Assembly: GCF_024171955.1 (NCBI RefSeq) | Contig: NZ_JAMTCS010000005.1 | Location: 186,001-250,000, forward strand | DNA: 64,000 nucleotides | Direction of reading: 5' to 3' | Source: Promicromonospora thailandica | GTDB taxonomy: Bacteria; Actinomycetota; Actinomycetes; Actinomycetales; Cellulomonadaceae | Shown: positions 1-64,000 of the stretch, in pieces | Layout of the letters: each line of letters starts with the position of its first letter | Position numbering within the stretch: position 1 is the stretch's first letter | Translations under genes and position numbers: made by a program | Notes under the pieces: generated by a model | Seen by the model: the letters and a program-made list of their open reading frames with translations, nothing else | Database searches by the model: none | Told to the model about the DNA's origin: nothing

Positions 1-714
1 GTACACGCCGGTGTACGCGCCGCACTCGTCGTAGGCCGCGCACTCCTCGGTGACGGCGAAGTCGAAGCCGAGGTCACGCCCCTGCGTGGTCGCCTCCGCG
101 GCGTTCTTCTGCCCGATGGCCAGGCCCTCCTGGTGCGCCAGGCCGATGTACGCGGCCGCGAGCGCCAGCGCGTCCTCCTGCTCGATCAGGCCGGTGGCCG
201 GGTCGGTGAACCGCGTCCAGGTGTCGAGGTTGTCGATCTCGACCGCGGCGAAGCCCGCGTCGGCGCAGCCCGTGACGACCTGCCCGAGGATGCCGACGAT
301 GCGGTCCCGCTTGTCCTCGGTGGAGGGGTCCAGCACGTACTCGTCGGGCCAGTCGGGGTCGATCACCAGGTTGCCCGCGGCGTCGTGCAGCAGCAGGTCC
401 TCGTTGCCGTCGAGCCACAGGTCGGCCTCGCCGGGCTGGGTCTGGAAGCCGTTGACGTAGCAGATGTTGTAGGCGCCGGCGGCGGGCTGGGCGGTGGCGT
501 CCCGCGCGACGACGTCGAGCCCGCCGGCGAGGTCGTAGGCGGCGCCGAGCTGGTAGTCGAACCGGCCGCTGGTGGGCGGGAGCGTCACCTCCGCGGCGGC
601 GACGGACGCGGTGCCCGGGTCGGCCGGGTCGCCCCCGTCCGGGGTGGCGCCCGGTGCGGCCTGACAGGCCGTGAGCGTGAGGACGGCGAGCGCGGCGAGG
701 ATCAGGTGCGGCAT
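1..714 (-). CDS. GH114-like endo-alpha-1,4-polygalactosaminidase-type lipoprotein (partial)
   Basis: Reading from ATG at 714 toward position 1 gives 238 residues with no stop, so the 3' end lies outside the window. The N-terminus (MPHLILAALAVLTLTACQ) is a short lipoprotein signal peptide with lipobox LTAC and a Cys near residue 17. The body contains FDYQLGAAYD, YNICYVNGFQTQPGE, LVIDPDWPDEYVLD, FAAVEIDNLDTW and GLAIGQKNAAE. This is the pattern of the TIM-barrel GH114 family: conserved Asp in ID-N-D and a second acidic region near the end, here VTEECAAYDECGAY. Expected role is extracellular hydrolysis of a galactosamine-containing polysaccharide, with the protein anchored to the membrane outer face. 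The family call rests on motif memory. The exact substrate is inferred from the family only. Confidence 0.8.
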   Translation of the reverse strand, partial: MPHLILAALAVLTLTACQAAPGATPDGGDPADPGTASVAAAEVTLPPTSGRFDYQLGAAYDLAGGLDVVARDATAQPAAGAYNICYVNGFQTQPGEADLWLDGNEDLLLHDAAGNLVIDPDWPDEYVLDPSTEDKRDRIVGILGQVVTGCADAGFAAVEIDNLDTWTRFTDPATGLIEQEDALALAAAYIGLAHQEGLAIGQKNAAEATTQGRDLGFDFAVTEECAAYDECGAYTGVY

Positions 715-767
715 CCGCCGATGGTAGAGGCGGCGGCCCGGCGCCGGCCGGGCACGCCGCCAACTGC

Positions 768-1439
768 TCATTCGGACTGAGCGCTCGCGTCGGGTGCCGT
801 CGCGACGGCCTCGGCGATCGGGGTCGCGCCGTTGCCGAACGCGATGGTCCGGCGCACGGTGCGGTCGTCCGCCAGCACGGCGGCGGCGACGGCCGCGACG
901 TCGGCGCGCGAGACGCGGCCCTCGCCGGGGTCCGCCACCTCGATCAGCCCGGTGGGTTCCTCCAGCGTGAGGGGGCCGGGCTGCAGGATGGTCCAGTCGA
1001 GCCCGGAGGCGCGCAGGTGCTCGTCGGCCGCGGCCTTGGCCTCCGCGTAGGCGAAGAACGAGTTGTCCTCGGGGACGCCGTGGTCGGTGCGGGCGCCGAG
1101 GTAGGACACCATGACGTAGCGCGCGACGCCCGCCGACCCGGCGGCGTCCATGGACCGGGTCGCGGCGTCCCGGTCGACGGCGTAGGTGCGGGCCGGGTTG
1201 CCCCCGCCCGCGCCGGCCGACCACACGACGGCGTCGTACCCCTGCACGACGTCGGCGAGCCCGGCGGTGTCGAGCTGCTCGACGTCGGCGACCAGCGGGA
1301 CGGCGCCCGTGGCGGCCACCTCGTCCTGGTGGTCGGGGTTGCGGATCACGCTCGTGACGACGTCACCCCGCTCGACGAGCAGTGGGGCCAGCCGGAGGGC
1401 GACCTTGCCGTGGCCACCGAAGATCAGAACGCGGGACAT
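768..1439 (-). CDS. NAD(P)-binding SDR-type oxidoreductase (NmrA/YwnB-like)
   Basis: This is a 223-residue atypical short-chain dehydrogenase. The ATG at 1439 is preceded by GGAAGGA at a suitable distance, and the protein begins MSRVLIFGGHGKVALRLAP, a Rossmann GxxGxxx nucleotide-binding loop at residues 7-13. Later features are VVWSAGAG, a Ser-Tyr region (MVSYLGART) and DWTILQPGPL, as seen in the NmrA/SDR_a5 group of NAD(P)-dependent epimerase-like proteins. It is a soluble cytoplasmic protein and the substrate is not predictable. A long reading frame upstream of 1439 is only an artefact of the high GC content. Confidence 0.88.
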   Translation of the reverse strand: MSRVLIFGGHGKVALRLAPLLVERGDVVTSVIRNPDHQDEVAATGAVPLVADVEQLDTAGLADVVQGYDAVVWSAGAGGGNPARTYAVDRDAATRSMDAAGSAGVARYVMVSYLGARTDHGVPEDNSFFAYAEAKAAADEHLRASGLDWTILQPGPLTLEEPTGLIEVADPGEGRVSRADVAAVAAAVLADDRTVRRTIAFGNGATPIAEAVATAPDASAQSE

Positions 1440-1586
1440 GGAGCTTCCTTCCGTCAGGGACGGCTCCAGGCTATGCCGGACCGCCGCGCTCACCACCGCA
1501 TATCCGCTCTTACCAGGCGAGTCGCACCGGGGCGTGGGTAGCGTGGCGCGCACCGCGCAAGCCGTCGTGAGGAAGGTACGGACCCG

Positions 1587-2654
1587 ATGACCGACCACGC
1601 CCTGCCCGACGCCGAGACCGTGCAGGCCGCACTCACCTCGCACCCGGGCCCGTGGGGGCCCGGCGTCCGGGTGCTCTCGGTGCGCGACCTGTCGTCCGGG
1701 CTGGGTCAGGCGGTGGTGCTGCGGGTGAGCCTGACCGCGCCGGGACGTGGCGCGTCGCTGTGGATCGTCAAGATCCCGGGCTGGGGTCGCCAGACCCTGC
1801 TCGACTCGCGCGACAGCGGCCTCGACGCCCGGGAGGGCCGGTTCGTCGGCAGCGTGCTGCCCGGCCTGCTCCCCCGCGGCCTGACGACGCCGCCCGACGC
1901 CACCGTGCTCCGGCACCACGGCCGGCCCTGGATCGTGATGCGCGACGTGGGTGCCGTGCTGCAGCAGACCTGGACGCCCGAGGCCGCCCTGGTGGCGGCG
2001 CGACGCACGGCGCTGCTGTACGTTCCGGGCGCGTCGCGGCCCGGCCTGCTCGACGCGCCCTGGCTGGAGCGCGAGGGCTACGCGGCCTACGCCCACCACG
2101 TCGACGCCGGGCACGAGAACCTGGACGCCCTGGGCCACGACCCGCTGCTGCGCACGCTGTTCACGGCCGACCAGGTCACCGCCCTGCACGCCTGCCTCGA
2201 CGCGGCCGAGTCGCTGGCGGCCCGCGCCAAGGGGCTGCCCGTCACGCTGGTGCACGGCGACCTGACGCCCCGCAACGCCGGCCTGGACCGCGGCGGCGAC
2301 CTCGTGCTCATCGACTGGGAGCACGTGGGCGTGGGCCCCGTCGGGTTCGACCTGGGCACGTTCGTCTCCCTCTACCGGGCCTTCGGCGGCCTGGGCGAGC
2401 TCGACGAGCCCGCGCTGCTCGAGGCGTACGGCAGCGCCCTGAGCGACCTGGCGGGGACCGACCTGCGCGCCGCGGCGGCGCTGGGCTTCGCCTCCGCCCA
2501 CCTGACCTGGGGCCTGCACCTGCGGCTCGGCCCGGGTCTGACGGCGTTGCGGCAGGGCCTCTACCGCGACGCGCCGCCCGCGCAGCGGGCCGTGCAGCTC
2601 CACGACATCCGCTCGGGGTGCCTGCGCGCGCTGTCGTGGGCGGCAGCGGGCTGA
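1587..2654 (+). CDS. Phosphotransferase family protein (APH/choline-kinase fold)
   Basis: This 355-residue protein has the aminoglycoside phosphotransferase/protein-kinase-like fold. The C-terminal lobe carries VTLVHGDLTPRNAGLD (catalytic-loop Asp, the family HGDLxxxN motif) near residue 222 and LVLIDWEHVGVGPVGFDLG (the IDWE metal-binding Asp) about 20 residues later. The N-lobe WIVKIPGW supplies the likely ATP-contacting Lys. It probably phosphorylates a small alcohol or aminoglycoside-like compound. Start ATG 1587 follows GAGGAAGG. It is transcribed divergently from the SDR gene and convergently with the HxlR gene. Resistance function cannot be claimed from the family alone. Confidence 0.85.
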   Translation: MTDHALPDAETVQAALTSHPGPWGPGVRVLSVRDLSSGLGQAVVLRVSLTAPGRGASLWIVKIPGWGRQTLLDSRDSGLDAREGRFVGSVLPGLLPRGLTTPPDATVLRHHGRPWIVMRDVGAVLQQTWTPEAALVAARRTALLYVPGASRPGLLDAPWLEREGYAAYAHHVDAGHENLDALGHDPLLRTLFTADQVTALHACLDAAESLAARAKGLPVTLVHGDLTPRNAGLDRGGDLVLIDWEHVGVGPVGFDLGTFVSLYRAFGGLGELDEPALLEAYGSALSDLAGTDLRAAAALGFASAHLTWGLHLRLGPGLTALRQGLYRDAPPAQRAVQLHDIRSGCLRALSWAAAG

Positions 2655-2661
2655 GCCCGGC

Positions 2662-3036
2662 TCACTCGGCGGCGTCGAACCGCTCGCGCGCCCGCTCGAC
2701 GTCGGCCATGTTGTCGGCGCTCCAGACGTACAGGGCGTCGATCAGGTCCTGGATGGTGCGGCCGAGCCGCGAGATGCGGTACTCGACGGCAACCGGGCGT
2801 GAGCTCAGGACCACCCGGTCGACCATCCCGTTGCGCTCCAGCCGGCGCAGCGTGGTGGTGAGCGACTTCTGCGTGACCACGGGGACGGCCCGGCGCAGCT
2901 CGTTGAAGCGCAGCGGCCGCTCGCACAGCTCGTCGAGCACGCGGAGCGACCACTTGTCGAGCACCTGGTCGAGCAGCTCGCGATGCTCCGGGGCGACCCG
3001 GAGGAGGGCGTCGTGCGGCGTGGCGGTATCGGTCAT
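2662..3036 (-). CDS. HxlR-family winged-helix transcriptional regulator
   Basis: This 124-residue regulator has the typical HxlR layout: the helix SLRVLDELCERPLRFNELRR, then QKSLTTTLRRLERNGMVDR (recognition helix), then the wing VEYRISRLGRTI. The conserved CP near the N-terminus, seen in redox-sensing HxlR members, is absent; only one Cys (in DELCERP) remains, so simple aldehyde/thiol sensing is unlikely. The gene is divergent from the RidA gene at 3115 with a 78-bp shared promoter region. That region contains a CCAGGT-AC-ACCTGG palindrome which is probably its operator. Confidence 0.9.
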   Translation of the reverse strand: MTDTATPHDALLRVAPEHRELLDQVLDKWSLRVLDELCERPLRFNELRRAVPVVTQKSLTTTLRRLERNGMVDRVVLSSRPVAVEYRISRLGRTIQDLIDALYVWSADNMADVERARERFDAAE

Positions 3037-3069
3037 GACACCTAGTCTCGTTGAAGTGCCCTTCAGATA

Positions 3070-3083
3070 CCAGGTACACCTGG
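3070..3083. promoter_or_regulatory. Palindromic operator candidate between HxlR and RidA genes
   Basis: The 14-bp sequence CCAGGTACACCTGG is a perfect dyad with a 2-bp centre. It lies inside a GATACC...GGATACC repeat in the divergent intergenic region 3037-3114. Its position suits HxlR binding that controls both genes. There is no direct proof. Confidence 0.5.
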
Positions 3084-3114
3084 GATACCTGAATCACACA
3101 CGAAGGGATTCGTC

Positions 3115-3525
3115 ATGGCCGTCCGGCTGCTCACCCCCGAGGGCATGTTCCAGCCCGTCCCGTACCACCACGTCTCGGTCGCGACCGGCAGCCGCCACGT
3201 GCACGTCGCGGGCCAGATCAACCGCGACGCCGAGGCCAACCGCCTCGCGCCGGGCGACCTGGCCGGGCAGGTGTCCCTGGCCCTGCGCAACACGGCCCGT
3301 GGGCTGGCCGGCGCGGGGGCGACCTTCGCCGACGTCGTGCGGCTACGGTTCTTCGTCACCCACTGGGACCCGGCGAACATGGACCAGTTCCTGGCCGGCA
3401 TCGAGAACGTGCGCGAGGAGCTCGGCCTCCCGGACCCGCTCCCGCCGCTGTCGGCGATCGGCGTCGACTACCTCTTCGAGCCGGACGTGCTGGTCGAGGT
3501 CGAGGCCTACGCCGTCCTGGACTGA
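3115..3525 (+). CDS. RidA/YjgF/Rid-family protein
   Basis: The 136-residue protein matches the RidA fold: HVHVAGQINRDAEAN in the strand-turn region, GDLAGQVSLALRNTARGLAGAGATFADVVRLRFFVT in the helix-strand region, and a C-terminal DVLVEVEAYAVLD. Rid proteins hydrolyse reactive enamines/imines or bind small metabolites as trimers. The Arg that binds the carboxylate in RidA proper (near residue 105) is not clearly conserved here, so it is likely one of the other Rid subgroups. It is divergent from the HxlR regulator and probably controlled by it. Confidence 0.87.
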   Translation: MAVRLLTPEGMFQPVPYHHVSVATGSRHVHVAGQINRDAEANRLAPGDLAGQVSLALRNTARGLAGAGATFADVVRLRFFVTHWDPANMDQFLAGIENVREELGLPDPLPPLSAIGVDYLFEPDVLVEVEAYAVLD

Positions 3526-3566
3526 CCCCCGGCGCCCGCCGTCGCCTCGCTCACCCGCCCCCTCCC

Positions 3567-3628
3567 CTTCGAGACCGAGGTTGCTTCGCTTTCAGGGGCT
3601 CGAAAGCGAAGCAACCTCGGTCTCGAAG
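3567..3628. repeat. Perfect 27-bp inverted repeat between convergent genes
   Basis: Left arm 3567-3593 and right arm 3602-3628 are exact reverse complements (27/27), separated by the 8-nt loop AGGGGCTC. The arm starts CTTCGAGACCGAGG. It sits between the RidA gene (+) and the thioredoxin-like gene (-), so a bidirectional terminator is possible, but there is no T-tract. The stem is much longer than usual. It resembles in design the inverted repeats at 30668, 32732 and 38668. Confidence 0.85.
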
Positions 3629-3706
3629 AGGATTCGGGCGGACGACGACGGCCGGCCCCGCGTCGAGCGACGACGGCCCGCGGGACGCCGCCCGCGGGAC
3701 GTCGTG

Positions 3707-3982
3707 TCAGGCGTCCAGGGCACGGCCCGCGGCCGCGAGCACCTGCGGGACCGTCGGCGCCCCCGCGGCCCGGAAGACCTCCGCACCGTCGGCGCCCCGG
3801 ACGAGCACCGTCGGCGTGGACCGGATGTCGAGCGACTCGGCCAGGTGGGCCTCGTGGACGACGTCGTGCTCGACCATCGTCGCGCCCGGGATGAGCCGTA
3901 CCGCCTCCGTCACCGCGGCGCGCGCATGGTGGCACGGGCCGCAGAAGGCCGAGGTGAAGATCTCGAACTGCACAGCGGACAT
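3707..3982 (-). CDS. Thioredoxin-like small redox protein (CGPC)
   Basis: This 91-residue single-domain protein has the active site TSAFCGPCHHARA at residues 10-22 (CGPC, as in thioredoxin) and the cis-Pro motif RSTPTVLVRG near residue 55. It is shorter than thioredoxin (about 105) and glutaredoxin-like in size. It is likely a cytoplasmic disulfide reductant. It is divergent from the DsbA-family operon at 4052 and shares its 69-bp promoter region, so the two units may form a thiol-redox cluster. Confidence 0.85.
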   Translation of the reverse strand: MSAVQFEIFTSAFCGPCHHARAAVTEAVRLIPGATMVEHDVVHEAHLAESLDIRSTPTVLVRGADGAEVFRAAGAPTVPQVLAAAGRALDA

Positions 3983-4014
3983 CGGTCCATCCCGTCGACT
4001 GGTCCCGCGTCATC

Positions 4015-4043
4015 TTGACGCCCTGTTCAAGTTATCCTACGGT
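4015..4043 (+). promoter_or_regulatory. Promoter of the DsbA-family operon, likely leaderless
   Basis: A -35 TTGACG (4015-4020), a 17-bp spacer and a -10 TACGGT (4038-4043) can be read. The expected start site falls at about 4050, next to the ATG at 4052, so the first mRNA would have almost no leader. A CTTGA-N8-TCAAG dyad (4014-4031) overlaps the -35 and spacer and is a candidate operator for the TetR encoded at 4929. Confidence 0.55.
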
Positions 4044-4051
4044 TCTTGACC

Positions 4052-4228
4052 ATGACGTCAAGTAACGCCCCGGCGCCCGTCGAGGCCCCGGCCGAGCGGC
4101 CGCACGCGGCCGACGCCGCGAACCTCCCCGCCGGCCCGTTCCCGCAGGCCACCCAGCGGGCCCCGTTCCAGCTCCTGTCCGCCGACGGCTCGTTCGGCGT
4201 CTGCGACGTCGACGGGGTGTGCGACTGA
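4052..4228 (+). CDS. 58-residue peptide with C-terminal twin-Cys motif, coupled to DsbA-family gene
   Basis: A short Ala/Pro-rich ORF begins at ATG 4052 (an in-frame TTG at 4046 is the alternative). It ends in ADGSFGVCDVDGVCD, with two Cys six residues apart in the last eight positions. Its stop codon TGA (4226-4228) shares a base with the ATG of the DsbA-family gene (4228), so the two are translationally coupled. No known domain is recognised. The acidic CD-x4-CD tail next to a thiol oxidoreductase suggests a substrate, regulator or metal/peptide ligand of it. A modified-peptide precursor is a weaker alternative. The reading frame and coupling are seen; the function is inferred. Confidence 0.6.
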   Translation: MTSSNAPAPVEAPAERPHAADAANLPAGPFPQATQRAPFQLLSADGSFGVCDVDGVCD

Positions 4229-4932
4229 TGCCCGGCGAGGCGTTCGGGTCGCCCGCGGGCCGGCTCGTCGTGGACGTCTGGAGCGACGTCGTCTGCCCGT
4301 TCTGCTATATGGGCGACACCCTGCTGAACCAGGCGCTGGAGCAGTTCGCGCACGCGTCCGGCGTCGAGGTGCGGTACCACAGCTTCCTGCTCATGCCGGA
4401 CGTGGCCGAGGGCGCCGAGCCCGTGAACCCGTCCGACTACCTGGCCGCCAAGCACGGCATCCCGCGCGAGCAGGCCGCGGCCATGAACGACCAGGTCACG
4501 GAGCGCGCCAGCCGGCTCGGGCTGGAGTACCACCTGGACCGCGCGCAGACCGTGAGCACGCGCACCCCGCACCAGCTCAGCCACTTCGCCGCCGCGCACG
4601 GCAAGCAGCGCGAGATGATCCAGCGGCTGTTCCAGGCCTACTTCACCGAGGGTCTGGTGCTCTCCGACCACGAGGTCCTGGCCGACCTGGCCGCCGAGGT
4701 GGGCCTCGACCGGGAGGCGGCGCTGGCCGCGCTCGCGTCGGGCGAGTTCGCCGGCGCCGTGGAGGCCGACCTCGACCAGGCCCGGCAGTACGGGATCAAC
4801 GGGGTGCCGTTCTTCGTGTTCGGGGGCAGGTACGCCGTCTCGGGCGCGCAGCCGCTCGAGCTGTTCCGGCAGGCGCTGGAGACGAGCTGGAACGAGACCG
4901 TGGACGCGGCGCCCGCCGGAGCGGGCCGGTGA
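4228..4932 (+). CDS. DsbA-family oxidoreductase (FrnE-like)
   Basis: The 234-residue protein belongs to the DsbA/2-hydroxychromene isomerase thioredoxin superfamily. DVWSDVVCPFCYMGDTLL carries the CPFC active site at about residues 22-25, with an inserted helical domain (YLAAKHGIPREQAAAMND...RTPHQLSHFAAAHG) and the cis-Pro motif YGINGVPFFVFGGRYAVSGAQ near residue 188. This is the FrnE/YwbO-type cytoplasmic dithiol oxidoreductase layout. There is no signal peptide. ATG 4228 is chosen because it overlaps the upstream stop; a GTG at 4219 is also in frame. The 3' end overlaps the TetR gene by 4 bp, giving a three-gene operon of peptide, oxidoreductase and regulator. Confidence 0.88.
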   Translation: MPGEAFGSPAGRLVVDVWSDVVCPFCYMGDTLLNQALEQFAHASGVEVRYHSFLLMPDVAEGAEPVNPSDYLAAKHGIPREQAAAMNDQVTERASRLGLEYHLDRAQTVSTRTPHQLSHFAAAHGKQREMIQRLFQAYFTEGLVLSDHEVLADLAAEVGLDREAALAALASGEFAGAVEADLDQARQYGINGVPFFVFGGRYAVSGAQPLELFRQALETSWNETVDAAPAGAGR

Positions 4933-5504
4933 CCACGGAGTCCCCGCGGCTCCGGGCCGACGCGCGGCGCAACGTCGAGGGCATCCGCGCGGCGGCCCTC
5001 GACGTCTTCCGCACGCAGGGCCTGAACTGCCCGCTGGACGAGGTCGCCCGCGCGGCCGGCGTCAGCAAGGGCACCATCTACCACCGGTTCGGCGGCCGGC
5101 AGGGGCTCATCGACGCGGTCGTCGAGGACCTGGTGGCCGAACGGATCCGGGGCATCATCGCCGCGGCCACCGAGGTGCCCGACCCCGTCGAGCGGTTCGA
5201 GACGTACCTGCGCCAGATCTGGCTGCTCCAGTACGACGAGCCCGCCGCCAACGACGTGCTGCTGCGCGCCCTGCCCGGCTCCGCGCCGGTGGCTGCGCTG
5301 TGCGAGCACGCCAGCACCATGGCGGCCGGGTTCCTCGCCGAGGCCCAGGCCGCGGGCGGGATCCGCGAGGACCTCACGCCCGACGACGTCTACCTGCTCA
5401 TCTGGGAGCGCGGCATCATCGCGCGGGCCTGCGACCAGCAGCCGCGCGAGGGCTACCGCCGCCGCCTCGAGTTCACGCTGCGCGGCCTGCGCACCACGAC
5501 GTAG
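4929..5504 (+). CDS. TetR-family transcriptional regulator
   Basis: This 191-residue regulator has an N-terminal HTH (CPLDEVARAAGVSKGTIYHRFGGRQGLIDAV) and a helical ligand domain of the TetR_C_7-like type. The GTG start lies inside the stop region of the DsbA-family gene (GTGA overlap), so it is cotranscribed and is probably the local regulator of the thiol operon. The CTTGA-N8-TCAAG dyad at 4014 is the obvious target to test. Confidence 0.9.
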   Translation: MTTESPRLRADARRNVEGIRAAALDVFRTQGLNCPLDEVARAAGVSKGTIYHRFGGRQGLIDAVVEDLVAERIRGIIAAATEVPDPVERFETYLRQIWLLQYDEPAANDVLLRALPGSAPVAALCEHASTMAAGFLAEAQAAGGIREDLTPDDVYLLIWERGIIARACDQQPREGYRRRLEFTLRGLRTTT

Positions 5505-5519
5505 CGGGAGACCCGGCAC

Positions 5520-6479
5520 TCACGCCGCCGAACCCTCCGGCCGCCCCCGAAACGTCACGCGGTACCCGCGCGGCGTCACCCCGGTCGCCCGGCGGAAGAG
5601 CTCGCGGAACGTGCTCGGGCTCGGGAACCCGACCTGGCGCGCGATCCGCTCCACGCCGTAGTCGGTGGTCTCCAGCAGCTCCTGCGCGTGCCGGATGCGC
5701 ACGCCGGTGAGCCACTGCATGGGACTCTGCCCGGTCTCCTCGTGGAACCGCCGGTTCAGGGTGCGCACGCTCGTGCGCGCGGCCGCGGCGACGTCGGCGA
5801 GCGCCAGGTCGGCGTGCGCGTTCTCCTCGATCCAGCGCAGCACGGGTTCGAGGGTCGCGGTGCGCAGCGTGGGCGGGTTGCGCAGGATGAACTGCGCCTG
5901 CCCGCCGTCGCGGTGCAGCGGGGTCACGGACAGCCGTGCGGCGTCGGCGGCGACGGCGACGCCGTGGTCGCGGCGCACGAGGTGCAGGCACAGGTCGAGG
6001 CCCGCCGCCGCCCCGGCGGACGTGAGCACCTGACCGTTGTCGATGTAGAGCGACTCGGGGTCCACGTCGACGGCGGGGTACTGCGCGGCCAGCGCGTCGG
6101 CCGCGAGCCAGTGGGTGGTCGCGCGCAGCCCGTCGAGCAGCCCGGCCTGCGCGAGCGTGAAGGCGCCGACGCAGATGGACGCGAGCCGGGTGCCGTCCGC
6201 GGCGGCGGCCCGGAGCGCCGCGAGCGCGGGTTCGGGCACCGGCTCCTGAGGGCGTTCCCGCCCGGGGACGACGACGGTGTCCGCGCGCGCCAGCCCCTCC
6301 AGGCCCACGTCGGTGCCGATCCGGATCGGCCCCGCGTCGACCACGGGCTCGGTGCCGCACACGATCACCTGGTAGGCGGGGCGCCCGTCGGGCAGCCGGG
6401 CCCGGCCGAACACCTCCACGGGCGTGGCCAGATCGAAGATGATCGTGTCGGGCAGAGCGAGGACGGCGACGGTGTGCAC
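5520..6479 (-). CDS. GlxA-family regulator (DJ-1/PfpI domain plus AraC HTH)
   Basis: From GTG 6479 this is 319 residues, the usual length for GlxA-family regulators. The N-terminal DJ-1/PfpI domain (VAVLALPDTIIFDLATPVEV, then DTVVVPGRE and a nucleophile-elbow-like SICVGAFTLAQAG with Cys) is followed by two AraC helix-turn-helix motifs (LALADVAAAARTSVRTLNRR and YGVERIARQVGFPSPSTFRE). An in-frame ATG at 6524 would add 15 residues that look non-homologous. It is divergent from the PfpI-like gene at 6635 and probably regulates it. Confidence 0.88.
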   Translation of the reverse strand: MHTVAVLALPDTIIFDLATPVEVFGRARLPDGRPAYQVIVCGTEPVVDAGPIRIGTDVGLEGLARADTVVVPGRERPQEPVPEPALAALRAAAADGTRLASICVGAFTLAQAGLLDGLRATTHWLAADALAAQYPAVDVDPESLYIDNGQVLTSAGAAAGLDLCLHLVRRDHGVAVAADAARLSVTPLHRDGGQAQFILRNPPTLRTATLEPVLRWIEENAHADLALADVAAAARTSVRTLNRRFHEETGQSPMQWLTGVRIRHAQELLETTDYGVERIARQVGFPSPSTFRELFRRATGVTPRGYRVTFRGRPEGSAA

Positions 6480-6634
6480 GGTCCCACGATAACTGCCTCG
6501 ACCGGACGCAGGAGCCTTGGCCATATCTCGTCGGTTTATGGCACACGGGCCAGTGGCCCCGCCCGACGCGGCCCGCGCAGCATGAGGGCGGACGCGGCAC
6601 CCGCGTCCGTCACCGCACCGAAGGAGCACCACCC

Positions 6635-7294
6635 ATGACCGTGTCCGCCCAGGTCGTCCTCTTCGACGGCTTCGACCCCCTGGACGTGATCGGGATCTAC
6701 GAGGTCCTGACCGCCGGGGGCATGGTCGGCGGGGAGATCCGCCCCTGGCTCGTGTCCGCCGAGGGCCCGCGCACCGTCCCGTCCGGCACCCCCGGCATCG
6801 GGCTCACGGCGGAGGCCGTGCTCGATCCGGAGCGGCCCGGCTACGTCGTCGTGCCCGGCGCGGTCGGCCCGGTCGAGAGCGCCCCGGACGACGACACCCC
6901 GACAATCCCGGTGCTGCTGGCGCGTTTCGCGCAGTCGGCGGCGATGCCGCTGGTGCGGCGGGCCATGGAGAACCCGGAGGTCACCGTCGCCACGGTGTGC
7001 GGCGGCTCGGTCGCGCTCGCGCTCGCGGGGCTGCTGGAGGGCCGCACGGCGGTCACGAACTCCATGGGCAACGACCTGCTCGAGGCCACGGGCGTGCGCG
7101 TGGTCGACGCGCGCGTCGTGGACGACGGCGACCTGCTCTCGGCGGGCGGCGTCACCTCGGGCCTGGACCTGGGCCTCTACGTGCTGGAACGCGAGGCCGG
7201 CCCCCGTATCGCACGGTCCGTCGAGGCGATCTTCGAGTTCGAGCGCCGCGGCACCGTCTGGGCCGACCGCGGCCGCGTCCCCCAGCCCCTCTGA
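6635..7294 (+). CDS. DJ-1/PfpI family protein
   Basis: This 219-residue protein is preceded by a strong AAGGAG. It starts VSAQVVLFDGFDPLDVIGIYEVL, the standard opening of the DJ-1/PfpI fold, and has the elbow TVATVCGGSVALALAGLLEG with the conserved Cys near residue 122 and SAGGVTSGLDLGLYVLE at the C-terminus. It is most similar in layout to isonitrile hydratase/ThiJ-like members. It is cytoplasmic with unknown substrate. Its genomic partner is the divergent GlxA-type regulator. Confidence 0.88.
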   Translation: MTVSAQVVLFDGFDPLDVIGIYEVLTAGGMVGGEIRPWLVSAEGPRTVPSGTPGIGLTAEAVLDPERPGYVVVPGAVGPVESAPDDDTPTIPVLLARFAQSAAMPLVRRAMENPEVTVATVCGGSVALALAGLLEGRTAVTNSMGNDLLEATGVRVVDARVVDDGDLLSAGGVTSGLDLGLYVLEREAGPRIARSVEAIFEFERRGTVWADRGRVPQPL

Positions 7295-7326
7295 GCGCGG
7301 ACACCGAGCGCGGAACAGGACCACGC

Positions 7327-7644
7327 ATGAGCACCGTCACCGGAACCTGGGACGTCCGCATCGCGACGCCCGTCGGCGTCATCGACGCCCGCTACACCTT
7401 CGCGGACCAGGACGGCGTGCTGACCGGCACCGCCGAGGGCCAGGGCGAGAGCGGCACCCTGGAGCACGTCACCGCCACGCCCGCCGACGACGGCGAACGG
7501 GTCACCTGGGCGCAGCGCGTCACCCGGCCGCTGCGCCTCAACCTGACGTTCGACGTGGTCGTCACGGGCGACACCCTCGCCGGCACCTCGCGGGCGGGGC
7601 GGCTCCCGGCGAGCACCGTCTCGGGCAGCAGGCACCGCCCCTGA
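7327..7644 (+). CDS. Small beta-rich hypothetical protein
   Basis: This 105-residue protein starts at ATG 7327, 32 bp after the PfpI-like gene and probably in the same transcript. The sequence pattern (TGTWDVRIATPVGVIDARYTF, then DGVLTGTAEGQGESGTLEHV) suggests a small beta-barrel or sandwich of the kind found in actinobacterial DUFs, binding or sequestering a ligand. No catalytic motif is visible and the family is not recognised with certainty. Confidence 0.75.
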   Translation: MSTVTGTWDVRIATPVGVIDARYTFADQDGVLTGTAEGQGESGTLEHVTATPADDGERVTWAQRVTRPLRLNLTFDVVVTGDTLAGTSRAGRLPASTVSGSRHRP

Positions 7645-7693
7645 CCTGAACGCCACGGTCCGGCCGTCGGCCGGTGGTCGCGACAGCGCAGCC

Positions 7694-7724
7694 CGGCGCG
7701 GGGAGGAAGATCCTCCCCGCGCCG
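7694..7724. terminator. Strong hairpin terminator between convergent genes
   Basis: Two perfect 14-nt arms (CGGCGCGGGGAGGA at 7694-7707 and its complement at 7711-7724) are separated by a 3-nt loop AGA. It lies between the end of the 7327 gene (+) and the stop of the TspO-like gene (-). As is common in high-GC actinobacteria, there is no long T-tract. Confidence 0.7.
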
Positions 7725-7728
7725 CGGG

Positions 7729-8523
7729 TCAGGCCCGCGCGGCGACCGCCCGGCGGCGCACGCCCAGCACCACCGTCGCGCCGAGCACGACCGCGGCCGC
7801 CGCCGCGGCGGCCCACGCGGCAGGCGCGGACTCGAGCTCGCCACCGGAGCGGCCGACGGCGATCCACGTCAGCCCCCACGCGATCGCCGCCCCGACCGCG
7901 AACCGCCCCCCGCCGCGCACCGCGAGCGCCACGCCGAGCCCCGCCACCACGACGAGCACGGCGACGGCCCAGCCGTCGGGGCCGAGGCCCGCGCCGTCGA
8001 AGCCGGAGGCGGCGAGCGCCGCCGCGACGTTGGCGACCGTCGCGACGCAGACCCAGCCGAGGTACACGCCGAGCACGCCGTCCACGAGCACCCGGTCGAG
8101 CCAGCCGTCGGCCCGGGTGCCCACCAGGATCACGAACACGCGGCCGAGCAGCGCGAGCAGGGCCGCGATGACCAGCACGCTCCCCCAGATCCATCCCGCC
8201 TGGACCACGAGGATCCACGCGGCGTTGAGCAGCATCGTGCCGGCGACGGGCAGGCGCAGGCGCCGCTGCCGCTCCTGCGCCACGGGGAACCACTGCAGCA
8301 CGGTGTACCCCGCGAGGCCCGTGTACACCACGCTCCACACCGAGAACGCGCCGGAGGCCGGTGCGACGGGCGTCGCGGCGGAGTCGAGCGCGCCACCCGC
8401 GGCGGACGCGATCGGCGTGCCGCCGAACAGGCCGACGCCGATCATCGAGCCGACCAGGCAGACCAGGTAGCTGAGGGTGACGACGACCTGCTGGGTCCGG
8501 TCGCCGGACGTCTCGTGCGTCAT
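7729..8523 (-). CDS. TspO/MBR-like tryptophan-rich integral membrane protein
   Basis: This 264-residue, very hydrophobic protein has about seven predicted membrane segments and scattered Trp (FSVWSVVYTGLAGYTVLQWFP, NAAWILVVQAGWIWG, YLGWVCVATVAN, AIAWGLTWIAVGR). This is the pattern of the tryptophan-rich sensory protein superfamily. It is longer than the five-helix TspO (about 160 aa), so it belongs to the larger actinobacterial branch. A tetrapyrrole or sterol ligand is known for classical TspO only and is not shown here. It is divergent from the SDR gene at 8642. Confidence 0.78.
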   Translation of the reverse strand: MTHETSGDRTQQVVVTLSYLVCLVGSMIGVGLFGGTPIASAAGGALDSAATPVAPASGAFSVWSVVYTGLAGYTVLQWFPVAQERQRRLRLPVAGTMLLNAAWILVVQAGWIWGSVLVIAALLALLGRVFVILVGTRADGWLDRVLVDGVLGVYLGWVCVATVANVAAALAASGFDGAGLGPDGWAVAVLVVVAGLGVALAVRGGGRFAVGAAIAWGLTWIAVGRSGGELESAPAAWAAAAAAAVVLGATVVLGVRRRAVAARA

Positions 8524-8546
8524 ACGGTGCTCCTCCGCTCGTCGAC

Positions 8547-8569
8547 CCGGTCACCCAGGAGGTGACCGG
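8547..8569. promoter_or_regulatory. 9-5-9 inverted repeat in divergent promoter region
   Basis: CCGGTCACC and GGTGACCGG are exact complements around CAGGA, 24 bp upstream of the TspO-like start codon. This is a candidate operator or 5'-leader hairpin for the divergent 8523/8642 pair. No dedicated regulator gene is adjacent. Confidence 0.45.
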
Positions 8570-8641
8570 CGGACATTATGCCTAGCCTATCTAGCAATCT
8601 GCTGCACTTCCTGACGTGTACGAGAGGCGGGTGAGGACACC

Positions 8642-10123
8642 GTGACCCAGGTCCTCGTGACGGGTGCGACGGGCTACATCGGCGGCCGCCTGGTCCCGGA
8701 GCTGCTGGCCGCCGGCTACGACGTCCGCGTGCTGGTCCGGCACCCCGAGCGTCTCGGCTCCCGCGAGTGGGCCGGCCAGGTCGACGTCGTCGCCGGCGAC
8801 GCCACGTCGCGCGACGACCTGCGCCGCGCTCTCGTCGGCGTCGACGTCGCCTACTACCTGATCCACGCGCTGGCGGCCGGGGGCGGGTTCGCCGACCGCG
8901 ACCGCGGCACGGCGCGCGGCTTCGCCGTCGTGGCCCGTGAGCTGCGCGTCGGCCGCGTGATCTATCTCGGCGGGCTGCACCCGGACGGCGACCACCTGTC
9001 CCCGCACCTGGAGTCCCGCCGGGAGGTGGAGCAGATCCTGCTCGACGGCGGCGCGCCGACCGTCGTGCTGCGGGCGGCCGTCATCCTCGGCTCGGGCAGC
9101 GCGTCGTTCGAGATGATGCGCTACCTCACCGAGCGGCTCCCCGCGATGGTGGCGCCGCGCTGGATCGACAACCGCATCCAGCCGATCGCCGTGCGCGACG
9201 TGCTGCGCTACCTGGTGGGCGCGGCCGAGATCCCGTCGGACGTCAGCCGCGCCTTCGACATCGGCGGGCCCGACGTGCTGACCTACCGCGAGATGATGCG
9301 CCGGTACGCCGCCGTGGCCGGGCTCCGCCCCCGCGTCATCCGCGCCGTCCCGGTGCTGACGCCGCGGCTGGCCAGCCTGTGGGTGGGGCTCGTGACGCCG
9401 GTGCCGCCCGGCATCGCGCGCCCGCTGGTGGGGTCGCTCGTGCACGAGGTCGTGGCCCAGGAGGACGACATCAGGCGCTACGTCCCCGACCCGCCGGACG
9501 GCCTGCTCGGGTTCGACGACGCCGTGGCGCTCGCCCTGGCGCGCATCCGGGAGCTCGACGTGCGCACGAGCTGGTCGTCGGCCTCGACCCCGGGGGCACC
9601 GTCGGACCCTCTGCCGGAGGATCCGGACTGGACCGGCGGGAGCCTGCTGGTCGACGACCGGGCCCGGCCCGTGGCGACGTCCGCCGAGGCCCTGTGGACC
9701 GTGATCGAAGGCATCGGCGGGGCGCACGGCTGGTACTCCTGGCGCCTGGGCTGGGTGGCACGCGGTCTGATGGACCGGCTCTTCGGCGGCCCGGGCCTGC
9801 GCCGGGGACGGCGTCACCCCCACCGCCTCGCGCCCGGGGACGCCCTCGACTGGTGGCGCGTGGAGACCATCGAGCCGGGCCGGCTGCTGCGGCTGCGCGC
9901 CGAGATGCGCCTGCCGGGGCTGGCGTGGCTCGAGCTGTCCGTGGAGGACGCCGACGCCGCGCAGCCGACGTTCCGGCAGCGCGCGGTGTTCCTGCCGCGC
10001 GGCCTGCTCGGGCACCTGTACTGGTGGGCGATCAGCCCGTTCCACGGCATCGTCTTCGGCGGCATGCAGCGCAACATCGCCCGCGCGGCCCAGGAGCACA
10101 CCACCCCCGGCGTGCCGAGGTAG
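8642..10123 (+). CDS. SDR oxidoreductase with C-terminal DUF2867-like domain
   Basis: This 493-residue two-domain protein starts at GTG 8642. Residues 1-290 are an NmrA-like NAD(P)-binding domain (VLVTGATGYIGGRLVPELLA, GxxGxxG loop; VAYYLIHAL; DRIQPIAVRDVLRYL-like substrate region reading NRIQPIAVRDVLRYL). Residues about 320-490 match DUF2867 (LWTVIEGIGGAHGWYSWRLGW, PGDALDWWRVETIEPGRLLRL, GLLGHLYWWAISPFHGIVFGG). This fusion is common in actinobacteria and its reaction is not defined. The last codons lie inside the terminator stem at 10105. Confidence 0.87.
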   Translation: MTQVLVTGATGYIGGRLVPELLAAGYDVRVLVRHPERLGSREWAGQVDVVAGDATSRDDLRRALVGVDVAYYLIHALAAGGGFADRDRGTARGFAVVARELRVGRVIYLGGLHPDGDHLSPHLESRREVEQILLDGGAPTVVLRAAVILGSGSASFEMMRYLTERLPAMVAPRWIDNRIQPIAVRDVLRYLVGAAEIPSDVSRAFDIGGPDVLTYREMMRRYAAVAGLRPRVIRAVPVLTPRLASLWVGLVTPVPPGIARPLVGSLVHEVVAQEDDIRRYVPDPPDGLLGFDDAVALALARIRELDVRTSWSSASTPGAPSDPLPEDPDWTGGSLLVDDRARPVATSAEALWTVIEGIGGAHGWYSWRLGWVARGLMDRLFGGPGLRRGRRHPHRLAPGDALDWWRVETIEPGRLLRLRAEMRLPGLAWLELSVEDADAAQPTFRQRAVFLPRGLLGHLYWWAISPFHGIVFGGMQRNIARAAQEHTTPGVPR

Positions 10124-10142
10124 TCGTCTCGGCACGCCGGGG
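10105..10142. terminator. Perfect 15-bp hairpin spanning the stop codon
   Basis: CCCCGGCGTGCCGAG (10105-10119) and its exact complement (10128-10142) flank an 8-nt loop holding the TAG stop of the SDR gene. The convergent alpha-glucosidase gene ends 5 bp away at 10148, so the hairpin serves both transcripts. Confidence 0.75.
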
Positions 10143-10147
10143 ACCCG

Positions 10148-11842
10148 TCAGGCGCGCAGCCAGGCCGTCGTCGCGCCCGGGAGACGACCGTTCTCGAGCG
10201 GCGCGCTGGCCAGCAGCACCTCGCCGTCGGGCAGGTCGACGGCGGCGTCGCCGAAGTTGGTGACGCTCAGCCAGCCGTTCGGCCGGCGGAAGGCCAGCAC
10301 GTCCGCGTGGCCGGTCTCGACCCAGGTCAGCTCCTCCTCGGTCTGCAGCTCGCGGCGCAGCCCCAGGGCCCGGCGGTACAGGGTGAGGGTCGACGCGGCG
10401 TCGTCCTCCTGGACCTCGACCGCGAGCTCGCCGAACCAGTCCGGCTGCGGCAGGTCCGCGGGACCGGAACCGGGACCGAAGCCGAACGAGGCCCCCTCGC
10501 GGGTCCACGGCAGCGGCACGCGGCAGCCGTCGCGGCCGACGTCGACACCCGGGCTGCGGAAGAAGGTCGGGTCCTGCCGCGCCTCGTCCGGCAGGTCGGG
10601 CACCTCGTGCAACCCCAGCTCCTCGCCCTGGTAGAGGTACGACGAGCCCGGCAACGCCAGCTCCAGCAGCGTCGCCGCGCGGGCGCGGCGCAGGCCCAGC
10701 TCGCGCTGCAGCTCCGGCTCGGTACCGCCCGACAGCAGCCAGCGCTTGCCCTGCTTCTCGCGCGGCTTCTCGCCGTCGGTGCCCGTGCGGCGCGGCGGCA
10801 GGCCGTAGCGCGTCGCGTGCCGCACCACGTCGTGGTTCGAGAAGACCCACGTGGTGGACGAACCGGACGCCGCGGCCAGCTCCAGGTTGAACGTGATGAT
10901 CTCGCGGAACTGCGCCGCGTCGAAGTCGGCCTCGAGCAGGTCGAAGTTGAACGCCTGGCCCAGGCCGGCCGAGCTGGCGTAGCGGGCCCGGCGGTCGGCG
11001 GCCACCCACGCCTCCGCGACGGCGGTGCGAGGCGGGTCGTAGGAGTTGAACACCCCGCGCCACTCGGCGTAGATCTCGTGCACCTCGTCGCGGTCCCACA
11101 GCGGATGGTTGCCGTCCCAGGGCAGGGCGTCGAGCTCCGCCTGGCTGGGCAGCTCGTCGCCGAGGTCCTTGGCCAGGCCGTGCGCCACGTCCACGCGGAA
11201 CCCGTCCACGCCGCGGTCCGACCAGAACCGCAGCGTGCGCAGGAAGTCAGCGCGCACCTCGGGGTTCTTCCAGTTCAGGTCGGGCTGCTGCACGGCGAAG
11301 TGGTGCATGTACCACTGGCCGTCGCCCACCGGCTCCCAGGCCGGGCCGCCGAACGTCGAGGGCCAGTCCGCGGGCGGCTCGGCGCCGTCCGGCCCCTTGC
11401 CGTCCCGGAAGATGTAGCGGTCGCGCGCGGGCGAGCCCTTCGGCGCCGCGAGCGCCTCCTGGAACCAGACGTGCCGGTCCGAGGTGTGGTTCGGCACGAG
11501 GTCCACGATGAGCTTGATCCCCGCGTCGTGCAGCGCGGCGACGAGGGCGTCGAAGTCCTCGAGCGTGCCCAGGCGCGGGTCCACGTCGCGGTAGTCGTCG
11601 ACGTCGTACCCGCCGTCGGCGAGCGCGGACGGGTAGAACGGGCTGAGCCAGACCGCGTCGACGCCGAGGCTGCGCAGGTACGGGACGCGCGCGGTGATGC
11701 CCGGCAGGTCGCCGAGACCGTCGCCGTTCGCGTCGGCGAACGCGCGCGGGTAGATCTGGTAGACGGCGGCCTGCCGCCACCAGGTGGCGGCGTCACCGGC
11801 GGTCGGGTCCGGGGTGAGGCGGGTCTCCATCACTTCGGTCAT
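10148..11842 (-). CDS. GH13 alpha-glucosidase (oligo-1,6-glucosidase type)
   Basis: This 564-residue alpha-amylase-superfamily enzyme shows all GH13 regions: YQIYPRAFADANGDGLGDL and VDAVWLSPFYPS at the N-terminus, region I IVDLVPNHTSD, region II DGFRVDVAHGL (nucleophile Asp), region III TAVAEAWVA (acid/base Glu), and region IV WVFSNHDVVRHA (stabilising Asp). The QPDLNWKNPEV segment is typical of the oligo-1,6-glucosidase/AglA subfamily, which splits alpha-glucosides such as isomaltose, maltose or sucrose in the cytoplasm. It is the last gene of the ABC sugar-uptake locus and so likely hydrolyses the imported sugar. Confidence 0.93.
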   Translation of the reverse strand: MTEVMETRLTPDPTAGDAATWWRQAAVYQIYPRAFADANGDGLGDLPGITARVPYLRSLGVDAVWLSPFYPSALADGGYDVDDYRDVDPRLGTLEDFDALVAALHDAGIKLIVDLVPNHTSDRHVWFQEALAAPKGSPARDRYIFRDGKGPDGAEPPADWPSTFGGPAWEPVGDGQWYMHHFAVQQPDLNWKNPEVRADFLRTLRFWSDRGVDGFRVDVAHGLAKDLGDELPSQAELDALPWDGNHPLWDRDEVHEIYAEWRGVFNSYDPPRTAVAEAWVAADRRARYASSAGLGQAFNFDLLEADFDAAQFREIITFNLELAAASGSSTTWVFSNHDVVRHATRYGLPPRRTGTDGEKPREKQGKRWLLSGGTEPELQRELGLRRARAATLLELALPGSSYLYQGEELGLHEVPDLPDEARQDPTFFRSPGVDVGRDGCRVPLPWTREGASFGFGPGSGPADLPQPDWFGELAVEVQEDDAASTLTLYRRALGLRRELQTEEELTWVETGHADVLAFRRPNGWLSVTNFGDAAVDLPDGEVLLASAPLENGRLPGATTAWLRA

Positions 11843-11902
11843 GTGCGGATCGATCTCCTTGTTCGTTGCTGCTCGGTGCTGCTCGGTTCGGTGGTGTGCG
11901 GG

Positions 11903-12724
11903 TTACTTGACGGCGCCCTGGGTGACCCCGGACATCACCCAGCGCTGCGTGAACAGGTAGACGACGATCGCGGGAGCCATCGCCATCAGGTAGGACCCGA
12001 AGGCGACGTTGTAGTTGCTGCTGAACTGGCTCTGGAAGATCTTCTGCACCACGGGCAGGGTCTGCAGCGCCGGGTCGGCCGTGATGAGGGACGGCATCAT
12101 GAAGTCGTTCCACGACGCGAGGAACGCGAAGATGCCGACGGTCGCGCTCATCGGCGCGAGCAGCGGGAACACCAGCCGCCAGAACGTCTGCCACGTGGTG
12201 GCGCCGTCAAGGCGGGCGCTCTCCTCGAGCTCGGCCGGCACCGAGCGCAGGAACGCCGTGTACAGCAGGGTGCTGAACGAGAGCTGGAACATCACGTGCA
12301 GGATCGCCACGCCCGCCGGGTTGTCGAGGCCCGCGAGCCCCGTGAGCCGCACCTGCGAGAGCGCGAGCACCGGGAACGGCAGGAACATCGCGCCGAGCAG
12401 GTAGAAGAACGACCACCGGAACAGCCGCCGGTCCCAGTTGCGGGCGATGGCGTAGGACGCCGCGGAGCTCAGCAGGATGGTGCCGACCACCGAGACCAGC
12501 GTGACCAGCAGCGACACCGTGAACGCGCGCGGGAAGCCCGTCAGGCGCCACGCCTCGGCGAGGCCGTCCAGGCTGAACGGCGCGGGCAGGGAGAACGCGT
12601 TGCCGTCCACGGACTGCGTGGTGGTCTTGAACGCCATCGTGACCGTGACGTAGAGCGGCACGAGCACCGCCAGCGTGCACGCGAGCAGCGCGGCGGTGAC
12701 GGGGACGTTGATGCGGCGGGTCAT
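11903..12724 (-). CDS. Sugar ABC transporter permease (MalG-like)
   Basis: This 273-residue permease has six membrane segments and the EAA loop SARLDGATTWQTFWRLVFPLL near residues 180-200, the contact site for the ATPase. The C-terminus (VMSGVTQGAVK) is the common MalG ending. Its ATG overlaps the stop of the upstream permease gene (ATGA). No ATPase gene is present in the locus, so the transporter probably uses a shared MsiK-type ATPase encoded elsewhere, as is known for many actinobacterial sugar transporters. Confidence 0.93.
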   Translation of the reverse strand: MTRRINVPVTAALLACTLAVLVPLYVTVTMAFKTTTQSVDGNAFSLPAPFSLDGLAEAWRLTGFPRAFTVSLLVTLVSVVGTILLSSAASYAIARNWDRRLFRWSFFYLLGAMFLPFPVLALSQVRLTGLAGLDNPAGVAILHVMFQLSFSTLLYTAFLRSVPAELEESARLDGATTWQTFWRLVFPLLAPMSATVGIFAFLASWNDFMMPSLITADPALQTLPVVQKIFQSQFSSNYNVAFGSYLMAMAPAIVVYLFTQRWVMSGVTQGAVK

Positions 12725-13662
12725 CAGACGGCCACCTTTCCGCGCGTGAGGCGCAGCTGCACGAGCGCCAGCGCCAGCGCGATGAGGAAGAAGATGGTGG
12801 CGTTCGCCATCTGGTAGGCGTAGTCACCGCCGGAGAAGCCGGCGAAGATCGTCATCGCGACGCTGCGGGTGGCCGTGCCCGGCCCGCCGTCGGTGAGGCC
12901 CACGATCACGTCGTAGGCGTTGAGGAAGTTCTTGAAGCCGATGACGAGGTTGATCAGCACGTACCCGGCCAGCAGCGGCAGCGTGATGCTGCGCAGCCTG
13001 CGCCAGCCGGAGGCGCCGTCGATGCTCGCGGCCTCGTACACCTCGCCCGGGATGGACACGATGCCCGCGGTGTAGACGAGCAGGGCCGACGGGATCGCCT
13101 GCCAGGCCGTGACCAGGACGATCGCGGTCCAGGCCAGGTCGGCGTTCGCCAGCACGCTCGTCTCCAGCGCCTCGATGCCGAGGGCCGACGCCAGGCGCGG
13201 CAGCGAGCTGGAGAACAGGAAGTTGAAGACGAACGCGATCACGATGCCCGAGACCACCATCGGCAGCACGAACACCGTGCGCAGCGCGGCCCGGGCCGGG
13301 ATCCGGGAGGCCAGCCCGATCGCGAGCAGGAACGCCACGACGTTCACCACGACGACGGTGACCAGCGCGAACCCGACGGTGAACCCGTAGGAGCCGAGGA
13401 TCGCCGGGTCGGAGAACAGGACCGCGTAGTTGGTCAGCCCGATGAACCGGGTGTCGCCGAAGCCGATGGAGTCGGTGAAGCTGTACACCACGCCCATCAC
13501 CGCCGGGACGGTGATCGCCAGCGTGAACAGGGCGACGGCGGGCAGCAGGAACAGGTAGTAGGTCGCGTCGACGCGGCGTCGCGGGGCGCGGCGTGCCGGG
13601 GCGCCCGGGCCAGGTCCCGCGGCGTCGCGGTCCGGGGCGGGTGCGGTGGCTTGGATCGCCAT
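12724..13662 (-). CDS. Sugar ABC transporter permease (MalF-like)
   Basis: This 312-residue permease starts at ATG 13662 (MAIQATAPAPDRD). After a charged cytoplasmic start it has six membrane helices (YYLFLLPAVALFTLAITVPA first) and the EAA motif YEAASIDGASGWRRLRSITLPLL near residue 215. It forms the heterodimeric channel with the 11903 permease, to which it is translationally coupled. Longer upstream reading frames run into the solute-binding protein gene in the wrong frame and are artefacts. Confidence 0.92.
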   Translation of the reverse strand: MAIQATAPAPDRDAAGPGPGAPARRAPRRRVDATYYLFLLPAVALFTLAITVPAVMGVVYSFTDSIGFGDTRFIGLTNYAVLFSDPAILGSYGFTVGFALVTVVVVNVVAFLLAIGLASRIPARAALRTVFVLPMVVSGIVIAFVFNFLFSSSLPRLASALGIEALETSVLANADLAWTAIVLVTAWQAIPSALLVYTAGIVSIPGEVYEAASIDGASGWRRLRSITLPLLAGYVLINLVIGFKNFLNAYDVIVGLTDGGPGTATRSVAMTIFAGFSGGDYAYQMANATIFFLIALALALVQLRLTRGKVAV

Positions 13663-13712
13663 GACAGTCCTCGCTGGTCGGGGATGCTGGTCGGGGGATG
13701 CTGGTCGGGGGG

Positions 13713-14987
13713 TCAGGAACGGCGGGCCAGGCGGGCCCAGTCGGCGTCGAGGGTGCGCAGCACCTCGCCAGGGTCGGCGCCGGTCACGATCGCCTGGGCG
13801 TAGTTGTGCACGGGGATGGACTCCGGCACGAGCTGCGACGGGCCGAGGTAGAACCGGGCGCCGTCGTAGTACTCCTGCAGCTCGACCAGCGCGGGGTGCG
13901 TGACGGGCGGTGCGTCCGTCGTGACGCCGAAGCCGAGGTTGTCGGCGTTGTAGGCGTCGATGATCTCGGGCCGCATGAGGAAGGACACGAGCTCGCGGGC
14001 GCCGTCCTGGCGGGGCGACACGTCCGGCACCCACAGCGCCAGGTCGACGTTGACGCGCACCTTCCGGTCGGCCGGGTCGTCGGTCATGGGCAGCGGGAAG
14101 ATGCCGACGTCGAGGTCGGGCGAGGTCTTGGCGATCTCCGTCAGTGCCCACGGGCCCTGGAGGTACATGGCGGCCTCGCCCCGCGCGAACGCCAGGTTGC
14201 CGTCGCCGTACCCGCGGCCCGCGGCGTCGGCGTTGGTGTAGCCGACGAGCGTGAGCATGCGCTCGACGGGCTCGCGGAAGTCCTTCTCGAACGAGACCGG
14301 CGAGCCGGGGCCGGTGTCCGCGCCCTGCTCCTGGAGCGCCTCGAAGAAGGCGGTGACGTCGACGAGCCCGCCGACCGTGTAGTCGAGGATCCCCTGCCCG
14401 ATGGTCCACGGTTCGGCGAACGTGCCGTAGATCGGCGTCACGCCGGCGGCGGTCAGCGCGTCGCACACCTCGACGAGCTCCGACCAGGTGGTCGGCGCCT
14501 CCAGGCCGTGCTCCGCGAAGGTCGCCCGGTTGTAGAGCACGCCGGCGGCCATCAGCGAGTACGGCAGCACGCTGGTGCGGCCCGGGTAGGAGGCGGTGAG
14601 CTCGACGAGCGGCAGCAGGTCGGGGTTGATACGGCCCGCTTCCGGCATGTCGCCCAGGTCGCTCAGGGCGCCGTGGTCCACGAACCGGGCGATCTCGAAG
14701 TTGTAGTTGGAGCACCCGAGGTCGGGCGGCGCGCCGCGGGCGAAGCCGGCCGAGAGGTCGGACGTGACGTCGTGGCTGACCCGCACGCCCGGACGCTCGT
14801 CCCGGAACCGGGCCAGCAGCTCGTCGAAGTACCCGATGACCTCGGGCTTGGACTGGTAGAAGGACACCTCGGCCGGGCGTCCGAGCGAGCCGCAGCCGGT
14901 CAGCGCGAGGCCGGCGCCGACCAGACCGGCCCCGAGGAAGGACCGGCGGCTCAGACCCTTCGGCGGTGAAGGGGTACGTGCGGGCAC
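13713..14987 (-). CDS. Sugar ABC transporter solute-binding lipoprotein (Tat signal)
   Basis: This is a 424-residue family-1 extracellular solute-binding protein. The GTG start at 14987 has AAGGAG 9 nt upstream. The signal has the twin-Arg motif LSRRSFLGAG at residues 13-22 and lipobox LTGC with Cys near 35, so it is a Tat-exported lipoprotein. Binding-fold motifs include LARFRDERPGVRVSHDVTSD, LPYSLMAAGVLYNRATFAEHG and AAMYLQGPWALTEI. Just after its stop, at 13680-13712, is a 13-bp unit (GGGGATGCTGGTC) repeated with slight variation. Expected ligand is an alpha-glucoside, judged from the downstream GH13 gene. Confidence 0.92.
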   Translation of the reverse strand: MPARTPSPPKGLSRRSFLGAGLVGAGLALTGCGSLGRPAEVSFYQSKPEVIGYFDELLARFRDERPGVRVSHDVTSDLSAGFARGAPPDLGCSNYNFEIARFVDHGALSDLGDMPEAGRINPDLLPLVELTASYPGRTSVLPYSLMAAGVLYNRATFAEHGLEAPTTWSELVEVCDALTAAGVTPIYGTFAEPWTIGQGILDYTVGGLVDVTAFFEALQEQGADTGPGSPVSFEKDFREPVERMLTLVGYTNADAAGRGYGDGNLAFARGEAAMYLQGPWALTEIAKTSPDLDVGIFPLPMTDDPADRKVRVNVDLALWVPDVSPRQDGARELVSFLMRPEIIDAYNADNLGFGVTTDAPPVTHPALVELQEYYDGARFYLGPSQLVPESIPVHNYAQAIVTGADPGEVLRTLDADWARLARRS

Positions 14988-15034
14988 GTGATCGTCTCCT
15001 TGTTCCCGCCCCGCGCCGGCACTGGCGCGGGACT

Positions 15035-15055
15035 TAAATCTAGGGACTAGATTTA
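15035..15055. promoter_or_regulatory. ROK operator: perfect 9-3-9 AT-rich palindrome
   Basis: TAAATCTAG-GGA-CTAGATTTA is a perfect dyad and the only AT-rich stretch in the locus. It lies between the solute-binding protein gene (start 14987) and the ROK regulator (start 15096). Position and symmetry make it the likely ROK binding site controlling both directions. ROK operators in other bacteria are also AT-rich dyads. Confidence 0.75.
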
Positions 15056-15095
15056 CTTTCCCGATCATGTACGTCGCGCACGTTAGAGTCAAGGG

Positions 15096-16346
15096 GTGGA
15101 CTCCTACCCCGTGGCCAGCTCCGCGCGGCTGCTGCGGCACACCAACGCGGCGGCCGTGCTCCGGCTCGTCTGGGACCGGCCGACGTTCACCGCCAGCGAC
15201 GTCATCGCCGACACCGGCCTGACGCGCTCGACGGTGCTCGCTCTGTGCGACGAGCTCGTCGGGCGCGGCTGGGTCAGCGAGCTCGACGACGCACGGGCCG
15301 CCGGCGAGTACCGCATGGGCCGGCCGGCGCGCCGCTACGCGTTCGACCCGCGCTCCGGCCGCGTCGTCGGGGTCGACGCCGGGCAGCACCACGTGACCGC
15401 CTCGGTGGCCGACCTGCGCGGCGCCGTCCTGGGCCGCGCCGTCCGGGAGCTCACGGCCGACGCCTCCCCCGCGACCCGGGTGCGCACCATCCGCCGGGCG
15501 ATCGAGGAGGCGGTGGCGGACGGCGGCGGAGCGGCCGGCCCGGCCGGTGCCCCCGCCGGGCCGGTGCTGGCCGTGGTGCTGGGTGTCCCCGCGCCGACCG
15601 ACGCGCACGGCGCCTCCCCGCCCGGCAACCAGCGGCGGTTCTGGGCGCGGATGAACCCCGAGCTCGCCGAGCAGTTCGCCGACGTCGGCCAGTCCGTCAC
15701 GGTCGAGAACGACGCCAACCTGGCCGCCGTCGCGGAGTGGACCATCGGGGCGGGTTCCGGCCTGTCGTCGTTCGCGACCCTGCTCTCGGGCGAGCGGTTC
15801 GGCGCCGGCCTCATCGTCGACGGCACGCTGCTGCGGGGGCACCACGGCGGGGCCGGCGAGATGCGCCTGCTCGACCTCGTCGACGGCGTCGGGTCCGCGG
15901 ACGGCTTGGCCCACGTGGCCCGTGAGCTGGTGCGGCACGCGGCCGACGCCGGCGACCTCCCCGCCGGGTCGCCGCTGCGCGCGCACGACCCGGCCACGCT
16001 CGACGCCGCCGACGTGTTCGCCGCGGCCCAGGAGGGCGACGCCGTCGCGCTGCGCATCGTCGACCGGCTCGCCGACCGGCTGGCACGCGTCTGCGCCGTC
16101 ATCGCCTCGCTGCTCGACGTCGAGCGGATCGTGGTGGGCGGGGCCCTGTCCCCCGCGCTCGGCCCGGTGGTCGAGCGGGCGACCGAGCGGCTGCCCTCCT
16201 ACATCCACCCGCCGGTGCCCGCGATCGTGGCGTCCGGCCTGGGTTCGGACGCCGTGCACGTCGGCGCCGTGCGGCGGGCCCTGGCCGTCGTCCGCGCGAA
16301 CCCCTTCGACTTCGAGCTCGCCCGCGAGGCAGCCACCCGGGCCTGA
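15096..16346 (+). CDS. ROK-family transcriptional repressor of the sugar locus
   Basis: This 416-residue protein has an N-terminal winged HTH (FTASDVIADTGLTRSTVLALCDELV) followed by a ROK sugar-kinase-like domain: VGVDAGQHHVTASVADL (phosphate-1-like), TVENDANLAAVAEW (catalytic-Asp region of ROK kinases, END), then LLSGERFGAGLIVDG and HHGGAGEMRLLDLVDG. The usual ROK zinc motif CxCGxxGC is absent (GEMRLLD where the Cys cluster would follow), so it is a non-zinc, probably non-kinase regulator. It is divergent from the ABC/alpha-glucosidase genes. Confidence 0.92.
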   Translation: MDSYPVASSARLLRHTNAAAVLRLVWDRPTFTASDVIADTGLTRSTVLALCDELVGRGWVSELDDARAAGEYRMGRPARRYAFDPRSGRVVGVDAGQHHVTASVADLRGAVLGRAVRELTADASPATRVRTIRRAIEEAVADGGGAAGPAGAPAGPVLAVVLGVPAPTDAHGASPPGNQRRFWARMNPELAEQFADVGQSVTVENDANLAAVAEWTIGAGSGLSSFATLLSGERFGAGLIVDGTLLRGHHGGAGEMRLLDLVDGVGSADGLAHVARELVRHAADAGDLPAGSPLRAHDPATLDAADVFAAAQEGDAVALRIVDRLADRLARVCAVIASLLDVERIVVGGALSPALGPVVERATERLPSYIHPPVPAIVASGLGSDAVHVGAVRRALAVVRANPFDFELAREAATRA

Positions 16347-16430
16347 GCGGGACAGGCCATCGGTGTGCGAGTTGGCGGCGTGTCGCGCTCCGGTCGTGTC
16401 GCGTCGCGGGCGATCGGTATGCCCGAACGC

Positions 16431-16465
16431 GTTGCGCTCGGTAGACGCGGTCTACACACCGCAAC
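16431..16465. terminator. Imperfect hairpin with GTAGAC-GCG-GTCTAC core
   Basis: Arms 16431-16446 and 16450-16465 pair at 12 of 16 positions around a 3-nt loop. The region 16347-16524 separates the ROK and SDR genes, which converge, so this is probably a terminator. The same GTAGACNNNGTCTAC core recurs at 41173-41187. Confidence 0.5.
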
Positions 16466-16524
16466 ATCTTCGGGAGAAGGTGTCTCGTGGCGCCCGCCGC
16501 GCCCGAACCGCCCCGGTGCAACCG

Positions 16525-17349
16525 TCAGCCGGCGAGCGCCGCCGACGGCGCGCGGCGGGCCGGGTCGGTGATCCGGTCCATCAGGGTGACGGCGGTGCGG
16601 CGGCTCAGGAGGCGCGACAGCGCGGCGGCCGCACGGTTCCTGCTGCCGTCGACGACGCTCGGGCCCGGGTCGCGGGCGTCGAGGTGGGCGAGGGCCGTCG
16701 CGACGACGTCCTCGGGGGTGCGCTTGCGCGCCCCGGCGGTCGCCTCCTCGGTGCCGACGACGTCGTTGAACTCCGTGCTGGTGGCCCCCGGCGACAGGGC
16801 GAACACGGTCAGGCCGGTGTGCCGCAGCTCCGCCCAGAGCGCCTCGGTGAAGTGCAGCACGAACGCCTTGGTCGCGCTGTAGACGGCCATGCGGGGGCTC
16901 GGCGCGTACGCCGCCATGCTGGCCACGTTGATCAGGAAGCCGTTCCCGGCCGCGAGCAGGTCGGGCAGGAAAGCGTGCGCGATCTGCACGGGCGCCGAGA
17001 CGTCGACGGCGATCTCGCGGGCGAGGCGCTCCGGGTCCTCGTCGCGGAACCGGCCCCAGGTGCCGAAGCCCGCGTTGTTGACGAGGCTCGTCACCACCAC
17101 GCCGTGCCCGTCGACGGCGGCCTTCAGGTCCGCCCCGACGCGGGCGCCGGAGAGGTCGAACGGGACGACGGTCACTGCGGTCCGGTGCCGGGTGCGCAGC
17201 TCGGCCGCGAGCGCCTCCAGGCGGTCGGCGCGCCGGGCGACGAGCACGAGGTCGGCGCCACGTGCGGCGAGCTCGGTGGCGAGGGCCCGGCCGATGCCGG
17301 AGCTGGCTCCGGTGAGCAGGACGGTCTGGGTCGAGTAGTCGATAGCCAT
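16525..17349 (-). CDS. Short-chain dehydrogenase/reductase (classical SDR)
   Basis: This 274-residue protein has TVLLTGASSGIGRALATELA (TGxxxGxG cofactor loop, residues 10-22), LVNNAGFG (NNAG), catalytic Ser in INVASMAAYAPSPRM and the YSATKAF motif (YxxxK). The Arg after the first strand (VARRADR) suggests NADP preference. It resembles DltE/YvaG-type SDRs of unknown substrate. Divergent from a TetR gene with a large palindrome between them, so expression is probably TetR-controlled. Confidence 0.9.
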   Translation of the reverse strand: MAIDYSTQTVLLTGASSGIGRALATELAARGADLVLVARRADRLEALAAELRTRHRTAVTVVPFDLSGARVGADLKAAVDGHGVVVTSLVNNAGFGTWGRFRDEDPERLAREIAVDVSAPVQIAHAFLPDLLAAGNGFLINVASMAAYAPSPRMAVYSATKAFVLHFTEALWAELRHTGLTVFALSPGATSTEFNDVVGTEEATAGARKRTPEDVVATALAHLDARDPGPSVVDGSRNRAAAALSRLLSRRTAVTLMDRITDPARRAPSAALAG

Positions 17350-17360
17350 ATCGACACTGT

Positions 17361-17401
17361 ATGCCTACCTGACACCTGGTGCCAAGTAGGCATCGTAGGA
17401 T
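17361..17401. promoter_or_regulatory. 33-bp palindromic TetR operator plus leaderless promoter
   Basis: Positions 17361-17393 form a dyad centred on T17377 with 14 of 16 paired positions: ATGCCTAC outside and TGACACC/GGTGCCA inside. Immediately after it, TAGGAT (17396-17401) is a -10 box 7 nt before the GTG at 17408, so the TetR mRNA would be leaderless. The dyad covers the -35 region of the regulator and the 5' region of the SDR gene. Confidence 0.72.
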
Positions 17402-17407
17402 AGGCCG

Positions 17408-17980
17408 GTGGCCACAGCATGGGACCGGCAGCGCGCCGCGCTGCGCGAGGAGATCACCGAGACCGCCCGCACGCTCTTCGTCGAGCAGGGTTTCGAGGCG
17501 ACCACGGTCGACCAGATCGCGCAGAGCGCCGGCATCTCGCGGCGGTCGTTCTTCCGCTATTTCGGCACCAAGGAGGACGTGGTGCTGGGCGACCTCAACG
17601 CGCGCGCCGACGCGGTGGCCCGGGCGCTGGAGGCGCGGCCGGCGGACGAGGATCCCTGGACCGCCCTGCGCGCGGCGATGCTGGACTCCCGCAGCGAGAC
17701 GTTCACCGACGTGCGCTCGGACCTGGCGCTCTCACGGATGATGCGGGACACGCCGTCGCTGCGGGCGCGCAAGGTCGAGAAGCGCCAGTACTGGAGCGAG
17801 GTCCTGACCCCCCTGGTCGCCGAGCGGATCACCGAGGGGGACGTGACGGTGCGCGCCGCCGCCGTCGTCGCCGGCGTGCTGGCGTGCGTCGACATCGCCT
17901 CGGACGTCTGGGTCGAGTCCGAGGGCACGGCGGACATGGAGGCGGTCTACGACGAGGCCGTCACCGCGCTCCGCGGCTGA
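17408..17980 (+). CDS. TetR-family transcriptional regulator
   Basis: This 190-residue regulator has the HTH TARTLFVEQGFEATTVDQIAQSAGISRRSFFRYFGTKEDV at residues 15-55 and an all-helical ligand domain like TetR_C_17/MftR-type proteins. The GTG start is 7 nt downstream of a -10 box (leaderless). It is divergent from the SDR gene and likely represses it and itself through the palindrome at 17361. It is convergent with the next TetR gene, 12 bp away. Confidence 0.92.
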   Translation: MATAWDRQRAALREEITETARTLFVEQGFEATTVDQIAQSAGISRRSFFRYFGTKEDVVLGDLNARADAVARALEARPADEDPWTALRAAMLDSRSETFTDVRSDLALSRMMRDTPSLRARKVEKRQYWSEVLTPLVAERITEGDVTVRAAAVVAGVLACVDIASDVWVESEGTADMEAVYDEAVTALRG

Positions 17981-17992
17981 CCGCGGAGCGCC

Positions 17993-18604
17993 TCAACCCT
18001 GGGGCGCCGCACCGCGGAGCGCCTGGTCGACCAGGCGCGGGACGAGGGCTTCGTCGAACGGCACCCGCAGCACGAGCAGGCGGTGGTAGCAGGCGCCCCA
18101 GAGGTGGTCGACGACGATGTCGAGGTCGGCGTCGGCACGCAGCTGCCCCTGCCTCTGCGCCGCGCGGAGCCGCTCGCGGGCCAGCTCACGCCGCGGCTGG
18201 GCGTACCCCTCGGCCCAGGCTCGGGCGACGTGCGGGTCGGTCTGCGCGGCGCCGACCAGCTGTGACACCGGAGCCGCCGCACCCTCGTGGGTCATCAGGC
18301 GCACGAAGGCCGTCAGCTGGGTGACGAGGTCGGCGCGCAGGTCTCCGGTGTCCGGGAACGTGAGCACCCGCGCGCTCCGGGCGAAGTACGCCTCGGCGGC
18401 GAGCGCACCCGGCGAGGGCCACCACTTGTACAGCGTGACCTTGCTCGACCCCGCCTCACGGGCCACCCGGTCGAACGTCACCGCGGGCAGCCCCTCCTCC
18501 AGGAGCAGCCGCCCGGTCGCGGTGAGCACCGCCGAGCGCACCTCGGCAGCCGGCCTGCGACCTCGGCCTCGTCGGGCACCTGCGGACTGTTCCGTCATCG
18601 CCAC
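17993..18604 (-). CDS. TetR-family transcriptional regulator
   Basis: This 203-residue regulator has the N-terminal motif RSAVLTATGRLLLEEGLPAVTFDRVAREAGSSKVTLYKWWPS, the HTH of the TetR subgroup with KWWxS in the recognition helix, and a TetR_C_16-like ligand domain. It is divergent from the sugar dehydrogenase lipoprotein at 18695. A CTTGTACATT dyad in the shared intergenic region is its likely operator. Confidence 0.92.
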   Translation of the reverse strand: MAMTEQSAGARRGRGRRPAAEVRSAVLTATGRLLLEEGLPAVTFDRVAREAGSSKVTLYKWWPSPGALAAEAYFARSARVLTFPDTGDLRADLVTQLTAFVRLMTHEGAAAPVSQLVGAAQTDPHVARAWAEGYAQPRRELARERLRAAQRQGQLRADADLDIVVDHLWGACYHRLLVLRVPFDEALVPRLVDQALRGAAPQG

Positions 18605-18631
18605 TCCCTCTTCAAACCCTCATATGAACCT

Positions 18632-18666
18632 CTTGTACATTTCGCCGATCCTCGTTAATGTACAAG
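18632..18666. promoter_or_regulatory. Inverted repeat operator CTTGTACATT-N15-AATGTACAAG
   Basis: Two exact 10-nt complementary half-sites (18632-18641 and 18657-18666) lie in the AT-rich 90-bp gap between the TetR gene and the dehydrogenase gene. This architecture fits control of both promoters by the TetR protein encoded at 17993. Confidence 0.68.
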
Positions 18667-18694
18667 TTGTTCACATCGTAGCAAGGAGCCGCTC

Positions 18695-19867
18695 ATGTCC
18701 ACGCCACCCCCCACCCGCCGGCCGGTCCGCGCTCCTGCGGCGGCCGCCTGCCTCGCCATCGGCCTGACCCTCGGACCGACCCTCGCCGCGTGCACCGCCG
18801 CGCCCGGCGGACCGACGACGCCGTCGGCCGCCATACCCGACGCCGCGACCAACGACGCGTCCCCCGCCGCGACCCTGGGCGAACCGACCGAGCTGACCAC
18901 GGGCCTGGAGGCCCCCTGGGGCCTGACGTTCCTGCCTGACGGGACGGCGCTCGTCGCGGAACGGATCAGCGGGCGCATCCTGCGCGTGCCGGCCGACGGC
19001 GGCGACGTCCGGGAGGTCGGCGTGGTCCCGGACGTGGACGTCACCTCGGAGGGCGGGCTGCTCGGCATCGCCGCCTCCCCCGGCTTCACGCGGGACCGCA
19101 CCGTCTACGCCTCGGTGTCCGGGGCGGACGAGAACCGGATCGTCGCGCTCACGGTGGCCGACGACTTCACCTCCCTCACGGTCGACCGCGTGCTGCTCGA
19201 CGGCATCGGCACCGCCGACCGGCACCACGGCGGACGCCTCGCCGTCGGCCCGGACGGGCACCTCTGGATCGGGACCGGCGACGCCTTCGACCCCGAGAAC
19301 GCCGCCGACGACGACTCCCTCAACGGCAAGATCCTGCGCATCGCGACCGACGGCTCGGTACCGCCCGACAACCCCGGGGAATCACCGATCTGGTCGAGCG
19401 GGCACCGCAACGTACAGGGCCTCGCCTTCGGTCCGGACGGCACGGCCTACGCCTCGGAGCTCGGCCACCGCACGTGGGACGAGGTCAACGTGCTCCGCCC
19501 CGGCCGGGACTACGGCTGGCCCGAGACCGAGGGCATCGCGGGCGACACGGGCGAGCCACCGATCGCCACGATCCACCCCGACGACGCGAGCCCGTCCGGC
19601 ATGGCCTACGCCGCGGGCTCGCTGTGGATCGGCGCCCTCGGCGGGCAACGGCTCTGGCAGCTCCCGGTCGACGGCGACACCGCCACCGCGGACCCGATCG
19701 AGCACCTCAGCGGCACGTACGGTCGCATCCGGACCGTCGAGGTGGCGCCGGACGGCGCGCTCTGGCTCGTCACGTCGAACACGGACCGTGCGACCTGGGG
19801 TGGCACCGAGCCGCGGCCGGGTGACGACCGGATCCTGCGGGTGGAGGTGTCCGAACCGGGGACGTGA
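18695..19867 (+). CDS. PQQ-type sugar (glucose/sorbosone) dehydrogenase lipoprotein
   Basis: This 390-residue protein has a lipoprotein signal ending [13 protein letters not shown] (Cys near residue 32) and a six-bladed propeller with [82 protein letters not shown] and [22 protein letters not shown]. These are the hallmarks of the soluble quinoprotein glucose dehydrogenase (GSDH) family, including the catalytic His (RHHGGR) and the calcium/PQQ-contacting residues. It oxidises aldoses or related compounds outside the cell if PQQ is available. The divergent TetR (17993) probably controls it. Confidence 0.9.
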
Positions 19868-19897
19868 GGGTATCTGTGCAGGTGAGCCGGGTTGTGG

Positions 19898-20335
19898 TCA
19901 TCCCCGTGCACCCCTCCGAACCGGACCGAGCGTGAACAGCAGCGTCGCGAGGGCGGTCGCGGCCAGCAGCGCGAAGCCCACGCCGTAGTCGCCGTTGAAC
20001 TGGTACACCGCGCCCATGATCAGCGGCGGCACGAACCCGCCGAGCCCGCCGGCCGCGCCGACGACGCCGGTCACCGCACCCACGGTGTGGGCGGGCGCGA
20101 GCTTCGCCACCAGTGCGAACGTGGCGCCGGACGACGCACCGAGCGCCGCCGCCAGGCCGAGGAACGCCAGGGTGCCCACGGGCACGAGGCCCGGCTGGAA
20201 CGCGACGACGGCGGCGAGCAGCGTGACCGCCGTGAAGCACCAGACGGACACGTTCACCGGGCCGAGCCGGTCGGACAGCGCGCCACCCACCAGGCGCATC
20301 ACCACGGCGAGCACGACGAATCCGGCGGTGCGCAT
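19898..20335 (-). pseudogene. C-terminal remnant of a NarK/NNP-type nitrate/nitrite transporter
   Basis: The 145-residue frame contains TM helices 7-12 of an MFS nitrate/nitrite porter: MRTAGFVVLAVVMRLVGGALSDRLG (loop motif), SSGATFALVAKLAP, VGAVTGVVGAAGGLGGFVPPL (the NNP signature GxxGxxGGLGG) and YGVGFALLAATALA. Full proteins are about 420 residues with twelve helices. The frame continues upstream without a start as VRHLAAADAAMRT, which looks like an N-terminal segment joined directly to the middle, so an internal deletion removed the first half. The DUF4259 gene abuts it at 20379. It is most likely non-functional. Confidence 0.75.
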
Positions 20336-20378
20336 CGCGGCGTCGGCGGCCGCCAGGTGCCGAACCTGACCAGGACGG

Positions 20379-20792
20379 TCAGGGGCCGATGAGATGCTGC
20401 CGGAGCTGTCGTAGGTCCGCGACCGCGGCGTTCGCGTGACCCAGCCACTCGCGGAAGATCTCAGGCCCGGCCTCGTGCCACAGGTCGTACTCCTCGGAAC
20501 CGGGTCTCAGGACCTTGTCGGTCTGGTCCAGCAGCCATGCCGCACGGGCGCCGTCGATGGTCCGGTGGATCAGCTCACGGGTCATGCCATCGGTCACGGG
20601 CATCTCCCGCAGCCCGTGACCGGCCAGCGTGAGCTCGATCAGCGTCAGGACGCCGCAGCCGACCTCATGACTGATCTCTACCTCCTCAAGGCCTCTGCGG
20701 AGGTCGTCGAGCTCGAAACGGTCGAGGACGATGTCGTCGAGCAGGTCCAGCGCGGAGTCGTTCTCGAACAAGCCAGTTCCCCATGCACCCAT
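20379..20792 (-). CDS. DUF4259 domain protein
   Basis: From ATG 20792 this is 137 residues, beginning MGAWGTGLFENDSALDLLDD, the diagnostic start of DUF4259 (WGxGxFENDxALDW-like). An upstream in-frame ATG adds only low-similarity residues. It is a small soluble helical protein, often found as an immunity-like or stand-alone protein in actinobacteria. No catalytic function is known. Its 3' end joins the NarK remnant. Confidence 0.82.
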   Translation of the reverse strand: MGAWGTGLFENDSALDLLDDIVLDRFELDDLRRGLEEVEISHEVGCGVLTLIELTLAGHGLREMPVTDGMTRELIHRTIDGARAAWLLDQTDKVLRPGSEEYDLWHEAGPEIFREWLGHANAAVADLRQLRQHLIGP

Positions 20793-20856
20793 GCCGCAGA
20801 CCATAGGCGTGACCACCGGCCTCCGGGTGCGGGGCGCGAACGGGCATCATGCGACT

Positions 20857-21213
20857 GTGGAGCACCGCATCGACCTCGACGTCCTTGCCGACCGTCTGCA
20901 GCCGACAATGGACGGCTGGAAGCACCGAGCCACCGTGAGCCGGCTGACCTGGCGCGACGAAGCGTCAGCCTGGCCGCAGGCGATCACCCCGGACCGCTCG
21001 ACCGTTCAGGTGCCGGAGTCCCTGGGGTTCACCGTCCAGGAGCACGGGTCGGACTACGTGCTCCAGACGGTGGTCTGGACCGGTGGCTGGGTGGACGTCG
21101 GCTACCTGATCGACGACGAGGTCTACACGTTCACCCCCGTGTTCAACGACGTCGAGGAGGTCTACGAGGCCGTGGTCAAGGACGTCGAGGAGTTCATCGC
21201 GACCTCCGCATGA
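20857..21213 (+). CDS. Hypothetical protein
   Basis: Starting at GTG 20857 the protein is 118 residues (VEHRIDLDVLADRLQPTMDG). It has Trp-rich beta-type segments (YVLQTVVWTGGWVDVGYLIDDEVYTFTPVF) and an acidic C-terminal helix (VEEVYEAVVKDVEEFI). The family is not recognised. It is divergent from DUF4259, and a further hypothetical gene follows 42 bp downstream. The size and lack of membrane segments suit an immunity or adaptor protein, but that is only a guess. Confidence 0.7.
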   Translation: MEHRIDLDVLADRLQPTMDGWKHRATVSRLTWRDEASAWPQAITPDRSTVQVPESLGFTVQEHGSDYVLQTVVWTGGWVDVGYLIDDEVYTFTPVFNDVEEVYEAVVKDVEEFIATSA

Positions 21214-21255
21214 CCACCGGGGCATCGAACACCGCTGGACGCTAGCGTTCGTGGT

Positions 21256-21729
21256 GTGCCGCCCTGCCTCGACGTCTACGTGTGGGTTCGGACCACCGAC
21301 CGGCCGTCCGTGCTCGCCACCTTCATCGATCACTACGTCGACTCCGAGAACCCCGGCGATCCGCGCTTGGACTCGTTGGTGCGTGCACTGGTCGACGAGC
21401 GTCCGACCACCGACGACCTCGAAGCACTTGCGGACCTGCACCGGGACCCCGACGCGTCGCCAGCGTTCTCCGTCTACCTCCGTGCGCGAACCCACTACGG
21501 AGCTGTCGTGACACTCACCGAGGAGGGCGATCTGGTTCTCGGGCTCTCGCTCGACGATCCCCTCGACGACCCCGACGTCGCGGTTCGGGGCGCCGAGCTG
21601 ATCGTCGAGCTGCGGAACGAGTTCCAGGCGGTCGCCGGTCTCGCCGGCGTCGAGCTCCCGCCTCCGCAGTCCGCTTCGGAGTGGCGGGACGAGGTTCAGG
21701 TGATGCTTCGCGACGGTGAGCCCCCGTGA
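21256..21729 (+). CDS. Hypothetical acidic protein
   Basis: This 157-residue protein starts at GTG 21256. VYVWVRTTDRPSVLATFIDHYVD and GAVVTLTEEGDLVLGLSLDDPLDDPDVAV suggest an alpha/beta domain rich in Asp/Glu. The family is not recognised. It probably forms a small transcription unit with the gene at 20857. The GNAT remnant begins 20 bp after its stop (GTG 21749). Confidence 0.68.
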   Translation: MPPCLDVYVWVRTTDRPSVLATFIDHYVDSENPGDPRLDSLVRALVDERPTTDDLEALADLHRDPDASPAFSVYLRARTHYGAVVTLTEEGDLVLGLSLDDPLDDPDVAVRGAELIVELRNEFQAVAGLAGVELPPPQSASEWRDEVQVMLRDGEPP

Positions 21730-21748
21730 GGTGCGGCAGGATCGGTGC

Positions 21749-22288
21749 GTGACCATCGTGCTTCGACCGTGGACCGGTCAGGACAACGTCGGTGCGTCTG
21801 CGGTCGAGCTTCGGCACGGGACCGCGTGGATGTACTACTGGCTGTCGCCCGAGGCACGCGGAAAGAGATATGCGGCGGGCGCGCTCGCCGCGGTCTCCAG
21901 CTGGGCCTTCGCCAGCGGGCTGTACCGACTTGAGCTCGGGCACCGGGTGAACAACCCGGCGTCCTGCCGAGTCGCGACCAGGGCAGGATTTCAGGCTGAA
22001 GGTATCGAGCAGGAGAAGCTCAGGTACGGCACCATCCGGTACGACGTCGAGACAAAAGTCGCGCAGACGCCTCCACCCTCCGTGGGCCTCAGCCCCCCAG
22101 ATCGACCCGAGGCGGCGCGCTGCGCCGCTCCCGCCGGACGCGCCGAGACGGAGGCGACCGGCGACCTGACCGGTCCGCGCACTGTTACGGATACCAGGCC
22201 TGAAGCGCCATCTCGGCCACTTCGTCGAGCTGTTCACGGTCGACACCGGTGGCCGCCTGGACAGCGATGCCGAACGCCACGGACATGA
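21749..22288 (+). pseudogene. GNAT acetyltransferase with internal deletion and degraded C-terminus
   Basis: The frame opens VTIVLRPWTGQDN, the usual start of a RimJ/RimL-type GNAT. It then jumps directly to the acetyl-CoA core (AWMYYWLSPEARGKRYAAGALAAV, the RxxGxA-like pyrophosphate loop here RGKRYAAG) and RLELGHRVNNPASCRVATRAGF. About 60 residues that normally lie between are missing, and the RG-G-A loop is altered to RGKRYA. The C-terminal 60 residues run into low-complexity sequence antisense to the TetR gene (overlap from 22185). A truncated but active enzyme cannot be excluded. Confidence 0.55.
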
Positions 22289-22790
22289 CATACCGAGAGA
22301 GCCGGCCGGGGTCTGCGTCGCCCGGCAGGTCCCCCTCGTCGACGGCCCGCCGGAACCGCTCCTCCAGCATCCTGCCGCCCGCCTGCCGCCAGGCCACGAG
22401 CACATCGCGCGCGCCCCGGCCGCCGTCACCGGATGCGAGCGCCGCCTGGACCCCGAGGCACCCGTGCGGGCTGTCGGGAAGAGTCGTGGCGCGCGCGGCA
22501 CCATGCAGCCACGCCTCGACCACCGCCCGTGCGGTCGGCTCGGTCAATGCTTTCGACGCGTAGGACGCGGGCCCGGAGGAGTAGAGATCCAGGGCCTTTC
22601 GGAACAGCTGTTCCTTGTTGCCGAACGCCGCGTACATGCTCGTCTTGGTGATTCCCATGGCCCCGGTGAGGTCCGTGAGACTCGACCCCTCGTATCCGCG
22701 CTCCCAGAACACTCGCAGGGCGCGGTCCAGGGCAACGTCGATGTCGAACTCCCGCGGGCGCCCCATGACGCCACTACGTACAGCAGCCAT
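22185..22790 (-). CDS. TetR-family transcriptional regulator (AcrR/NemR-like)
   Basis: This is a 201-residue regulator from ATG 22790; a second ATG at 22766 (MGRPREFD) is equally plausible. [20 protein letters not shown] followed by [32 protein letters not shown] is the GRPREFD-type TetR N-terminus and HTH. The C-terminal domain includes [14 protein letters not shown], the Cys-containing segment seen in TetR_C_6 members. It is divergent from the SnoaL-like gene at 22985, and the AT-richer gap with a GTACACGTCGGTAC near-palindrome (22800-22813) is a possible operator. Confidence 0.88.
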
Positions 22791-22984
22791 CCGACTATCG
22801 TACACGTCGGTACAGATGTGCTCACAGAGCCCGCCCGTGCCGCACCGTCCACTTACGTACCGACCGGAATAAAAGTCGGATGCTGGCGTTGAACGCCTGT
22901 GTCGTGGTCACCGGCATGGCAAGCAGAGGCCGGACCCACGAGACAAGACGCTGCCCACACGGGTGGCACTACGAAAGGACACCC

Positions 22985-23377
22985 ATGCCTGACATCGACC
23001 TGCGCGCGTTCTACGAGCGCTACATCGGAGCGCTCAACGCCCACCAGTTCGACCGGATGGACGAGTTCATCAACGACGAGGTCATCCTGAACAGCGTGCC
23101 CGGCACCAGGGACGACGTGGTCGCCGTCCTGACCGGCGACGCACAGGCCGTGCCCGACTTCCACTGGGAGCTGCAGGAGATCGCCTTCGACGGCGACCGG
23201 ATCGGCGCGCGCCTGATCAACACGGGTACGCCCGTCCAGGAGTGGCTCGGCGTCACCCCCACCGGGGCCTCGTTCGAGATCGTCGAGTACGCCATCTACC
23301 AGGTGCGCGACGGCCGCTTCAGCACCATGTCGGCCCTGCACGACGCCGAGGTGCTGCGGCGGCAGCTCGCCGGATGA
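22985..23377 (+). CDS. SnoaL-like / ester cyclase family protein
   Basis: This is 130 residues from ATG 22985, preceded by [35 protein letters not shown], then [24 protein letters not shown] and [19 protein letters not shown] give the NTF2-like cone-shaped alpha+beta barrel of the SnoaL/polyketide cyclase group. Such proteins cyclise or isomerise small hydrophobic compounds, or act as accessory proteins. The substrate is unknown. It is probably regulated by the divergent TetR. Confidence 0.85.
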
Positions 23378-23409
23378 CCTGATCTCCGCGGAACACACCT
23401 CCAGCGACA

Positions 23410-23455
23410 GGAACCCCGCCTGACCGGAGCATCCGCTCTGGTCAAGCGGGGTTCC
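23410..23455. terminator. Hairpin terminator, copy 1 of a repeated structure
   Basis: Arms 23410-23425 and 23440-23455 (GGAACCCCGCCTGACC and its partner) pair at 15 of 16 positions around a 14-nt loop. It lies between the convergent SnoaL-like and DUF899 genes. The same stem with nearly the same loop occurs at 24584-24629. Confidence 0.75.
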
Positions 23456-23458
23456 GAC

Positions 23459-24313
23459 CTAGTGTCCGTGCTCGTGGCAACGGCATGCGCCGGCCTCGTC
23501 GGCTCCGTCGTCGACGCCGTACTCGTCGGGCAGCCGGAGCCCGGGACTGCCGACCTGGAGGCCGAGCGGAGTGGCACGACCCCGCGGCTCCTCCCACTCC
23601 TCCTGCCGACCCAGGGCCGTGAGGTCGAGGTACGGGATCCCGTAGTGGAACCCCTCGATCCCCCGGCCGAACGCGGAGTAGGTGTGGAAGACGTCGTCGT
23701 CGACCCGGAGGAACGCGCTGATGCCGGGGTAGTCGCCGGGCGTACGCCAGCCCGTGCCCCACGGTGTGCCGGCTTCGGCGAGCTCCTCCTCGGTGCGGTA
23801 GTGGACCAGCACCGGGGCGACCGACGGGTCGATCGACGTGTGGAAGTCGTAGTTGAAGTCAGTCCCGAACGACGAGTACCAGGGGAAGGTCCAGCCCATC
23901 CGATCCTGGTACGCGGCGATCGTCTCGTAGGGCGCCCGGCTCACGGCGACGAGCGTCGTGCCGCGGACGTGCAGCTGCCGCAGGTGGGACGGGATCTGGT
24001 CGGCGGCCGACGCACAGCTCGGACAACCGGTGTCGCGAGGGTGCTCGGTGCCGTCGTCGTCCACGTCGTAGAGCCACATGAAGTGGTGCATCACGAGCTG
24101 TCGGCGTCCGTCGAACAGGTCGAGCAGGCTCACCGGACCGTCGGGGCCCACGAAGGTGTACGGCTTGTCCACGCGGACCATGGGGAGCCGTCGGCGATCC
24201 GCGTTCACGCGATCGCGGAGGCGCGTGAGCTCCTTCTCCTGGGCCAGCAGCTCCCGGCGTGCGGCGAGCCACTCCTCGGACGACACCACCTCGGGCAGGT
24301 TCTCCATCGGCAT
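23459..24313 (-). CDS. DUF899 family thioredoxin-fold protein
   Basis: This 284-residue protein starts at ATG 24313 behind CAGGAGGA. DUF899 motifs are clear: VVSSEEWLAARRELLAQEKELTRLRDRV, YTFVGPDGPVSLLDLFDGRRQLVMHHFMW, DTGCPSCASAADQI (CPSC), LVAVSRAPYETIAAY and GWTFPWYSSFGTDFNYDFH. The family has a thioredoxin-like fold and is often annotated as a putative dithiol-disulfide oxidoreductase; its CPSC supports redox activity. The C-terminus ends in a His/Cys tail CRCHEHGH, a possible metal-binding extension not typical of the family. Confidence 0.88.
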   Translation of the reverse strand: MPMENLPEVVSSEEWLAARRELLAQEKELTRLRDRVNADRRRLPMVRVDKPYTFVGPDGPVSLLDLFDGRRQLVMHHFMWLYDVDDDGTEHPRDTGCPSCASAADQIPSHLRQLHVRGTTLVAVSRAPYETIAAYQDRMGWTFPWYSSFGTDFNYDFHTSIDPSVAPVLVHYRTEEELAEAGTPWGTGWRTPGDYPGISAFLRVDDDVFHTYSAFGRGIEGFHYGIPYLDLTALGRQEEWEEPRGRATPLGLQVGSPGLRLPDEYGVDDGADEAGACRCHEHGH

Positions 24314-24583
24314 GGCTGTTCCTCCTGGCTGGTTCGGTCGGCCCAGGCTATTCCTGGCCCCGGGAGCGCGGCACGGAGTTTCGGTGTCGAGCGCCCGCGC
24401 CGCGTGGATCGCCCGACCACTGACGGTCCCGCGTCCGGGCGGGTCCGCGCAGGCCGGCCTCCGCACATCCGTCCGGCGGGGTTCCCTCGGCGTTTGGACC
24501 TCGGTCGCCTCAGCGAGGGTCTCGGACGCCTCGGGGTGCGCCGGGGGGACGCGATCTGCGGACGACACCTCCTAGACAACGAA

Positions 24584-24629
24584 GAAACCCCGCTTGACCG
24601 GAGCATCTGCCCTGGTCAAGCGGGGTTTC
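24584..24629 (-). terminator. Terminator of tRNA-Ala, copy 2 of a repeated structure
   Basis: Arms 24584-24599 and 24614-24629 (GAAACCCCGCTTGACC) are perfect complements, 6 bp beyond the 3' end of the tRNA-Ala gene on the minus strand. On that strand the stem is followed by TTCGTTGT, a modest T-rich tail. The near-identical hairpin at 23410 suggests duplication or convergent use of one efficient terminator. Confidence 0.78.
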
Positions 24630-24635
24630 CGTCTG

Positions 24636-24708
24636 TGGAGCTAGGGGGATTCGAACCCCCGACCTTCTCATTGCGAACGAGACGCGCTACCAACTGCGCC
24701 ATAGCCCC
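24636..24708 (-). tRNA. tRNA-Ala (anticodon CGC)
   Basis: The minus strand folds into a full cloverleaf of 73 nt. Acceptor GGGGCTA pairs with TAGCTCC, the D-arm is GCGC...GCGC, the anticodon stem TCTCG/TGAGA encloses loop TTCGCAA (anticodon CGC), and the T-arm is GGGGG-TTCGAAT-CCCCC with discriminator A. It reads GCG codons, which are frequent in this GC-rich genome. CCA is not encoded. Confidence 0.96.
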
Positions 24709-24772
24709 TCGGACTGCAGAAGAGTAGCACTTCACCGCCGGTGCCTCGCAACTCGATCCCGTGTCGCGCAGG

Positions 24773-25819
24773 TCACCCGGCGGCCCGGCGACGAGCCAGG
24801 ATCTCCTCCAGGGGCGTCGCCAGCGTCTCGGACTTCATGCGCGGCGGCTCGCCACGCAGCAGCTCGTCCTCGGCCGCCAGGTCGCCGGGCGCCCCGTCGT
24901 CGTCCTTCGCGGCAGCGGCCGGAGAAGGGGTCGGAACCGGGATCGACGGCGGCAGCGCCGCCGGCTGGCGCTGCGGCGCCGCCGGCTTGGTCACGTAGGT
25001 GGGCAGCGGCACGGGCACCGGGTCCCAGGCACGACCGCTCGACGGCTCCTCCGCGGACGCGGCGGGTTCCTCCGGGGCAGGCTCGGGCTCCGCCGGGACC
25101 TCGATGACCTTGGGCTCCGACGGGCCGTCCAGGATCTCGTCCAGCACGTCCTTGCGCGTCACCCGCGGGATCGCCTGGGTCTCGGTGCTGGAACCGTGCG
25201 TGGCCAGGCCGGTCACCTGCGCCCGGTTGCGCGGCGCGTACGGGCCGCCGTTGGCGAGGGCCCGCGCCTGCGTCGCACGCTGGCGCGCGGCCCGCACGGT
25301 CGCCTGCCAGCGGGCGTCGGCCCGGCGGGCGGCCCGCGCGGCGCGGCGGCCCAGGAAGAGCACGAACAGCAGCATGGCGGTCGACGTCGCGGCGACGCCC
25401 CAGTGCACCGTGCCGAGGCCCACGAGCGCCCAGGCGACGACGCTGCACACGAGCAGGAACGCCGACACGATGAGACGACGACGCGCCCGCGCCGCCCTCC
25501 GGGCCCGGCGCTCCACGCGGCGGATGCGCTCCGCCGTCAGCGGGCGGCCACGGACCATGATCTGGAGCGGGTAGCCCTTCGGGGTCGGGTGGGCGACGCG
25601 CGGCACACCCTGTCCGGTACCCCGCGGCTTGCCGTCAGTCACCATCGCCCCTCCTTTCCTGTCGGTGCCGCTCATCGCGACGATGCGCAGCCCTACCGAG
25701 AACCTGTCGGCCACCCGTGAGTCGCCGAGCTCCGACCGCCGACGGACCAGGCTCGGCATCCAGTAGCCCAGCCACAGGACGAACAGCGCTACCGCCGTCA
25801 GCCCCGCAGTCGATTCCAT
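24773..25819 (-). CDS. sepX: Divisome-associated membrane protein SepX/GlpR-like
   Basis: This 348-residue protein has an N-terminal membrane helix (LTAVALFVLWLGYWMPSLVRRR), a charged linker with an Arg-rich stretch (RRVERRARRAARARRRLIV), two more membrane helices (residues about 117-160), and a long Pro/Ala/Glu-rich disordered tail. This layout and the neighbours (RimJ-like, 5-FCL) match the actinobacterial SepX/GlpR protein, a cell-division factor that acts with FtsZ and DivIVA in Streptomyces. Assignment is by topology and synteny rather than by strong residue identity. Confidence 0.72.
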   Translation of the reverse strand: MESTAGLTAVALFVLWLGYWMPSLVRRRSELGDSRVADRFSVGLRIVAMSGTDRKGGAMVTDGKPRGTGQGVPRVAHPTPKGYPLQIMVRGRPLTAERIRRVERRARRAARARRRLIVSAFLLVCSVVAWALVGLGTVHWGVAATSTAMLLFVLFLGRRAARAARRADARWQATVRAARQRATQARALANGGPYAPRNRAQVTGLATHGSSTETQAIPRVTRKDVLDEILDGPSEPKVIEVPAEPEPAPEEPAASAEEPSSGRAWDPVPVPLPTYVTKPAAPQRQPAALPPSIPVPTPSPAAAAKDDDGAPGDLAAEDELLRGEPPRMKSETLATPLEEILARRRAAG

Positions 25820-25879
25820 TACACGACGTTAGGCGAGCATGACCGGGCCCCGCCGCACCGCGTGCGGCGTGTCCCGGCG

Positions 25880-26491
25880 TCAGAGCGCTTCCCGCAGACG
25901 CTGCCAGCGCGCCAGCAGCCCCTCGGGTACCTCCTCCGCGGTGACGGCGAAGGTGCGGTGGTCGCGCCACTGGCCCTGGATGTGCAGGAAGCGTTCGCGT
26001 ACGCCCTCGTCCCGCAGGCCGAGCTTCTCGACGACGCGGAGGCTCGGCTTGTTCTCGGGCCGGATGTTGATCTCGATGCGGTGCAGGCCGAGGAAGAAGG
26101 CGTAGTCGGTGGCCATCGCGACGGCGGTGGGGATCACGCCTCGACCCGCGACGTGCTCGCTGACCCAGTAGCCGATGCTCGCCGAGCACATGGACCCCCA
26201 GGTGATCGACGAGACCGTCAGCTGGCCCACGAGCTCGCCGTCCAGGTCGACGCCGAACGGCAGCGACGTCCCCGCCCGCGCCTGCGCCGAGAGTGAGCGC
26301 ACGTACTCCCCGAACGTCGAGGCGATGTAGCGGTTCGCGCCCGGCGCCGTGGCCTCCCAGCGTTCGAGCCAGGCTGCGTTCTCGGCCCGCAGGCGGGCCC
26401 AGTCGGTCGCGTCCCGACGCCGCAGCGGACGCAGCACGACCGCTCCCGCGGGCGTGTCCTCACGCAGCGTCACCGGCCATGGCTTGGCCAC
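25880..26491 (-). CDS. RimJ/RimL-like GNAT N-acetyltransferase
   Basis: From GTG 26491 (behind GAAGGGGTGG) this is 203 residues. An ATG at 26554 would add 21 non-conserved residues. The core reads VVLRPLRRRDATDWARLRAEN, LVGQLTVSSITWGSMCSASIGYWV, AGRGVIPTAVAMATDYAF (acetyl-CoA loop RGxxxxA) and LHRIEINIRPENKPSLRVVEKLGLRDEG. It resembles ribosomal-protein S5 alanine acetyltransferase. It is conserved beside sepX and the 5-FCL gene in Micrococcales. Confidence 0.88.
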   Translation of the reverse strand: MAKPWPVTLREDTPAGAVVLRPLRRRDATDWARLRAENAAWLERWEATAPGANRYIASTFGEYVRSLSAQARAGTSLPFGVDLDGELVGQLTVSSITWGSMCSASIGYWVSEHVAGRGVIPTAVAMATDYAFFLGLHRIEINIRPENKPSLRVVEKLGLRDEGVRERFLHIQGQWRDHRTFAVTAEEVPEGLLARWQRLREAL

Positions 26492-26717
26492 CGTCCACCC
26501 CTTCACAAACTTTCCCGTGGTGCCTTCCGGCACGTCCGACCTGCTCGACGGCATCTTCGTTCGCCCCTCGCCACGTCCCACGGCGTATCCCGTGTGGGAG
26601 AGGGTCTACCACGCCCGGTGGCCTGAGACCTGTCGAGCAGGCGCCCGGTCATGTTCTCGCCTTCTTCGTCCACTGTTCGTAACAATCCAGTCTCGGAGTC
26701 TTGGCACAATAGCGGTC

Positions 26718-27362
26718 ATGAGCGGCATCTCCGTCCCGACGCCACAGCCGTACCCGGTGACCCCGGGGATGGAGACAGCCGACGCCAAGGAGGAGCTGCG
26801 CCGCGCGATCCGCGCGCAGCGCGGCCACCGGTCGGCCCGGCAGCGTGCGCAGGCCGCGGAGGCGTTCGCCGACGTCATCGAGTCCATCCCCGAGGTGCGC
26901 GACGCCGGGTGCGTCGCGGCGTACGCGGCCCGCAGCGCGGAGCCGGGGATGCTGCCGCTGCTGGAACGGCTCTCGGGCCGCGGCGTCCGTGTGCTGCTCC
27001 CCGTGCTCGGCGCGGGCCTGGCCCGCGACTGGGCCGACTACACCGGCCCCGACGACCTCCTGGAGCGCGCGCCCGGCCGCCCACCCGAGCCGGGCGGCCC
27101 CACGCTCGGCACCGACGCCACCAAGCTGGCCGACGTCGTCCTGGCGCCGGCTCTCGCCGTCGACTCGCGCGGAGTGCGGCTCGGCCAGGGCGGCGGCTGG
27201 TACGACCGCGCCCTCACGCACCTGCGGCCGGGGGCGAAGGTGGTCGCCGTCGTCTTCCCGGAAGAGGTGTACGACGCCGACGAGCACCCCCTGCCGCGCG
27301 AGGAGCACGACATCCTGGTGCACGCCGTCGCAACCACCACCGACTGGCGCTGGCTGGGCTGA
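26718..27362 (+). CDS. 5-formyltetrahydrofolate cyclo-ligase
   Basis: This 214-residue enzyme converts 5-formyl-THF plus ATP to 5,10-methenyl-THF. Motifs: ADAKEELRRAIRAQRGHRSA (substrate/ATP Arg-Lys region), VLLPVLGAGL and the C-terminal ATP-binding signature LGQGGGWYDRALTHLRPGAKVVAVVFPEEV. It is divergent from the RimJ-like gene. Transcription ends at the strong hairpin 27379-27416. Confidence 0.95.
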   Translation: MSGISVPTPQPYPVTPGMETADAKEELRRAIRAQRGHRSARQRAQAAEAFADVIESIPEVRDAGCVAAYAARSAEPGMLPLLERLSGRGVRVLLPVLGAGLARDWADYTGPDDLLERAPGRPPEPGGPTLGTDATKLADVVLAPALAVDSRGVRLGQGGGWYDRALTHLRPGAKVVAVVFPEEVYDADEHPLPREEHDILVHAVATTTDWRWLG

Positions 27363-27378
27363 GCCCGCCGTAGGACGG

Positions 27379-27416
27379 CCGTGGGCCGGGCTCGTCACGA
27401 CGAACCCGGCCCACGG
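27379..27416. terminator. 17-bp hairpin between convergent genes
   Basis: CCGTGGGCCGGGCTCGT (27379-27395) pairs with 27400-27416 at 16 of 17 positions around loop CACG. It separates the 5-FCL gene (+) and the penicillin acylase gene (-), and probably terminates both. Confidence 0.75.
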
Positions 27417-27424
27417 GGCACCGC

Positions 27425-30097
27425 TCACGGCGTGAGGATCAGCTCGTCCTCCTGCGCGGCGCTGACCGCCTCCGCGCTGAACGGCCACGGGAACGTCTCC
27501 CCCGCCGCCCATGCGGCGAGCTGGTCGGCGTAGTGCGCCGACGCCGGGTGCGCCGACGTGCCGGTCACCACCACCCACGTCGAGGCGTCGAGGTCGGCCA
27601 TGTCCACGACCATGCGCATCGACGGGCCGCTGGTCACGTCGAAGCTGCCGCTCGAGGCATCCCATGCCGTCGCGTTGACGATCGACGAGCCGCCACCGAC
27701 CTTCGTCGGCGCCGGGTTCACGTACAGCGAGATCGGGGCGGGGATGCCGGGGCCGCCGAGCACCAGGTGCTCGAGGCGGAGCTGGTGCAGCGTGCCCCAC
27801 TCCCAGTCGCTCGTGTCCTTCCCGAGCTCGACGGTGAGGTCCTGGCGCGCACTGGTCAGAGCCTCGCTGAGCACCTGGTCCCGGCTCTCCACGACGGCCA
27901 CGGTCGACTTGTCGTCCCAGAACGCGTCGTTGGGGTTGTCGAGCATGCCCTTGACGACGGCCAGCCAGCGACTGCCGCCGTCCGGCCACATGGTCTCCGG
28001 CAGCTCGTCGTTGAACGTGATCTTCAGGAGGTTGCGCCACACGGCGGCGAAGTAGGCCGCGGCGGCGGAGTCCGCGTCCATCGACATGTCCCAGTCGGCG
28101 AGCAGGTCCTGACCGTCCGACTCGTAGCCCTCGGGCAGGTCGACCGCCAGCAGCACGGGCACCAGGGTGTCGGCGAACACGCTCCACTGGTCCATCTGGA
28201 TCGCGGTCATGTCGGCGGAGCTGAGCTTGCGCCCGTCCGCGATGCGGTTGCCCAACAGCTCGCGGATGCGCTCGGAGCGGTACCCGTAGTCCCAGTCCCG
28301 GGTGAGGAACGGGCCCTTGCCGCCGGGCAGCACTGCCTGGTTGGCCGCCACGACGAACCCTTCCTTCGGGTCCAGCACGCTCGGCATCTGCTCCTGCGGC
28401 ACGTAGCCGGTCCAGTCGTACCGCGCGTCCCAGCCCGGCCGCGGCCACGAGCCGTCCGACTCCACCGCGCCCGGCACGCTCGCCCGCACCGGGATCTTGC
28501 CCGGCGCCTGGTAGCCGATGTGGCCGTCCGTCGTCGCGAAGACGATGTTCTGCGCCGGCACCTCGAACTGGGCGGCCGCCGCCTTCATGTCCGCGGGGGT
28601 GCGCGCCCGGTTCATCGCGAAGACGGCGTCGGCCGTGTGCCCGGGCTCGAGCGCCGTCCACTGGAGCGAGATCTCGTACTGGCCGAGCTGGGTGCCGGTC
28701 TCGGTGGGCGCGCCGCGCACGGCGTCCATGTCGGTCTCGCCCATGACCGACGAGATGATCGGGCCGTGGACGGTGCGCCGGACCTCCAGGTCGATCGGGC
28801 TCCCGCCGTCGACCCGGATCACCTCGGTCTCCGTCTCCATCGGCACCCACTCGTCGGCCCCGCGCAGGTAGGTGTCGTTGCGGACCCGCTCGATGAAGAA
28901 GTCGGTGACGTCGGCGCCCATGTTGGTCAGGCCCCAGGCGAGGTCCGCGTTGTGCCCGATGATCACGCCGGGGAACCCGGAGAAGGAGAACCCGGACACG
29001 TCGAACGGGCACTCGGGTCCCACCTGGTTGCAGTGCAGGCCCACCTGCGCCCAGATGCCCGGCGCCGCGAGGTCGAGGTGCGGGTCGTTGGCCAGGATCG
29101 GCTTGCCCGACTCGGTGAAACGGCCCGACACCGCCCACGAGTTCGAGCCCGTGCCCTCACCACGTGCGATCTGCACGGGCACCGAGTCCAGCGCGCGCTG
29201 TGCTGCCCCCATGGCCTCCGCCAGGGCGGGGCTCCCGTAGACCTCCTTCGTGGCCGACGCGTTCTCGGCACCCTGCACCGGCTGCGTCGCCTGCCCGGCG
29301 GCGACCTCGGCCGGGTCGAGGATCGGCGCGTTGCCCGTGCCCGAGAACGCGGGGAACAGCTCGGCCACCCGGGAGGCGTCGCCCAGCGTGCTGTAGGCCA
29401 GCGCACGGTCGAGCTCGTCCTCGTAGTTGCCGCGCAGGTCCCAGGCCATCGCCTTGAGCCAGGCGAGCGAGTCGATCGGGTCCCAGGGCTCGGGCTCGTT
29501 CACCTCGACACTGACGTCGAGCACCGTGTACTCCACGGCCGTCTCGGCGGGGCTGCGGTCCGCGAGGTAGGCGTTCACGCCGTCCGCGTACGCCTGCAGG
29601 TACTGCCGGGTCGCGTCGTCGAGGATGTTGAACTCCTCCTCCGCGACGTGCCGCCAGCCGAAGGTGCGGATGACCTTGTCCGCCTGGATCGCGTCCTCGT
29701 TGTTGCCCACGAGCTCGGCCAGGCGGCCGGCGGTCACGTGCCGGCGGTAGTCCATCTCGAAGAACCGGTCCTGCGCGTGCACGTAGCCCTGCGCACGGAA
29801 CAGGTCCTCGGCGGAGTCGGCGTAGATCTGCGGCACGCCCTGGGCGTCGCGGCTGACGCGCACGTCGGAGCTCAGCCCCTCGAGCTGGACCTCCCCGGAG
29901 AGCTCCGGGAGCGGCCGGCGGGCCGTGAGCCAGCCGAAGGTCGTCAGAGCGACCAGGACCAGCACGAGGACCACGGCCGTACCGACCAGGAACTGACGAA
30001 CCATGGACGTACGGGTGCGACGGCGACGCGGTCGCGGGGGTTCAGGAGTGGCGGTCTCGGCGGGCTCGGCAGGCTCGGCGGAAGTGGTCGCGGACAC
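27425..30097 (-). CDS. Penicillin acylase family protein (peptidase S45, Ntn-hydrolase)
   Basis: From GTG 30097 this is 890 residues. A short Pro/Arg-rich cytoplasmic start is followed by one membrane helix (FLVGTAVVLVLVLVALTTFGW), so the catalytic part is extracytoplasmic. The alpha-subunit region has VPQIYADSAEDLFRAQGYVHAQDRFFEMDYRR. The autoprocessing site GTGSNSWAVSG places the nucleophile Ser after Gly near residue 312, and PILANDPHLDL supplies oxyanion-hole residues. S45 enzymes cleave amide bonds of N-acyl compounds such as acyl-homoserine lactones, penicillins or cyclic lipopeptides; the substrate here is unknown. An ATG at 30004 is the alternative start. Confidence 0.9.
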   Translation of the reverse strand: MSATTSAEPAEPAETATPEPPRPRRRRTRTSMVRQFLVGTAVVLVLVLVALTTFGWLTARRPLPELSGEVQLEGLSSDVRVSRDAQGVPQIYADSAEDLFRAQGYVHAQDRFFEMDYRRHVTAGRLAELVGNNEDAIQADKVIRTFGWRHVAEEEFNILDDATRQYLQAYADGVNAYLADRSPAETAVEYTVLDVSVEVNEPEPWDPIDSLAWLKAMAWDLRGNYEDELDRALAYSTLGDASRVAELFPAFSGTGNAPILDPAEVAAGQATQPVQGAENASATKEVYGSPALAEAMGAAQRALDSVPVQIARGEGTGSNSWAVSGRFTESGKPILANDPHLDLAAPGIWAQVGLHCNQVGPECPFDVSGFSFSGFPGVIIGHNADLAWGLTNMGADVTDFFIERVRNDTYLRGADEWVPMETETEVIRVDGGSPIDLEVRRTVHGPIISSVMGETDMDAVRGAPTETGTQLGQYEISLQWTALEPGHTADAVFAMNRARTPADMKAAAAQFEVPAQNIVFATTDGHIGYQAPGKIPVRASVPGAVESDGSWPRPGWDARYDWTGYVPQEQMPSVLDPKEGFVVAANQAVLPGGKGPFLTRDWDYGYRSERIRELLGNRIADGRKLSSADMTAIQMDQWSVFADTLVPVLLAVDLPEGYESDGQDLLADWDMSMDADSAAAAYFAAVWRNLLKITFNDELPETMWPDGGSRWLAVVKGMLDNPNDAFWDDKSTVAVVESRDQVLSEALTSARQDLTVELGKDTSDWEWGTLHQLRLEHLVLGGPGIPAPISLYVNPAPTKVGGGSSIVNATAWDASSGSFDVTSGPSMRMVVDMADLDASTWVVVTGTSAHPASAHYADQLAAWAAGETFPWPFSAEAVSAAQEDELILTP

Positions 30098-30197
30098 GCA
30101 GTGGAGACTACCGTCCGCCCCAGACATTGAGTGAACGCGCACAGGTGAACGCCGTCGGGAGATCCTGGGACTATCCGCCGCCGCCCGACCGTTAGTA

Positions 30198-30224
30198 TTG
30201 GCACTCGGAAACCCCGAGTGCCAG
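30198..30224. promoter_or_regulatory. CIRCE element (HrcA operator) upstream of FmdB gene
   Basis: TTGGCACTC-GGAAACCCC-GAGTGCCAG matches the CIRCE consensus TTAGCACTC-N9-GAGTGCTAA with the spacing of exactly nine. The actinobacterial variant usually reads (C/T)TGGCACTC...GAGTGCCA(A/G). It overlaps a TTAGTATT sequence that looks like a -10 box, 60 bp upstream of the FmdB start. HrcA would repress transcription until heat or unfolded protein titrates GroEL. Confidence 0.82.
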
Positions 30225-30283
30225 GCCTGGTGCGGGCGTGCGCGTGCCGCCTCCGACCGGCCTGACGTCCCAGAGGAGTGCAC

Positions 30284-30616
30284 GTGCCCACCTATGCGTA
30301 CCGGTGTGCCGACTGCGGCCACGCGTTCGACATCCACCAGGAGTTCAGCGACGAGTCGCTGACCGTCTGCCCGGAATGCCAGGGCAGGCTGCGGAAGGTC
30401 TTCAGCTCGGTCGGGGTCACGTTCAAGGGGTCCGGCTTCTACCGCACCGACTCGCGCAGCACCTCGACCAGCAGCACGGTCAAGGCCGGCGGCTCGGACT
30501 CGTCGAGCTCGTCGTCGTCGAGCAGCAGCTCGTCGTCGTCCAGCGGCTCGTCCGCGTCGGGGTCGTCCGGCTCGTCGTCCAGCACCTCCGGCGGTTCCCA
30601 GGCTGCCTCGGCCTGA
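30284..30616 (+). CDS. FmdB-family zinc-ribbon protein with long Ser-rich tail
   Basis: This is 110 residues from GTG 30284 with AGGAG 6 nt upstream. PTYAYRCADCGHAFDIHQEF and LTVCPECQGRLRKVFSSVGVTFKGSGFYRTD are the FmdB (CxxC_CxxC_SSSS) zinc ribbon, with two CxxC pairs at residues 9-12 and 31-34. Residues about 68-110 are almost only Ser with Gly, Ala and Thr. The tail is natural for this family in part (its name includes SSSS) but is unusually long here. The CIRCE box upstream suggests heat-shock control. Function is unknown; a regulatory or ribosome-associated role has been proposed for relatives. Confidence 0.88.
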   Translation: MPTYAYRCADCGHAFDIHQEFSDESLTVCPECQGRLRKVFSSVGVTFKGSGFYRTDSRSTSTSSTVKAGGSDSSSSSSSSSSSSSSSGSSASGSSGSSSSTSGGSQAASA

Positions 30617-30667
30617 GCACCTACGCCTGACGCCCTTCGCGTCGCCCCTTCCGCGTGACGCCCTGAC

Positions 30668-30727
30668 TTCGGTCGTCTGCCCTGAGATCGGTCGTTCGAT
30701 CGACCGATCTCGGGGCAGGCGACCGAA
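30668..30727. repeat. Intergenic inverted repeat, GAGATCGGTC family, copy 1
   Basis: Arms 30668-30694 and 30701-30727 pair at 25 of 27 positions around loop TTCGAT. The core is TGCCCTGAGATCGGTCG / CGACCGATCTCGGGGCA. It lies in the 312-bp gap 30617-30928 between the FmdB and SAF-domain genes, which otherwise holds no gene that I can see. Related copies are at 32732 and 38668. Confidence 0.85.
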
Positions 30728-30928
30728 CTCGTCGGTCGGCTGCGGCGAGGGACCGAGCGAGGGGCGACCCGGCGCAGGGTGCGCGCACATCAGGATGCGC
30801 AGTGGCAGACCCTGATGTCGGGCGCCCAGGGCTCGGAGCGTGACCACAGGCTTCGTTCTCGCGTGGTCGTGCACAGGTCGGCCGATGTCCGCCCCCGTAG
30901 CCCCGGCCCGGCGCATAGCGTCCCGGCC

Positions 30929-31696
30929 ATGGGACTTCTCGACACGCTCACCGAGCCGACCCCGGCGCCGGACACCCCGTGGCGCCGCGCGGCACCGGGC
31001 CCGACGGACCGCACCGGGTCCACCTCCCCCGGCATCCGCCCGCCGACGGTCGCCCACCGCGTGCGGCGCCTGCTCCGGCGGCACCGGCACGTGCTCGCCG
31101 CGGTGCTCCTCGGGCTCGCGGCGGCGCTCACCGTGAACCTCTTGCGACCGGCCCCTCCGCCGACGGTCGACGTCGCCGTCACCACCCGCCCCGTCGCGGC
31201 CGGAACCCAGCTGACCAGCGAAGACGTCGTCCTGCGGCCCATCGCGGCCGAGGTCGCCCCACCGGCGGCGGCCCGCTCCGTGCACGGTCTGCTGGGTCGC
31301 GCGGCGGTGGTCGGGCTGCCGGCGGGCGCCCCGGTCCACGCCGCCCTCGTCTCTGACGACGGCGTCTCCGCGGCCGCCCCACGCGGCACGGTGGTCGTCC
31401 CGGTCCGCCTGTCCGACGACGCCGTCGCCGCCCTGCTGCGCCCCGGCGACCGCGTCGACCTGCTGGCCGGTACGACGTCGGGTGCCGATCCGGCGACCGA
31501 GCCCCGGTACCTCGCCCGCGACGCGCTGGTGCTCCCGGTCCCCGCCGGTCGTCGGCCGGAGGCGACGGGCGGACTGCTCGGGAGCGCCACCGAGTCAGAC
31601 CGGCCCGTCACGCTCGTCGCGGTCGGGCCGGACGACGCCCCACAGCTCTCGGCAGGCTCGGGCTGGGGCTCGGTGACGGCGGTGCTGGTCCCGTGA
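30929..31696 (+). CDS. SAF-domain / CpaB (RcpC)-like membrane protein
   Basis: This is 255 residues from ATG 30929. An N-terminal Pro-rich cytoplasmic stretch is followed by one membrane helix (HVLAAVLLGLAAALTVNLL) and a SAF domain (VDVAVTTRPVAAGTQLTSEDVVLRPI) with a following RcpC/CpaB region (GRAAVVGLPAGAPVHAALV, VRLSDDAVAALLRPGDRVDLLA). CpaB proteins assemble Flp pili, but no pilus genes are nearby; actinobacteria often carry this lone SAF gene near mscL and fmdB. Role unknown. Confidence 0.83.
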   Translation: MGLLDTLTEPTPAPDTPWRRAAPGPTDRTGSTSPGIRPPTVAHRVRRLLRRHRHVLAAVLLGLAAALTVNLLRPAPPPTVDVAVTTRPVAAGTQLTSEDVVLRPIAAEVAPPAAARSVHGLLGRAAVVGLPAGAPVHAALVSDDGVSAAAPRGTVVVPVRLSDDAVAALLRPGDRVDLLAGTTSGADPATEPRYLARDALVLPVPAGRRPEATGGLLGSATESDRPVTLVAVGPDDAPQLSAGSGWGSVTAVLVP

Positions 31697-31870
31697 GACG
31701 GCAGCCCGAGACAATGCCGCGCACCGCGGTGCATAGTGGGCCGAAACAGCACCGGCAATTCTGCGGAATGTCCCGTTCGAGATGCGGTGCCTTCGAACGA
31801 ACCGGAGAATCCATGACCGGGCCGGTCCCGGCGGCTCGCACCATTCGTGAACGACGGCAGGGGAAACAGG

Positions 31871-32293
31871 ATGCTTCAGGGTTTCAGAGAATTCATCACG
31901 CGCGGCAACGTGCTCGACCTGGCGGTCGCGGTGGTCATCGGCGGGGCTTTCGCTGCGGTGATCGACGGCCTCGTGCAGGGCTTCATCATGCCGCTCATCG
32001 GCTGGCTCGTCGGGGCGCCGAACTTCAGTGCGATCGCCTTTGAGGTGCCCAACTGGCACGGCGGCAGGACCGAGTTCCCGATCGGTCTCTTCATCCAGGG
32101 CCTGATCATGTTCCTGCTGATCGCGGCGGCCATCTACTTCTTCGTGATCGTGCCGGTCAACAAGCTGCAGTCGCTGCGCAAGAAGCCCGAGGAGGTCGTC
32201 GAGGAGGCTGCCGCCGAGGAGGTCGTGCTGCTCACCGAGATCCGCGATCTGCTGCGCGCGCAGAACGCCGGCACAGACCGGCCGTCGCTCTGA
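31871..32293 (+). CDS. mscL: Large-conductance mechanosensitive channel MscL
   Basis: This is 140 residues from ATG 31871. LQGFREFITRGNVLDLAVAVVIGGAFAAVI is the conserved N-terminal helix plus TM1 with the tight Gly/Ala pore face, IEGLIMFLLIAAAIYFFVI-type TM2 reads FIQGLIMFLLIAAAIYFF, and the C-terminal helix (EEVVLLTEIRDLLRAQ) is the cytoplasmic bundle. The homopentamer releases solutes during hypo-osmotic shock. A conserved neighbour of the SAF and FmdB genes. Confidence 0.97.
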   Translation: MLQGFREFITRGNVLDLAVAVVIGGAFAAVIDGLVQGFIMPLIGWLVGAPNFSAIAFEVPNWHGGRTEFPIGLFIQGLIMFLLIAAAIYFFVIVPVNKLQSLRKKPEEVVEEAAAEEVVLLTEIRDLLRAQNAGTDRPSL

Positions 32294-32435
32294 CCCCCTG
32301 ATCCACCACCCCGGCGTCCGCCCTCAGCGTCGAGGGCGGGTGCCGTCGGCGTGCCGGGAGGCGTCCCGCCGGTCCGGACCACCGCCGTCGTCGGCCCGGT
32401 AACCGCCAGCCCGGTAACCGTCGGCCCGGTGACCG

Positions 32436-32669
32436 TCAGCCCCAGTGCGGCGGCACGTCGCGGCGGAGCTGTTCGTCGTTCGAGCCGTGTCCACCGGCAG
32501 CGGCCCGGTCCTCGGCGTCCTCGCCCCAGCCCGCTGCCCGCTCGTCCGCGCTCACGCCCGGCACCGCCTCACGCTCGTTCCCCCGCCGCACGGCTCGCCG
32601 GGGCCCCCGACGCCGGGGCACGTCGCCGCTCGGCACCACCTCGGCACTCTTCTCCTCGGACTCGTTCAC
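32436..32669 (-). CDS. Small conserved actinobacterial hypothetical protein
   Basis: From GTG 32669 this is 77 residues, strongly charged, ending ADERAAGWGEDAEDRAAAGG...NDEQLRRDVPPHWG. I recall the DERxxGWGE...LRRDxPPHW pattern as a common tail of short actinobacterial hypothetical proteins. It is likely disordered with a short conserved C-terminal motif. No function is known. It lies between mscL and the helicase-like gene. Confidence 0.68.
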   Translation of the reverse strand: MNESEEKSAEVVPSGDVPRRRGPRRAVRRGNEREAVPGVSADERAAGWGEDAEDRAAAGGHGSNDEQLRRDVPPHWG

Positions 32670-32731
32670 GCCCCCATTGTCCCCCGCCCCCCGCCCACCG
32701 GCCCCACACGAGTCGGGGTCCGCACACTCCT

Positions 32732-32801
32732 GCGAGGTCGGCACTCTGCCCCGAGATCGGTCCAGGCCTTGACCGATCTCGAGGCGAAGTGCCGACCTCG
32801 C
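32732..32801. repeat. Intergenic inverted repeat, GAGATCGGTC family, copy 2
   Basis: Arms 32732-32762 and 32771-32801 pair at 28 of 31 positions around an 8-nt loop. The inner core GAGATCGGTC / GACCGATCTC is identical to the copy at 30668. It lies between the stop of the helicase-like gene (32820, minus strand) and the 32669 start codon. Confidence 0.85.
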
Positions 32802-32819
32802 GAGATCCGCCGGCAGAGC

Positions 32820-35800
32820 TCAGTCGTCCAGCACCTGCGGCACCACCAGCTCAGCCGCCGGCGCGACCCCGCCGGACACCCCGACCCGCGCGTCCCGCAC
32901 CGACAGCACCACGCGCCGCACCCGCTCCGCCTCGGCGTCCGGGTCGAGGAACGCCGCGGCCGACCACACCTGCGCCACGACCCAGCCCAGCCGCTCCAGG
33001 CGCTCGGCGAGCTGCCGGTCACGCACGCGGATCGAGGGCTCGGCCACGTAGGCGGCGTCGTCGGTCAGCACGGCCACGAGCAGCTCACCCGGCAGGTCCG
33101 GGTGCCCCACGGCGAGCGGGATGCGGTCTCCGCCCGGCAGCCCGTAGTCGGTCTCGACCACCAGGCCGGAGCGCCACAGCCGCTCCCCCAGGTCCACGAC
33201 CAGCCGGTCGACCGACCGCGCCACGTCCACGCCGTTGCCGATCTCCACCTGGTCCGCCAGGCCCGACCGCTGCTCCGCGAAGGACAGCACGCGCGACAGC
33301 AGCTGCGGGCCGGGCCCGCGCAGGCGCTCCGGGTCCAGGTCGGACGCCGGGAAGCACGACACCACGTGCAGCCGCTTGCGCGCCGCCCCGAGCGCGCCGA
33401 GCAGCATCGCGTCGCCGCCGGCCTCGCCCAGCACGCCGAACCGGTGCAGCACGCGGCCGTGCGGCGTGCGGCCGAAGCCGAGGGTCAGCACGATCGTGTC
33501 CCGGGCCAGACCGGCCACGCCGGTCACGTCCGCGACCACCACGGGCTCGGGCCGCGAGCCGGCGAAGAAGGGCGCCAGGGCCGGGTTGGCCCGGACCTCG
33601 GCGAGCAGCCGCTCGCGGATCCGGTCGGCGTGCGCGGCCGTGACGGTGACGATGCCGAAGGTCTCCTCCGGCCGGGTCATGGCGTGCTCGATCGCGAGGT
33701 CGACCACCCGCTCGACCTCCGCCGTCGTCGACTCGACGGTGCCGGAGGCCGGGTCCGGCATGCCCGTGCCGTCCACGAGCGAGAAGTGCACCAGCGCCTC
33801 GGTGCGCGGCAACGGCGCCGGCCGCAGGATCCCCTCGTAGCCGTGCTCCGCCAGCAGGGCGGTGAGCCGCGGGTCCCGCCGCGCGGGCTCGGGCTGGAGC
33901 GTCACCCGCGGCAGCAGCCGCGCCAGGTCCCGCACCGCGGTGCCCGACGCCGACCGCGGGTCGCCCACCACCACGATCTGGCGGCCGCGGGCCAGCGCGG
34001 GCACCACCACCTCGACCGGCACGTGCTGCACGGCGTCGAGGATCACGAGGTCGGCGCTGCGCTCCGGCGGCAGCAGGTGCGGCACCATGGTCGGCGTCGA
34101 GACCCAGGTGGGCCGCAGCCGCCGCACGGTCGAGCCGTGGGCGGACACCAGGTCGCGCATCGACGTCAGGCCGCCCTCGACGAGCCGGGCGTAGAGGGCC
34201 TCGGCGTCGTCCCGCTCCTCGCGCATGGCCGCGCCGAGGTGCGCCCGCACCGCCGCCCGCACGGGTGCGGACAGCGACGCGACGTGCCGCCGGTCCAGCT
34301 CGCGGAACCGGCCGGCCAGCGCGTCGAGGCCCGCACCGTCCTGTCCGGCGAGGTCGGGCTCGGTGGCCAGGATCTGCTCGAACACCGACGACCACCACGC
34401 GAGCTCCAGCTCCGGGCCCACCAGGTCGGCCTCGACCCGGCGGCCGCCGAGGTCGTCCACGAGGTCGCCGAGCCCCGACGCGCGCAGCCGGCGCAGCAGC
34501 GCCGTCCGCTCGGGGAGCTGGGCCAGGGCGTCGCGCGTCTCCGACAGGGACGCGAACCGCTGCACCATGGCGAACAGATCGAGGTCCAGCAGGTCGCCGC
34601 CCGCGTGCGAGGACCGCAGCACCGGTTCGAGCGCCTCGAGGTCGATCCGCACCGCCTCATAGGTCTCCTCGACGCCCGCCAGGCCCTCGGGGAGCGTGGG
34701 CCAGCCGCCGCGCGGGCACTGCGCCTGCCACACCTCACGCTGGCGCTGCACCTCGACGAGGGCCGCGTGCATGTCGGGCACGCGCACGCCCGGCCGCACC
34801 ATCTCGCGCGCCCGGCGCTTGAGCCGGCGCCGGGTGAGCCAGCCCATCTCCACGCCCTGCTCCGCGCGCTGCCGGCGGGACGCCGTGGCCTGCACCATGT
34901 CGGCGGCGGTGCGCTCGAACACCATCGGCTGGAACACGTCGAGCGTGCCGCGCATGCCGCCGAGCATCGTGAGCTGCTCGCCCCACTGACGCGCTGTGGT
35001 GGCCTTGACGAGGCCCGTCACCCGGGCCACGTACTCGATCTGGTCACGCAGCTCCGGCAGCGTGTGCTCCGCGAGGCGGGTCACCCGGGCCAGGACGGCG
35101 CGGGCGTCGTCGTCGGTCAGGATGTGCGCGCCGAACCACGGGCTGGACGACGACGTGAGCGTGAACGCCCCGAGCTCGGCCGCGCGCTGCAGGTCGGCCG
35201 CGAGCTCCGCACGTCGCTGCGCGTCCAGGGCGAGCACCTGCTCCGGACCGAGCCGCACGCGGGTCGCGGGAGCCGGCCGCTCGGAGGTGAGCCGGGCCAG
35301 GGCCTGCAGGGCGTCGTACGCCGAGACGCCCCACGGCGTCCTGACCCGGTGCAGCGCCTCGATGTAACCGGCGAGCTGCGCCCGCGACCCGATGAGGGCG
35401 TCCCGCACGCGGGCCACGTCGTCGACGTCGATCCGCTCCTGCGCGGGCGCCATGGCCTCCAGCAGGCGGCGCGACGTCAGGGTGCGCCAGGTCGGCACGG
35501 GCGCGATGTCGAGCAGCAGGCCGCCGAGGCCGAGCGAGTCGAGCCGTGCGGCCAGCGCGTCGGCGGCCCGGCGGTGCCCCGGCACGTACAGCACGGACCG
35601 GCCGCTCGCGTTGGCCTCGGCGACGACGGCGGCGAGCGTGCCCGCCGCGTCGGACCCGACCGGGGCGTCGACGAACAGGTGGCTGCCGGTCGCGAGGGCG
35701 TCGACGACGTGCCGCTGGTGCGGGTCGAGGTCGCCGACGCCGCGCTCGTGCGCCGGGTCGGCGTCGCCCACCCGCGGCTCGGGCAGGTCCGCCGCGGCGA

Positions 35801-36857
35801 GGCCGCGCACCGAGGCGTCGACACCGCCCAGGGCGGAGACCACCTCGTGCCGCCCGAGGGCCGGACCGAGCTCGTCGAGGTCGTCGACCAGCACCTGGCC
35901 GGGGTGCACGAACGTACCCACGAGCACGCGCCGGTCGAGCTGGAACTCGCCGAGCACCGCCGAGCCGAGGCTGGCCACGCGGTCGAGCACGTCGGTGGGG
36001 TTGAAGCCCGCGAGCGTGAACGTCGCCTTGGCCAGCGCGGCCGGGTCGAGCAGCGCGCCGTGGGCCCGCAGGGCGCGCGCCACCACGGGGTTGATCTCGG
36101 CGGCGGTGTCGAGCGTGATGTCGTAGTCGCCCTCGCCGTCGCTGCGCGGCGTGAGCGTGACCGGTCGCAGGATGACGGGCGCGCGGACCACGCGCGGGCC
36201 GTCGTCCTGCTCGTCGGCGGGCAGCGGCCGGCCGGAGGGCATGGCGAGCGTGACGATCGGCACCGACCCGGTCAGGGCGGGCGCGTCGTCGGGGCTGTCC
36301 GCCGAGTCCTGCTCCTGCGCCCGCGACACGTTCGCCGGCCCCAGCACGCGGGTGATGGCCTCCATGTCGTCGGCGCCGCCGTCGGCGGACGCCGGGCGCT
36401 GGGTCCACGTGGCGACGCCGATCGCAAGGTAGGTGGGCGACACCCCGTACCGCTGCGCGTGCTCGGCGGAGCGGGCCGCGACGGCCCGGGCCCGACGGCG
36501 CGCGGTCGGCAGCGCGCCGGGCTCACGGACCAGGTTGGAGAGGCGCGTGGGCCGGCCCGCGAAGAGCTGGGCGACGCCCGACGGGTGCGCCGACGACAGG
36601 TCGATGACCGCCTCGCCGAGCAGCCCGACGTCGGCGAGGGAGGAGCCTCCGGCGAGGCGGACGAGCCCGGCACGCCAGCGCGCGACCGACTCGGACATGG
36701 GGTCCCGCGGAGTCTCTGGTGTGGACCCCGGGGCCTCCGACGCGGCCAGCTCGGTAGCCGGGTCCACGTTCTCGTCACGCAGCGCGGCCGAGAGCTCCTC
36801 GGTGAGGTCCACCGAGCTCTCGGGAGCGGCTGCGGTCTGGCGGCGTGCAGCGTTCAC
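32820..36857 (-). CDS. Helicase-like protein with eroded SF1 NTPase motifs and C-terminal REase-like domain
   Basis: This is 1345 residues from GTG 36857. The architecture recalls DUF4011/SF1 helicase proteins: an N-terminal all-helical region, a central NTPase-like half and a C-terminal Vsr/MTES-type endonuclease-like domain (RVRDRQLAERLERLGWVVAQVW, AVGHPDLPGELLVAVLTDDA). The expected Walker A reads VDAPVGSDAAGTLAAVV, with no GK(S/T), and the DExx box reads VILDAVQHVPVEVVV. Motif III-like GDPRSASG and a motif VI-like GALGAARKRLHVVSCF remain. ATP hydrolysis is therefore doubtful. Intact length and frame over 4 kb show selection, so it is probably a conserved pseudo-enzyme or adaptor. Confidence 0.72.
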   Translation of the reverse strand: MNAARRQTAAAPESSVDLTEELSAALRDENVDPATELAASEAPGSTPETPRDPMSESVARWRAGLVRLAGGSSLADVGLLGEAVIDLSSAHPSGVAQLFAGRPTRLSNLVREPGALPTARRRARAVAARSAEHAQRYGVSPTYLAIGVATWTQRPASADGGADDMEAITRVLGPANVSRAQEQDSADSPDDAPALTGSVPIVTLAMPSGRPLPADEQDDGPRVVRAPVILRPVTLTPRSDGEGDYDITLDTAAEINPVVARALRAHGALLDPAALAKATFTLAGFNPTDVLDRVASLGSAVLGEFQLDRRVLVGTFVHPGQVLVDDLDELGPALGRHEVVSALGGVDASVRGLAAADLPEPRVGDADPAHERGVGDLDPHQRHVVDALATGSHLFVDAPVGSDAAGTLAAVVAEANASGRSVLYVPGHRRAADALAARLDSLGLGGLLLDIAPVPTWRTLTSRRLLEAMAPAQERIDVDDVARVRDALIGSRAQLAGYIEALHRVRTPWGVSAYDALQALARLTSERPAPATRVRLGPEQVLALDAQRRAELAADLQRAAELGAFTLTSSSSPWFGAHILTDDDARAVLARVTRLAEHTLPELRDQIEYVARVTGLVKATTARQWGEQLTMLGGMRGTLDVFQPMVFERTAADMVQATASRRQRAEQGVEMGWLTRRRLKRRAREMVRPGVRVPDMHAALVEVQRQREVWQAQCPRGGWPTLPEGLAGVEETYEAVRIDLEALEPVLRSSHAGGDLLDLDLFAMVQRFASLSETRDALAQLPERTALLRRLRASGLGDLVDDLGGRRVEADLVGPELELAWWSSVFEQILATEPDLAGQDGAGLDALAGRFRELDRRHVASLSAPVRAAVRAHLGAAMREERDDAEALYARLVEGGLTSMRDLVSAHGSTVRRLRPTWVSTPTMVPHLLPPERSADLVILDAVQHVPVEVVVPALARGRQIVVVGDPRSASGTAVRDLARLLPRVTLQPEPARRDPRLTALLAEHGYEGILRPAPLPRTEALVHFSLVDGTGMPDPASGTVESTTAEVERVVDLAIEHAMTRPEETFGIVTVTAAHADRIRERLLAEVRANPALAPFFAGSRPEPVVVADVTGVAGLARDTIVLTLGFGRTPHGRVLHRFGVLGEAGGDAMLLGALGAARKRLHVVSCFPASDLDPERLRGPGPQLLSRVLSFAEQRSGLADQVEIGNGVDVARSVDRLVVDLGERLWRSGLVVETDYGLPGGDRIPLAVGHPDLPGELLVAVLTDDAAYVAEPSIRVRDRQLAERLERLGWVVAQVWSAAAFLDPDAEAERVRRVVLSVRDARVGVSGGVAPAAELVVPQVLDD

Positions 36858-37365
36858 CCCAGCAAACTAACCGCGGGGCGCGCGCAAGCTCCGGACGCCA
36901 CGCCGCGCGCCACGCCGGACCACCTGACCTGGGGCGTGCGCGGCGGAATGCAAGAGCCCCTCCGGCAGGGGGTCCGAAGGGGCTTCGCAGACGGGCCTGA
37001 GCCCGACGGGGTGATGACGATGCGCACCGCGCAGGGGGCGGGCGATGCGCACCGTCTTGTGAGAGTCTGCACCTGTTCCCGGCGGACGTCAACACCGAGT
37101 CGGACGCTCGTCCAACTCACTTTTCCGCTGCCTGGAAAACGATGTCGAAAGTCGCTCCGGAACCCCGTCGCGGAGATGTTCTTCCTCGTCTTCCCGCCGT
37201 TTTCGAGCACGGTCGTCGCCTCGTCGGCGGGCGCTGCCGGACGCCCCGAAAGCCCCCCGAGGGCACCGGGATATCACCCTCCGGACCACCGGTCCCGGCC
37301 CGCGGTTCACCCTCCTCACGAGGGTGGAAAAAAGCCTGGACGGCGTCTCCTAGACTCGAACGTTT
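36858..37365. other. 508-bp gap between divergent genes with hairpin and repeats
   Basis: No convincing protein gene is seen between the helicase-like gene (-) and the MFS gene (+). The region contains a GC-rich hairpin AGCCCCTCCGG (36955-36965) / CCGAAGGGGCT (36974-36984), and a 12-bp direct repeat CGATGCGCACCG (starting near 37019 and 37047). The part around 37100-37200 is less GC-rich (TCACTTTTCCGCTGCCTGGAAAACG) and may hold the promoter. A small RNA or a long 5' leader is possible. Confidence 0.45.
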
Positions 37366-38601
37366 GTGAGCGCACTCGTCGAGACCGTCTTTCCCCGCCG
37401 GCTGGGCCGCCCCTTCCGGTGGCTGGTCTCGGCCTCGTGGACCAGCAACATCGGCGACGGCATCGCGCTCGCCGCGGGTCCCCTCCTCGTCGCGTCGCAG
37501 ACCGACAGCGCCTTCCTCGTCGCGCTCGCCGCCATGCTCGAGCGGCTGCCGTGGCTCGTCTTCGGGCTCTGGGCGGGCGTGCTCGCCGACCGGCTCGACC
37601 GCCGCCTGGTCGTCGTCGTGGCCAACGCCGTCCGCGCGCTGGTCATCGCGCTGCTGTGCGTGTTCGTCGCCACCGGAACGGTCTCGATCGGCCTGGTGCT
37701 GGCCGCGATGTTCCTCTGGGGCACGGCCGAGGTGTTCGCGGACACCACGCAGCAGACCCTGCTGCCCATGCTCGTGGACCCGAAGGACCTCGGCACCGGC
37801 AACCAGCGCCTCCAGGCGGGGTTCCTCACGGCGAACCAGTTCGTCGGCCCGCCCGTCGGCGCGTTCCTGTTCGCCGCGGGCATGGTGTGGCCGTTCGTGG
37901 TCCAGGTGGTCAGCGTCGCGCTCGCCGTGGTCCTGGTCTCGCGGGTGCGGCTGCCCGAGGTCGCGCCCCGCCGCGAGCGGACCCACGTGCGGCAGGACAT
38001 CGCGGAGGGGCTGCGCTGGATCTGGCACCACGCGCCCGTGCGCACCCTCGCGCTCGTCATCCTCACGTTCAACATCACCTGGGCGGCGCCCGGCGCGGTA
38101 CTGGTCAAGTACGCCCTGGACCACCTGCACATGACCGAGGTCCAGTACGGGCTGCTCACCACGGCAGGCGCCGTCGGCGGGATCGTCGGCACCGTGGCCT
38201 ACGGCTGGCTGGAGCGGCACGTCCCCCTGGCCACGCTGATGCGGGTGTGCCTCACGCTCGAGGTGCTCTACCACGCGGCCTTCGCCGTGGCGACGACGGC
38301 GTGGGCGGCCATCCTCATCATGGGTGTGTTCGGCGTGTACGCCTTCGTCTGGGGCACGCTCTCCACGACCGTGCGACAGCGCGCCGTGCCGCGCGAGTTC
38401 CAGGGCCGGGTGGGGTCCATCTACATGATCTGCGTGTTCGGCGGCATCGCGCTGGGACAGCTGCTGGGCGGCGTCATCGCCGAGCACTGGGGACTCGTGG
38501 CTCCCTGGTGGTTCGCGTGCGCGGGCGCGGGCATCACGCTCGCGCTCGTCTGGCGTTCGCTCGGCAACATCGCGCACGCGGGCGCGGCGCCGCGGGAGTA
38601 G
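37366..38601 (+). CDS. MFS transporter (MFS_3/enterobactin-exporter-like)
   Basis: This is 411 residues from GTG 37366 with twelve membrane segments. Typical motifs are WTSNIGDGIALAAGPLLVASQT in TM1 and the loop motif GVLADRLDRRLVVVVANAVRA (RxDRR motif A) between TM2 and TM3. The MFS_3 family exports siderophores, macrolides or other small compounds; the substrate is not inferable. No resistance or siderophore genes are nearby. The long gap upstream (508 bp) suggests independent regulation. Confidence 0.9.
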   Translation: MSALVETVFPRRLGRPFRWLVSASWTSNIGDGIALAAGPLLVASQTDSAFLVALAAMLERLPWLVFGLWAGVLADRLDRRLVVVVANAVRALVIALLCVFVATGTVSIGLVLAAMFLWGTAEVFADTTQQTLLPMLVDPKDLGTGNQRLQAGFLTANQFVGPPVGAFLFAAGMVWPFVVQVVSVALAVVLVSRVRLPEVAPRRERTHVRQDIAEGLRWIWHHAPVRTLALVILTFNITWAAPGAVLVKYALDHLHMTEVQYGLLTTAGAVGGIVGTVAYGWLERHVPLATLMRVCLTLEVLYHAAFAVATTAWAAILIMGVFGVYAFVWGTLSTTVRQRAVPREFQGRVGSIYMICVFGGIALGQLLGGVIAEHWGLVAPWWFACAGAGITLALVWRSLGNIAHAGAAPRE

Positions 38602-38667
38602 ACCCGCGGGCCTGCGACCTGCACCCGCCACCATTTCGGTCCGTTGCGACGGGGGCGGCCCTCAGGT

Positions 38668-38723
38668 CGGTCGCTTGCCCTCAGTTCGGTCGCTCGAAGG
38701 ACCGATCTGGGGGCAACCGACCG
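38668..38723. repeat. Intergenic inverted repeat, GAGATCGGTC family, copy 3
   Basis: Arms 38668-38691 and 38700-38723 pair at 21 of 24 positions around GCTCGAAG; the core is TTGCCCTCAGTTCGGTC / GACCGATCTGGGGGCAA. It lies between the convergent MFS and HTH-membrane genes. Confidence 0.82.
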
Positions 38724-38730
38724 AATCGAG

Positions 38731-38795
38731 CGCTGCCCCCGTCGCAACCGACCGAACTGAGCGCCACCCCCGCTGCCCCCGTCGCAACCGACCGA
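38731..38795. repeat. Two 25-bp direct repeats beside the inverted repeat
   Basis: CGCTGCCCCCGTCGCAACCG plus ACCGA occurs exactly at 38731-38755 and 38771-38795. A complementary version (CCGTTGCGACGGGGGCGG) is at 38641-38658. With the inverted repeat at 38668 this makes a 150-bp cluster of alternating complementary units that could fold into alternative stems. Confidence 0.85.
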
Positions 38796-38797
38796 GC

Positions 38798-40081
38798 TCA
38801 GCGTGCCTTCACGATCGGGATGCCGCCCGTCTCGGTGTACTCCCGCACACGCTTGCTGACCGTCGACCGGCTGACGCCGACCTCCTCCGCGATCTCCTGG
38901 TAGGTGCGGCCCTTGGTGCGCAGGTCGAGCATGCGCTCCGCGTCCTCGGTGCCGAGCTGCGTGTTCCGCCGCGGCGCCCGGCGCCGCGGGATCGCCTGCC
39001 GCACGTTCTCCGTGGCCCGCGCCGCCGCCTCGGCGGGCTCCGCGGGCACGTCCTCGCCCGCACCGGCCGAGGGGTCGACGTCGGCCTCCGGCGCCCGCTC
39101 GGTCACGCCCTGGCGCGTCATGTCGAGCGCCGCGGCGCGCCGCGCACCCCGGCCCTCCGGCGCCGCCGCCTGCCCGTCGAACACCCCGCCGCCGTCGCCG
39201 GGCCGGGCGTACGCCCCCGCACCGCGCGTCATACCCGCCTCGTCCGCGACCGCGGCAGCGGCCCGCCACTCGTACTCGGGCGCGCCGACACCATCGCTTC
39301 CGACCCCGGCATCGCCGTCCTCGGCGAAGCCGGCGGGCAGGCCCAGGTACTCGTCGGTCAGGATGCCCGTCAGCCGCTGCCGGTCGGCGAGGTGCAGACG
39401 GGCCACGTCGGCCGTCCCGTCCCCCACGGCGGCCAGCGCCTCGCACCAGGCGGCCACCTGCGCGCGCATCTCGGTGGGCGGCACGGTGCGCAGCGCCACG
39501 GAGCGCGCCCGGCGTCGGCCCGCCTCCGCCTTGGCGAGCCGACGACGCGCGGCGCGCGAGCCGTCGTTGAGGCTCTGCGCCCGGAACAGGTCCTCCGTGG
39601 TGAGGAACAGCGCGTGCATCCGCGCCGACTGCCGCAGGGCCGACCACGACGTGCCGGTGGCCAGGTGCCGGTCGCCGATGAGCGCCAGGTGCCACATGAG
39701 GGCGGCCAGGAGCGGCACCACGAACCGGAAGAGCACGGCGCCCACGGGGTGGCCGATGTACGCCTCGTGCCAGGCCGCGAACACGCCGGACGCCGACGAC
39801 AGCGCCCAGGTCAGCGCCAGCAGGGTGCCACCGGGCCGGTTGTCGCGCGCGGCCTCGCGGGCCAGCAGCGCGACGGTGACCAGCGAGAGCTCGAAGACGC
39901 CCGCGGTCGCGTAGGCCGTGCCCTGGTTCATCGCCAGCACGTCGATGCCGAACTGCACCATGGCCAGGTACGCGGACCCGGTCGAGATCAGGGCGACGGA
40001 TATCGCGCCGGTCAGCACGAGGTTGCGGGAACGGCGCGTCGGGACGCTCGTGGTGGGGAACGTCCGGTCGGCGGTGGCCAC
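38798..40081 (-). CDS. Membrane-anchored protein with C-terminal HTH (DUF2637-like N-terminus)
   Basis: This is 427 residues from GTG 40081 (GAGGAGAG upstream). Residues about 18-130 form four membrane helices (NLVLTGAISVALISTGSAYLA first; HEAYIGHPVGAVLFRFVVPLLAALMWH fourth), similar to the actinobacterial DUF2637/Spd-type module. A charged coiled region (RRRLAKAEAGRRRARS) and a low-complexity linker follow. A helix-turn-helix (TYQEIAEEVGVSRSTVSKRVREYTE) lies near residues 388-412. A DNA-binding domain on a polytopic membrane protein suggests a membrane-tethered regulator or nucleoid/septum anchor. It is divergent from the L,D-transpeptidase gene. Confidence 0.72.
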   Translation of the reverse strand: MATADRTFPTTSVPTRRSRNLVLTGAISVALISTGSAYLAMVQFGIDVLAMNQGTAYATAGVFELSLVTVALLAREAARDNRPGGTLLALTWALSSASGVFAAWHEAYIGHPVGAVLFRFVVPLLAALMWHLALIGDRHLATGTSWSALRQSARMHALFLTTEDLFRAQSLNDGSRAARRRLAKAEAGRRRARSVALRTVPPTEMRAQVAAWCEALAAVGDGTADVARLHLADRQRLTGILTDEYLGLPAGFAEDGDAGVGSDGVGAPEYEWRAAAAVADEAGMTRGAGAYARPGDGGGVFDGQAAAPEGRGARRAAALDMTRQGVTERAPEADVDPSAGAGEDVPAEPAEAAARATENVRQAIPRRRAPRRNTQLGTEDAERMLDLRTKGRTYQEIAEEVGVSRSTVSKRVREYTETGGIPIVKAR

Positions 40082-40173
40082 GGCGATCTCTCCTCGGTGG
40101 GTTGCGGCAGTGGGGCAAGTCGGACGCGTACGAAGATATCGGACAGATGTGTCAGCCCGGTATCGTTCTGAGA

Positions 40174-41100
40174 ATGGCTGAGACGCTCGGTGCGCACCCG
40201 GACCCGTCGTCGGAGCAGGCCCGGCCGCGCACGTCCCGCACAGGGACGTGGGTGGCCGCGGGCGTGCTCCTCGTGGTGCTGGCCGCCCTGGCCTGGCTGG
40301 CCCTGCGGCCCGACGGCGAGGGCGTCGCCTCGGCCCCCGGGACAGCCTCGGCGACGCCCGCCGCACCCAGCCCCACGCCGACCCCCAGCCCGACCCCGGC
40401 CGCCTTCGCGCTCGCGAGCCTGCCCGCTCCCCGGATCGACACGCTCCTGCCGGGCGAGCTGCCGCAGGTCGAGGTCACCGCGCTCGACGGACTGCCGGGC
40501 TCGGTCGCGCAGCCGAAGGCCGGACGCACGCCGGCCTGGGCCCGGCCGGACGTGACCGAGCAGCCGGTGCTCGCGCTCGAGAACGCCTACTACGACGCCG
40601 AGGCCCGCTGGCTCGTGCTCGACCGCCGGCCCGGCTGGGTCCGCGTGCTCGTGCCCTACGGCCGCGGCGCGCTGCCGTCGCAGGACCCGGACCGGGTCAA
40701 CGGGACGGCGGGCTGGCTGCGCGCGGACGACGTCGTGCTGCGGGCGGAGCGGCGGTCGGTCGTGATCGACCTGTCCGACCGCACGGTGACCCTGACCCGG
40801 GCCGACGGCACGCAGGAGGACTTCCCCGCCGCCGTCGGCGCGCCCGAGACGCCCACCCCGCTCGGGCTCACCCAGGTGTTCACCGTCACGGAGGCGGTGA
40901 ACACGGGGCTGACCGTGTTCCTGTCCATGCAGAGCGAGTCGCTCGACGGGTTCTACGGCACCGACTACGCCGCCACCGCGCTCCACGCGGGGGTCGGCCA
41001 GGGCCAGGCGCTGAGCAACGGCTGCGTGCGCCTCGCGCCTGCCGACTTCGAGCGGTTCACCGACCTGGATCCCGGCGTGCCCGTCCTGGTCAGGACGTAG
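40174..41100 (+). CDS. L,D-transpeptidase (YkuD domain), membrane anchored
   Basis: This is 308 residues from ATG 40174. One membrane helix (TWVAAGVLLVVLAALAWLAL) and a Pro/Thr/Ala-rich spacer are followed by an extracytoplasmic SH3-like region and the YkuD domain, which begins SVVIDLSDRTVTLTRADG. The active site is complete: HAGVGQGQALSNGCVRLAP with His, Gly, Ser and catalytic Cys near residue 284. It cross-links peptidoglycan 3-3 or attaches molecules to it. Only 92 bp separate it from the divergent HTH-membrane gene. Confidence 0.93.
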   Translation: MAETLGAHPDPSSEQARPRTSRTGTWVAAGVLLVVLAALAWLALRPDGEGVASAPGTASATPAAPSPTPTPSPTPAAFALASLPAPRIDTLLPGELPQVEVTALDGLPGSVAQPKAGRTPAWARPDVTEQPVLALENAYYDAEARWLVLDRRPGWVRVLVPYGRGALPSQDPDRVNGTAGWLRADDVVLRAERRSVVIDLSDRTVTLTRADGTQEDFPAAVGAPETPTPLGLTQVFTVTEAVNTGLTVFLSMQSESLDGFYGTDYAATALHAGVGQGQALSNGCVRLAPADFERFTDLDPGVPVLVRT

Positions 41101-41160
41101 GGCCTGGGCCGCAGGACGCACGAGAGGCGCCGGGCGGAAGAGGGCCCGGCCCGCGGGCGC

Positions 41161-41199
41161 GTGTTGCTCTGGGTAGACAGGGTCTACCCAGAGCGACAC
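41161..41199. terminator. 18-bp hairpin with GTAGAC-AGG-GTCTAC core
   Basis: Arms 41161-41178 and 41182-41199 pair at 17 of 18 positions around loop AGG. It lies between the convergent L,D-transpeptidase and ABC ATPase genes and probably terminates both. It shares the inner GTAGACNNNGTCTAC with the hairpin at 16431. Confidence 0.72.
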
Positions 41200-41258
41200 G
41201 GCTCCGCGGGGCGGCCTTCCCGGCCGCCGTCAGACCCCCGCCGTCAGCCCCCCCGCCG

Positions 41259-42245
41259 TCACGCCCCCGCCGGGCAGGGGTCGCCCGCCGCGAGCCGGAA
41301 GCACCCGACGAAGTGGCCCGGGGAGTGTTCCACGAGCCCGACGTCGTCGCCGTCCGCGGCCGACGCCTCCTCTCCCAGCGCGCGCCCCTGTGCCGCGAGC
41401 GCCTCGTGGTAGAGGCAGCGCCCGGCGAGGGCCGCCGACCGCTCGGCCTCCTCGGCCTCGACGTCCTCCCAGGTGCGGTCGAGGTGGGGCACGGACGCGA
41501 GCAGGTCGCGCGTGTAGGGGTGCAGGGGGTCGTCGAAGACGGCCGCCGTCACCCCGCGCTCCACGACGCGCCCCTTGTAGAGGATGACCACGCGGTCGGA
41601 GACGTAGTTGCCGAGCGAGAGGTCGTGCGTGACGAACAGGATGCCGAGGCCGCGGGACTTGAGCTCGACCAGGAGGTTGAGCACGTCGATGCGGGTGGAG
41701 GCGTCCAGCATGGAGATGATCTCGTCGGCCACGAGCAGCTCGATGTCGAGCAGCAGGGCGCGCGCGATGAGCAGGCGCTGGAGCTGTCCGCCGGAGAGCT
41801 GGTGCGGGAACTTGCCGAGGATGTCGCCGGGTTCGAGGCTGACCGCGGCCAGCGCCTCCTCGAGGCGGCCGCGCCAGTCGGACGAGGACACCCGCGGGAA
41901 GTAGGAGCGGCGCAGCGTCTCGAACGTCCGGTCCACCTTGAAGATGGGGTTGAACGAGCTGAACGGGTCCTGGAACACCCCCTGGACCTTGCGGTAGTAC
42001 TCGCGCCGCGCCCGGAAGCCGAGGTGGGTGACGTCGCGCCCGTCGAAGGTGATGGTGCCGCCCGAGGAGTCGAGCAGGTGGAGCACCATCTTGCCGATGG
42101 TGGACTTGCCGCTGCCGGACTCCCCGATGAGCGAGACCACCTCGCCGCGCTGCACGTCGAGCGTGACCTGCCGTACGGCGTGCAGGTCGGACGTGCCGAA
42201 GGTGCCGGTGCGGTAGACCTTGTCGAGCCGGTCGAGGGTCAGCAT
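41259..42245 (-). CDS. Opp/Dpp-type ABC transporter ATP-binding protein (second ATPase)
   Basis: This is 328 residues. Walker A is GESGSGKST at residues 40-48, signature LSGGQLQR, and Walker B VADEIISMLDAS. In most Opp/Dpp ATPases this last motif is DEPTSALD; the EIISML form recurs in ATPases of oligosaccharide-type Opp transporters, as I recall. The H-loop His is in LFVTHDLSLGNYVSD. The C-terminal part (HPYTRDLLASVPHLDR) is the oligopeptide-transporter extension, but the usual CxxxC iron-sulfur-like cluster is reduced. It overlaps the upstream ATPase gene (ATGA). Confidence 0.9.
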   Translation of the reverse strand: MLTLDRLDKVYRTGTFGTSDLHAVRQVTLDVQRGEVVSLIGESGSGKSTIGKMVLHLLDSSGGTITFDGRDVTHLGFRARREYYRKVQGVFQDPFSSFNPIFKVDRTFETLRRSYFPRVSSSDWRGRLEEALAAVSLEPGDILGKFPHQLSGGQLQRLLIARALLLDIELLVADEIISMLDASTRIDVLNLLVELKSRGLGILFVTHDLSLGNYVSDRVVILYKGRVVERGVTAAVFDDPLHPYTRDLLASVPHLDRTWEDVEAEEAERSAALAGRCLYHEALAAQGRALGEEASAADGDDVGLVEHSPGHFVGCFRLAAGDPCPAGA

Positions 42246-43195
42246 CAGCTCACCGCCCAGCAGGCGACCTGGTGGCCCTCGGCCACCTCGCGGAACGGGG
42301 GTGCCTCGGCGCACCGGTCGTGGGCGAGGGGGCAGCGGTCCCGGAACCGGCAGCCCGTCGGCGGGTTCAGGAGCGACGGCGGCCGCCCCTCGATGCCGCT
42401 GAGCTGCTGCTCGTCGTACCGGTCGCCCACCTGGGGCAGCGCCCCGATGAGCATCTTGGTGTACGGGTGCAGGGGCTCGTCGATGATGGTCCGGGCGGGG
42501 GCCTTCTCGGCGAGGTGCCCGGCGTACATGACCAGGATGGTGTCGGCCACCTGGAACAGCACGGAGATGTCGTGGGTGATCACGACCATCGACCGGACGA
42601 ACCCGTGGTCGCGGAACTCGACGAGCGCCCGTGCCACGGCCTTCTGCGAGGAGACGTCGAGCGCGGACGTCACCTCGTCGCCGATGAGCAGCGACGGGTT
42701 GAGCAGGGTGGAGAGCACGAGCACCACGCGCTGCTTCATGCCGCCGGACAGCTCGATGGGGTACCGCTTCAGCACCTCGGCGTCGAGGCCGACGAGCGCG
42801 AGACGCCGCTCGAGCTCGGGCAGCACCTCGGCGTACCGCACGCCGTGCGCGGCGAGCAGGTCGCGGATCATCTTGCCGATCTTGCGGGTCGGGTTCATCG
42901 CCGACATCGCGTACTGCGGGATGAGGGACACCTCGCGGTAGCGGTGCCGCCGCATGGCGGCGTCGTCGGCGATCGGGAGCTTCTCGCCGTCGAGGGCGAC
43001 GGTGCCGCCCGCGTGCCGCATGCGGTTGTCGAGCCGGATGAGGGCCTTGCCGAGCGTCGTCTTGCCGCAGCCGGACTCGCCGGCGATGCCCATGATCTCG
43101 CCGTCGGCCACGTCGAACGTGACGCCGTCGAGGGCCTTCACGTCCCCCTTGAGCGTGCGGTAGTAGACCCGGAGGTCGGTCACGGAAAGTGCCAT
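42245..43195 (-). CDS. Opp/Dpp-type ABC transporter ATP-binding protein (first ATPase)
   Basis: This is 316 residues with Walker A GESGCGKTT, signature LSGGMKQR, Walker B IGDEVTSALDVS and H-loop ITHDISVLFQVAD. The C-terminal oligopeptide/dipeptide extension has GCRFRDRCPLAHDRCAE with the conserved Cys pattern. It pairs with the 41259 ATPase. Start and stop codons overlap both neighbours. Confidence 0.92.
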   Translation of the reverse strand: MALSVTDLRVYYRTLKGDVKALDGVTFDVADGEIMGIAGESGCGKTTLGKALIRLDNRMRHAGGTVALDGEKLPIADDAAMRRHRYREVSLIPQYAMSAMNPTRKIGKMIRDLLAAHGVRYAEVLPELERRLALVGLDAEVLKRYPIELSGGMKQRVVLVLSTLLNPSLLIGDEVTSALDVSSQKAVARALVEFRDHGFVRSMVVITHDISVLFQVADTILVMYAGHLAEKAPARTIIDEPLHPYTKMLIGALPQVGDRYDEQQLSGIEGRPPSLLNPPTGCRFRDRCPLAHDRCAEAPPFREVAEGHQVACWAVS

Positions 43196-44133
43196 CACGT
43201 CTCCCGCAGCTTGGGGTTGAAGACCTCGTCGAGCCCGACGTTCATGATGTAGAGCGAGCCCACGATGAGCGTGATGCCGAGCCCCGGTGGCACGAACCAC
43301 CACCACAGGCCCAGGTGGAGCGCGCTCCACTGCACGGCCTGGTTCATCATCAGGCCGAGCGACATCGCGTTGGTGGGCCCGAGCCCAATGAAGTCCAGCG
43401 AGGCCGCCGTCAGGATGGACCCGCCGAACAGCAGCACGAACGTCATGAAGAGGTAGGAGTACATGTTGGGCGCGACCTCGCGCCGCAGGATGGTGCCCAC
43501 CCCCACCCCGGACAGCCGCGCCAGGTCGATGAAGTCCCGCGAGCGCAGCGACAGCGTCTGGGAGCGCACGGCGCGCGCGACCCAGGGCCAGCTGAAGATG
43601 CCGATGTACAGCGCCTGCATGGGCACGCTGCGCACGCCCAGGTAGGCGTTGATGATGATGAGCACCACGAAGCCGGGGATGACGAGCACCACGTTGGTCA
43701 GCATGTTGAGCAGCTCGTCGATCAGGCCGCCGCGGTAGCCCGCGACGAACCCGATCGTCATGCCGATCACCGCGGCGACGGCGCCGCCCAGCACGCCCAC
43801 GAGGAACGTGGACCGCAGGCCGGCCACGAACTGCGCGAACACGTCCTGCCCGAACGTCGTGGTGCCCAGCGGGAAGTCGCCGCCCGGCGGCGCCATCGGC
43901 GGCCCCGCGTAGTCCATCGGCGCGTACCGCAGGAACGCGGGCCCGATGAGCCCCAGCAGCAGGAAGGCGAGCACCACGAACCCGCCCACCAGCACCTTCG
44001 GGTTGCGCAGCGCGAAGTACAGCGTCTCGCGCACGTCTCCCCCGGGCTTCCGGCTACCCGACGGCGCTCCGGTCACCCCGGGCTGCTCGGTCGCCTCGGT
44101 CCCGGGTCCCGTGGTCGGTTGTGTCGCGGTCAT
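43195..44133 (-). CDS. Opp/Dpp-type ABC transporter permease (DppC-like)
   Basis: This is 312 residues with a Pro/Thr-rich cytoplasmic start and six membrane helices. FPLGTTTFGQDVFAQFVAGLRST is the typical DppC loop (HPLGTDxxGRD... in peptide transporters). The EAA loop is RDFIDLARLSGVGVGTILRREVAPN. It is coupled to the ATPase gene downstream and the permease gene upstream. Confidence 0.92.
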   Translation of the reverse strand: MTATQPTTGPGTEATEQPGVTGAPSGSRKPGGDVRETLYFALRNPKVLVGGFVVLAFLLLGLIGPAFLRYAPMDYAGPPMAPPGGDFPLGTTTFGQDVFAQFVAGLRSTFLVGVLGGAVAAVIGMTIGFVAGYRGGLIDELLNMLTNVVLVIPGFVVLIIINAYLGVRSVPMQALYIGIFSWPWVARAVRSQTLSLRSRDFIDLARLSGVGVGTILRREVAPNMYSYLFMTFVLLFGGSILTAASLDFIGLGPTNAMSLGLMMNQAVQWSALHLGLWWWFVPPGLGITLIVGSLYIMNVGLDEVFNPKLRET

Positions 44134-45125
44134 GCCGTCGCCCCCGTCAGCCCGGTCCGCGTGCGGGGGTCGACCAGCACGTAGACGATGTCGATCACGA
44201 AGTTGGCCACCAGCACGCCGATCACCACGAACAGCAGGGTGCCCTGCAGCAGGAAGAAGTCCTGGTTCTGGATCGCGGACAGCACGAGCTTGCCCAGGCC
44301 CGGGTAGGCGAACACGATCTCGGTGACCAGGGCGCCGCCCAGCACGGTGCCGAGCTGGAGCGCCAGGCCCGTGATCTGCGGCAGCATCGCGTTGCGGAAC
44401 GCGTACCGCCGCACGAGCCGCCGCGGCGCGCCGAGCGCGGACAGGTAGTTCGAGTAGTCCGACTCCAGCTCGTAGATGATGAGGTTGCGCATGCCGATCG
44501 CCCACCCGCCCAGCGAGACCAGGAAGAGCGACAGGAAGGGCAGCACCCAGTGGTGCAGCAGGTCGGCCGCGAACGACCACGACCACTGCGGCACCAGCCC
44601 GAAGTCGTACCCGCCCGCCACGGGGAACCAGCCGAGCGCGACGCCGAGCCCCCAGGCGAGCAGGATCGCGAGCCACATGTACGGCATGGCCGTGATCAGG
44701 TACCCGACGGGCAGGGCCACGTTGTCGAGCCAGCGGCTGCGCGCCGCCATGGCCCCCACGGTGTTGCCGATCACGAAGCTCAGCACGATCGCGGGGATCA
44801 TGATGCCGAGCGTGTAGGGCACGGCGTCGAGCACCACCTGGCTCACGGGCGTGGGGAACAGCCACACGCTCGTACCCAGGTCACCGCGGAACAGCGACCC
44901 CCAGTAGTTCAGGTACTGCTGCCAGATCGGCAGGTCGAGCCCGAACATGCGCTCGTAGTACACGGTCATCGACTCGATGGTCTCGGGATGCTGCACGGCG
45001 GCGCGGGCCACCATGCGCTGGACCGGATCCCCCGGCATGAGCCGGGGGATCAGCCAGTTCAGCGTGACCGCGACGACGAACGTGAGCCCGTACACCAGGG
45101 TCTTGCGGGCGAGGTAACCGCGCAT
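44130..45125 (-). CDS. Opp/Dpp-type ABC transporter permease (DppB-like)
   Basis: This is 331 residues starting RGYLARKTLVYGLTFVVAVTLNWLIPRLMPGDPVQRM, the standard DppB N-terminus (FxxxRLxPGDP). The EAA region is LSALGAPRRLVRRYAFRNAMLPQI and the end is VYVLVDPRTR. It forms the channel with the 43195 protein. Its stop overlaps that gene by 4 bp. Confidence 0.92.
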   Translation of the reverse strand: MRGYLARKTLVYGLTFVVAVTLNWLIPRLMPGDPVQRMVARAAVQHPETIESMTVYYERMFGLDLPIWQQYLNYWGSLFRGDLGTSVWLFPTPVSQVVLDAVPYTLGIMIPAIVLSFVIGNTVGAMAARSRWLDNVALPVGYLITAMPYMWLAILLAWGLGVALGWFPVAGGYDFGLVPQWSWSFAADLLHHWVLPFLSLFLVSLGGWAIGMRNLIIYELESDYSNYLSALGAPRRLVRRYAFRNAMLPQITGLALQLGTVLGGALVTEIVFAYPGLGKLVLSAIQNQDFFLLQGTLLFVVIGVLVANFVIDIVYVLVDPRTRTGLTGATA

Positions 45126-45128
45126 GCG

Positions 45129-46898
45129 TCAGGAGGCGGGCTCGAGGGCCAGCAGGGTGTTCAGACCACCGAGCTGCACGTACCCGTTCCACAGGACCGG
45201 GAAGTACGCGTCCTCGCGACCCTCCTTCGGCCAGTTGGTCCACTGCGACTCGTTGTACTGGGCCCAGGCGCCGTTGTACCAGAGCGGGATCAGCGGCAGG
45301 TCGGTCATGAACTTCTCCTGCACGGCCGACAGGGCCTCGGTGAACTCCGGGGTGCCGCTCTCGGTGCGCGACAGCGCCTGCACCAGCTCCCACGCCTCCT
45401 TGTCCTCGTACCGGCCGAAGTTGCCCGCGAGCATCTGCTCCTGGATCGGCTGGTAGAACGCGTAGTTGTAGTACGTCCACGGGGTGTTGCTCACGCCGGC
45501 GTTGCCGTTGATGAGCAGGTCGAAGTCGCCCGTGGCACGGGCGTCGTCCAGGGCACCGGCGTCGGGGAAGTCGGCGGTGACCTTGATGCCGGCGGCCGAG
45601 GCGTCCTCCGCGATGACGCGGGCCGCCTCCATCCAGTCGGTCCAGCCCGCGGGCACGATCAGCTTGAGGTCGATGGCCTCGCCGTCCGGCGTCTCGACGA
45701 ACCCGTCGCCGTCGGTGTCCTCGTAGCCGGCGTCGGCCAGGATCGACCTGGCCTCGTCGGCGTCGAACGCGAAGCCGTGCTCCGCGGCGACGTCCTCGTC
45801 GTAGTACTCCTCGAACGCGGGCACCAGGCCGGACGGGTGCGCCTTCTGCACCAGGCCGCCGTACGCGTTGGTGACGATCTTGTCGACGTCGATCGAGCGG
45901 GCGAGGGCCTGGCGGAAGTCGACGTCGTCCATCGGCGCCCGGGTCTGGTTCGGGATCAGGTTCGCCGACGCCGCGGCGAGCATGTACGGCTTGCCCTCGT
46001 AGTAGGTGCTGACCTGGCCGGAGTCGGCGAGCGTGTTGACGCCGGGCAGGAAGTTGTTGCTCAGGTCCAGGCTGCCGGAGAGCATCAGGCCGAGCGCCAC
46101 CTCGTTGGACGTGTTCACCACGTCGACGATGTACTTCATCGGCATCTCGAGGCCGAGCTCGCTCTTGGCCCACCAGTCGTCGTTGCGCTCCCAGACCATG
46201 CGGTCCTGGCCGACGGCGGAGAACTTGAACGCGCCGGAGCCGACCGGGTCCTCGTTCGGGTTGGACAGCAGCTCGTCGTCCGACCAGTCACCCATGATGT
46301 GCTCCGGCACGATCATGGTGGTGTACAGCCAGTTGTCCCACTCCTGGTAGCGCGGGTCGGAGAAGGTGAACTCGACGGTCGTGTCGTCGGTGGCCTCGAC
46401 CTTGTCGAGCCAGGTCCACAGGTTGCTCCACGGCACGGCGTCGACCTTGCCGAGCTCCGCGGTGAAGACGACGTCCTCGGCGTCGAGGGTCTCGCCGTCC
46501 TGCCAGGTGAGGCCGTCGCGGAGGGTGAGCTCGTAGGTGTCGTCGCCGGTCCACTCGCCGCCCTCGGCGAGCCACGGCTTGAGCTCGAGGCTGATCGGGT
46601 CGAACTGGAAGAGCGGCTCGTAGACGAGCCCGCCGAGGCCGGTCGCGCCGCCCGCACCCGGGATCGGGTTCCACGACGACGGCGGACCCCACTGGGTGCC
46701 GCTGGTGAAGACGGTCTCCTCGCGGGGGTACTCCCCCACGAGCTCGTTGGCCGCATCCATACCTTCCGCGGAGGCGTACGGGTTGGACGTGGGTGCGCTC
46801 CCACCGCCGCCACCGGAGCAGCCGGCGAGCAGTGCGCCCGCCGCCGTGGCCGCCACCAGGGCCGCCACGCCCCGGGACCTGGTCTGTCGAAGGAACAT
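45129..46898 (-). CDS. ABC transporter family-5 solute-binding lipoprotein
   Basis: From ATG 46898 (GAGAGG upstream) this is 589 residues. The signal peptide ends ATAAGALLAGCSGGGGG (lipobox LAGC). The mature part has SSWNPIPGAGGATGLGGLVYEPLFQFDP, LRDGLTWQDGETLDAEDVVFT and QALARSIDVDKIV, the SBP_bac_5 family layout. The Trp-rich N-terminal region and the absence of a peptide-type binding motif recall the family-5 proteins that bind cello- or beta-gluco-oligosaccharides in Thermotoga; this is inference. It is the first gene of the five-gene operon. Confidence 0.9.
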   Translation of the reverse strand: MFLRQTRSRGVAALVAATAAGALLAGCSGGGGGSAPTSNPYASAEGMDAANELVGEYPREETVFTSGTQWGPPSSWNPIPGAGGATGLGGLVYEPLFQFDPISLELKPWLAEGGEWTGDDTYELTLRDGLTWQDGETLDAEDVVFTAELGKVDAVPWSNLWTWLDKVEATDDTTVEFTFSDPRYQEWDNWLYTTMIVPEHIMGDWSDDELLSNPNEDPVGSGAFKFSAVGQDRMVWERNDDWWAKSELGLEMPMKYIVDVVNTSNEVALGLMLSGSLDLSNNFLPGVNTLADSGQVSTYYEGKPYMLAAASANLIPNQTRAPMDDVDFRQALARSIDVDKIVTNAYGGLVQKAHPSGLVPAFEEYYDEDVAAEHGFAFDADEARSILADAGYEDTDGDGFVETPDGEAIDLKLIVPAGWTDWMEAARVIAEDASAAGIKVTADFPDAGALDDARATGDFDLLINGNAGVSNTPWTYYNYAFYQPIQEQMLAGNFGRYEDKEAWELVQALSRTESGTPEFTEALSAVQEKFMTDLPLIPLWYNGAWAQYNESQWTNWPKEGREDAYFPVLWNGYVQLGGLNTLLALEPAS

Positions 46899-47111
46899 CG
46901 TCGATCCTCTCGTCCAACCCCGCACGGCCGTCGTGCGGACCGGCCGCTCCGTCGCGTCCGGGTTGGTGAGCATCGTTCTAGCCCCGGCGCGGGTTGGTCA
47001 AGGTTTGTCACCTATGTTGCGCAATTGACACCTTCGCCCGGTCCGGCGCTTCGCGCTCCGCACCGGGCGGACGTTAGGCTGTGTGCGCTGGTCCGGGCTC
47101 CTCCGGACCGA

Positions 47112-47187
47112 GCGCCTGTAGCTCAGTGGATAGAGCACCGCTCTCCTAAAGCGGGTGTCGGCAGTTCGAGTCTGCCCAGGCGCACCA
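47112..47187 (+). tRNA. tRNA-Arg (anticodon CCT), left edge of the mobile element
   Basis: Acceptor GCGCCTG pairs with CAGGCGC, the D-arm is GCTC...GAGC, the anticodon stem CCGCT/AGCGG encloses loop CTCCTAA (anticodon CCT), and the T-arm is GGCAG-TTCGAGT-CTGCC; discriminator A at 47184 and CCA encoded at 47185-47187. The serine recombinase gene ends inside it on the opposite strand. GC content drops right after its 3' end, so it is the likely integration target. Confidence 0.95.
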
Positions 47188-48898
47188 AATCAGTGACTTT
47201 CAAACTTCCACCCCCTGCAACAGGGGTGGCAAGTTCCCACCGAAGCCCCCCGGTAGCGCCCAACGCTCCGGGGGTATTCGCGTTGGCTTCGTTGTCGGCG
47301 ATGTTGTCCAGGACCTCCGCCATGGACGGTGCGCCCTGCCCGTTCTTCTCCTCAATCACTCGGCCGACGTCGAGGACGTTGTCGGCAAGGAGCGTGGCGA
47401 ACGGTTCGGCGTACTCGCCTTGGATGCTGGCCTCGTCGATGTAGAGGTGGGTGAAGAACGCCTGGTTGAAGAGTCGGCGAAGGCGGGGCTCAGCCTCGAC
47501 GTACGCGGCGTAGCAATCACGGGCTAGATCGAGTGCGCGGGCGAGGTTCGCGTTGATCACGTTGAGTGTCGTCGCCGCAGCGTTCAGTCTTGCCTCGATG
47601 GCGGTGAGCTGGTCGGTGATGCGCTGTTGCTCACCGGCGATTAGGTCCATCGGCACTGCGCCCGTGTAGATCGCGTCCAGCAACTTCTTGCGCTGGTTGT
47701 TGAGCTTGATCTTCTCTGCCGCTAGGTGCCTCTGCTCGTCCTCCGCCTCTTTGCGGTGTGCTGCGATCTCAAGCTTCAACCCTGCCTCGATCGCGTCTCG
47801 AAGCTCGGGGGCTAGACGCACGGTGGCCCAGTAGTCCTCGACCAACTCTTCGAGCTTTGTCACAAGCATGGCCTTGCGGGTACAGGAGGTCCGCTTCTGA
47901 TGCCTCCCAAGGCACACGAAGTACGGATAGATCGTTCCAGATGGGTTCTTGGCGTTCGTGATGATCAGGCGACTGCCGCAGCTCCCGCAGAACACGCTCG
48001 ACTTCAGATAGTGGTTGTGCTCGCGTTGCTTCTCTCCGGCCGCGTGCGAGGCAAGCACATCTTGAACCTTCTGCCAGGTGATCGAGTCGATGAGTGGCGT
48101 GTGATGGCCAGGGTAGAGGACACCCTGATAGGTGACTTCGCCCTTGTAGTAGGGGTTCGTGAGGATGCCGTGCAGCCCGTTGGGACCGATCGCCCGGGAG
48201 GGCAACTTTGGGGTTCGCCTGGTGGTCAGCCCTCTGGCTTCAAGCTCGTTCGTCATAGAACGGAGCGTCCACTCGTCGGTGGCGAAAGCGGTGAAGGCCC
48301 AGCTGATCAGTTCACCCCGCTCGCGATCGACGATCACGGTGCGTACCTCACGCCCATCGCTGGTTCGCTCCGACACGTTGATGTACCCCAGCGGTGCCCT
48401 GCCGGGCGTGCCGCCCGACATGGCCTTCTGGCTCATCCCCTTGTGGACCTCAGTCGCAAGGTTGCGTGAGTAAAACTCTGCAATCGAGGACATGATGCCG
48501 TGCAGCAACATGCCGGAAGGCGTCTCATCGATGTTCTCAGTGGCGGAGACCAGCTTTGCGCCAGCCTTCGTGATCGCCATCGTAATTCCGACGTCATCCA
48601 CCCGGTTCCTCGCGAGGCGATCCACCTTGTGGACAAGCACGTAGTCCACCGGGTTCACGGTGAGGTAGGCCAGCATCCGCTTGAGGTCGGGGCGGTCGGC
48701 AGATTTGGCTGACTCGCCGGCGTCTACGAACTCCTCGATGATCACCGCCCCTAGGCTCTCAGCCTTTCGTCGGTTAGCCTCGCGCTGTGCGGGGATGGAG
48801 AAGCCCTCCACCTGGCCGCCCTTCTCCGCCTGCTCCTTCGTCGATACGCGAAGGTAGGAGACTCCCGTCTTCATGGTCTGGGTCGCGTCGTCGGCCAT
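47123..48898 (-). CDS. Large serine recombinase (integrase) reading into the tRNA gene
   Basis: This is 591 residues from ATG 48898 (GGGGAGGAGGG upstream). The resolvase domain has VSYLRVSTKEQ (catalytic Ser19), VDRLARNRVD and SEFYSRNL-like SIAEFYSRNLATEV. The recombinase domain carries SRAIGPNGLHGILTNPYYKGEVTY. The zinc ribbon is CGSCGSRLIIT...YFVCLGRHQKRTSC, and a coiled-coil lies at about 400-480. The last 18 or so residues (RLGRLELPTPALGERCSIH) are encoded by the antisense strand of tRNA-Arg, so integration supplies the stop codon. It drives integration and, with a directionality factor, excision. Coupled to the pseudo-ImmA gene upstream. Confidence 0.93.
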   Translation of the reverse strand: MADDATQTMKTGVSYLRVSTKEQAEKGGQVEGFSIPAQREANRRKAESLGAVIIEEFVDAGESAKSADRPDLKRMLAYLTVNPVDYVLVHKVDRLARNRVDDVGITMAITKAGAKLVSATENIDETPSGMLLHGIMSSIAEFYSRNLATEVHKGMSQKAMSGGTPGRAPLGYINVSERTSDGREVRTVIVDRERGELISWAFTAFATDEWTLRSMTNELEARGLTTRRTPKLPSRAIGPNGLHGILTNPYYKGEVTYQGVLYPGHHTPLIDSITWQKVQDVLASHAAGEKQREHNHYLKSSVFCGSCGSRLIITNAKNPSGTIYPYFVCLGRHQKRTSCTRKAMLVTKLEELVEDYWATVRLAPELRDAIEAGLKLEIAAHRKEAEDEQRHLAAEKIKLNNQRKKLLDAIYTGAVPMDLIAGEQQRITDQLTAIEARLNAAATTLNVINANLARALDLARDCYAAYVEAEPRLRRLFNQAFFTHLYIDEASIQGEYAEPFATLLADNVLDVGRVIEEKNGQGAPSMAEVLDNIADNEANANTPGALGATGGLRWELATPVAGGGSLKVTDLVRLGRLELPTPALGERCSIH

Positions 48899-49407
48899 CA
48901 CAGCCCTCCTCCCCTTGATGCACATGCACCATGACTCGCGGCCGGATTCCCAGCCGTCTGGTCCTGCTCGATGTGGTCTGCCTCCATGGCAACGTTCGCG
49001 AAGTGGCTCGCCAGGGCGTCCCACTCTGGTTCTCCAAGTTCGCTGCGCTTCTTACGCAGCGGGTGATCCACGATTCGCTTGAGATGCCAGAGCACCGTGA
49101 AGGTCTTCACGTGAGCTGGATCCTCCTCGCGCAAGTGGATATGCCAGCGGTGATTCGCCCAGTAGGTGATTCCCTCGGCGGGCAGACGGGCAACTTGCAC
49201 CACCACGATGCTCGGAATGAGTACTGAGATGCGGGCAGGGAGCTTGTGGATCGCTCCTGCCAAGGCTTCACGCAGCAGGTGCGCCTGCCCCGAGGCGATG
49301 CGGCGCATCTCGGCGGCCGAGGCCGTTCCGGAGTTCCCGAGGTTCCGGAGCGTTGTCAGGAGACCGGTTGGCGAGATAGGGACGGAGCTTTCATTTGTAG
49401 TGATCAC
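48898..49407 (-). CDS. ImmA/IrrE-like protein with degenerate metalloprotease motif
   Basis: This is 169 residues from GTG 49407 (AAGGAGGA upstream). RWHIHLREEDPAHVKTFTVLWHLKRIVDHP aligns position by position with the ImmA/IrrE core FTLAHELGHILLHP: FT, L, I and HP are kept, but HExxH is replaced by WHLKR. EWDALASHFANVAMEA then matches the ExxAxxFAxxLLMP helix. Zinc binding looks lost. It lies between the XRE repressor and the integrase, the same place as immA in ICEBs1-type elements. It probably acts as a non-catalytic partner of the repressor. The family call is by motif and context. Confidence 0.6.
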   Translation of the reverse strand: MITTNESSVPISPTGLLTTLRNLGNSGTASAAEMRRIASGQAHLLREALAGAIHKLPARISVLIPSIVVVQVARLPAEGITYWANHRWHIHLREEDPAHVKTFTVLWHLKRIVDHPLRKKRSELGEPEWDALASHFANVAMEADHIEQDQTAGNPAASHGACASRGGGL

Positions 49408-49435
49408 GTTGTTATTCCTCCTTCCCCGCCCCTAG

Positions 49436-49834
49436 TTATTCTTGTGACCGCTTTTCGTCTTCGCGCGGGCCTGGTCCGTTTGGCTGCAGGCCCTCCTCGT
49501 TGACAAGACGGTTCACGTAGTTGTTAATCGAGGCCACGGTCTCGTCAGAGAGATTGCCGTGACAGATACGCAGGTAGGTGCTCATGTTCGGTAGGTCGGA
49601 TGGGGCGAGGTACCCGACGGCAGCGAACAGGTCACCAGATGGCACTTTTAGGGCCAAGGCCAGCGCTCTGAGGGTGTCTGGCCCGGGCGAGCGTGAGCCC
49701 TTTCCTTGCTCCAAACGAACGAGCCCGCCATTGTCGAGGCCTGATCGTCGTGCAAGTTCGCGGATGCTGATATTGCGCGCTTCGCGTAGTTCTTTGAGAT
49801 ACTTACCAAATTCGGTCGGCGTGTCGCGCTTCAT
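49436..49834 (-). CDS. XRE-family repressor (ImmR-like)
   Basis: This is 132 residues from ATG 49834. FGKYLKELREARNISIRELARRSGLDNGGLVRLEQGKGSR is a Cro/CI HTH at residues 9-48, followed by a short dimerisation part (NLSDETVASINNYVNRLVNEEG). It lies upstream of the pseudo-ImmA and integrase genes on the same strand. It is the best candidate for binding the TGCTGA-N5-GTCAGC sites at 49891, 54508 and 61752. Confidence 0.9.
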   Translation of the reverse strand: MKRDTPTEFGKYLKELREARNISIRELARRSGLDNGGLVRLEQGKGSRSPGPDTLRALALALKVPSGDLFAAVGYLAPSDLPNMSTYLRICHGNLSDETVASINNYVNRLVNEEGLQPNGPGPREDEKRSQE

Positions 49835-49867
49835 TGTTCACTAAACTCCTTTATCTGCTTATTTTGC

Positions 49868-49879
49868 CTATCGTCCCAT
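49868..49879 (-). other. Minigene leader ATG-GGA-CGA-TAG
   Basis: On the minus strand, AAAGGAGG is followed 4 nt later by ATG GGA CGA TAG, 34 bp before the XRE start, which has its own AAAGGAG. The very good Shine-Dalgarno with a three-codon reading frame suggests a translated leader that modulates XRE translation, or a remnant. Only the sequence is seen. Confidence 0.4.
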
Positions 49880-49890
49880 TTTACCTCCTT

Positions 49891-49907
49891 TGCTGAGGGA
49901 AGTCAGC
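49891..49907. promoter_or_regulatory. Element operator TGCTGA-N5-GTCAGC, site 1 (XRE gene)
   Basis: TGCTGAGGGAAGTCAGC contains the dyad GCTGA-N6-TCAGC. It lies 57 bp upstream of the XRE start in the AT-rich gap 49835-49963, next to the minigene Shine-Dalgarno. It fits autoregulation. Confidence 0.68.
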
Positions 49908-49963
49908 GGTTGTTGATGATTCCGCAACGCTTTCTTTTCTCCCGTGGAGAACACTGGTCGTCG

Positions 49964-51016
49964 CTATTTGTTGAACACGTACCAGCTCTGGCCGATCTGA
50001 ACGATGTCCCAGGTTTCTCGTGCCATAGCCTCAATGCGGGTCGAGTCCAGCTGGACGTACCCGTTGATTCCTAGGCGGTCTTCGAGCTCCGAGACGGCCC
50101 GCCGCCAATGTCTGATGTCGGTCAGGTCGATGAGCAGTTCGTCCATGCCGGGGTATGTGCCGATGTAGAAGGCGCGGAACCGATCCAGCAGGTCAGAGGC
50201 CCGGGAGTCGGTGTCCGGGAGCGTCAGGAAGGCGCGGAAAGCGTCGCCATGTTCGCGAATGCCCTCGGCAACTTGTGGATGTTCCTCCCGATGCGGGGCC
50301 TCTGCGGGCGGTGATGCATCCGCGTGCGCCACAAGATATTGCTGCAGGCGCACGGCCCAGGTGTGGAGATCGGGCGAGCGCCAGCTGCGCTCTACGAGCC
50401 GCCGACATTCGTCGAGGGCAGCGGGATCAGTCTCACCCGTGTCAGCGAAGCGCCGGATAGCAGCGTCGGGCGGGAGCAGCGGTCCGAGCATGGTCGCGAT
50501 GGCTTGGGCGTCTTCCTGGGATATGGGTTCGCCACGCTCGTCGGCTTCTGCAAACGCGATGCGGAGGTAGGCGCGGACCTGGTCCAGTGGTGTCCCGCCG
50601 ATGGGCACCTCCTCCGCTGGTGGTGGGCCGGGTTCGGGTGCGTCGTCGGACGGCAGGCTGGTGATGTAGCGGTCAAAGTGAGCGATCCACTCCACGATCT
50701 CGGCGTCCCTGGTGCTCGTGTAGATGCTCATCAGCTCGGTGCCGATCATCGGCTTGTCGACGCGGCCGGTGATGGCGAACCGATGCAGGGCGCCGCTCTG
50801 CGGGTCGGGGAGCTCGTTGGCGAGGGCACGAGCTAAGGTGCGCGCGCCCCATTCAGGCACGGGGTTCTCTGTTCCCTCGACCTCACTGATGGCGTCGTAG
50901 ATGACGTCGACGAGTGCGTCGTCCTGGGAGACAGCGCCGGTGAGATCAATCTCGCCGGGCCAGAGGCGTTCCTGTTCGGGGACGTCGTCATCCGGGTTAT
51001 GTGGCGGTTGTTCCAT
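49964..51016 (-). CDS. Hypothetical ICE protein with internal sequence repeats
   Basis: This is 350 residues; ATG 51016 is chosen because AAAGGAGGA lies 7 nt upstream, whereas the ATG at 51022 directly abuts it. The protein is acidic. Two ~60-residue units can be aligned: ARTLARALANELPDPQSGAL-HRFAITGRVD...EIVEWIAHFDRYI and AQAIATMLGPLLPPDAAI-RRFADTGETD...LHTWAVRLQQYL. A weaker third unit is near DAFRAFLTLPDTDSRASDLL. The family is not recognised. It overlaps the replication-relaxation gene by 20 bp and ends the transfer operon. Confidence 0.78.
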   Translation of the reverse strand: MEQPPHNPDDDVPEQERLWPGEIDLTGAVSQDDALVDVIYDAISEVEGTENPVPEWGARTLARALANELPDPQSGALHRFAITGRVDKPMIGTELMSIYTSTRDAEIVEWIAHFDRYITSLPSDDAPEPGPPPAEEVPIGGTPLDQVRAYLRIAFAEADERGEPISQEDAQAIATMLGPLLPPDAAIRRFADTGETDPAALDECRRLVERSWRSPDLHTWAVRLQQYLVAHADASPPAEAPHREEHPQVAEGIREHGDAFRAFLTLPDTDSRASDLLDRFRAFYIGTYPGMDELLIDLTDIRHWRRAVSELEDRLGINGYVQLDSTRIEAMARETWDIVQIGQSWYVFNK

Positions 51017-51872
51017 AGGCATTCCTCCTTTCGGTGGTTACTGGTTGGGTCATCGGGACAGGGTGGTCGGGCGGGTCCGGGGTATCGACCGCGACCACCT
51101 CCTGGAATCGGTCGACGGTCGTGATCCGGAACAGATCCGTCTGAACTGCGGGGTCGGCCGAGAGAGCGGCCTCTAGTGCCTTCTTCCGCCGGTCGTCTGG
51201 CACGACCCACAGGACGGCCGGGAACACGCCGTGCCGATCCTGGTAAGCGCCGGTGGCGGCGTAGCGCTGGTAGACCTTCGCTTTGTTGACAACTTCTGGC
51301 GGATGCTCGGTAGAAAGGTCTGCCTCCACGAACCAGTGCGATTCGTACTCCGCGGTGGCGGTAATGGCGCTCAAGTCAGGCTTGAGCCACTCCCGCGTCC
51401 CGTGCGGGCCGACGAACGAACGCCAGCAGTCCGGTTCGGTCTCCAGATTGAGGAGCTCGATGGCCTCAGTCTCTGCCAGCTCGTGGAGCTGGATGGCGAG
51501 CTCGGCCTTGAGCAGCGTGTGCTTGACGAAGGCGCCCGACGGCTCGACGTACCGGCGACGCTTGGTCTCGCCGTGCATCCGGCGCAGGAGTCGTTCACCA
51601 GTGGCACCGAGCTGCCAGGTAATACCGGTGGAGCCTGCCCGTACCCCGCCGATGCGTCGCATCAGGCGAGCGACCAGGCCATGGTCCTCGAGGCGGGTCA
51701 GGACACGCATCGTCGCGCCGGACGCTGCGCCGAGCGTGGCGTGGCCACGAGCGAAGTGCAGCCGGCGGATATGGGCGGTCGTGAGGAGCCGATGGATGCG
51801 CAGTGACTCCAGCACCGCCAGGTCGCGCTCGGACAGGCGCTCCAGGAGCGCGGAGATGTCCTGGGGGCTCAT
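50997..51872 (-). CDS. Replication-relaxation family protein
   Basis: This is 291 residues from ATG 51872 (CTAGGAGGTACCTC upstream). An N-terminal winged HTH (RDLAVLESLRIHRLLTTAHIRRLHF) is followed by FVKHTLLKAELAIQLHELAE and a nuclease-like or relaxase-accessory half (LKPDLSAITATAEYESHWFVEADLSTEH). This is the pattern of Pfam replication-relaxation proteins of actinobacterial plasmids and ICEs, which cooperate with DNA processing at the origin. It is coupled to its neighbours by overlap. Confidence 0.85.
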   Translation of the reverse strand: MSPQDISALLERLSERDLAVLESLRIHRLLTTAHIRRLHFARGHATLGAASGATMRVLTRLEDHGLVARLMRRIGGVRAGSTGITWQLGATGERLLRRMHGETKRRRYVEPSGAFVKHTLLKAELAIQLHELAETEAIELLNLETEPDCWRSFVGPHGTREWLKPDLSAITATAEYESHWFVEADLSTEHPPEVVNKAKVYQRYAATGAYQDRHGVFPAVLWVVPDDRRKKALEAALSADPAVQTDLFRITTVDRFQEVVAVDTPDPPDHPVPMTQPVTTERRNAYGTTAT

Positions 51873-52075
51873 GAGGTACCTCCTAGCTGGCCTTCGTTGA
51901 CGAGGTTGCAGGAGCTGCGTCTGGCTCGGGGACCCCCGGAACGGGGGTCAGTCCCATCCCAGAAAGGTCCGGACAGGGCCAGTGAGCTGGGACGACCCGA
52001 ACGGGCGGACGTCGTGAACCGAGGGGCGAACCTACGGGCGAGCAGACCGATACGGAGACGACGCGGGAACCTCAT
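51869..52075 (-). CDS. 68-residue Arg-rich protein coupled on both sides
   Basis: This small ORF (MRFPRRLRIGLLARRFAPRF...) overlaps the TraG/VirD4-like gene stop at its start (ATGA) and the replication-relaxation gene start at its end (ATGA). The two overlaps argue that it is translated. It is basic and Ser/Gly-rich with no recognised domain, and may only serve to couple translation, or may bind nucleic acid. Confidence 0.55.
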   Translation of the reverse strand: MRFPRRLRIGLLARRFAPRFTTSARSGRPSSLALSGPFWDGTDPRSGGPRARRSSCNLVNEGQLGGTS

Positions 52076-54261
52076 GGCTGCCTCCGCTTCCTGCCGACCT
52101 GCTCAGCAACAACGGGCGGTGATGCAGCCACCGAGCGTCGCTTCGGTCGGTCTGGCTTAGCGGGCTCTGCGGTCGGCTCGGCTTCCGGCGATGTAGCGCC
52201 GTAGCCAGCACGGCTGGCTGCCCGCACCTCGTCGGAGTCGGTGATGGCGGGTGGAGGCGGCAGCGTCTTGATCAGCGCCCAGCCAGACGGGTGGCCGAGC
52301 GCCACGAGGTTGGCGTAGGCGTGGTATTTCGGGAGCGCCATGAAGTCCTCGGGCGTGAGGTTGCTGGCGAGCTTGGCGGTGTCGCGCGCGTCCTCATATT
52401 CCGTTGAGAACACGATCTTGGAGCGAGCATTCATGTCCACGGCTGAGCGCAAGGCGGGCGGAAACTGGCTGCGGAACTGGGCGGCCAGGAACCACCCCAC
52501 CCCGAGCGAGCGGGAGACGGCCAGGGCGTCCGCCAGCGAGGTTGGGAGGTGGAGAAAGCGCGGCGCCTCGTCCACGACGACCATGCCAGGGCGTTTGGCG
52601 GGGTCCTTCTCCTCGGCGCGCTCCTGGGTGGCCTGCCAGATCTCAGCGACGGCCAGACTGCCGAGCAGGCCCGCGGTGCCAGTACCCACCAAGCCCTCGT
52701 TGAGCGGCATCAGGACGATCTTGTCCTCGCGAAAGAGATTGCGGAGACGGAACTTCCCCGAGCGCTGGTCGAGCATGCGCACCACTGCAGGTCGAAGCAG
52801 GAGCTGCCTCAATTTGTTGAGCGGTGCGGCGATGGCGGCGGCCTGGGACCTCGGGGACTGCGCCTCGTACCAGGCCCAGAAACCACCGAGGGCAAGGTCG
52901 TCCTGGACTTGGGCGGTCTGTTGCCGACGGAAGCGCGAATCGGTGAGTAGCCGGGGTAGATCGATGAGGGTGGCTGATCGATCAGGCGTGCTGGCACGGG
53001 CCAAAGTGCGCAAGGCGGCGCTGAAAATATCTGCCGTCCGAGGGCCCCAGCCATCCGAGAACACAGCTTCGAAGACGGCCAGGATGCCGTCGACGACAAC
53101 GTCCGGGTCCCGGCCGGCGACGTCGAGGGGATTGAAGCCGACCGTCGGGTCCGCGGCGTCCAGGATGACGACGTCTTTGATCCGCTCCTTTGGCATGCGA
53201 GCGAGGATGTCGTCGACGAGCTGCTTCTTCGGGTCGAGGACTGCGACTGGTCGTCCGGCCTTGATGTCCGCCAGGATTAGATGCAGCAGGGTGTTCGTCT
53301 TACCTGATCCGCTCGGCCCGTACGCCACGGCATGGAACGTCTGGTCCGCTGGCGATATGCCGACCTGGCGGTCGTCGCCGGGCGCGGCGCTTGTGGCGAA
53401 GACACGCGGGCTCGTGTGCACGGCGGCGGCTGGGCGTAGCGGCTTGGGGTGTGCGGGCGGTAGTCCCGGCAGATCGTCTCCGCCGATTGGCCAGCCCAGA
53501 AGCCCGATCAGCTCCGTGACGCCTAGGTGTAGCGGCCAGCGCCACGGGAGGCGTACGTCGTTGAGTTGCTTGGCAGGTTGGCGTACCAGGTCGAGCCGGA
53601 CGCCGGGGCTTTGGGCGGTCGAGAGAGCGCCGAGCAGGTTCATGATGAGCCGTCGACGCCGGCCACGGTCCGGGCTAGCCGCACCGATGCGGATCGTGAC
53701 GACAAACCCCGCTTGGGAGAGCCGTTCGCGCAGTCGCAGCTTCGTCTCGGGAGCGGCGGGACGGTTCCCGCCAGTGAGGGCCTGGGCGAGCGTCATACCG
53801 GGCTCTACGGCACCTCGCGGGACGGGCCGGGGCGCGTGGTGTGGTCCGAGAACCACCTGGAGGACGGCGACCTCCCCGAGCTTGAGCTTGGCGGCCATGG
53901 CTGAGAGAAGCGACCGTGTGGTGGCCTCGGGAGCATCGGTTCGCAGTGGCAAACCACCCGGCTTGAGTCGGAGGCGGGCGGCCATCTCGACATCCGGTCG
54001 ACCATGCTGGCCGCCGCCCTTGAGCTTGGTGAGCAGGCTGCCGGGGATGAGGTCAGCGAGCAGGCGTCGCAGGCGGTGAACGTCTGTGGGGCGGCATCCG
54101 AGCAGGTGCTGCACACCGCTGCTGTCCGCCCGCAGTTCGAGCGCGACGCGAGGTGCGTCTCGTTCGGAAGCGATGCGGGTGAGGAACGCGCCGATCTGCG
54201 GGGGATCAAGTGGCCGCGGGAGATGGAGCTGAGAGAAGACGAACTCGGTCGGATTAGTCAT
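52072..54261 (-). CDS. TraG/VirD4-like conjugative coupling ATPase
   Basis: This is 729 residues. Walker A is HAVAYGPSGSGKTNTLLHL near residue 315; then VAVLDPKKQLVDDIL, DVVILDAADPTVGFNPLD, a Walker B MVVVDEAPRFLHLP near 580, and SRSLGVGWFLAAQFRSQFP (the TraG/HerA Q-motif region). It belongs to the TraG/TraM-recognition-type group of FtsK-HerA ATPases that pump or couple DNA to a type IV secretion channel. There is no N-terminal membrane helix, so it probably associates with a membrane partner. It is the main gene of the transfer operon. Confidence 0.88.
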   Translation of the reverse strand: MTNPTEFVFSQLHLPRPLDPPQIGAFLTRIASERDAPRVALELRADSSGVQHLLGCRPTDVHRLRRLLADLIPGSLLTKLKGGGQHGRPDVEMAARLRLKPGGLPLRTDAPEATTRSLLSAMAAKLKLGEVAVLQVVLGPHHAPRPVPRGAVEPGMTLAQALTGGNRPAAPETKLRLRERLSQAGFVVTIRIGAASPDRGRRRRLIMNLLGALSTAQSPGVRLDLVRQPAKQLNDVRLPWRWPLHLGVTELIGLLGWPIGGDDLPGLPPAHPKPLRPAAAVHTSPRVFATSAAPGDDRQVGISPADQTFHAVAYGPSGSGKTNTLLHLILADIKAGRPVAVLDPKKQLVDDILARMPKERIKDVVILDAADPTVGFNPLDVAGRDPDVVVDGILAVFEAVFSDGWGPRTADIFSAALRTLARASTPDRSATLIDLPRLLTDSRFRRQQTAQVQDDLALGGFWAWYEAQSPRSQAAAIAAPLNKLRQLLLRPAVVRMLDQRSGKFRLRNLFREDKIVLMPLNEGLVGTGTAGLLGSLAVAEIWQATQERAEEKDPAKRPGMVVVDEAPRFLHLPTSLADALAVSRSLGVGWFLAAQFRSQFPPALRSAVDMNARSKIVFSTEYEDARDTAKLASNLTPEDFMALPKYHAYANLVALGHPSGWALIKTLPPPPAITDSDEVRAASRAGYGATSPEAEPTAEPAKPDRPKRRSVAASPPVVAEQVGRKRRQP

Positions 54262-54481
54262 TGCGAGGTGCCCTCCTCGACTCGTTGGCTCTCGCGCCAG
54301 TGCCTCGGGCCTTGCGGGCGGCCTGTTCAGCTTGGGCTTCCCGCTCAGCTTCGGCCCGTGCCAGTTCGATGAGCGCTCTGGAGAGCTTGCGAAGGTCCGG
54401 GGGATTGCGGCGGACGCCTCGTACTCTGAGTTGACGCTCGATGCGCCTCCTGTTGATCTGGTTCTTCTTTTTGGACGACAA
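54254..54481 (-). CDS. Small basic protein, first gene of the transfer operon
   Basis: This is 75 residues from TTG 54481, which sits 7 nt behind AAAGGAGG; no ATG fits this Shine-Dalgarno. The sequence is KKKNQINRRRIERQLRVRGVRRNPPDLRKLSRALIELARAEAERE. It is highly basic with a C-terminal Ala/Glu/Arg helix. No known domain; a DNA-binding or accessory role is possible. It overlaps the TraG/VirD4-like gene by 8 bp. Confidence 0.7.
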   Translation of the reverse strand: MSSKKKNQINRRRIERQLRVRGVRRNPPDLRKLSRALIELARAEAEREAQAEQAARKARGTGARANESRRAPRND

Positions 54482-54507
54482 AGACCACCTCCTTTCTTTG
54501 GCGGGGG

Positions 54508-54524
54508 CGCTGACTGTAATCAGC
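54508..54524. promoter_or_regulatory. Element operator TGCTGA-N5-GTCAGC, site 2 (transfer operon)
   Basis: On the minus strand GCTGATTACAGTCAGC follows the promoter and precedes the Shine-Dalgarno of the 54481 gene, followed by GCCCCC as at site 3. Binding would block transcription just after the start site, so it would silence the transfer operon. Confidence 0.75.
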
Positions 54525-54537
54525 ATCCACTTACCTC

Positions 54538-54567
54538 TACTTATTCTGATTTTCTGTTTAGAGTCAA
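54538..54567 (-). promoter_or_regulatory. Promoter of the transfer operon
   Basis: On the minus strand TTGACT (54562-54567), an 18-bp spacer and TAAGTA (54538-54543) form a clear -35/-10 pair in the AT-rich gap 54482-54623. The predicted start lies about 7 bp upstream of operator site 2. Confidence 0.68.
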
Positions 54568-54623
54568 TACACGTTGTCTATTCCACATCGCTTGACCTCT
54601 GAATGCGCAGCGCAGCGTAGGCG

Positions 54624-54866
54624 CTAGTACTTTGACCGCTGCCAACGAATGATCGCGGCGGTGACCCACGTCCCGGCGATGAGGACGGCGGCGCCAGCTA
54701 GCCAGTGTGTGATTGGCCGGAGCCAGGCGACGGCGAGATTGAGCACGATCGCCGTGCCAAGCAGCAGCAGGCTGGCGCGGAAGATCCAGGCGAAGGGATC
54801 GTTCGGTAGCGAGCTCTTGTCCTCTCCCACGAGTGCCTCACCGGGCCTTCTGGTCGTGGCTGGCAT
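54624..54866 (-). CDS. Small two-helix membrane protein
   Basis: This is 80 residues with a cytoplasmic start (MPATTRRPGEALVGEDKS), two membrane helices (FAWIFRASLLLLGTAIVLNLAV and HWLAGAAVLIAGTWVTAAII) and a short basic end. It overlaps the MT-A70 gene by 29 bp, so it is cotranscribed and coupled. No family is recognised. Its place between a methyltransferase and the transfer genes suggests an ICE accessory membrane protein. Confidence 0.75.
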   Translation of the reverse strand: MPATTRRPGEALVGEDKSSLPNDPFAWIFRASLLLLGTAIVLNLAVAWLRPITHWLAGAAVLIAGTWVTAAIIRWQRSKY

Positions 54867-55425
54867 CGCTTGGCACGGGGTAGCCCGGCAGGCTGATGTC
54901 GGCGTCGACCTCGTTGCCCCATACGAACCACTCCCGATTGCTCGGCGGCCGACGTCGGGCGAACAGCTCGAGATAGGGCCCGTCCGAGATGCGCTCGACG
55001 ATGGCGAACTGCTCCTCGGGCTTGTGGCTGTGGCCCTGGACGGGTGCGTTTATCCAGGTTGGCTGGGAACGGAAGTTCACCGGTGCCTTGCCTCGCGTAG
55101 CAAACAACAGATGCTCGGTGGCATGGCGCAGGTAGTTGCCGAGGCCGAGTCGGAACTTGATCCACGTGATGGGTGCGCGCACCGTAAAGCCCCAGGCTTC
55201 GGCGACGTCGTAACCGTCGCGCAGGGTGCCGTTGGTGACCCAGAGCCAGAGGTGAGCATTCTCCTCGGCCAGGTCCCGGATGGGCATTGCCTTGATCCGC
55301 TCCAGACTCATCAGCGGGTAGTGCTGCGACGCTCCTCGTGCGCCCCGCTGGTCGGTTTGCCATGGCGGATCTGCCAGGATGGTGCGGAACTTCGCCGGTA
55401 CTGGGTTGATGCTGTTGGTTGTCAT
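54838..55425 (-). CDS. MT-A70-type adenine DNA/RNA methyltransferase
   Basis: This is 195 residues from ATG 55425. FRTILADPPWQTDQRG carries the MT-A70 DPPW catalytic motif at about residues 18-22. ENAHLWLWVTNGTLRDGYDVAEAWGFTVRAPITWIK and HLLFATRGKAP complete the family core. Such enzymes make N6-methyladenine and are common on phages and ICEs, where they may protect from restriction. No cognate endonuclease is adjacent, so it is an orphan methyltransferase. Confidence 0.9.
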   Translation of the reverse strand: MTTNSINPVPAKFRTILADPPWQTDQRGARGASQHYPLMSLERIKAMPIRDLAEENAHLWLWVTNGTLRDGYDVAEAWGFTVRAPITWIKFRLGLGNYLRHATEHLLFATRGKAPVNFRSQPTWINAPVQGHSHKPEEQFAIVERISDGPYLELFARRRPPSNREWFVWGNEVDADISLPGYPVPSDASHDQKAR

Positions 55426-55512
55426 GTAGGTGGTTGCCTCCTCTCTGTCCCGGATTCGCTGCGCGGCTCGGGAGCTGGGGCTAGTTATGAACGATGTGGA
55501 GCTGGATCGAAA

Positions 55513-55560
55513 CCAGCGGTTCGGGCGAACTGTCGAGCGAAGATTCGCCCGAACCGCTGG
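55513..55560. terminator. Perfect 17-bp hairpin after the vWA operon
   Basis: CCAGCGGTTCGGGCGAA (55513-55529) and its exact complement (55544-55560) flank a 14-nt loop, in the gap 55426-55628. The vWA operon (minus strand) ends just upstream, and the MT-A70 gene begins just downstream, so the hairpin most likely terminates the former. Confidence 0.72.
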
Positions 55561-55628
55561 GACCTTTCCCCGGAGACACAGCCGCCTCGTGGCTACGGCG
55601 GGCACCGGAGAATCCGTTGTGGAATCTG

Positions 55629-56336
55629 CTACAGGGGCTCGGCGACGTGGCTGCCGGGGCGGTTTGCGATCAGCCCGGCGAAGATCGCCCGCGCCACGAC
55701 GCCTGGCCGCGATTCGTACGTGACCACCGTCGTGGTGACGCCCTCGTTCAGGACGCCCGCGGGGGGCCGGCCGCCCAGCACGACGGCGTGCACCGTTCCG
55801 GGGAAGGCCGCCAGGTCGGACAACACCGCGCCGGGGTCGCTGTCCGTGAGGAAGAAGTCGGAGAGCACGACGAGGGTTGCCTCGTGCTCCGGGTGACGTT
55901 CCGTCAGCGCCCTCGCCCGTGTCAGGCTGGGGCCAAGATCGCTCGTCCCTGCACCATCCGCAGGCGGATGCAGGCCAACACGAAGGCCGACGAGGCCTTG
56001 CCGTGTCAGAGGTGTCGGTGCGACCTCGCCACTTGAGGGGGTGTCGAAGTGGATGATCGCACCCAGCTCACGAGGCGAGCCCCTGTGTGCGACGACCGAG
56101 AACGCATGCTCCACCTCGGCATACCGGTTCGAGAGCGCATCGGTGCCCCGGGGACCCATGACCGAACCGGAGTTGTCGAAGAGGGCGATGAGCAGTGTGG
56201 GCACGGCGGCCGGCCTTCCGGGATCACCGAGCCTGTACGACGGGCCGGCCGGCCCCGCCGACCTGCTCGGCATCGGGGTACCGAGCAGGCGGCTAGGCAG
56301 CAGGCCGCTCGAAAGCAGCGTGGGCCGGGTGCTCAT
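55629..56336 (-). CDS. vWA-domain protein (third gene of vWA operon)
   Basis: This 235-residue cytoplasmic protein has a complete MIDAS: LLIALFDNSGSVMG (DxSxS, near residue 52), GTSDLGPSLTRA (Thr loop) and TLVVLSDFFLTDSDPG (Asp). It ends with VTTTVVTYESRPGVVARAIFAGLIANR. No other domain is seen, so it likely binds a protein ligand in a metal-dependent way. It overlaps the membrane protein gene by 4 bp and is cotranscribed with it. Confidence 0.85.
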   Translation of the reverse strand: MSTRPTLLSSGLLPSRLLGTPMPSRSAGPAGPSYRLGDPGRPAAVPTLLIALFDNSGSVMGPRGTDALSNRYAEVEHAFSVVAHRGSPRELGAIIHFDTPSSGEVAPTPLTRQGLVGLRVGLHPPADGAGTSDLGPSLTRARALTERHPEHEATLVVLSDFFLTDSDPGAVLSDLAAFPGTVHAVVLGGRPPAGVLNEGVTTTVVTYESRPGVVARAIFAGLIANRPGSHVAEPL

Positions 56337-57433
56337 GCGCTCACGCTCCGACGAGACCGCCGCCCGATCACCCCGCTCTGCTCACCGGCCGCAAACCCGT
56401 GCCCGAACACCTGCGGGTTTCGCCGCTGCGCCTGCCAGGACAAGGAGTCCACTCGCTTGCCGGCGGCCCCGGCCCGATACGTGCTCTCCTCGCGGATCGA
56501 GCGCGCCATCTCCTCCGAGGCGGCCTTGTCTCGGCCGGCGGCCGAGCGGGTGAGCTCGAGGTAGTGCGTCTCGGCCCCTCGAACCCGCTTGGCAAGCGTG
56601 CCGAGCAGGTCCGCCACCTCATCCGCACTGGCGTACCCCAGTAGCCCTGATGCGATCGCCGTTGCGAGCGCGAACAGCCCGAAGGTGAGGCCGGTGAGGC
56701 CACCCTCGATACCCGCGCGGAGCGCGAAGATCCCAAGGGCGACCAGCAACGCCACCAGCAGCGACAGCCCACCCATCAGCTTGGTGATGCCGAGACCGTC
56801 GCCCCCTGGGACGAACAGACGCCGGTAGCGCTGCTCCTCCTTGGTGAGGCTGTCCGGATCACGCTGCCGTGTCCGCGCCATGCGGATGTCCTTGAGCTCG
56901 GACCCCACCAGGCCAGCGCAGGCTGCTGCCAGACCGGCCGCCAGCGCCTGGCCGAAGGCAACGTACGGAACGTCGCCGTTGATGATCGCCGCCGACCAGA
57001 CACCCGCGGTATCCCCCAGGACCAGGATCGGCCAGCAGATCCAGTACCGCAGTTTCCCGCCCGACTCGCGCCGCACGTACGAGCCGAGCACCTGCGTCGC
57101 CCGCTGATACTCCGCATGCGCCTCACGAACCTCGGCCTCGCGCTGGGTCAGGAGGAAGTCGATGCCAGCCACCTGGCGGTCCAGACCGCGTGCCTCCACA
57201 CCGTAGGGGCGCGCCTCGTCTTCGCCTTCAGCTCGCCAGAGAAGCTCCTGCTCTTCCGCGAGGGCGTGGTACTCCTGCTCGACGTAGCTCGTGCCGACGT
57301 TCGAGGGCCGCGGGTGCGCACCCACCTCGTCCAGCCGAGGCAGCGAGATCGCCTCGACCTGCTCCGTCCAGGCGTCCATGGAGCTCGCCGGTCGGACGTT
57401 GCGCAGCCCGGCGAACCGGCCCAGGCGCCTCAT
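56333..57433 (-). CDS. Membrane protein between two vWA genes
   Basis: This is 366 residues. A long N-terminal helical cytoplasmic part (YVEQEYHALAEEQELLWRAEG, coiled-coil-like) is followed by four membrane helices in two pairs (about 130-175 and 215-262: YWICWPILVLGDTAGVWSAA; GGLSLLVALLVALGIFAL). A C-terminal helical cytoplasmic tail ends QVFGHGFAAGEQSG. No family is recognised. It overlaps the genes on both sides by 4 bp (start and stop), so it is an integral part of the operon and could be the membrane scaffold for the two vWA proteins. Confidence 0.78.
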   Translation of the reverse strand: MRRLGRFAGLRNVRPASSMDAWTEQVEAISLPRLDEVGAHPRPSNVGTSYVEQEYHALAEEQELLWRAEGEDEARPYGVEARGLDRQVAGIDFLLTQREAEVREAHAEYQRATQVLGSYVRRESGGKLRYWICWPILVLGDTAGVWSAAIINGDVPYVAFGQALAAGLAAACAGLVGSELKDIRMARTRQRDPDSLTKEEQRYRRLFVPGGDGLGITKLMGGLSLLVALLVALGIFALRAGIEGGLTGLTFGLFALATAIASGLLGYASADEVADLLGTLAKRVRGAETHYLELTRSAAGRDKAASEEMARSIREESTYRAGAAGKRVDSLSWQAQRRNPQVFGHGFAAGEQSGVIGRRSRRSVSA

Positions 57434-58398
57434 CGGTTCACCCCGGCGTACTCGGTGACCGAGAGGCAGTTCTCGGCACCGGTCTTGGCGCAGAGGGCGT
57501 CGTAGAGCGAGACCAGCCCCTCCACGACCTCCGAGGACGGTGGTGATCCAGCCACTCGTCCCAGGCCGGCGACGGCCACCGAGGCACCCGCCAGCTCCGG
57601 CACGCTCGTCTTCTCGGCCAGCGACGTCGCTTCCTGTTCGCTCAGCGCCTTCTTACCGAGCTTGACCCCGCCGACGTTCTGGAAGCCGTCCGTGAAGATG
57701 TACAGGTGGAGGTGGGCGTCGCCGTCGAGCTGCCGGGCCCACTCGGCAGCCAGCCGGTACTGGGCGGTGATGTCGCTACCGCCGCCGGGCAGCGCCGCGA
57801 CTGCTGGCTCGTAGGCTGCCCGGATCTCGGCCATGGTCTCCTCGACGATCTGCGGCACGCGCTTGAGCTTGGCGTTGTCGGTGGCACCGTCCAGCCGCAG
57901 GGGCTGGTCGAAGATGGTGGCCGTGGCGGCGCTGGACGCGGAGAACACCTGCACCCGCAGGTGCCCCGAGCAGATCGCCGTCCGACGGACGATCCCCTCG
58001 ACAGCGGCCATGCGCTCGGCCGCAATCTCCGACGAGGCACTCGACCCCGTGCCGTCGATCTCGACCGAGGAGGCCGGAGCTGCAACGGGGTCACACGAAG
58101 CGAGGATCTCCTGGTTCTCGGCCAGCTCGCCGTGGGTCGAGCCCACCCCGCACGCCGCGAGTGCGGCGACCAGGAGCAGTGCGATCGGCGCAGCCACGAC
58201 CGCCGGCTTCTGACTACGCTTGCGCGCGATCCGAGCCTGACGGCGCTCCTTGACTTCGTTGGTGGCGGGGACGACCGAGGAGTTGGTCGGAAGCACCGAG
58301 CGCAGGTCCCGCGCCAAGTGGCGGAGCTCCTTCTCCTGCCGGGCGCGCTGACGATCCTCGATGCTGTGGATGATGCGTGTGTAGCGGTTCCTAGACAT
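57430..58398 (-). CDS. Membrane-anchored vWA-domain protein (first gene of vWA operon)
   Basis: This is 322 residues from ATG 58398 (AAGGAGG upstream). A basic cytoplasmic N-terminus (about 70 residues) precedes a membrane segment with a lipobox-like end (PIALLLVAALAACGVGS), so most of the protein is outside. The vWA domain has SSVEIDGTGSSAS (MIDAS DxTxS variant), GGGSDITAQYRLA (Thr) and LHLYIFTDGFQNVGG (Asp). The gene is transcribed divergently from the STAND-like gene. The three genes 58398-55629 form a tight operon. Confidence 0.84.
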   Translation of the reverse strand: MSRNRYTRIIHSIEDRQRARQEKELRHLARDLRSVLPTNSSVVPATNEVKERRQARIARKRSQKPAVVAAPIALLLVAALAACGVGSTHGELAENQEILASCDPVAAPASSVEIDGTGSSASSEIAAERMAAVEGIVRRTAICSGHLRVQVFSASSAATATIFDQPLRLDGATDNAKLKRVPQIVEETMAEIRAAYEPAVAALPGGGSDITAQYRLAAEWARQLDGDAHLHLYIFTDGFQNVGGVKLGKKALSEQEATSLAEKTSVPELAGASVAVAGLGRVAGSPPSSEVVEGLVSLYDALCAKTGAENCLSVTEYAGVNR

Positions 58399-58433
58399 GA
58401 GAGCCTCCTTCACGGAATCGAGGCGGCTGATGC

Positions 58434-58446
58434 CAGACGACGTCTG
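58434..58446. promoter_or_regulatory. CAGACG-A-CGTCTG dyad between divergent operons
   Basis: A perfect 6-1-6 palindrome lies in the 147-bp gap between the vWA operon and the STAND-like gene. It may be an operator for either promoter. No dedicated regulator is identified. Confidence 0.4.
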
Positions 58447-58545
58447 CCACCGCTCGAACGAACGTGCAGGTCAAGCGTCGGCTCCGGGGAGTCTCCCGAG
58501 TGGAACAGGCTTGGCAGATTCTTAGAAAGAGCGCACGATTTTGGA

Positions 58546-60519
58546 ATGAGCAACCCGCAGCCAGGCCGAGACGACGTTGGCGACCTCGACGCTCGGCTCC
58601 TTGCCGAGCTGGCCTTCTTGCGCAGGAACCCGTTCGGTGGCGGCCCGAAGGTTGACGAACGGCTCGCCGCTACGCAGACACTCTCCGCGCTCGCCGAGCA
58701 GCTCTACGGGCCAGCGACCAAGCTCTCCGATCGCGACCAACAGCAACGAGCACTTGTCAGGAGTGCCGCCAAACGTATGGAGGGCACCGGTGGCGAGGCA
58801 CTTCTTCGCCTCCTCGGTTTGCACGCGGAGACCGTGAATATAAGAAATGTGGGGCCTCGAAGTGAACTCGCTGGTCCCTATGCCCACCCAGACCCGCACT
58901 TTGGGAAAACGTTCGGGCGCATCGAGTACTGGAAACCGTTTCTCCAACTTGCCGTGATAGCGATTCAACAGACAGCGCAGGCGGTTCCTCGCCGCAGAGA
59001 CGGCGACAGCGAACCTCTTCGTGATCTCGCCCTGCCGATTGTCAACCGCGAATGGACCGATATCATCGTCGAATTGGTCAAGTCGTCCGAGGCTGGACAC
59101 CAGGCCCATGCGCTTTACGGTCTACCCGGCAGCGGTCGGTACACGCTATGCGACCAGGCCCTCGCTCGGGTCACGCCCCAGAACCGTCACATCGTCCGCG
59201 TGGACGAACCACTTACCTACCACCGTGACTTGCTCGACATGCTCGAAACATACGGTATCCACGCAGATTCGTGGAGCCTTGCCGCCTGCGAGCGCGAGTT
59301 CCGAAGGCTGGTCGAAAACGCCCCTAGTTCGCTGGGTGGTGTGATCCTGCACGGCGGAAAGACGGCCGACCAGTTCGCGCACTTGCTACCGCGGCGGCCA
59401 AGAACGCACCTACTCCTTACTACAGAGCGTCCCTCTAAATCTCGCATGGACCACGTCTATGAGCTGGATGCGCCATCATTCATGCCCGAGGAAGCCGTTA
59501 CACTCTTGGCTTTCGGTCATCAGAATGCCGAGCCGCGAGACTTGTCGCTATTGGCTGAACAGCTCTACCGCCACGTGGGGCTCATCGCGGTCGCGGCTCG
59601 ATCCCGAATTACGGTAGCCACGTTGATCAGACGGCTCCGTCGCAACCGCACCGCGACAGTACTTCAGCTTGCCTCACTGGGCGGCATGGATCTTCGCCGA
59701 TACGCGCGGCAGGTAATCCGCGATATTGGCGACGATGCGGATGCGCTCTTTGCTCTTGATGTCGCGTTGTGGCTTACGGGTAACGACAGTTGGAACCTCT
59801 ACCATGCGGTGGGCTTCCTCTTGCCCGGTCGCGTCTCGCCCGCGCGTGTCAATGTTGCCCTCGATCGGTTTAATAACGCCTGTGGCTACGTAAGCTATTG
59901 GGGAAGCAGTCCGCTTGTCCCCATCCTCCGTCAGCTACGTGCCGAGCAAATGACGCCGCTGCTCCACGCTCTGGCAAGCCTCGAGGGCCACGAACGCATT
60001 GGACTCAACGGTGATCGTTGGCCAGTTGCGCTGTCCGTTTGGCGACGCTCAGGAGAAACGCCCCCAGTCCTGAACATGGGTACATACGAAACATCCGTCA
60101 CGGTTTGCCATGCTACTGGTGGGGGGCACGATTTCGCAGCTCTCTTCCATGGGCCAGATGGGCGACCACACGCTCAGCTCTACGAATGGGCACACCTGGG
60201 GGAACGGACCCTGGAGGTGTATGAGGATGGGGAGCAACTACCGCAAAGCATCCTGCTCGATCCGGATAACGATACGAGGTGGCCCGAAGTCACGCGCTAC
60301 ATGCTGGGCTTGTTGACGGGCCCGGACCTGTCACGACTGTCCGAACTTGTAGGCGATATACGAGTCGACTACTATGCAGAGCCGGACTACGAGGATTTGC
60401 ACCCTGAAATCGAACTGGAATGGATTGACCTCGACGACATCACGCCAGAAATGGCCACGATGTGGGATTCGAGACCTGATGAATCAAGTGATCCGCATTC
60501 GGGCGAGATTTTTGGGTAG
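58546..60519 (+). CDS. STAND/NB-ARC-like protein with degenerate P-loop
   Basis: This is 657 residues from ATG 58546. Residues 175-330 look like a STAND NTPase: QAHALYGLPGSGRYTLCDQALA (P-loop with GKT changed to GRY), GVILHGGKTADQF in the Walker B place without the Asp, HLLLTTERPSKSRMDHVYELDAPSFMPEEAVTLLAFGHQ (sensor and GxP-like region). The C-terminal ~200 residues are acidic with IELEWIDLDDITPEM. The gene is clearly less GC-rich than the transfer genes. The frame is intact, so it is a functional gene, perhaps a nucleotide-binding sensor that no longer hydrolyses ATP; a defence role is inferred. Confidence 0.68.
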   Translation: MSNPQPGRDDVGDLDARLLAELAFLRRNPFGGGPKVDERLAATQTLSALAEQLYGPATKLSDRDQQQRALVRSAAKRMEGTGGEALLRLLGLHAETVNIRNVGPRSELAGPYAHPDPHFGKTFGRIEYWKPFLQLAVIAIQQTAQAVPRRRDGDSEPLRDLALPIVNREWTDIIVELVKSSEAGHQAHALYGLPGSGRYTLCDQALARVTPQNRHIVRVDEPLTYHRDLLDMLETYGIHADSWSLAACEREFRRLVENAPSSLGGVILHGGKTADQFAHLLPRRPRTHLLLTTERPSKSRMDHVYELDAPSFMPEEAVTLLAFGHQNAEPRDLSLLAEQLYRHVGLIAVAARSRITVATLIRRLRRNRTATVLQLASLGGMDLRRYARQVIRDIGDDADALFALDVALWLTGNDSWNLYHAVGFLLPGRVSPARVNVALDRFNNACGYVSYWGSSPLVPILRQLRAEQMTPLLHALASLEGHERIGLNGDRWPVALSVWRRSGETPPVLNMGTYETSVTVCHATGGGHDFAALFHGPDGRPHAQLYEWAHLGERTLEVYEDGEQLPQSILLDPDNDTRWPEVTRYMLGLLTGPDLSRLSELVGDIRVDYYAEPDYEDLHPEIELEWIDLDDITPEMATMWDSRPDESSDPHSGEIFG

Positions 60520-60580
60520 AGTTTCCACCTCTGCGCGACTGTTGCATTACACCTCGGGATATGTCATAAATAGTAGGTAG

Positions 60581-61186
60581 ATGGAGCGTAAACCCCAACC
60601 ACCAAATCCCGAGTTTGAGTCACGCGGTGAAACCACAGATTCGCGTCGATTCGGCTATTTCCTCAAGACCAATCCGGTTGCGGTTGTTGATACGTGGGAG
60701 ATGTACTCCAATCGCTTGAGTGCGTACGCCGATTGGACGAGTGTGAACTCCGATGCGGAGGACACCCGAAATATAGACGAGTTCCACGAAGCCGAGGACG
60801 TCGGCACCGTATTTAGTCGGGAATTGCCAGAGTTTGCGAAGGCATATCCGCGCCAAGCTGCCGAGCTTGTTGCGGAGATCTTGCACCGCGATGACCATGC
60901 AGGCAGTTTTCATTTATGGACGGGTTCTGCGCGCGCCATTCTGTACATAGCCGCCTCTGACCGCGAGCTCGGTATTCAATTGTGGGACATGTTTCGCGAG
61001 CTGTCCGAACCGAACGTGAACGAGGCTGCTATCGACATGCAGGATGCAGTCGACCCACGAATCCCCCACGAACTCAGCCGGGAATTGCGTGATATTGAGC
61101 AACTGCGTCGAAAAATTGAACATCAAGACGTCGATCGTGTCGCGATGATGCTGTTCTACGTTGAACACGTCAAGCCCTACGCATAA
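60581..61186 (+). CDS. Hypothetical protein downstream of the STAND-like gene
   Basis: This is 201 residues from ATG 60581, 61 bp after the STAND-like stop in an AT-rich gap. It is acidic and helical (FSRELPEFAKAYPRQAAELVAEIL, REL...LRRKIEHQDVDRVAMMLFYVEHV). No domain is recognised. The shared orientation and the same lower GC suggest it was acquired with the STAND-like gene and acts with it (effector or inhibitor). Confidence 0.65.
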   Translation: MERKPQPPNPEFESRGETTDSRRFGYFLKTNPVAVVDTWEMYSNRLSAYADWTSVNSDAEDTRNIDEFHEAEDVGTVFSRELPEFAKAYPRQAAELVAEILHRDDHAGSFHLWTGSARAILYIAASDRELGIQLWDMFRELSEPNVNEAAIDMQDAVDPRIPHELSRELRDIEQLRRKIEHQDVDRVAMMLFYVEHVKPYA

Positions 61187-61217
61187 CAGGTAGCGCCTTA
61201 TCGGTAGAAAGAGAATT

Positions 61218-61273
61218 GGCGGGAGCTCCACCCGGACAACGACAGTATGTCGCGTTCCGAGTGGGCTCCCGCC
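61218..61273. terminator. Hairpin terminator after the STAND-like pair
   Basis: GGCGGGAGC (61218-61226) pairs exactly with GCTCCCGCC (61265-61273), and CCAC/GTGG extend the stem, around a long internal region. The gap 61187-61316 lies between the convergent 60581 and RHH genes. Confidence 0.55.
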
Positions 61274-61316
61274 GTTTGCGTCTCCTGAGCCGGGACGGCT
61301 CGAAGGTGACGCCGTG

Positions 61317-61646
61317 CTACTCGCCAGAGGTCTTGCCTCGGCGGGTTGCCGGACGTGAAGGAGGAGTCTCCTTCGCCTCGTCCGTTGCGGTGTTGCCGCC
61401 GAAGATCGCCGTGATGGCGTCGCGTCGGGTCTGAGCTTCGCGCTCAATGCCGGCACGGATGGCCTCGGCCTTCTCGAGCGTGGCGGGATCGGACTTGGTC
61501 TTCTCGATCCAGTGCTCCAGGGCCAGGCGGATCTCCTCAGTGGCAGTGCGACCCGTGATCTGGGCAACCACGTCCAACTGAGCGCGCAGCTCGTCGGTGA
61601 TCCGGACTGCCAGCGTGCGGAGCTGGCTTCCTGACGGCTCGCTCAT
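61317..61646 (-). CDS. Ribbon-helix-helix DNA-binding protein
   Basis: This is 109 residues from ATG 61646 (GAGGAGG upstream). LRTLAVRITDELRAQLDVVAQITGRTATEEIRLALEHWIEK at residues 8-48 is an RHH (CopG/Arc-type) domain: the strand (TLAVRIT) and two helices. The helical tail has KAEAIRAGIEREAQTRRDAITAIFGG. It is likely a small regulator or an antitoxin-like repressor, or a relaxosome accessory protein. No toxin gene is adjacent on the same transcript. Confidence 0.85.
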   Translation of the reverse strand: MSEPSGSQLRTLAVRITDELRAQLDVVAQITGRTATEEIRLALEHWIEKTKSDPATLEKAEAIRAGIEREAQTRRDAITAIFGGNTATDEAKETPPSRPATRRGKTSGE

Positions 61647-61751
61647 AGCGAACCACCTCCTCGGTGAATTGCGGCCGACGAACAGGGGACTGTTCATCTC
61701 GGAAGCCGCAGGGCACCGACGAAGCGATCGAGGCCTGTAAGCAACTGGAGG

Positions 61752-61768
61752 TGCTGATTGTTGTCAGC
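61752..61768. promoter_or_regulatory. Element operator TGCTGA-N5-GTCAGC, site 3 (RHH gene)
   Basis: TGCTGATTGTTGTCAGC followed by ACCCCC. It lies in the 273-bp gap 61647-61919, about 106 bp upstream of the RHH start and immediately downstream of a -10 box on the minus strand. Confidence 0.72.
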
Positions 61769-61775
61769 ACCCCCA

Positions 61776-61804
61776 GTTATGAAGCAAATTGCGAACGAAG
61801 GCAA
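61776..61804 (-). promoter_or_regulatory. Promoter upstream of the RHH gene
   Basis: On the minus strand TTGCCT (61799-61804), a 17-bp spacer and CATAAC (61776-61781) form a plausible -35/-10 pair. The predicted start falls next to operator site 3. The rest of 61647-61919 holds no other clear feature. Confidence 0.5.
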
Positions 61805-61919
61805 CCGTAGGTTCGCTCACGTTGTGATTTCTACAGCGTTTCTAAGGTGCTCTGAGCAGCACGGGCCCGTCGAGTCGTCGCATCAAGGAGTGCCAGGTCG
61901 CAGAGGTGTCGCACGTCGA

Positions 61920-63062
61920 TCAGGAGCGCGCGCCAGGTTCAGGCTCCGCTGACACTTGGCCGATCGTCTCCAGCACGAGGCTGGGCACGACGCGGACGGC
62001 ATCCTTCAGGAGCCGTTCTATGGCTACCGCATGACGGCTCGTGTCCACGTTGATGTGAGATGCCCACTCGGCAGGTTGGTAGCGGGCGAGCATCGACAGG
62101 GCATAGAGGACCGTCCACCAAGCCATCAGCGGATGAAGGCTGCGACTGTCGTCCGGTGCGACCGATGGAAAGAACTGCATAGACCCTATGTAGCGTCGCG
62201 TCAGCGACTCGAGAAGCGCAGCCCTTTCCGCGACTGTGCCTGCGTGACCGCCAGGCAGTTGCCAATGCATCACGAGCTCGCCCCAGCCGTCATTATGGCG
62301 ACTGAAGTCGGGAGCTGCGGCCGGCTCCCGGTCAACGCGTACGAAACTGTGGTAGCCCTGCGCCGCTGGGAACGCTTTGAGGTAGTTGTCCAAGGCCTGG
62401 CGCCCATTGTCAGCGTCCATGACCCACGAGGGAAAGCCAACGACAGGCACGGACGCCAAAGGATGGTTTTCGGGGTACAGATTGCGGTATTCGATCCACA
62501 AGGGCGTCCGCCGTGAGGCGTCCTCGCCGAGGAGCGGAGAGTGCTGATTCTCGGGTAGGAGGTCCCAGAGCACATTGAGGGGGATCGACGCCTTACCCCA
62601 GACGGGGGAGTCAAGGAGTTCCGACAGTCGGACGTAACTACCGCTTCCGCCAGGTTTGCCGGTCTCGATCCTGACGTCAGAGAGCCCGCCAGCGAGCTCT
62701 TTCGCGCTTATGCCGTGGCTACTCAGCTTCCAACCATCCCCAGGCCCGATGCTGGACGAAGCGGCAGTGATCGCACGCCCGGCCTGGCTGAGTCCATAGA
62801 AGACGAGGAGTGGCTGTGTAGCTGGACCAACCGTCGCCGCCGCGCGGAACATCTGCTCGGCTTGCTCCAGGGCGAAGACGTATGTCGCCCGCCGCTCGTC
62901 GACTACGACAGCCGGAGCTGGTGGGTTCCACCTCGTGGCTCGTAGTTGCTCCCAGACGCCATCGGTGTTGTTGTCGGCGTGCACATGCTGACCATGTGCT
63001 CGTTCAGGTGCGCTGTCAATCACGCTCCGGGCTCGATCCCCAATGTGGTCGGTAAGGTCCAT
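61920..63062 (-). CDS. YaaC-like protein
   Basis: This is 380 residues from ATG 63062. ATQPLLVFYGLSQAGRAITAASS near residue 83 and SSHGISAKEL match the YaaC family, whose hallmark is FYxLSxxAKA followed by HGL. The rest is helical with SLHPLMAWWTVLYALSMLARYQPAEWA, also a family feature. Function unknown; there are no membrane or catalytic motifs. It lies 60 bp downstream of the Ntn-hydrolase-like gene, on the same strand, so the pair is probably cotranscribed. Confidence 0.75.
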   Translation of the reverse strand: MDLTDHIGDRARSVIDSAPERAHGQHVHADNNTDGVWEQLRATRWNPPAPAVVVDERRATYVFALEQAEQMFRAAATVGPATQPLLVFYGLSQAGRAITAASSSIGPGDGWKLSSHGISAKELAGGLSDVRIETGKPGGSGSYVRLSELLDSPVWGKASIPLNVLWDLLPENQHSPLLGEDASRRTPLWIEYRNLYPENHPLASVPVVGFPSWVMDADNGRQALDNYLKAFPAAQGYHSFVRVDREPAAAPDFSRHNDGWGELVMHWQLPGGHAGTVAERAALLESLTRRYIGSMQFFPSVAPDDSRSLHPLMAWWTVLYALSMLARYQPAEWASHINVDTSRHAVAIERLLKDAVRVVPSLVLETIGQVSAEPEPGARS

Positions 63063-63122
63063 CTGTCAATGGCCGTGTTGGACCCCTGGCTCACGGGGAC
63101 TGGCCGCCAAGAGTCCGGCTCT

Positions 63123-63977
63123 CTAGAAGTTCCAGCCCTGCGGCTTGGGCCCATACACGACCTCTTGTCCGTGATCTTCAAGGGCGATCCGCACGAACTC
63201 GTCGGGCGTCGATGCGGGGACTGTAACCGACTCGTATGGATGTTCGTGGCGGAACAACCGTCCCGCGTTGGCGAGCGGATGGAGTAGTCCGATTGCGCCG
63301 CGGGTTCGTCCCCGGCCAGCGAAGACGATCAGTTCGGACACTGTGGGGTCTCCACCAGGTGGCACCTCCAGTGTGAGCTTGAGGTTGCCGTGCTCGAACC
63401 GTGCGCTCGTCACCTGCATCTCCGGCATCAGCGCCATGCGGTCGGGAGGAAACAGAAACCCCTCCGTTGGGGTACCCGACGCACGAATCGTGTATCCGCC
63501 CACGGTCGATACGGAGTCGAACGATGTCAGTCCTTGCTCCGATGACATGAGCAAGAACGGAACCTCTTGGCCCTCGCCCCACTGGTGGTACTTCTCCTGA
63601 AACTCACTGTAGGCGTCCCCGTCCCCACACCAGGCTCGTATACCGCCCGTGCGGGGCTCGACGTTCCCGTCCCGGACCATCCACAGCCGCGCCGGGTCCA
63701 GTGCAGCGATGACGAACTCCGCATGACGTTCGAGCCGGAGGCGCTCGAGCATCTCGTCGACGGTGACGTCGCGGACCTCGGTCAATAGACGGATGGTCCC
63801 GTGTGGATCGTTCCCGGCAACCCCGACGGCGAGGTCCGCACGAAGGATGACGATCTTGGCCAGGGCGTTTTCGTAGGTGTGTCTTGTCTTGGTCACGTCG
63901 CCGGCCCATGTGATCTTCGTGTCGGAAACCATCGTGATCCGGTCTCCGTCGTGGATGTCCGCGACTACAAGGGTCAT
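63123..63977 (-). CDS. Proteasome/HslV-like Ntn-hydrolase candidate
   Basis: This is 284 residues from ATG 63977 (a TTG at 63986 is less likely, since the ATG puts Thr at position 2). After Met removal the protein starts TLVVADIHDGDRITMVSDTKIT and continues LAKIVILRADLAVGVAGND, which parallels the HslV start (TTIVSV..., D17, K33, then GFAGG). Thr1, Asp18 and Lys40 are at matching places with a seven-residue loop insertion. The C-terminal half is not recognised. This would make it a threonine hydrolase, but no ATPase partner is visible. The assignment is by pattern only. Confidence 0.55.
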   Translation of the reverse strand: MTLVVADIHDGDRITMVSDTKITWAGDVTKTRHTYENALAKIVILRADLAVGVAGNDPHGTIRLLTEVRDVTVDEMLERLRLERHAEFVIAALDPARLWMVRDGNVEPRTGGIRAWCGDGDAYSEFQEKYHQWGEGQEVPFLLMSSEQGLTSFDSVSTVGGYTIRASGTPTEGFLFPPDRMALMPEMQVTSARFEHGNLKLTLEVPPGGDPTVSELIVFAGRGRTRGAIGLLHPLANAGRLFRHEHPYESVTVPASTPDEFVRIALEDHGQEVVYGPKPQGWNF

Positions 63978-64000
63978 GCCTACCAACCCTACTCGCGGCC

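Follow-up and report, generated by a model that had tools for sequence, protein, structure and literature searches.

The window analysed here, a stretch of 64,000 nucleotides from Promicromonospora thailandica, contains three genes, A, B, and C, which the evidence supports as a real co-inherited unit for a predicted extracytoplasmic vWA protein, a multi-helix membrane protein, and a cytoplasmic vWA protein. The trio occupies an exchangeable slot next to the coupling-protein and relaxase genes of a mobile element. We tentatively interpret it as a trans-envelope module that serves transfer in IME-like actinobacterial elements with their own relaxase and VirD4 protein, a reading to which we give not quite an even chance.

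Organization and Distribution of the Gene Trio

The three genes were organized as a single operon with ATGA overlaps (Table 1), and the 4-bp overlaps that the initial annotation had described were borne out at both junctions (57430/57433 and 56333/56336). An alternative start of the gene A reading frame is possible at a GTG codon at position 58413. Like the initial annotation, which had recognized no named system in the trio, we found none, and no description of the trio was recovered in our literature search.

Table 1. Features of the element region in the window.
Feature	Position	Strand	Description
tRNA-Arg(CCT), integration site	47112..47187	+	Element spans from here to ~84349, past the window end
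Large serine recombinase (integrase)	47123..49024	-	PF00239, PF07508, PF13408
Replic_Relax protein	50997..51872	-	Putative MobC-class relaxase; PF13814, E 5.8e-44
VirD4-type coupling protein	52072..54261	-	PF02534, E 8.9e-9
s90	54254..54526	-	Small basic protein preceding VirD4; homologs in L078-L082 and L089
Small two-TM protein	54624..54866	-	Common to trio and cassette elements
MT-A70 family adenine methyltransferase	54838..55425	-	PF05063, E 1.8e-27; start placed at an ATG within a longer frame
Hairpin	55513..55560	-	17-bp stem and 14-nt loop, upstream of MT-A70, ~70 bp beyond the end of C
Gene C	55629..56336	-	Predicted cytoplasmic vWA protein, MIDAS DxSxS ... D
Gene B	56333..57433	-	About 4 TM helices, long cytoplasmic helices on either side (predicted)
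Gene A	57430..58398	-	Predicted extracytoplasmic protein modelled as a vWA fold, lipobox signal (LAAC)
N region of A	58186..58398	-	About 70 aa, basic; fused to A in the window

A search for the trio elsewhere, as the initial annotation had suggested, showed that the genes co-occur at 7 further loci, so few that the co-occurrence counts given here are to be read as counts over a small sample. Six of them (L016 to L021), with a sequence identity of 54% to 65% for the B protein, were identified by scanning 84,980 species genomes for gene B, and the order A-B-C was present at all 6. Their hosts were Streptomyces (3 loci), Actinomadura (2 loci), and an Acidimicrobiaceae MAG (1 locus). The seventh locus, L089, is located on an IMG/VR contig and was found with a profile of A; it encodes A, B, and C proteins at 34%, 33%, and 36% identity. 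At first, this locus was retrieved only with the A profile; once L089 had been included in the profiles of B and C, these retrieved it as well. With the window counted, the order was A-B-C in 8 of 8 loci, and the 4-bp overlap was present between B and C in all 8 and between A and B in all but L021 (7 of 8), where these overlap counts depend on start codons that we chose. L089 contained the overlap at both junctions.

Gene B was present in only 1 of 199 relatives, which was the genome of the window itself, and the B profile matched 2 of 396 genomes from the phylum (G000 and G286). It was also present in 1 of 199 sampled genomes (G833) from a genus that was taken to be Streptomyces by coordinates; the coordinates of the G833 match are those of L020, and it is therefore not an additional locus. 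Weak genome matches were obtained at L009 to L015 (E 0.001 to 0.009), only one of which, L009, recurred with B (E 0.004). The plasmid records searched contained no match to A, B, or C, and the phage records searched contained no match to B. Nothing was found in the first searches of viral contigs, nor did a VirD4 query match any of the viral contigs.

Predicted Structure and Location of the Proteins

The A protein had no match above cut-off to a curated family in Pfam, NCBIfam, PHROGs, or PADLOC, and it models as a vWA fold. Its AF2 model had a pLDDT of 79.6, and in a comparison with the PDB (VIA) the 50 solved structures listed were all vWA-type folds, with Z scores of 12.7 to 14.5, including 8jtk_B (Z 14.5, 2.9 Å over 171 residues). 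Foldseek was run for A only.

Complete MIDAS residues had been ascribed to both vWA proteins. They were confirmed in the window, with DGTGS, SDIT, and TDG in A and DNSGS, TSDLG, and SDFF in C, but the motif is not strict in the relatives of A, where both Asp residues were invariant in 9 of 9 sequences while the Ser and Thr positions varied; the A protein of L019, for example, contains DGTGF in place of DGTGS. Residues D79, D173, D201, and G202 (alignment numbering) were invariant in A in all 9 sequences.

The predicted location of A outside the membrane and of C in the cytosol was likewise upheld, with one strong hydrophobic segment in A (residues 67 to 85) and none in C, but A is probably an exported lipoprotein and not just a bitopic protein. 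A lipobox Cys after the hydrophobic segment and three further Cys residues were invariant in 9 of 9 sequences, and A may possibly contain disulfides. The n-region before the lipobox is unusually long in the window protein, about 64 amino acids, and the lipid processing is a prediction. In six relatives, the N region is instead encoded by a separate small gene, and A begins at its own signal segment. The N homologs in L016 and L018 to L021 were 36% to 43% identical in sequence, and the one in L017 matched the N protein of L018 with 48% identity.

For gene B, nothing above cut-off was found in Pfam, NCBIfam, PHROGs, or PADLOC, and the match to a known, unrelated family, by which the initial annotation would have been refuted, did not appear. 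Three of the four membrane helices proposed for B corresponded to clear segments (residues 158-176, 219-237, and 248-266), whereas the fourth was weaker and was seen in the model as helices 126-139 and 142-150. In this model, which was of low confidence (pLDDT 64, pTM 0.41), long helices at residues 48-83, 85-119, and 298-338 flank the helices at 126-150, 156-191, 213-243, and 245-269. The first TM helix contains an acidic residue, which was Asp in 8 of 9 sequences and Glu in L089. The idea of a MotA/ExbB-like stator was considered for B; there was no Pfam match at E 1, and the model was too weak for a fold comparison. The VIA fold matches for B were generic long-helix matches to a weak model and were not used.

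The assignment of C as a vWA protein is based on a match to PF13519 (E 0.0023, 18.9 bits) below the cut-off of 27 bits and on the DxSxS ... D motif, and nothing was found above cut-off in NCBIfam, PHROGs, or PADLOC. Residues D54, S56, S58, and D160 of C were invariant in 8 of 8 loci, while the T position was variable.

The Trio-Bearing Element

The trio is located in an element of 37 kb, which is inserted in the gene for tRNA-Arg(CCT). On the left flank, the matches to same-genus genomes stopped near the end of the tRNA-Arg gene in 7 of 8 genomes and ran past it in G006, where another insertion occupies the tRNA-Arg site. The right edge at ~84349 was judged from the empty site in G008. No exact repeat of at least 9 bases was found between the end of the tRNA-Arg gene and the right edge that could represent attL and attR. 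The true start of the integrase is probably further in, since the conserved part begins at about residue 51.

In G006, the insertion at this tRNA-Arg gene (L043, G006:C2:957001-977000) is not the one seen in the window, and it has an XRE / Asn-synthase / PCMT block in common with the window element. Genes for Asn synthase, a transglutaminase-like protein, and a PCMT-type methyltransferase were located in a row at L024 3669-7296, which we take to resemble cargo in the form of a lasso-type peptide cluster. A divergent protein of 657 amino acids is encoded beside the trio (window 58546-60519) and had no match in Pfam, PADLOC, or PHROG.

The Replic_Relax protein qualifies by sequence as a putative relaxase, PF13814 being listed as a MobC-class relaxase in the part of PMC5357655 that was available to us. 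No N-terminal TM segment was predicted for the VirD4-type coupling protein in the window, and the small two-TM protein may be a split-off membrane anchor for it. A search of the whole genome for VirB4 (AAA_10) gave no match on contig C5 and a single match on contig C7. A VirB4-type ATPase is encoded at 8834-11362 of L088 (G000:C7:186001-206000) within a cluster of host-like composition, and this cluster on C7 is a possible resident helper channel. With its own relaxase and VirD4 protein and no VirB4, the element is IME-like by the usual definition, as worded in the accessible sections of PMC9513070.

Linkage to Transfer Genes and an Exchangeable Slot

The trio was followed by the coupling-protein and relaxase genes in the same orientation at 7 of 7 loci (the window, L016, L017, L018, L020, L021, and L089); the contig that contains L019 stops just past gene C. 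The distant locus L089 has retained the trio, s80, s90, VirD4, and Replic_Relax, with identities of 33% to 39% for the large proteins, but lacks MT-A70, which shows that the link between the trio and the coupling-protein and relaxase genes is independent of MT-A70. It also makes it difficult to view the trio as random cargo, since the association with VirD4 and Replic_Relax is seen even at this distance.

A VirD4 match was identified in 22 of the 199 sampled Streptomyces-genus genomes, 7 of which contained a close lineage (61% to 90% identity), with a truncated copy in G838. The remaining 15 genomes had best matches of 31% to 40% identity, and two of the distant loci were inspected, L084 (G888) and L085 (a second locus of G834). 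Of the elements found in this way, five Streptomyces sister elements were read (L078 to L082); they have kept MT-A70, s90, VirD4 (58% to 60% identical to the window), and Replic_Relax, and in these the slot upstream of MT-A70 was occupied by a cassette of about four small genes and no trio. The trio proteins had no match in L078 to L082, and the tested cassette proteins had no match in the trio loci; in the compared loci, the trio and the cassette are mutually exclusive. The presence of the five sister elements also led us to reject the trio as an indispensable core of the element. In the VirD4 trees, the trio and the cassette elements were separated by one change (97/100 with L089 and 100/100 with other outgroups), whereas the Replic_Relax tree with L089 contained two changes of type and is unreliable because of its long branches.

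A perfect 17-bp hairpin had been described at the end of the operon. The hairpin is present, outside the coordinates given in that annotation, but it does not mark the operon end: it is not followed by a T-run and is conserved in elements without the trio, and we therefore rejected it as a terminator of the trio. It was found at the same place in 12 elements, of which seven contain the trio (the window and L016 to L021) and five do not (L078 to L082), and the hairpin is thus a conserved structure of the element backbone. The loop was conserved as TTCG..CG, with TTTYC on the 3' side, and 11 of the 17 pairs change on both sides somewhere in the alignment. Pairing was possible in 81.9% of cells, as compared to 70.5% in shuffled alignments, none of which reached as high a value (0/500), and 23% to 45% when the stem was slid. 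The poorly paired rows were those of L017, L018, L020, and L021, with 9 to 12 of 17 pairs. No Rfam family matched the hairpin, which is perhaps an oriT or an RNA leader for MT-A70.

Possible Functions of the Trio

Since the coupling protein and the relaxase are its constant partners, we assign the trio to transfer, and we infer that the three proteins act in this process as one complex. The topology and the gene order make it plausible that the trio links an event outside the cell to a partner on the inside, as proposed in the initial annotation. The A protein would be exported and lipid-anchored on the external face of the membrane, where its vWA domain would bind a partner; B would cross the membrane, with its long cytoplasmic helices; and C would dock via its MIDAS onto a peptide inside the cell. 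Together, they would form a trans-envelope complex serving the transfer of the element DNA, most likely by recognizing or stabilizing the contact with the recipient, or by matching the relaxosome and coupling protein of the element with a type IV channel that is borrowed. Running counter to the transfer reading are the two changes of type in the long-branched Replic_Relax tree and also the five sister elements, which manage with a VirD4 protein of 58% to 60% identity and Replic_Relax but no trio; the trio is accordingly not indispensable to this design for transfer, unless the cassette does the same job.

A bolder proposal, which we regard as rather doubtful, is that the trio represents a new mating device, in which the exported vWA lipoprotein would sense the recipient and, via B with its four helices, the acidic residue in the first of them, and its long cytoplasmic stalk, the cytoplasmic vWA protein would recruit or release the anchorless coupling protein. 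In that case, a mobilizable element that borrows a type IV channel would supply the transmembrane contact switch itself. A trio that is tied to a coupling protein and a relaxase over a large sequence distance, and that sits in an exchangeable slot, offers a defined target for deletion, and between the Streptomyces elements with the trio and those with the cassette, nature has already carried out a swap. A candidate origin of transfer is also available for this element family, in the form of the covarying hairpin.

The slot itself brings to mind exclusion or immunity, whereby the trio would mark the surface of the host and keep a second, related element from entering. Modules of this kind are exchanged between related elements, and this would account for the two alternative contents of the slot, the trio or a cassette for small membrane proteins, in line with the single switch between the two mutually exclusive contents on the VirD4 tree, and a surface lipoprotein with a membrane protein resembles known exclusion pairs. 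However, exclusion as it is known usually involves one or two small proteins, a cytoplasmic vWA partner would not be expected, and the trio has been retained with the same coupling-protein clade across a wide host range. We consider this explanation unlikely.

We give somewhat less credence to a general envelope complex with a mechanical, stress-related, or wall-linked task, recruited from chromosomes and with no specific role in transfer. A distant A-B pair without C was identified in genome G286 (L022, 7761-10620, minus strand), in which the third gene codes for an OmpA-domain protein and no recognized transfer gene was found in the surrounding 18 kb, suggesting that the A-B core can serve a role other than transfer. 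The acidic residue in the first TM helix of B is also compatible with such a complex. Yet, the chromosomal A-B pair was encountered very seldom (the B profile found it in 1 of 198 genomes from the order and the A profile in 1 of 247 from the class) and lacks C, whereas the trio on the elements is tied to transfer genes.

Finally, mobile elements carry defense genes, the varied cargo of this element includes an AAA_13 protein and DNA methylases in addition to MT-A70, and vWA proteins are known from conflict systems (accessible part of PMC7159879), but we judge anti-phage or other defense cargo to be the least probable explanation, given that A, B, and C had no PADLOC match at E 0.01 (2023 library), that no MoxR partner was found among the element proteins scanned and no effector-like or nuclease domain was recognized, and that the fixed position beside the transfer genes, even at 33% to 36% identity, is unlike that of cargo.

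Comparison with Known Systems

As described in the sections of PMC7159879 that we could consult, the MoxR-vWA ternary systems are similar to the trio in having a peptide-binding vWA MIDAS domain and a small set of genes. They differ in that neither a MoxR AAA+ ATPase nor an effector was recognized among the proteins scanned here, and in that the trio contains two vWA proteins, one on either side of a membrane protein. The element was not classified as an AICE, since no Pfam match to FtsK_SpoIIIE was found among the element proteins scanned, a set without the short ORFs at 61317-61697 and L024 5542-5850; compared to the AICEs of the TraB/FtsK type, as presented in the accessible text of PMC3218068, a VirD4-type coupling protein and a relaxase replace TraB.

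A design in which an IME encodes both a VirD4 coupling protein and a MobC relaxase has been described, according to the portion of PMC5704250 at hand. The window element is similar to such IMEs in its integrase, its PF13814 relaxase, its VirD4 T4CP, and the absence of VirB4 from the element. It differs in being actinobacterial, with a serine integrase that targets tRNA-Arg, and in that the T4CP has no predicted N-terminal TM segment; furthermore, the family described here adds either the A-B-C trio or the small-gene cassette.

SGI1 is a mobilizable island with its own TraN, TraG, and TraH subunits, which are fitted to a borrowed channel. The subversion of MPF by SGI1 is mentioned in the same portion of PMC5704250. 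The likeness to the trio would be one of working principle only, in that mating subunits for the surface and the membrane are brought along, while the proteins and the hosts are different. With this qualification, an island of the SGI1 type that brings its own mating subunits may be the closest working analog of the element described here.

Follow-up and report, generated by a model that had tools for sequence, protein, structure and literature searches.

A putative proteasome-like threonine hydrolase gene beside a YaaC gene on apparent mobile DNA of Promicromonospora thailandica

Introduction

Fuchs, Alva and Lupas (2021) described 22 new families of proteasome homologues, including DAH, AAH and WPH, in which Thr1 or Ser1, Asp17, Lys33 and Gly47 are conserved; propeptides are restricted to the proteasome beta subunit and HslV, and informative gene context was not found for any of the new families (PMC8665760). 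One of these, the Distant Actinobacterial proteasome Homolog (DAH), was named for its occurrence in actinobacteria; it is rare (77 sequences at nr90) and highly divergent (68 at nr70), is made without a propeptide, carries at its C-terminus an additional domain whose fold is unknown, and has been reported from phages too (PMC8665760).

Here we analyse a gene from a 64,000-nucleotide stretch of the Promicromonospora thailandica genome, referred to below as the window, whose product can be set beside these proteins. Like the homologues of Fuchs and colleagues it has an N-terminal Thr or Ser, equivalents of Asp17, Lys33 and Gly47, a predicted proteasome-like core and no propeptide, and it is likewise rare and divergent; like DAH in particular it has an additional C-terminal region, the likeness to DAH being one of description only. 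With HslV (ClpQ) and the 20S beta subunit PrcB it shares the predicted core fold, the position of the nucleophile and the Lys33-to-Gly47 spacing, but it differs from both: it lacks a propeptide, neither HslU nor Mpa/ARC is encoded next to it as a partner, and the sequence similarity is at the level of chance; it is also about 110 residues longer than HslV, mostly at the C-terminal side. We consider it fairly likely that the gene encodes a stand-alone threonine hydrolase of the proteasome superfamily, with a predicted fold and catalysis, that travels on actinobacterial mobile DNA.

The gene pair and its genomic setting

Two adjacent genes encode the candidate N-terminal-nucleophile (Ntn) protein and a YaaC-like protein, and both reading frames lie where the first-pass annotation had placed them, on the same strand and 60 bp apart (Table 1). 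The locus is single-copy in the 5.38-Mb host genome. The Ntn gene starts with an ATG at window position 63977, and an in-frame TTG at 63986 would add three residues ahead of this Met; in all four Ntn proteins compared here, the window protein and its three homologues, homology starts at the ATG-encoded Met. No clear terminator was found in the gap between the two genes, and they are possibly co-transcribed across it. The gene for an RHH/RelB-antitoxin-like protein starts 222 bp downstream of YaaC and is probably separate from the pair.

Table 1. Features of the window and of related plasmid loci. Coordinates are window positions unless a locus label is given.
Feature	Coordinates	Strand	Basis
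tRNA-Arg (CCT), apparent left boundary of the pair-carrying element	47112..47187	+	ARAGORN
Large serine recombinase, left end of element	47123..49024	-	Pfam Resolvase, Recombinase and zinc-ribbon
Replication-relaxation protein of element	50997..51872	-	PF13814, E 5.8e-44
T4SS coupling-protein-like ATPase (DNA transfer)	52072..54261	-	PF02534, E 8.9e-9
RHH/RelB-antitoxin-like protein	61317..61697	-	NCBIfam NF048017, E 2e-5, below cut-off
YaaC-like protein (PF14175), 380 aa	61920..63062	-	Pfam
Intergenic gap, 60 bp, both genes on the same strand	63063..63122	-	
Proteasome/HslV-like N-terminal-nucleophile protein, 284 aa	63123..63977	-	ORF, three homologues, AlphaFold and Foldseek
284-287-aa protein, 9-10 bp upstream of YaaC, Streptomyces linear plasmids	L015 4128-4991; L083 3116-3970; L084 3134-3997		

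The pair looks to be part of an integrative element that begins at a tRNA-Arg gene and carries genes for a recombinase, a replication-relaxation protein and a DNA-transfer ATPase, and most congeners differ in sequence after this tRNA-Arg. To locate its right end, the genome was searched for a second copy of the last 28 bp of the tRNA-Arg gene (3' end), and none was present at up to three mismatches. No AAA+ unfoldase gene is present among the window neighbours examined. A search of the host's own genome for PF00227 returned two genes, PrcB- and PrcA-like, on another contig; because the host already has PrcBA there, the Ntn gene is an extra gene.

Several other genes in and near the window merit mention. 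The apparent element (47112-60519) also holds several genes without assignment (55629-60519). About 3.7-7.3 kb past the right end of the window (L002 8669-12293) are genes for an asparagine-synthase-like protein and then a PCMT-type methyltransferase, which bear some resemblance to pieces of a cluster for lasso- or other peptide modification, and at L002 12993-16612 two adjacent N6/N4-type DNA methylase genes follow a 186-aa gene that has no match in Pfam, a possible restriction-modification or defence locus.

Residue layout and predicted fold of the Ntn protein

The argument for a proteasome-like enzyme begins at the N-terminus. At the conserved ATG start the Met is followed by Thr in three of the four proteins and by Ser in the fourth, residue 2 being Thr in the window protein and two homologues and Ser in the Nocardioides protein, a change that may well be tolerable for a nucleophile. 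The reading of the motifs in the first-pass annotation (M-T2, SD19TK, K41-IVIL and G52-VAG55) was correct, and D19, K41, G52 and G55 (window numbering) are invariant in all four, so that D19 and K41 stand as the equivalents of the Asp17 and Lys33 of the proteasome-like (Ntn, clan PB) superfamily, and G55, within a GxxG loop at K41+14, as that of the oxyanion Gly47. The 14 residues from K41 to G55 equal the Lys33-to-Gly47 distance of proteasome beta subunits, and actinobacterial PrcB has the identical spacing. The distance from Thr to Asp is 16 residues in Rhodococcus, the exact proteasome value, 17 in the window and Nocardioides proteins, and 19 in Mycolicibacterium. Written as a pattern (Met followed by Thr or Ser, Asp 16-17 residues on, Lys, and G-x-x-G 11 residues after the Lys), this layout fits three of the four members, and the fourth carries two extra hairpin residues; the pattern matches 17 of 200,000 shuffled copies, a figure to be read with the fact that the loop ranges were chosen with the family in view. 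The predicted catalytic residues are Thr2, which would become Thr1 upon removal of the Met, together with Asp19, Lys41 and the oxyanion-loop Gly55.

Searches by sequence and profile return little. The Ntn protein has no match in Pfam, NCBIfam, PADLOC or PHROGs, none of the four members matches the Pfam Proteasome family PF00227 at E<=10, and a sequence and profile search of the PDB gave nothing relevant. In HHalign comparisons with PrcB and HslV the probability is below 1% and the whole-domain comparison is at chance level, and the HMMER scores of the family against the same proteins fall among those of shuffles. Because sequence profiles give no above-chance link to PrcB or HslV, the assignment of the fold, in this superfamily an alpha-beta-beta-alpha sandwich core with H1-H4, relies on structure prediction. 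Two AlphaFold models, made with different query proteins, have pLDDT values of 53.5 and 58.6 and pTM values of 0.44 and 0.55; their alignments consist of three rows, and the region between about residues 130 and 210 is not reliable. For both of these low-confidence models all of the top 50 Foldseek matches in the PDB are 20S subunits or HslV/ClpQ, with probability 1.00, best E-values of 1.5e-4 and 7.4e-6, and TM-scores of 0.3-0.4, and the top matches among viral structures include phage HslV/proteasome-like proteins. In the well-modelled parts the secondary structure elements run S1-S2-S3-S4-H1-H2-S5..-H3-H4, which is the proteasome order. Of the original suggestion of a proteasome/HslV-like protein, then, the conservation of Thr/Ser2, Asp19 and Lys41 has held up and the fold agrees within low-confidence models, the support not coming from homology over the whole sequence; we regard the proteasome-like assignment of the modelled product as probable.

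Distribution of homologues

The Ntn gene is rare. Three homologues of the window protein were found, with 31-49% identity: one on the Rhodococcus qingshengii plasmid NZ_CP089607, the sole match by tblastn in 72,556 plasmids (33% over 98%), and those of Nocardioides aequoreus and Mycolicibacterium wolinskyi, found when 395 genomes of the class were searched with a profile. Searches of the Mycolicibacterium order (250 genomes), the Nocardioides order (198 genomes) and 149 close relatives added no further members, and tblastn with all four members found no relatives in 50,697 phage records; viral contigs contained relatives of neither the Ntn nor the YaaC protein. Pattern-based scans may miss divergent members, and the true number in the family is probably greater than four. 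Three hits of a phylum search with E about 5e-4 (L004-L006) were dismissed as chance, the first being a deacetylase-like ORF, the second having no related ORF, and the third being short and interrupted by a stop, and Propionibacteriales hits at E 0.005-0.5 were taken as chance also, those inspected being ABC transporters, a nitrate-reductase-type protein and a regulator.

The settings of the three homologues are diverse, and besides the Ntn family itself no shared ORFs link the four loci. The upstream neighbour in Rhodococcus is a 479-aa gene; the Mycolicibacterium gene comes after one for a DnaB helicase, with a DpdA-like gene in the same stretch; and a GNAT-like reading frame overlaps the Nocardioides gene, next to pglW/pglX (BREX/Pgl).

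On the N. aequoreus contig (NZ_JOJN01000023.1, L023) pglX is split between 99-1769 (-) and 5739-8222 (+). The first half, which covers 3-644 of the profile, comes after pglW on the plus strand; the second (profile 640-1104) is on the minus strand at the opposite side of pglW, an arrangement as expected after inversion of a pglW-pglX segment, and close to both break points there is a 9-bp inverted match, CCGAAGCGG. This is possibly a case of phase variation.

YaaC and the question of a conserved pairing

The identification of the second gene as YaaC-like proved sound, its product matching PF14175 with E 7.5e-37 and 127.8 bits against a cut-off of 27, and the motifs FYGLSQAGRA and HGI being invariant or nearly so in the 13 YaaC proteins compared. 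It is a clear member of the family and is 44-51% identical to YaaC proteins of Streptomyces linear plasmids over most of their length. Plasmid matches to YaaC number 19 records, 17 of them from Streptomyces, and the plasmid with the Ntn gene is not among them. The neighbours of these YaaC genes vary, and include CoiA/NERD nuclease genes, ABC three-component systems, helicases and an unrelated gene of about 287 aa. Our literature search did not find a paper describing a YaaC function. Carried repeatedly by linear plasmids of Streptomyces, and there in changing company, YaaC deserves systematic study.

Two further observations concern these plasmids. The 284-287-aa protein encoded just upstream of YaaC (Table 1) has no Pfam match, and its DFLL...LEVSS stretch resembles, by eye only, a PD-(D/E)XK nuclease motif. 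In two Streptomyces plasmids (L081 4100-8055 and L082 3971-8215) an ABC-3C three-gene system directly follows YaaC.

The first-pass annotation had proposed that the Ntn and YaaC genes form a paired enzyme/partner unit, and this proposal did not survive comparison of the loci. YaaC adjoins the Ntn gene in just one of the four Ntn loci, that of the window; tblastn and blastp found no YaaC near the other three Ntn genes, the Nocardioides contig ending about 0.8 kb past the gene, and the 19 plasmids that match YaaC all lack the Ntn gene. With co-occurrence lacking in the available data, we reject a conserved Ntn-YaaC system. Neither protein matches the PADLOC antiphage models, and a literature search for YaaC together with Ntn hydrolases or antiphage work found nothing relevant. 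The best reading is that YaaC came to adjoin the Ntn gene through local assembly of cargo.

Discussion

How novel the Ntn gene is depends on its relation to the families already named. That it belongs to a described family of proteasome homologues, most likely DAH, has in our estimation only a little short of an even chance: an actinobacterial, rare, divergent and propeptide-free protein with an extra C-terminal region fits the account of DAH in every respect, but the fit is to a description and not to a DAH sequence or profile, and DAH is reported from phages, yet the four members match nothing in the phage records. A coincidental resemblance to HslV in a protein of some other fold would agree with the want of a significant match to any known sequence family and with the low confidence of the AlphaFold models; we think it decidedly unlikely, given that models from two different queries match exclusively proteasome and HslV structures in their top 50 and that the nucleophile, Asp, Lys and Gly positions are conserved at proteasome spacing.

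The two genes might alternatively be a functional module, for instance a sensor and effector serving defence or the maintenance of the element, with YaaC exchanging its upstream enzyme partner from element to element. Such a swapped-partner pattern is conceivable, and agrees with the shared strand and short gap in the window, with the unrelated gene in the same orientation immediately upstream of three close Streptomyces relatives of YaaC, and with the CoiA-nuclease gene upstream or NERD gene downstream of others; but that tight linkage is confined to one close-knit YaaC clade, neighbours are otherwise unshared between loci, PADLOC gives no match, and the two families fail to co-occur at the other Ntn loci and the YaaC plasmids, and we judge the module unlikely. 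The fuller version, a conflict module that joins a new clade of element-borne proteasome-like hydrolase to a YaaC shared with alternative enzyme partners (possible nucleases on the Streptomyces plasmids), seems to us very improbable. As the pair is not found together elsewhere, we think it probable that the Ntn gene adds a new relative to a known enzyme superfamily and is not half of a new two-gene system.

For this stand-alone hydrolase we envisage that methionine aminopeptidase would strip Met1 and expose Thr1, making a propeptide unnecessary, and that Thr1, aided by the Asp17 and Lys33 equivalents, would attack an amide bond, with the oxyanion hole formed by the GxxG loop. The roughly 110 residues additional to HslV probably control assembly or the choice of substrate. 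As nothing nearby encodes a dedicated AAA+ unfoldase, the substrates would most likely be unfolded or specific peptides, which the enzyme would cleave, or ligate as connectase does, unaided by one. YaaC would be a separate and widely carried accessory gene that adjoins the Ntn gene in the window element only, perhaps sharing its transcript. At a guess, the Ntn gene could have a role in conflict between element and host or element and phage, a suggestion made because the gene rides on mobile DNA and, in Nocardioides, adjoins a BREX/Pgl locus.

For most of the proteasome homologues described in 2021, neither a function nor a genomic context is known. The present small clade, with members on a plasmid, within an apparent integrative element and next to a BREX/Pgl locus, provides a hint that some of these homologues are mobile accessory genes. 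Should the protein prove active, it would represent a small, unfoldase-free threonine hydrolase of the kind that yielded connectase.
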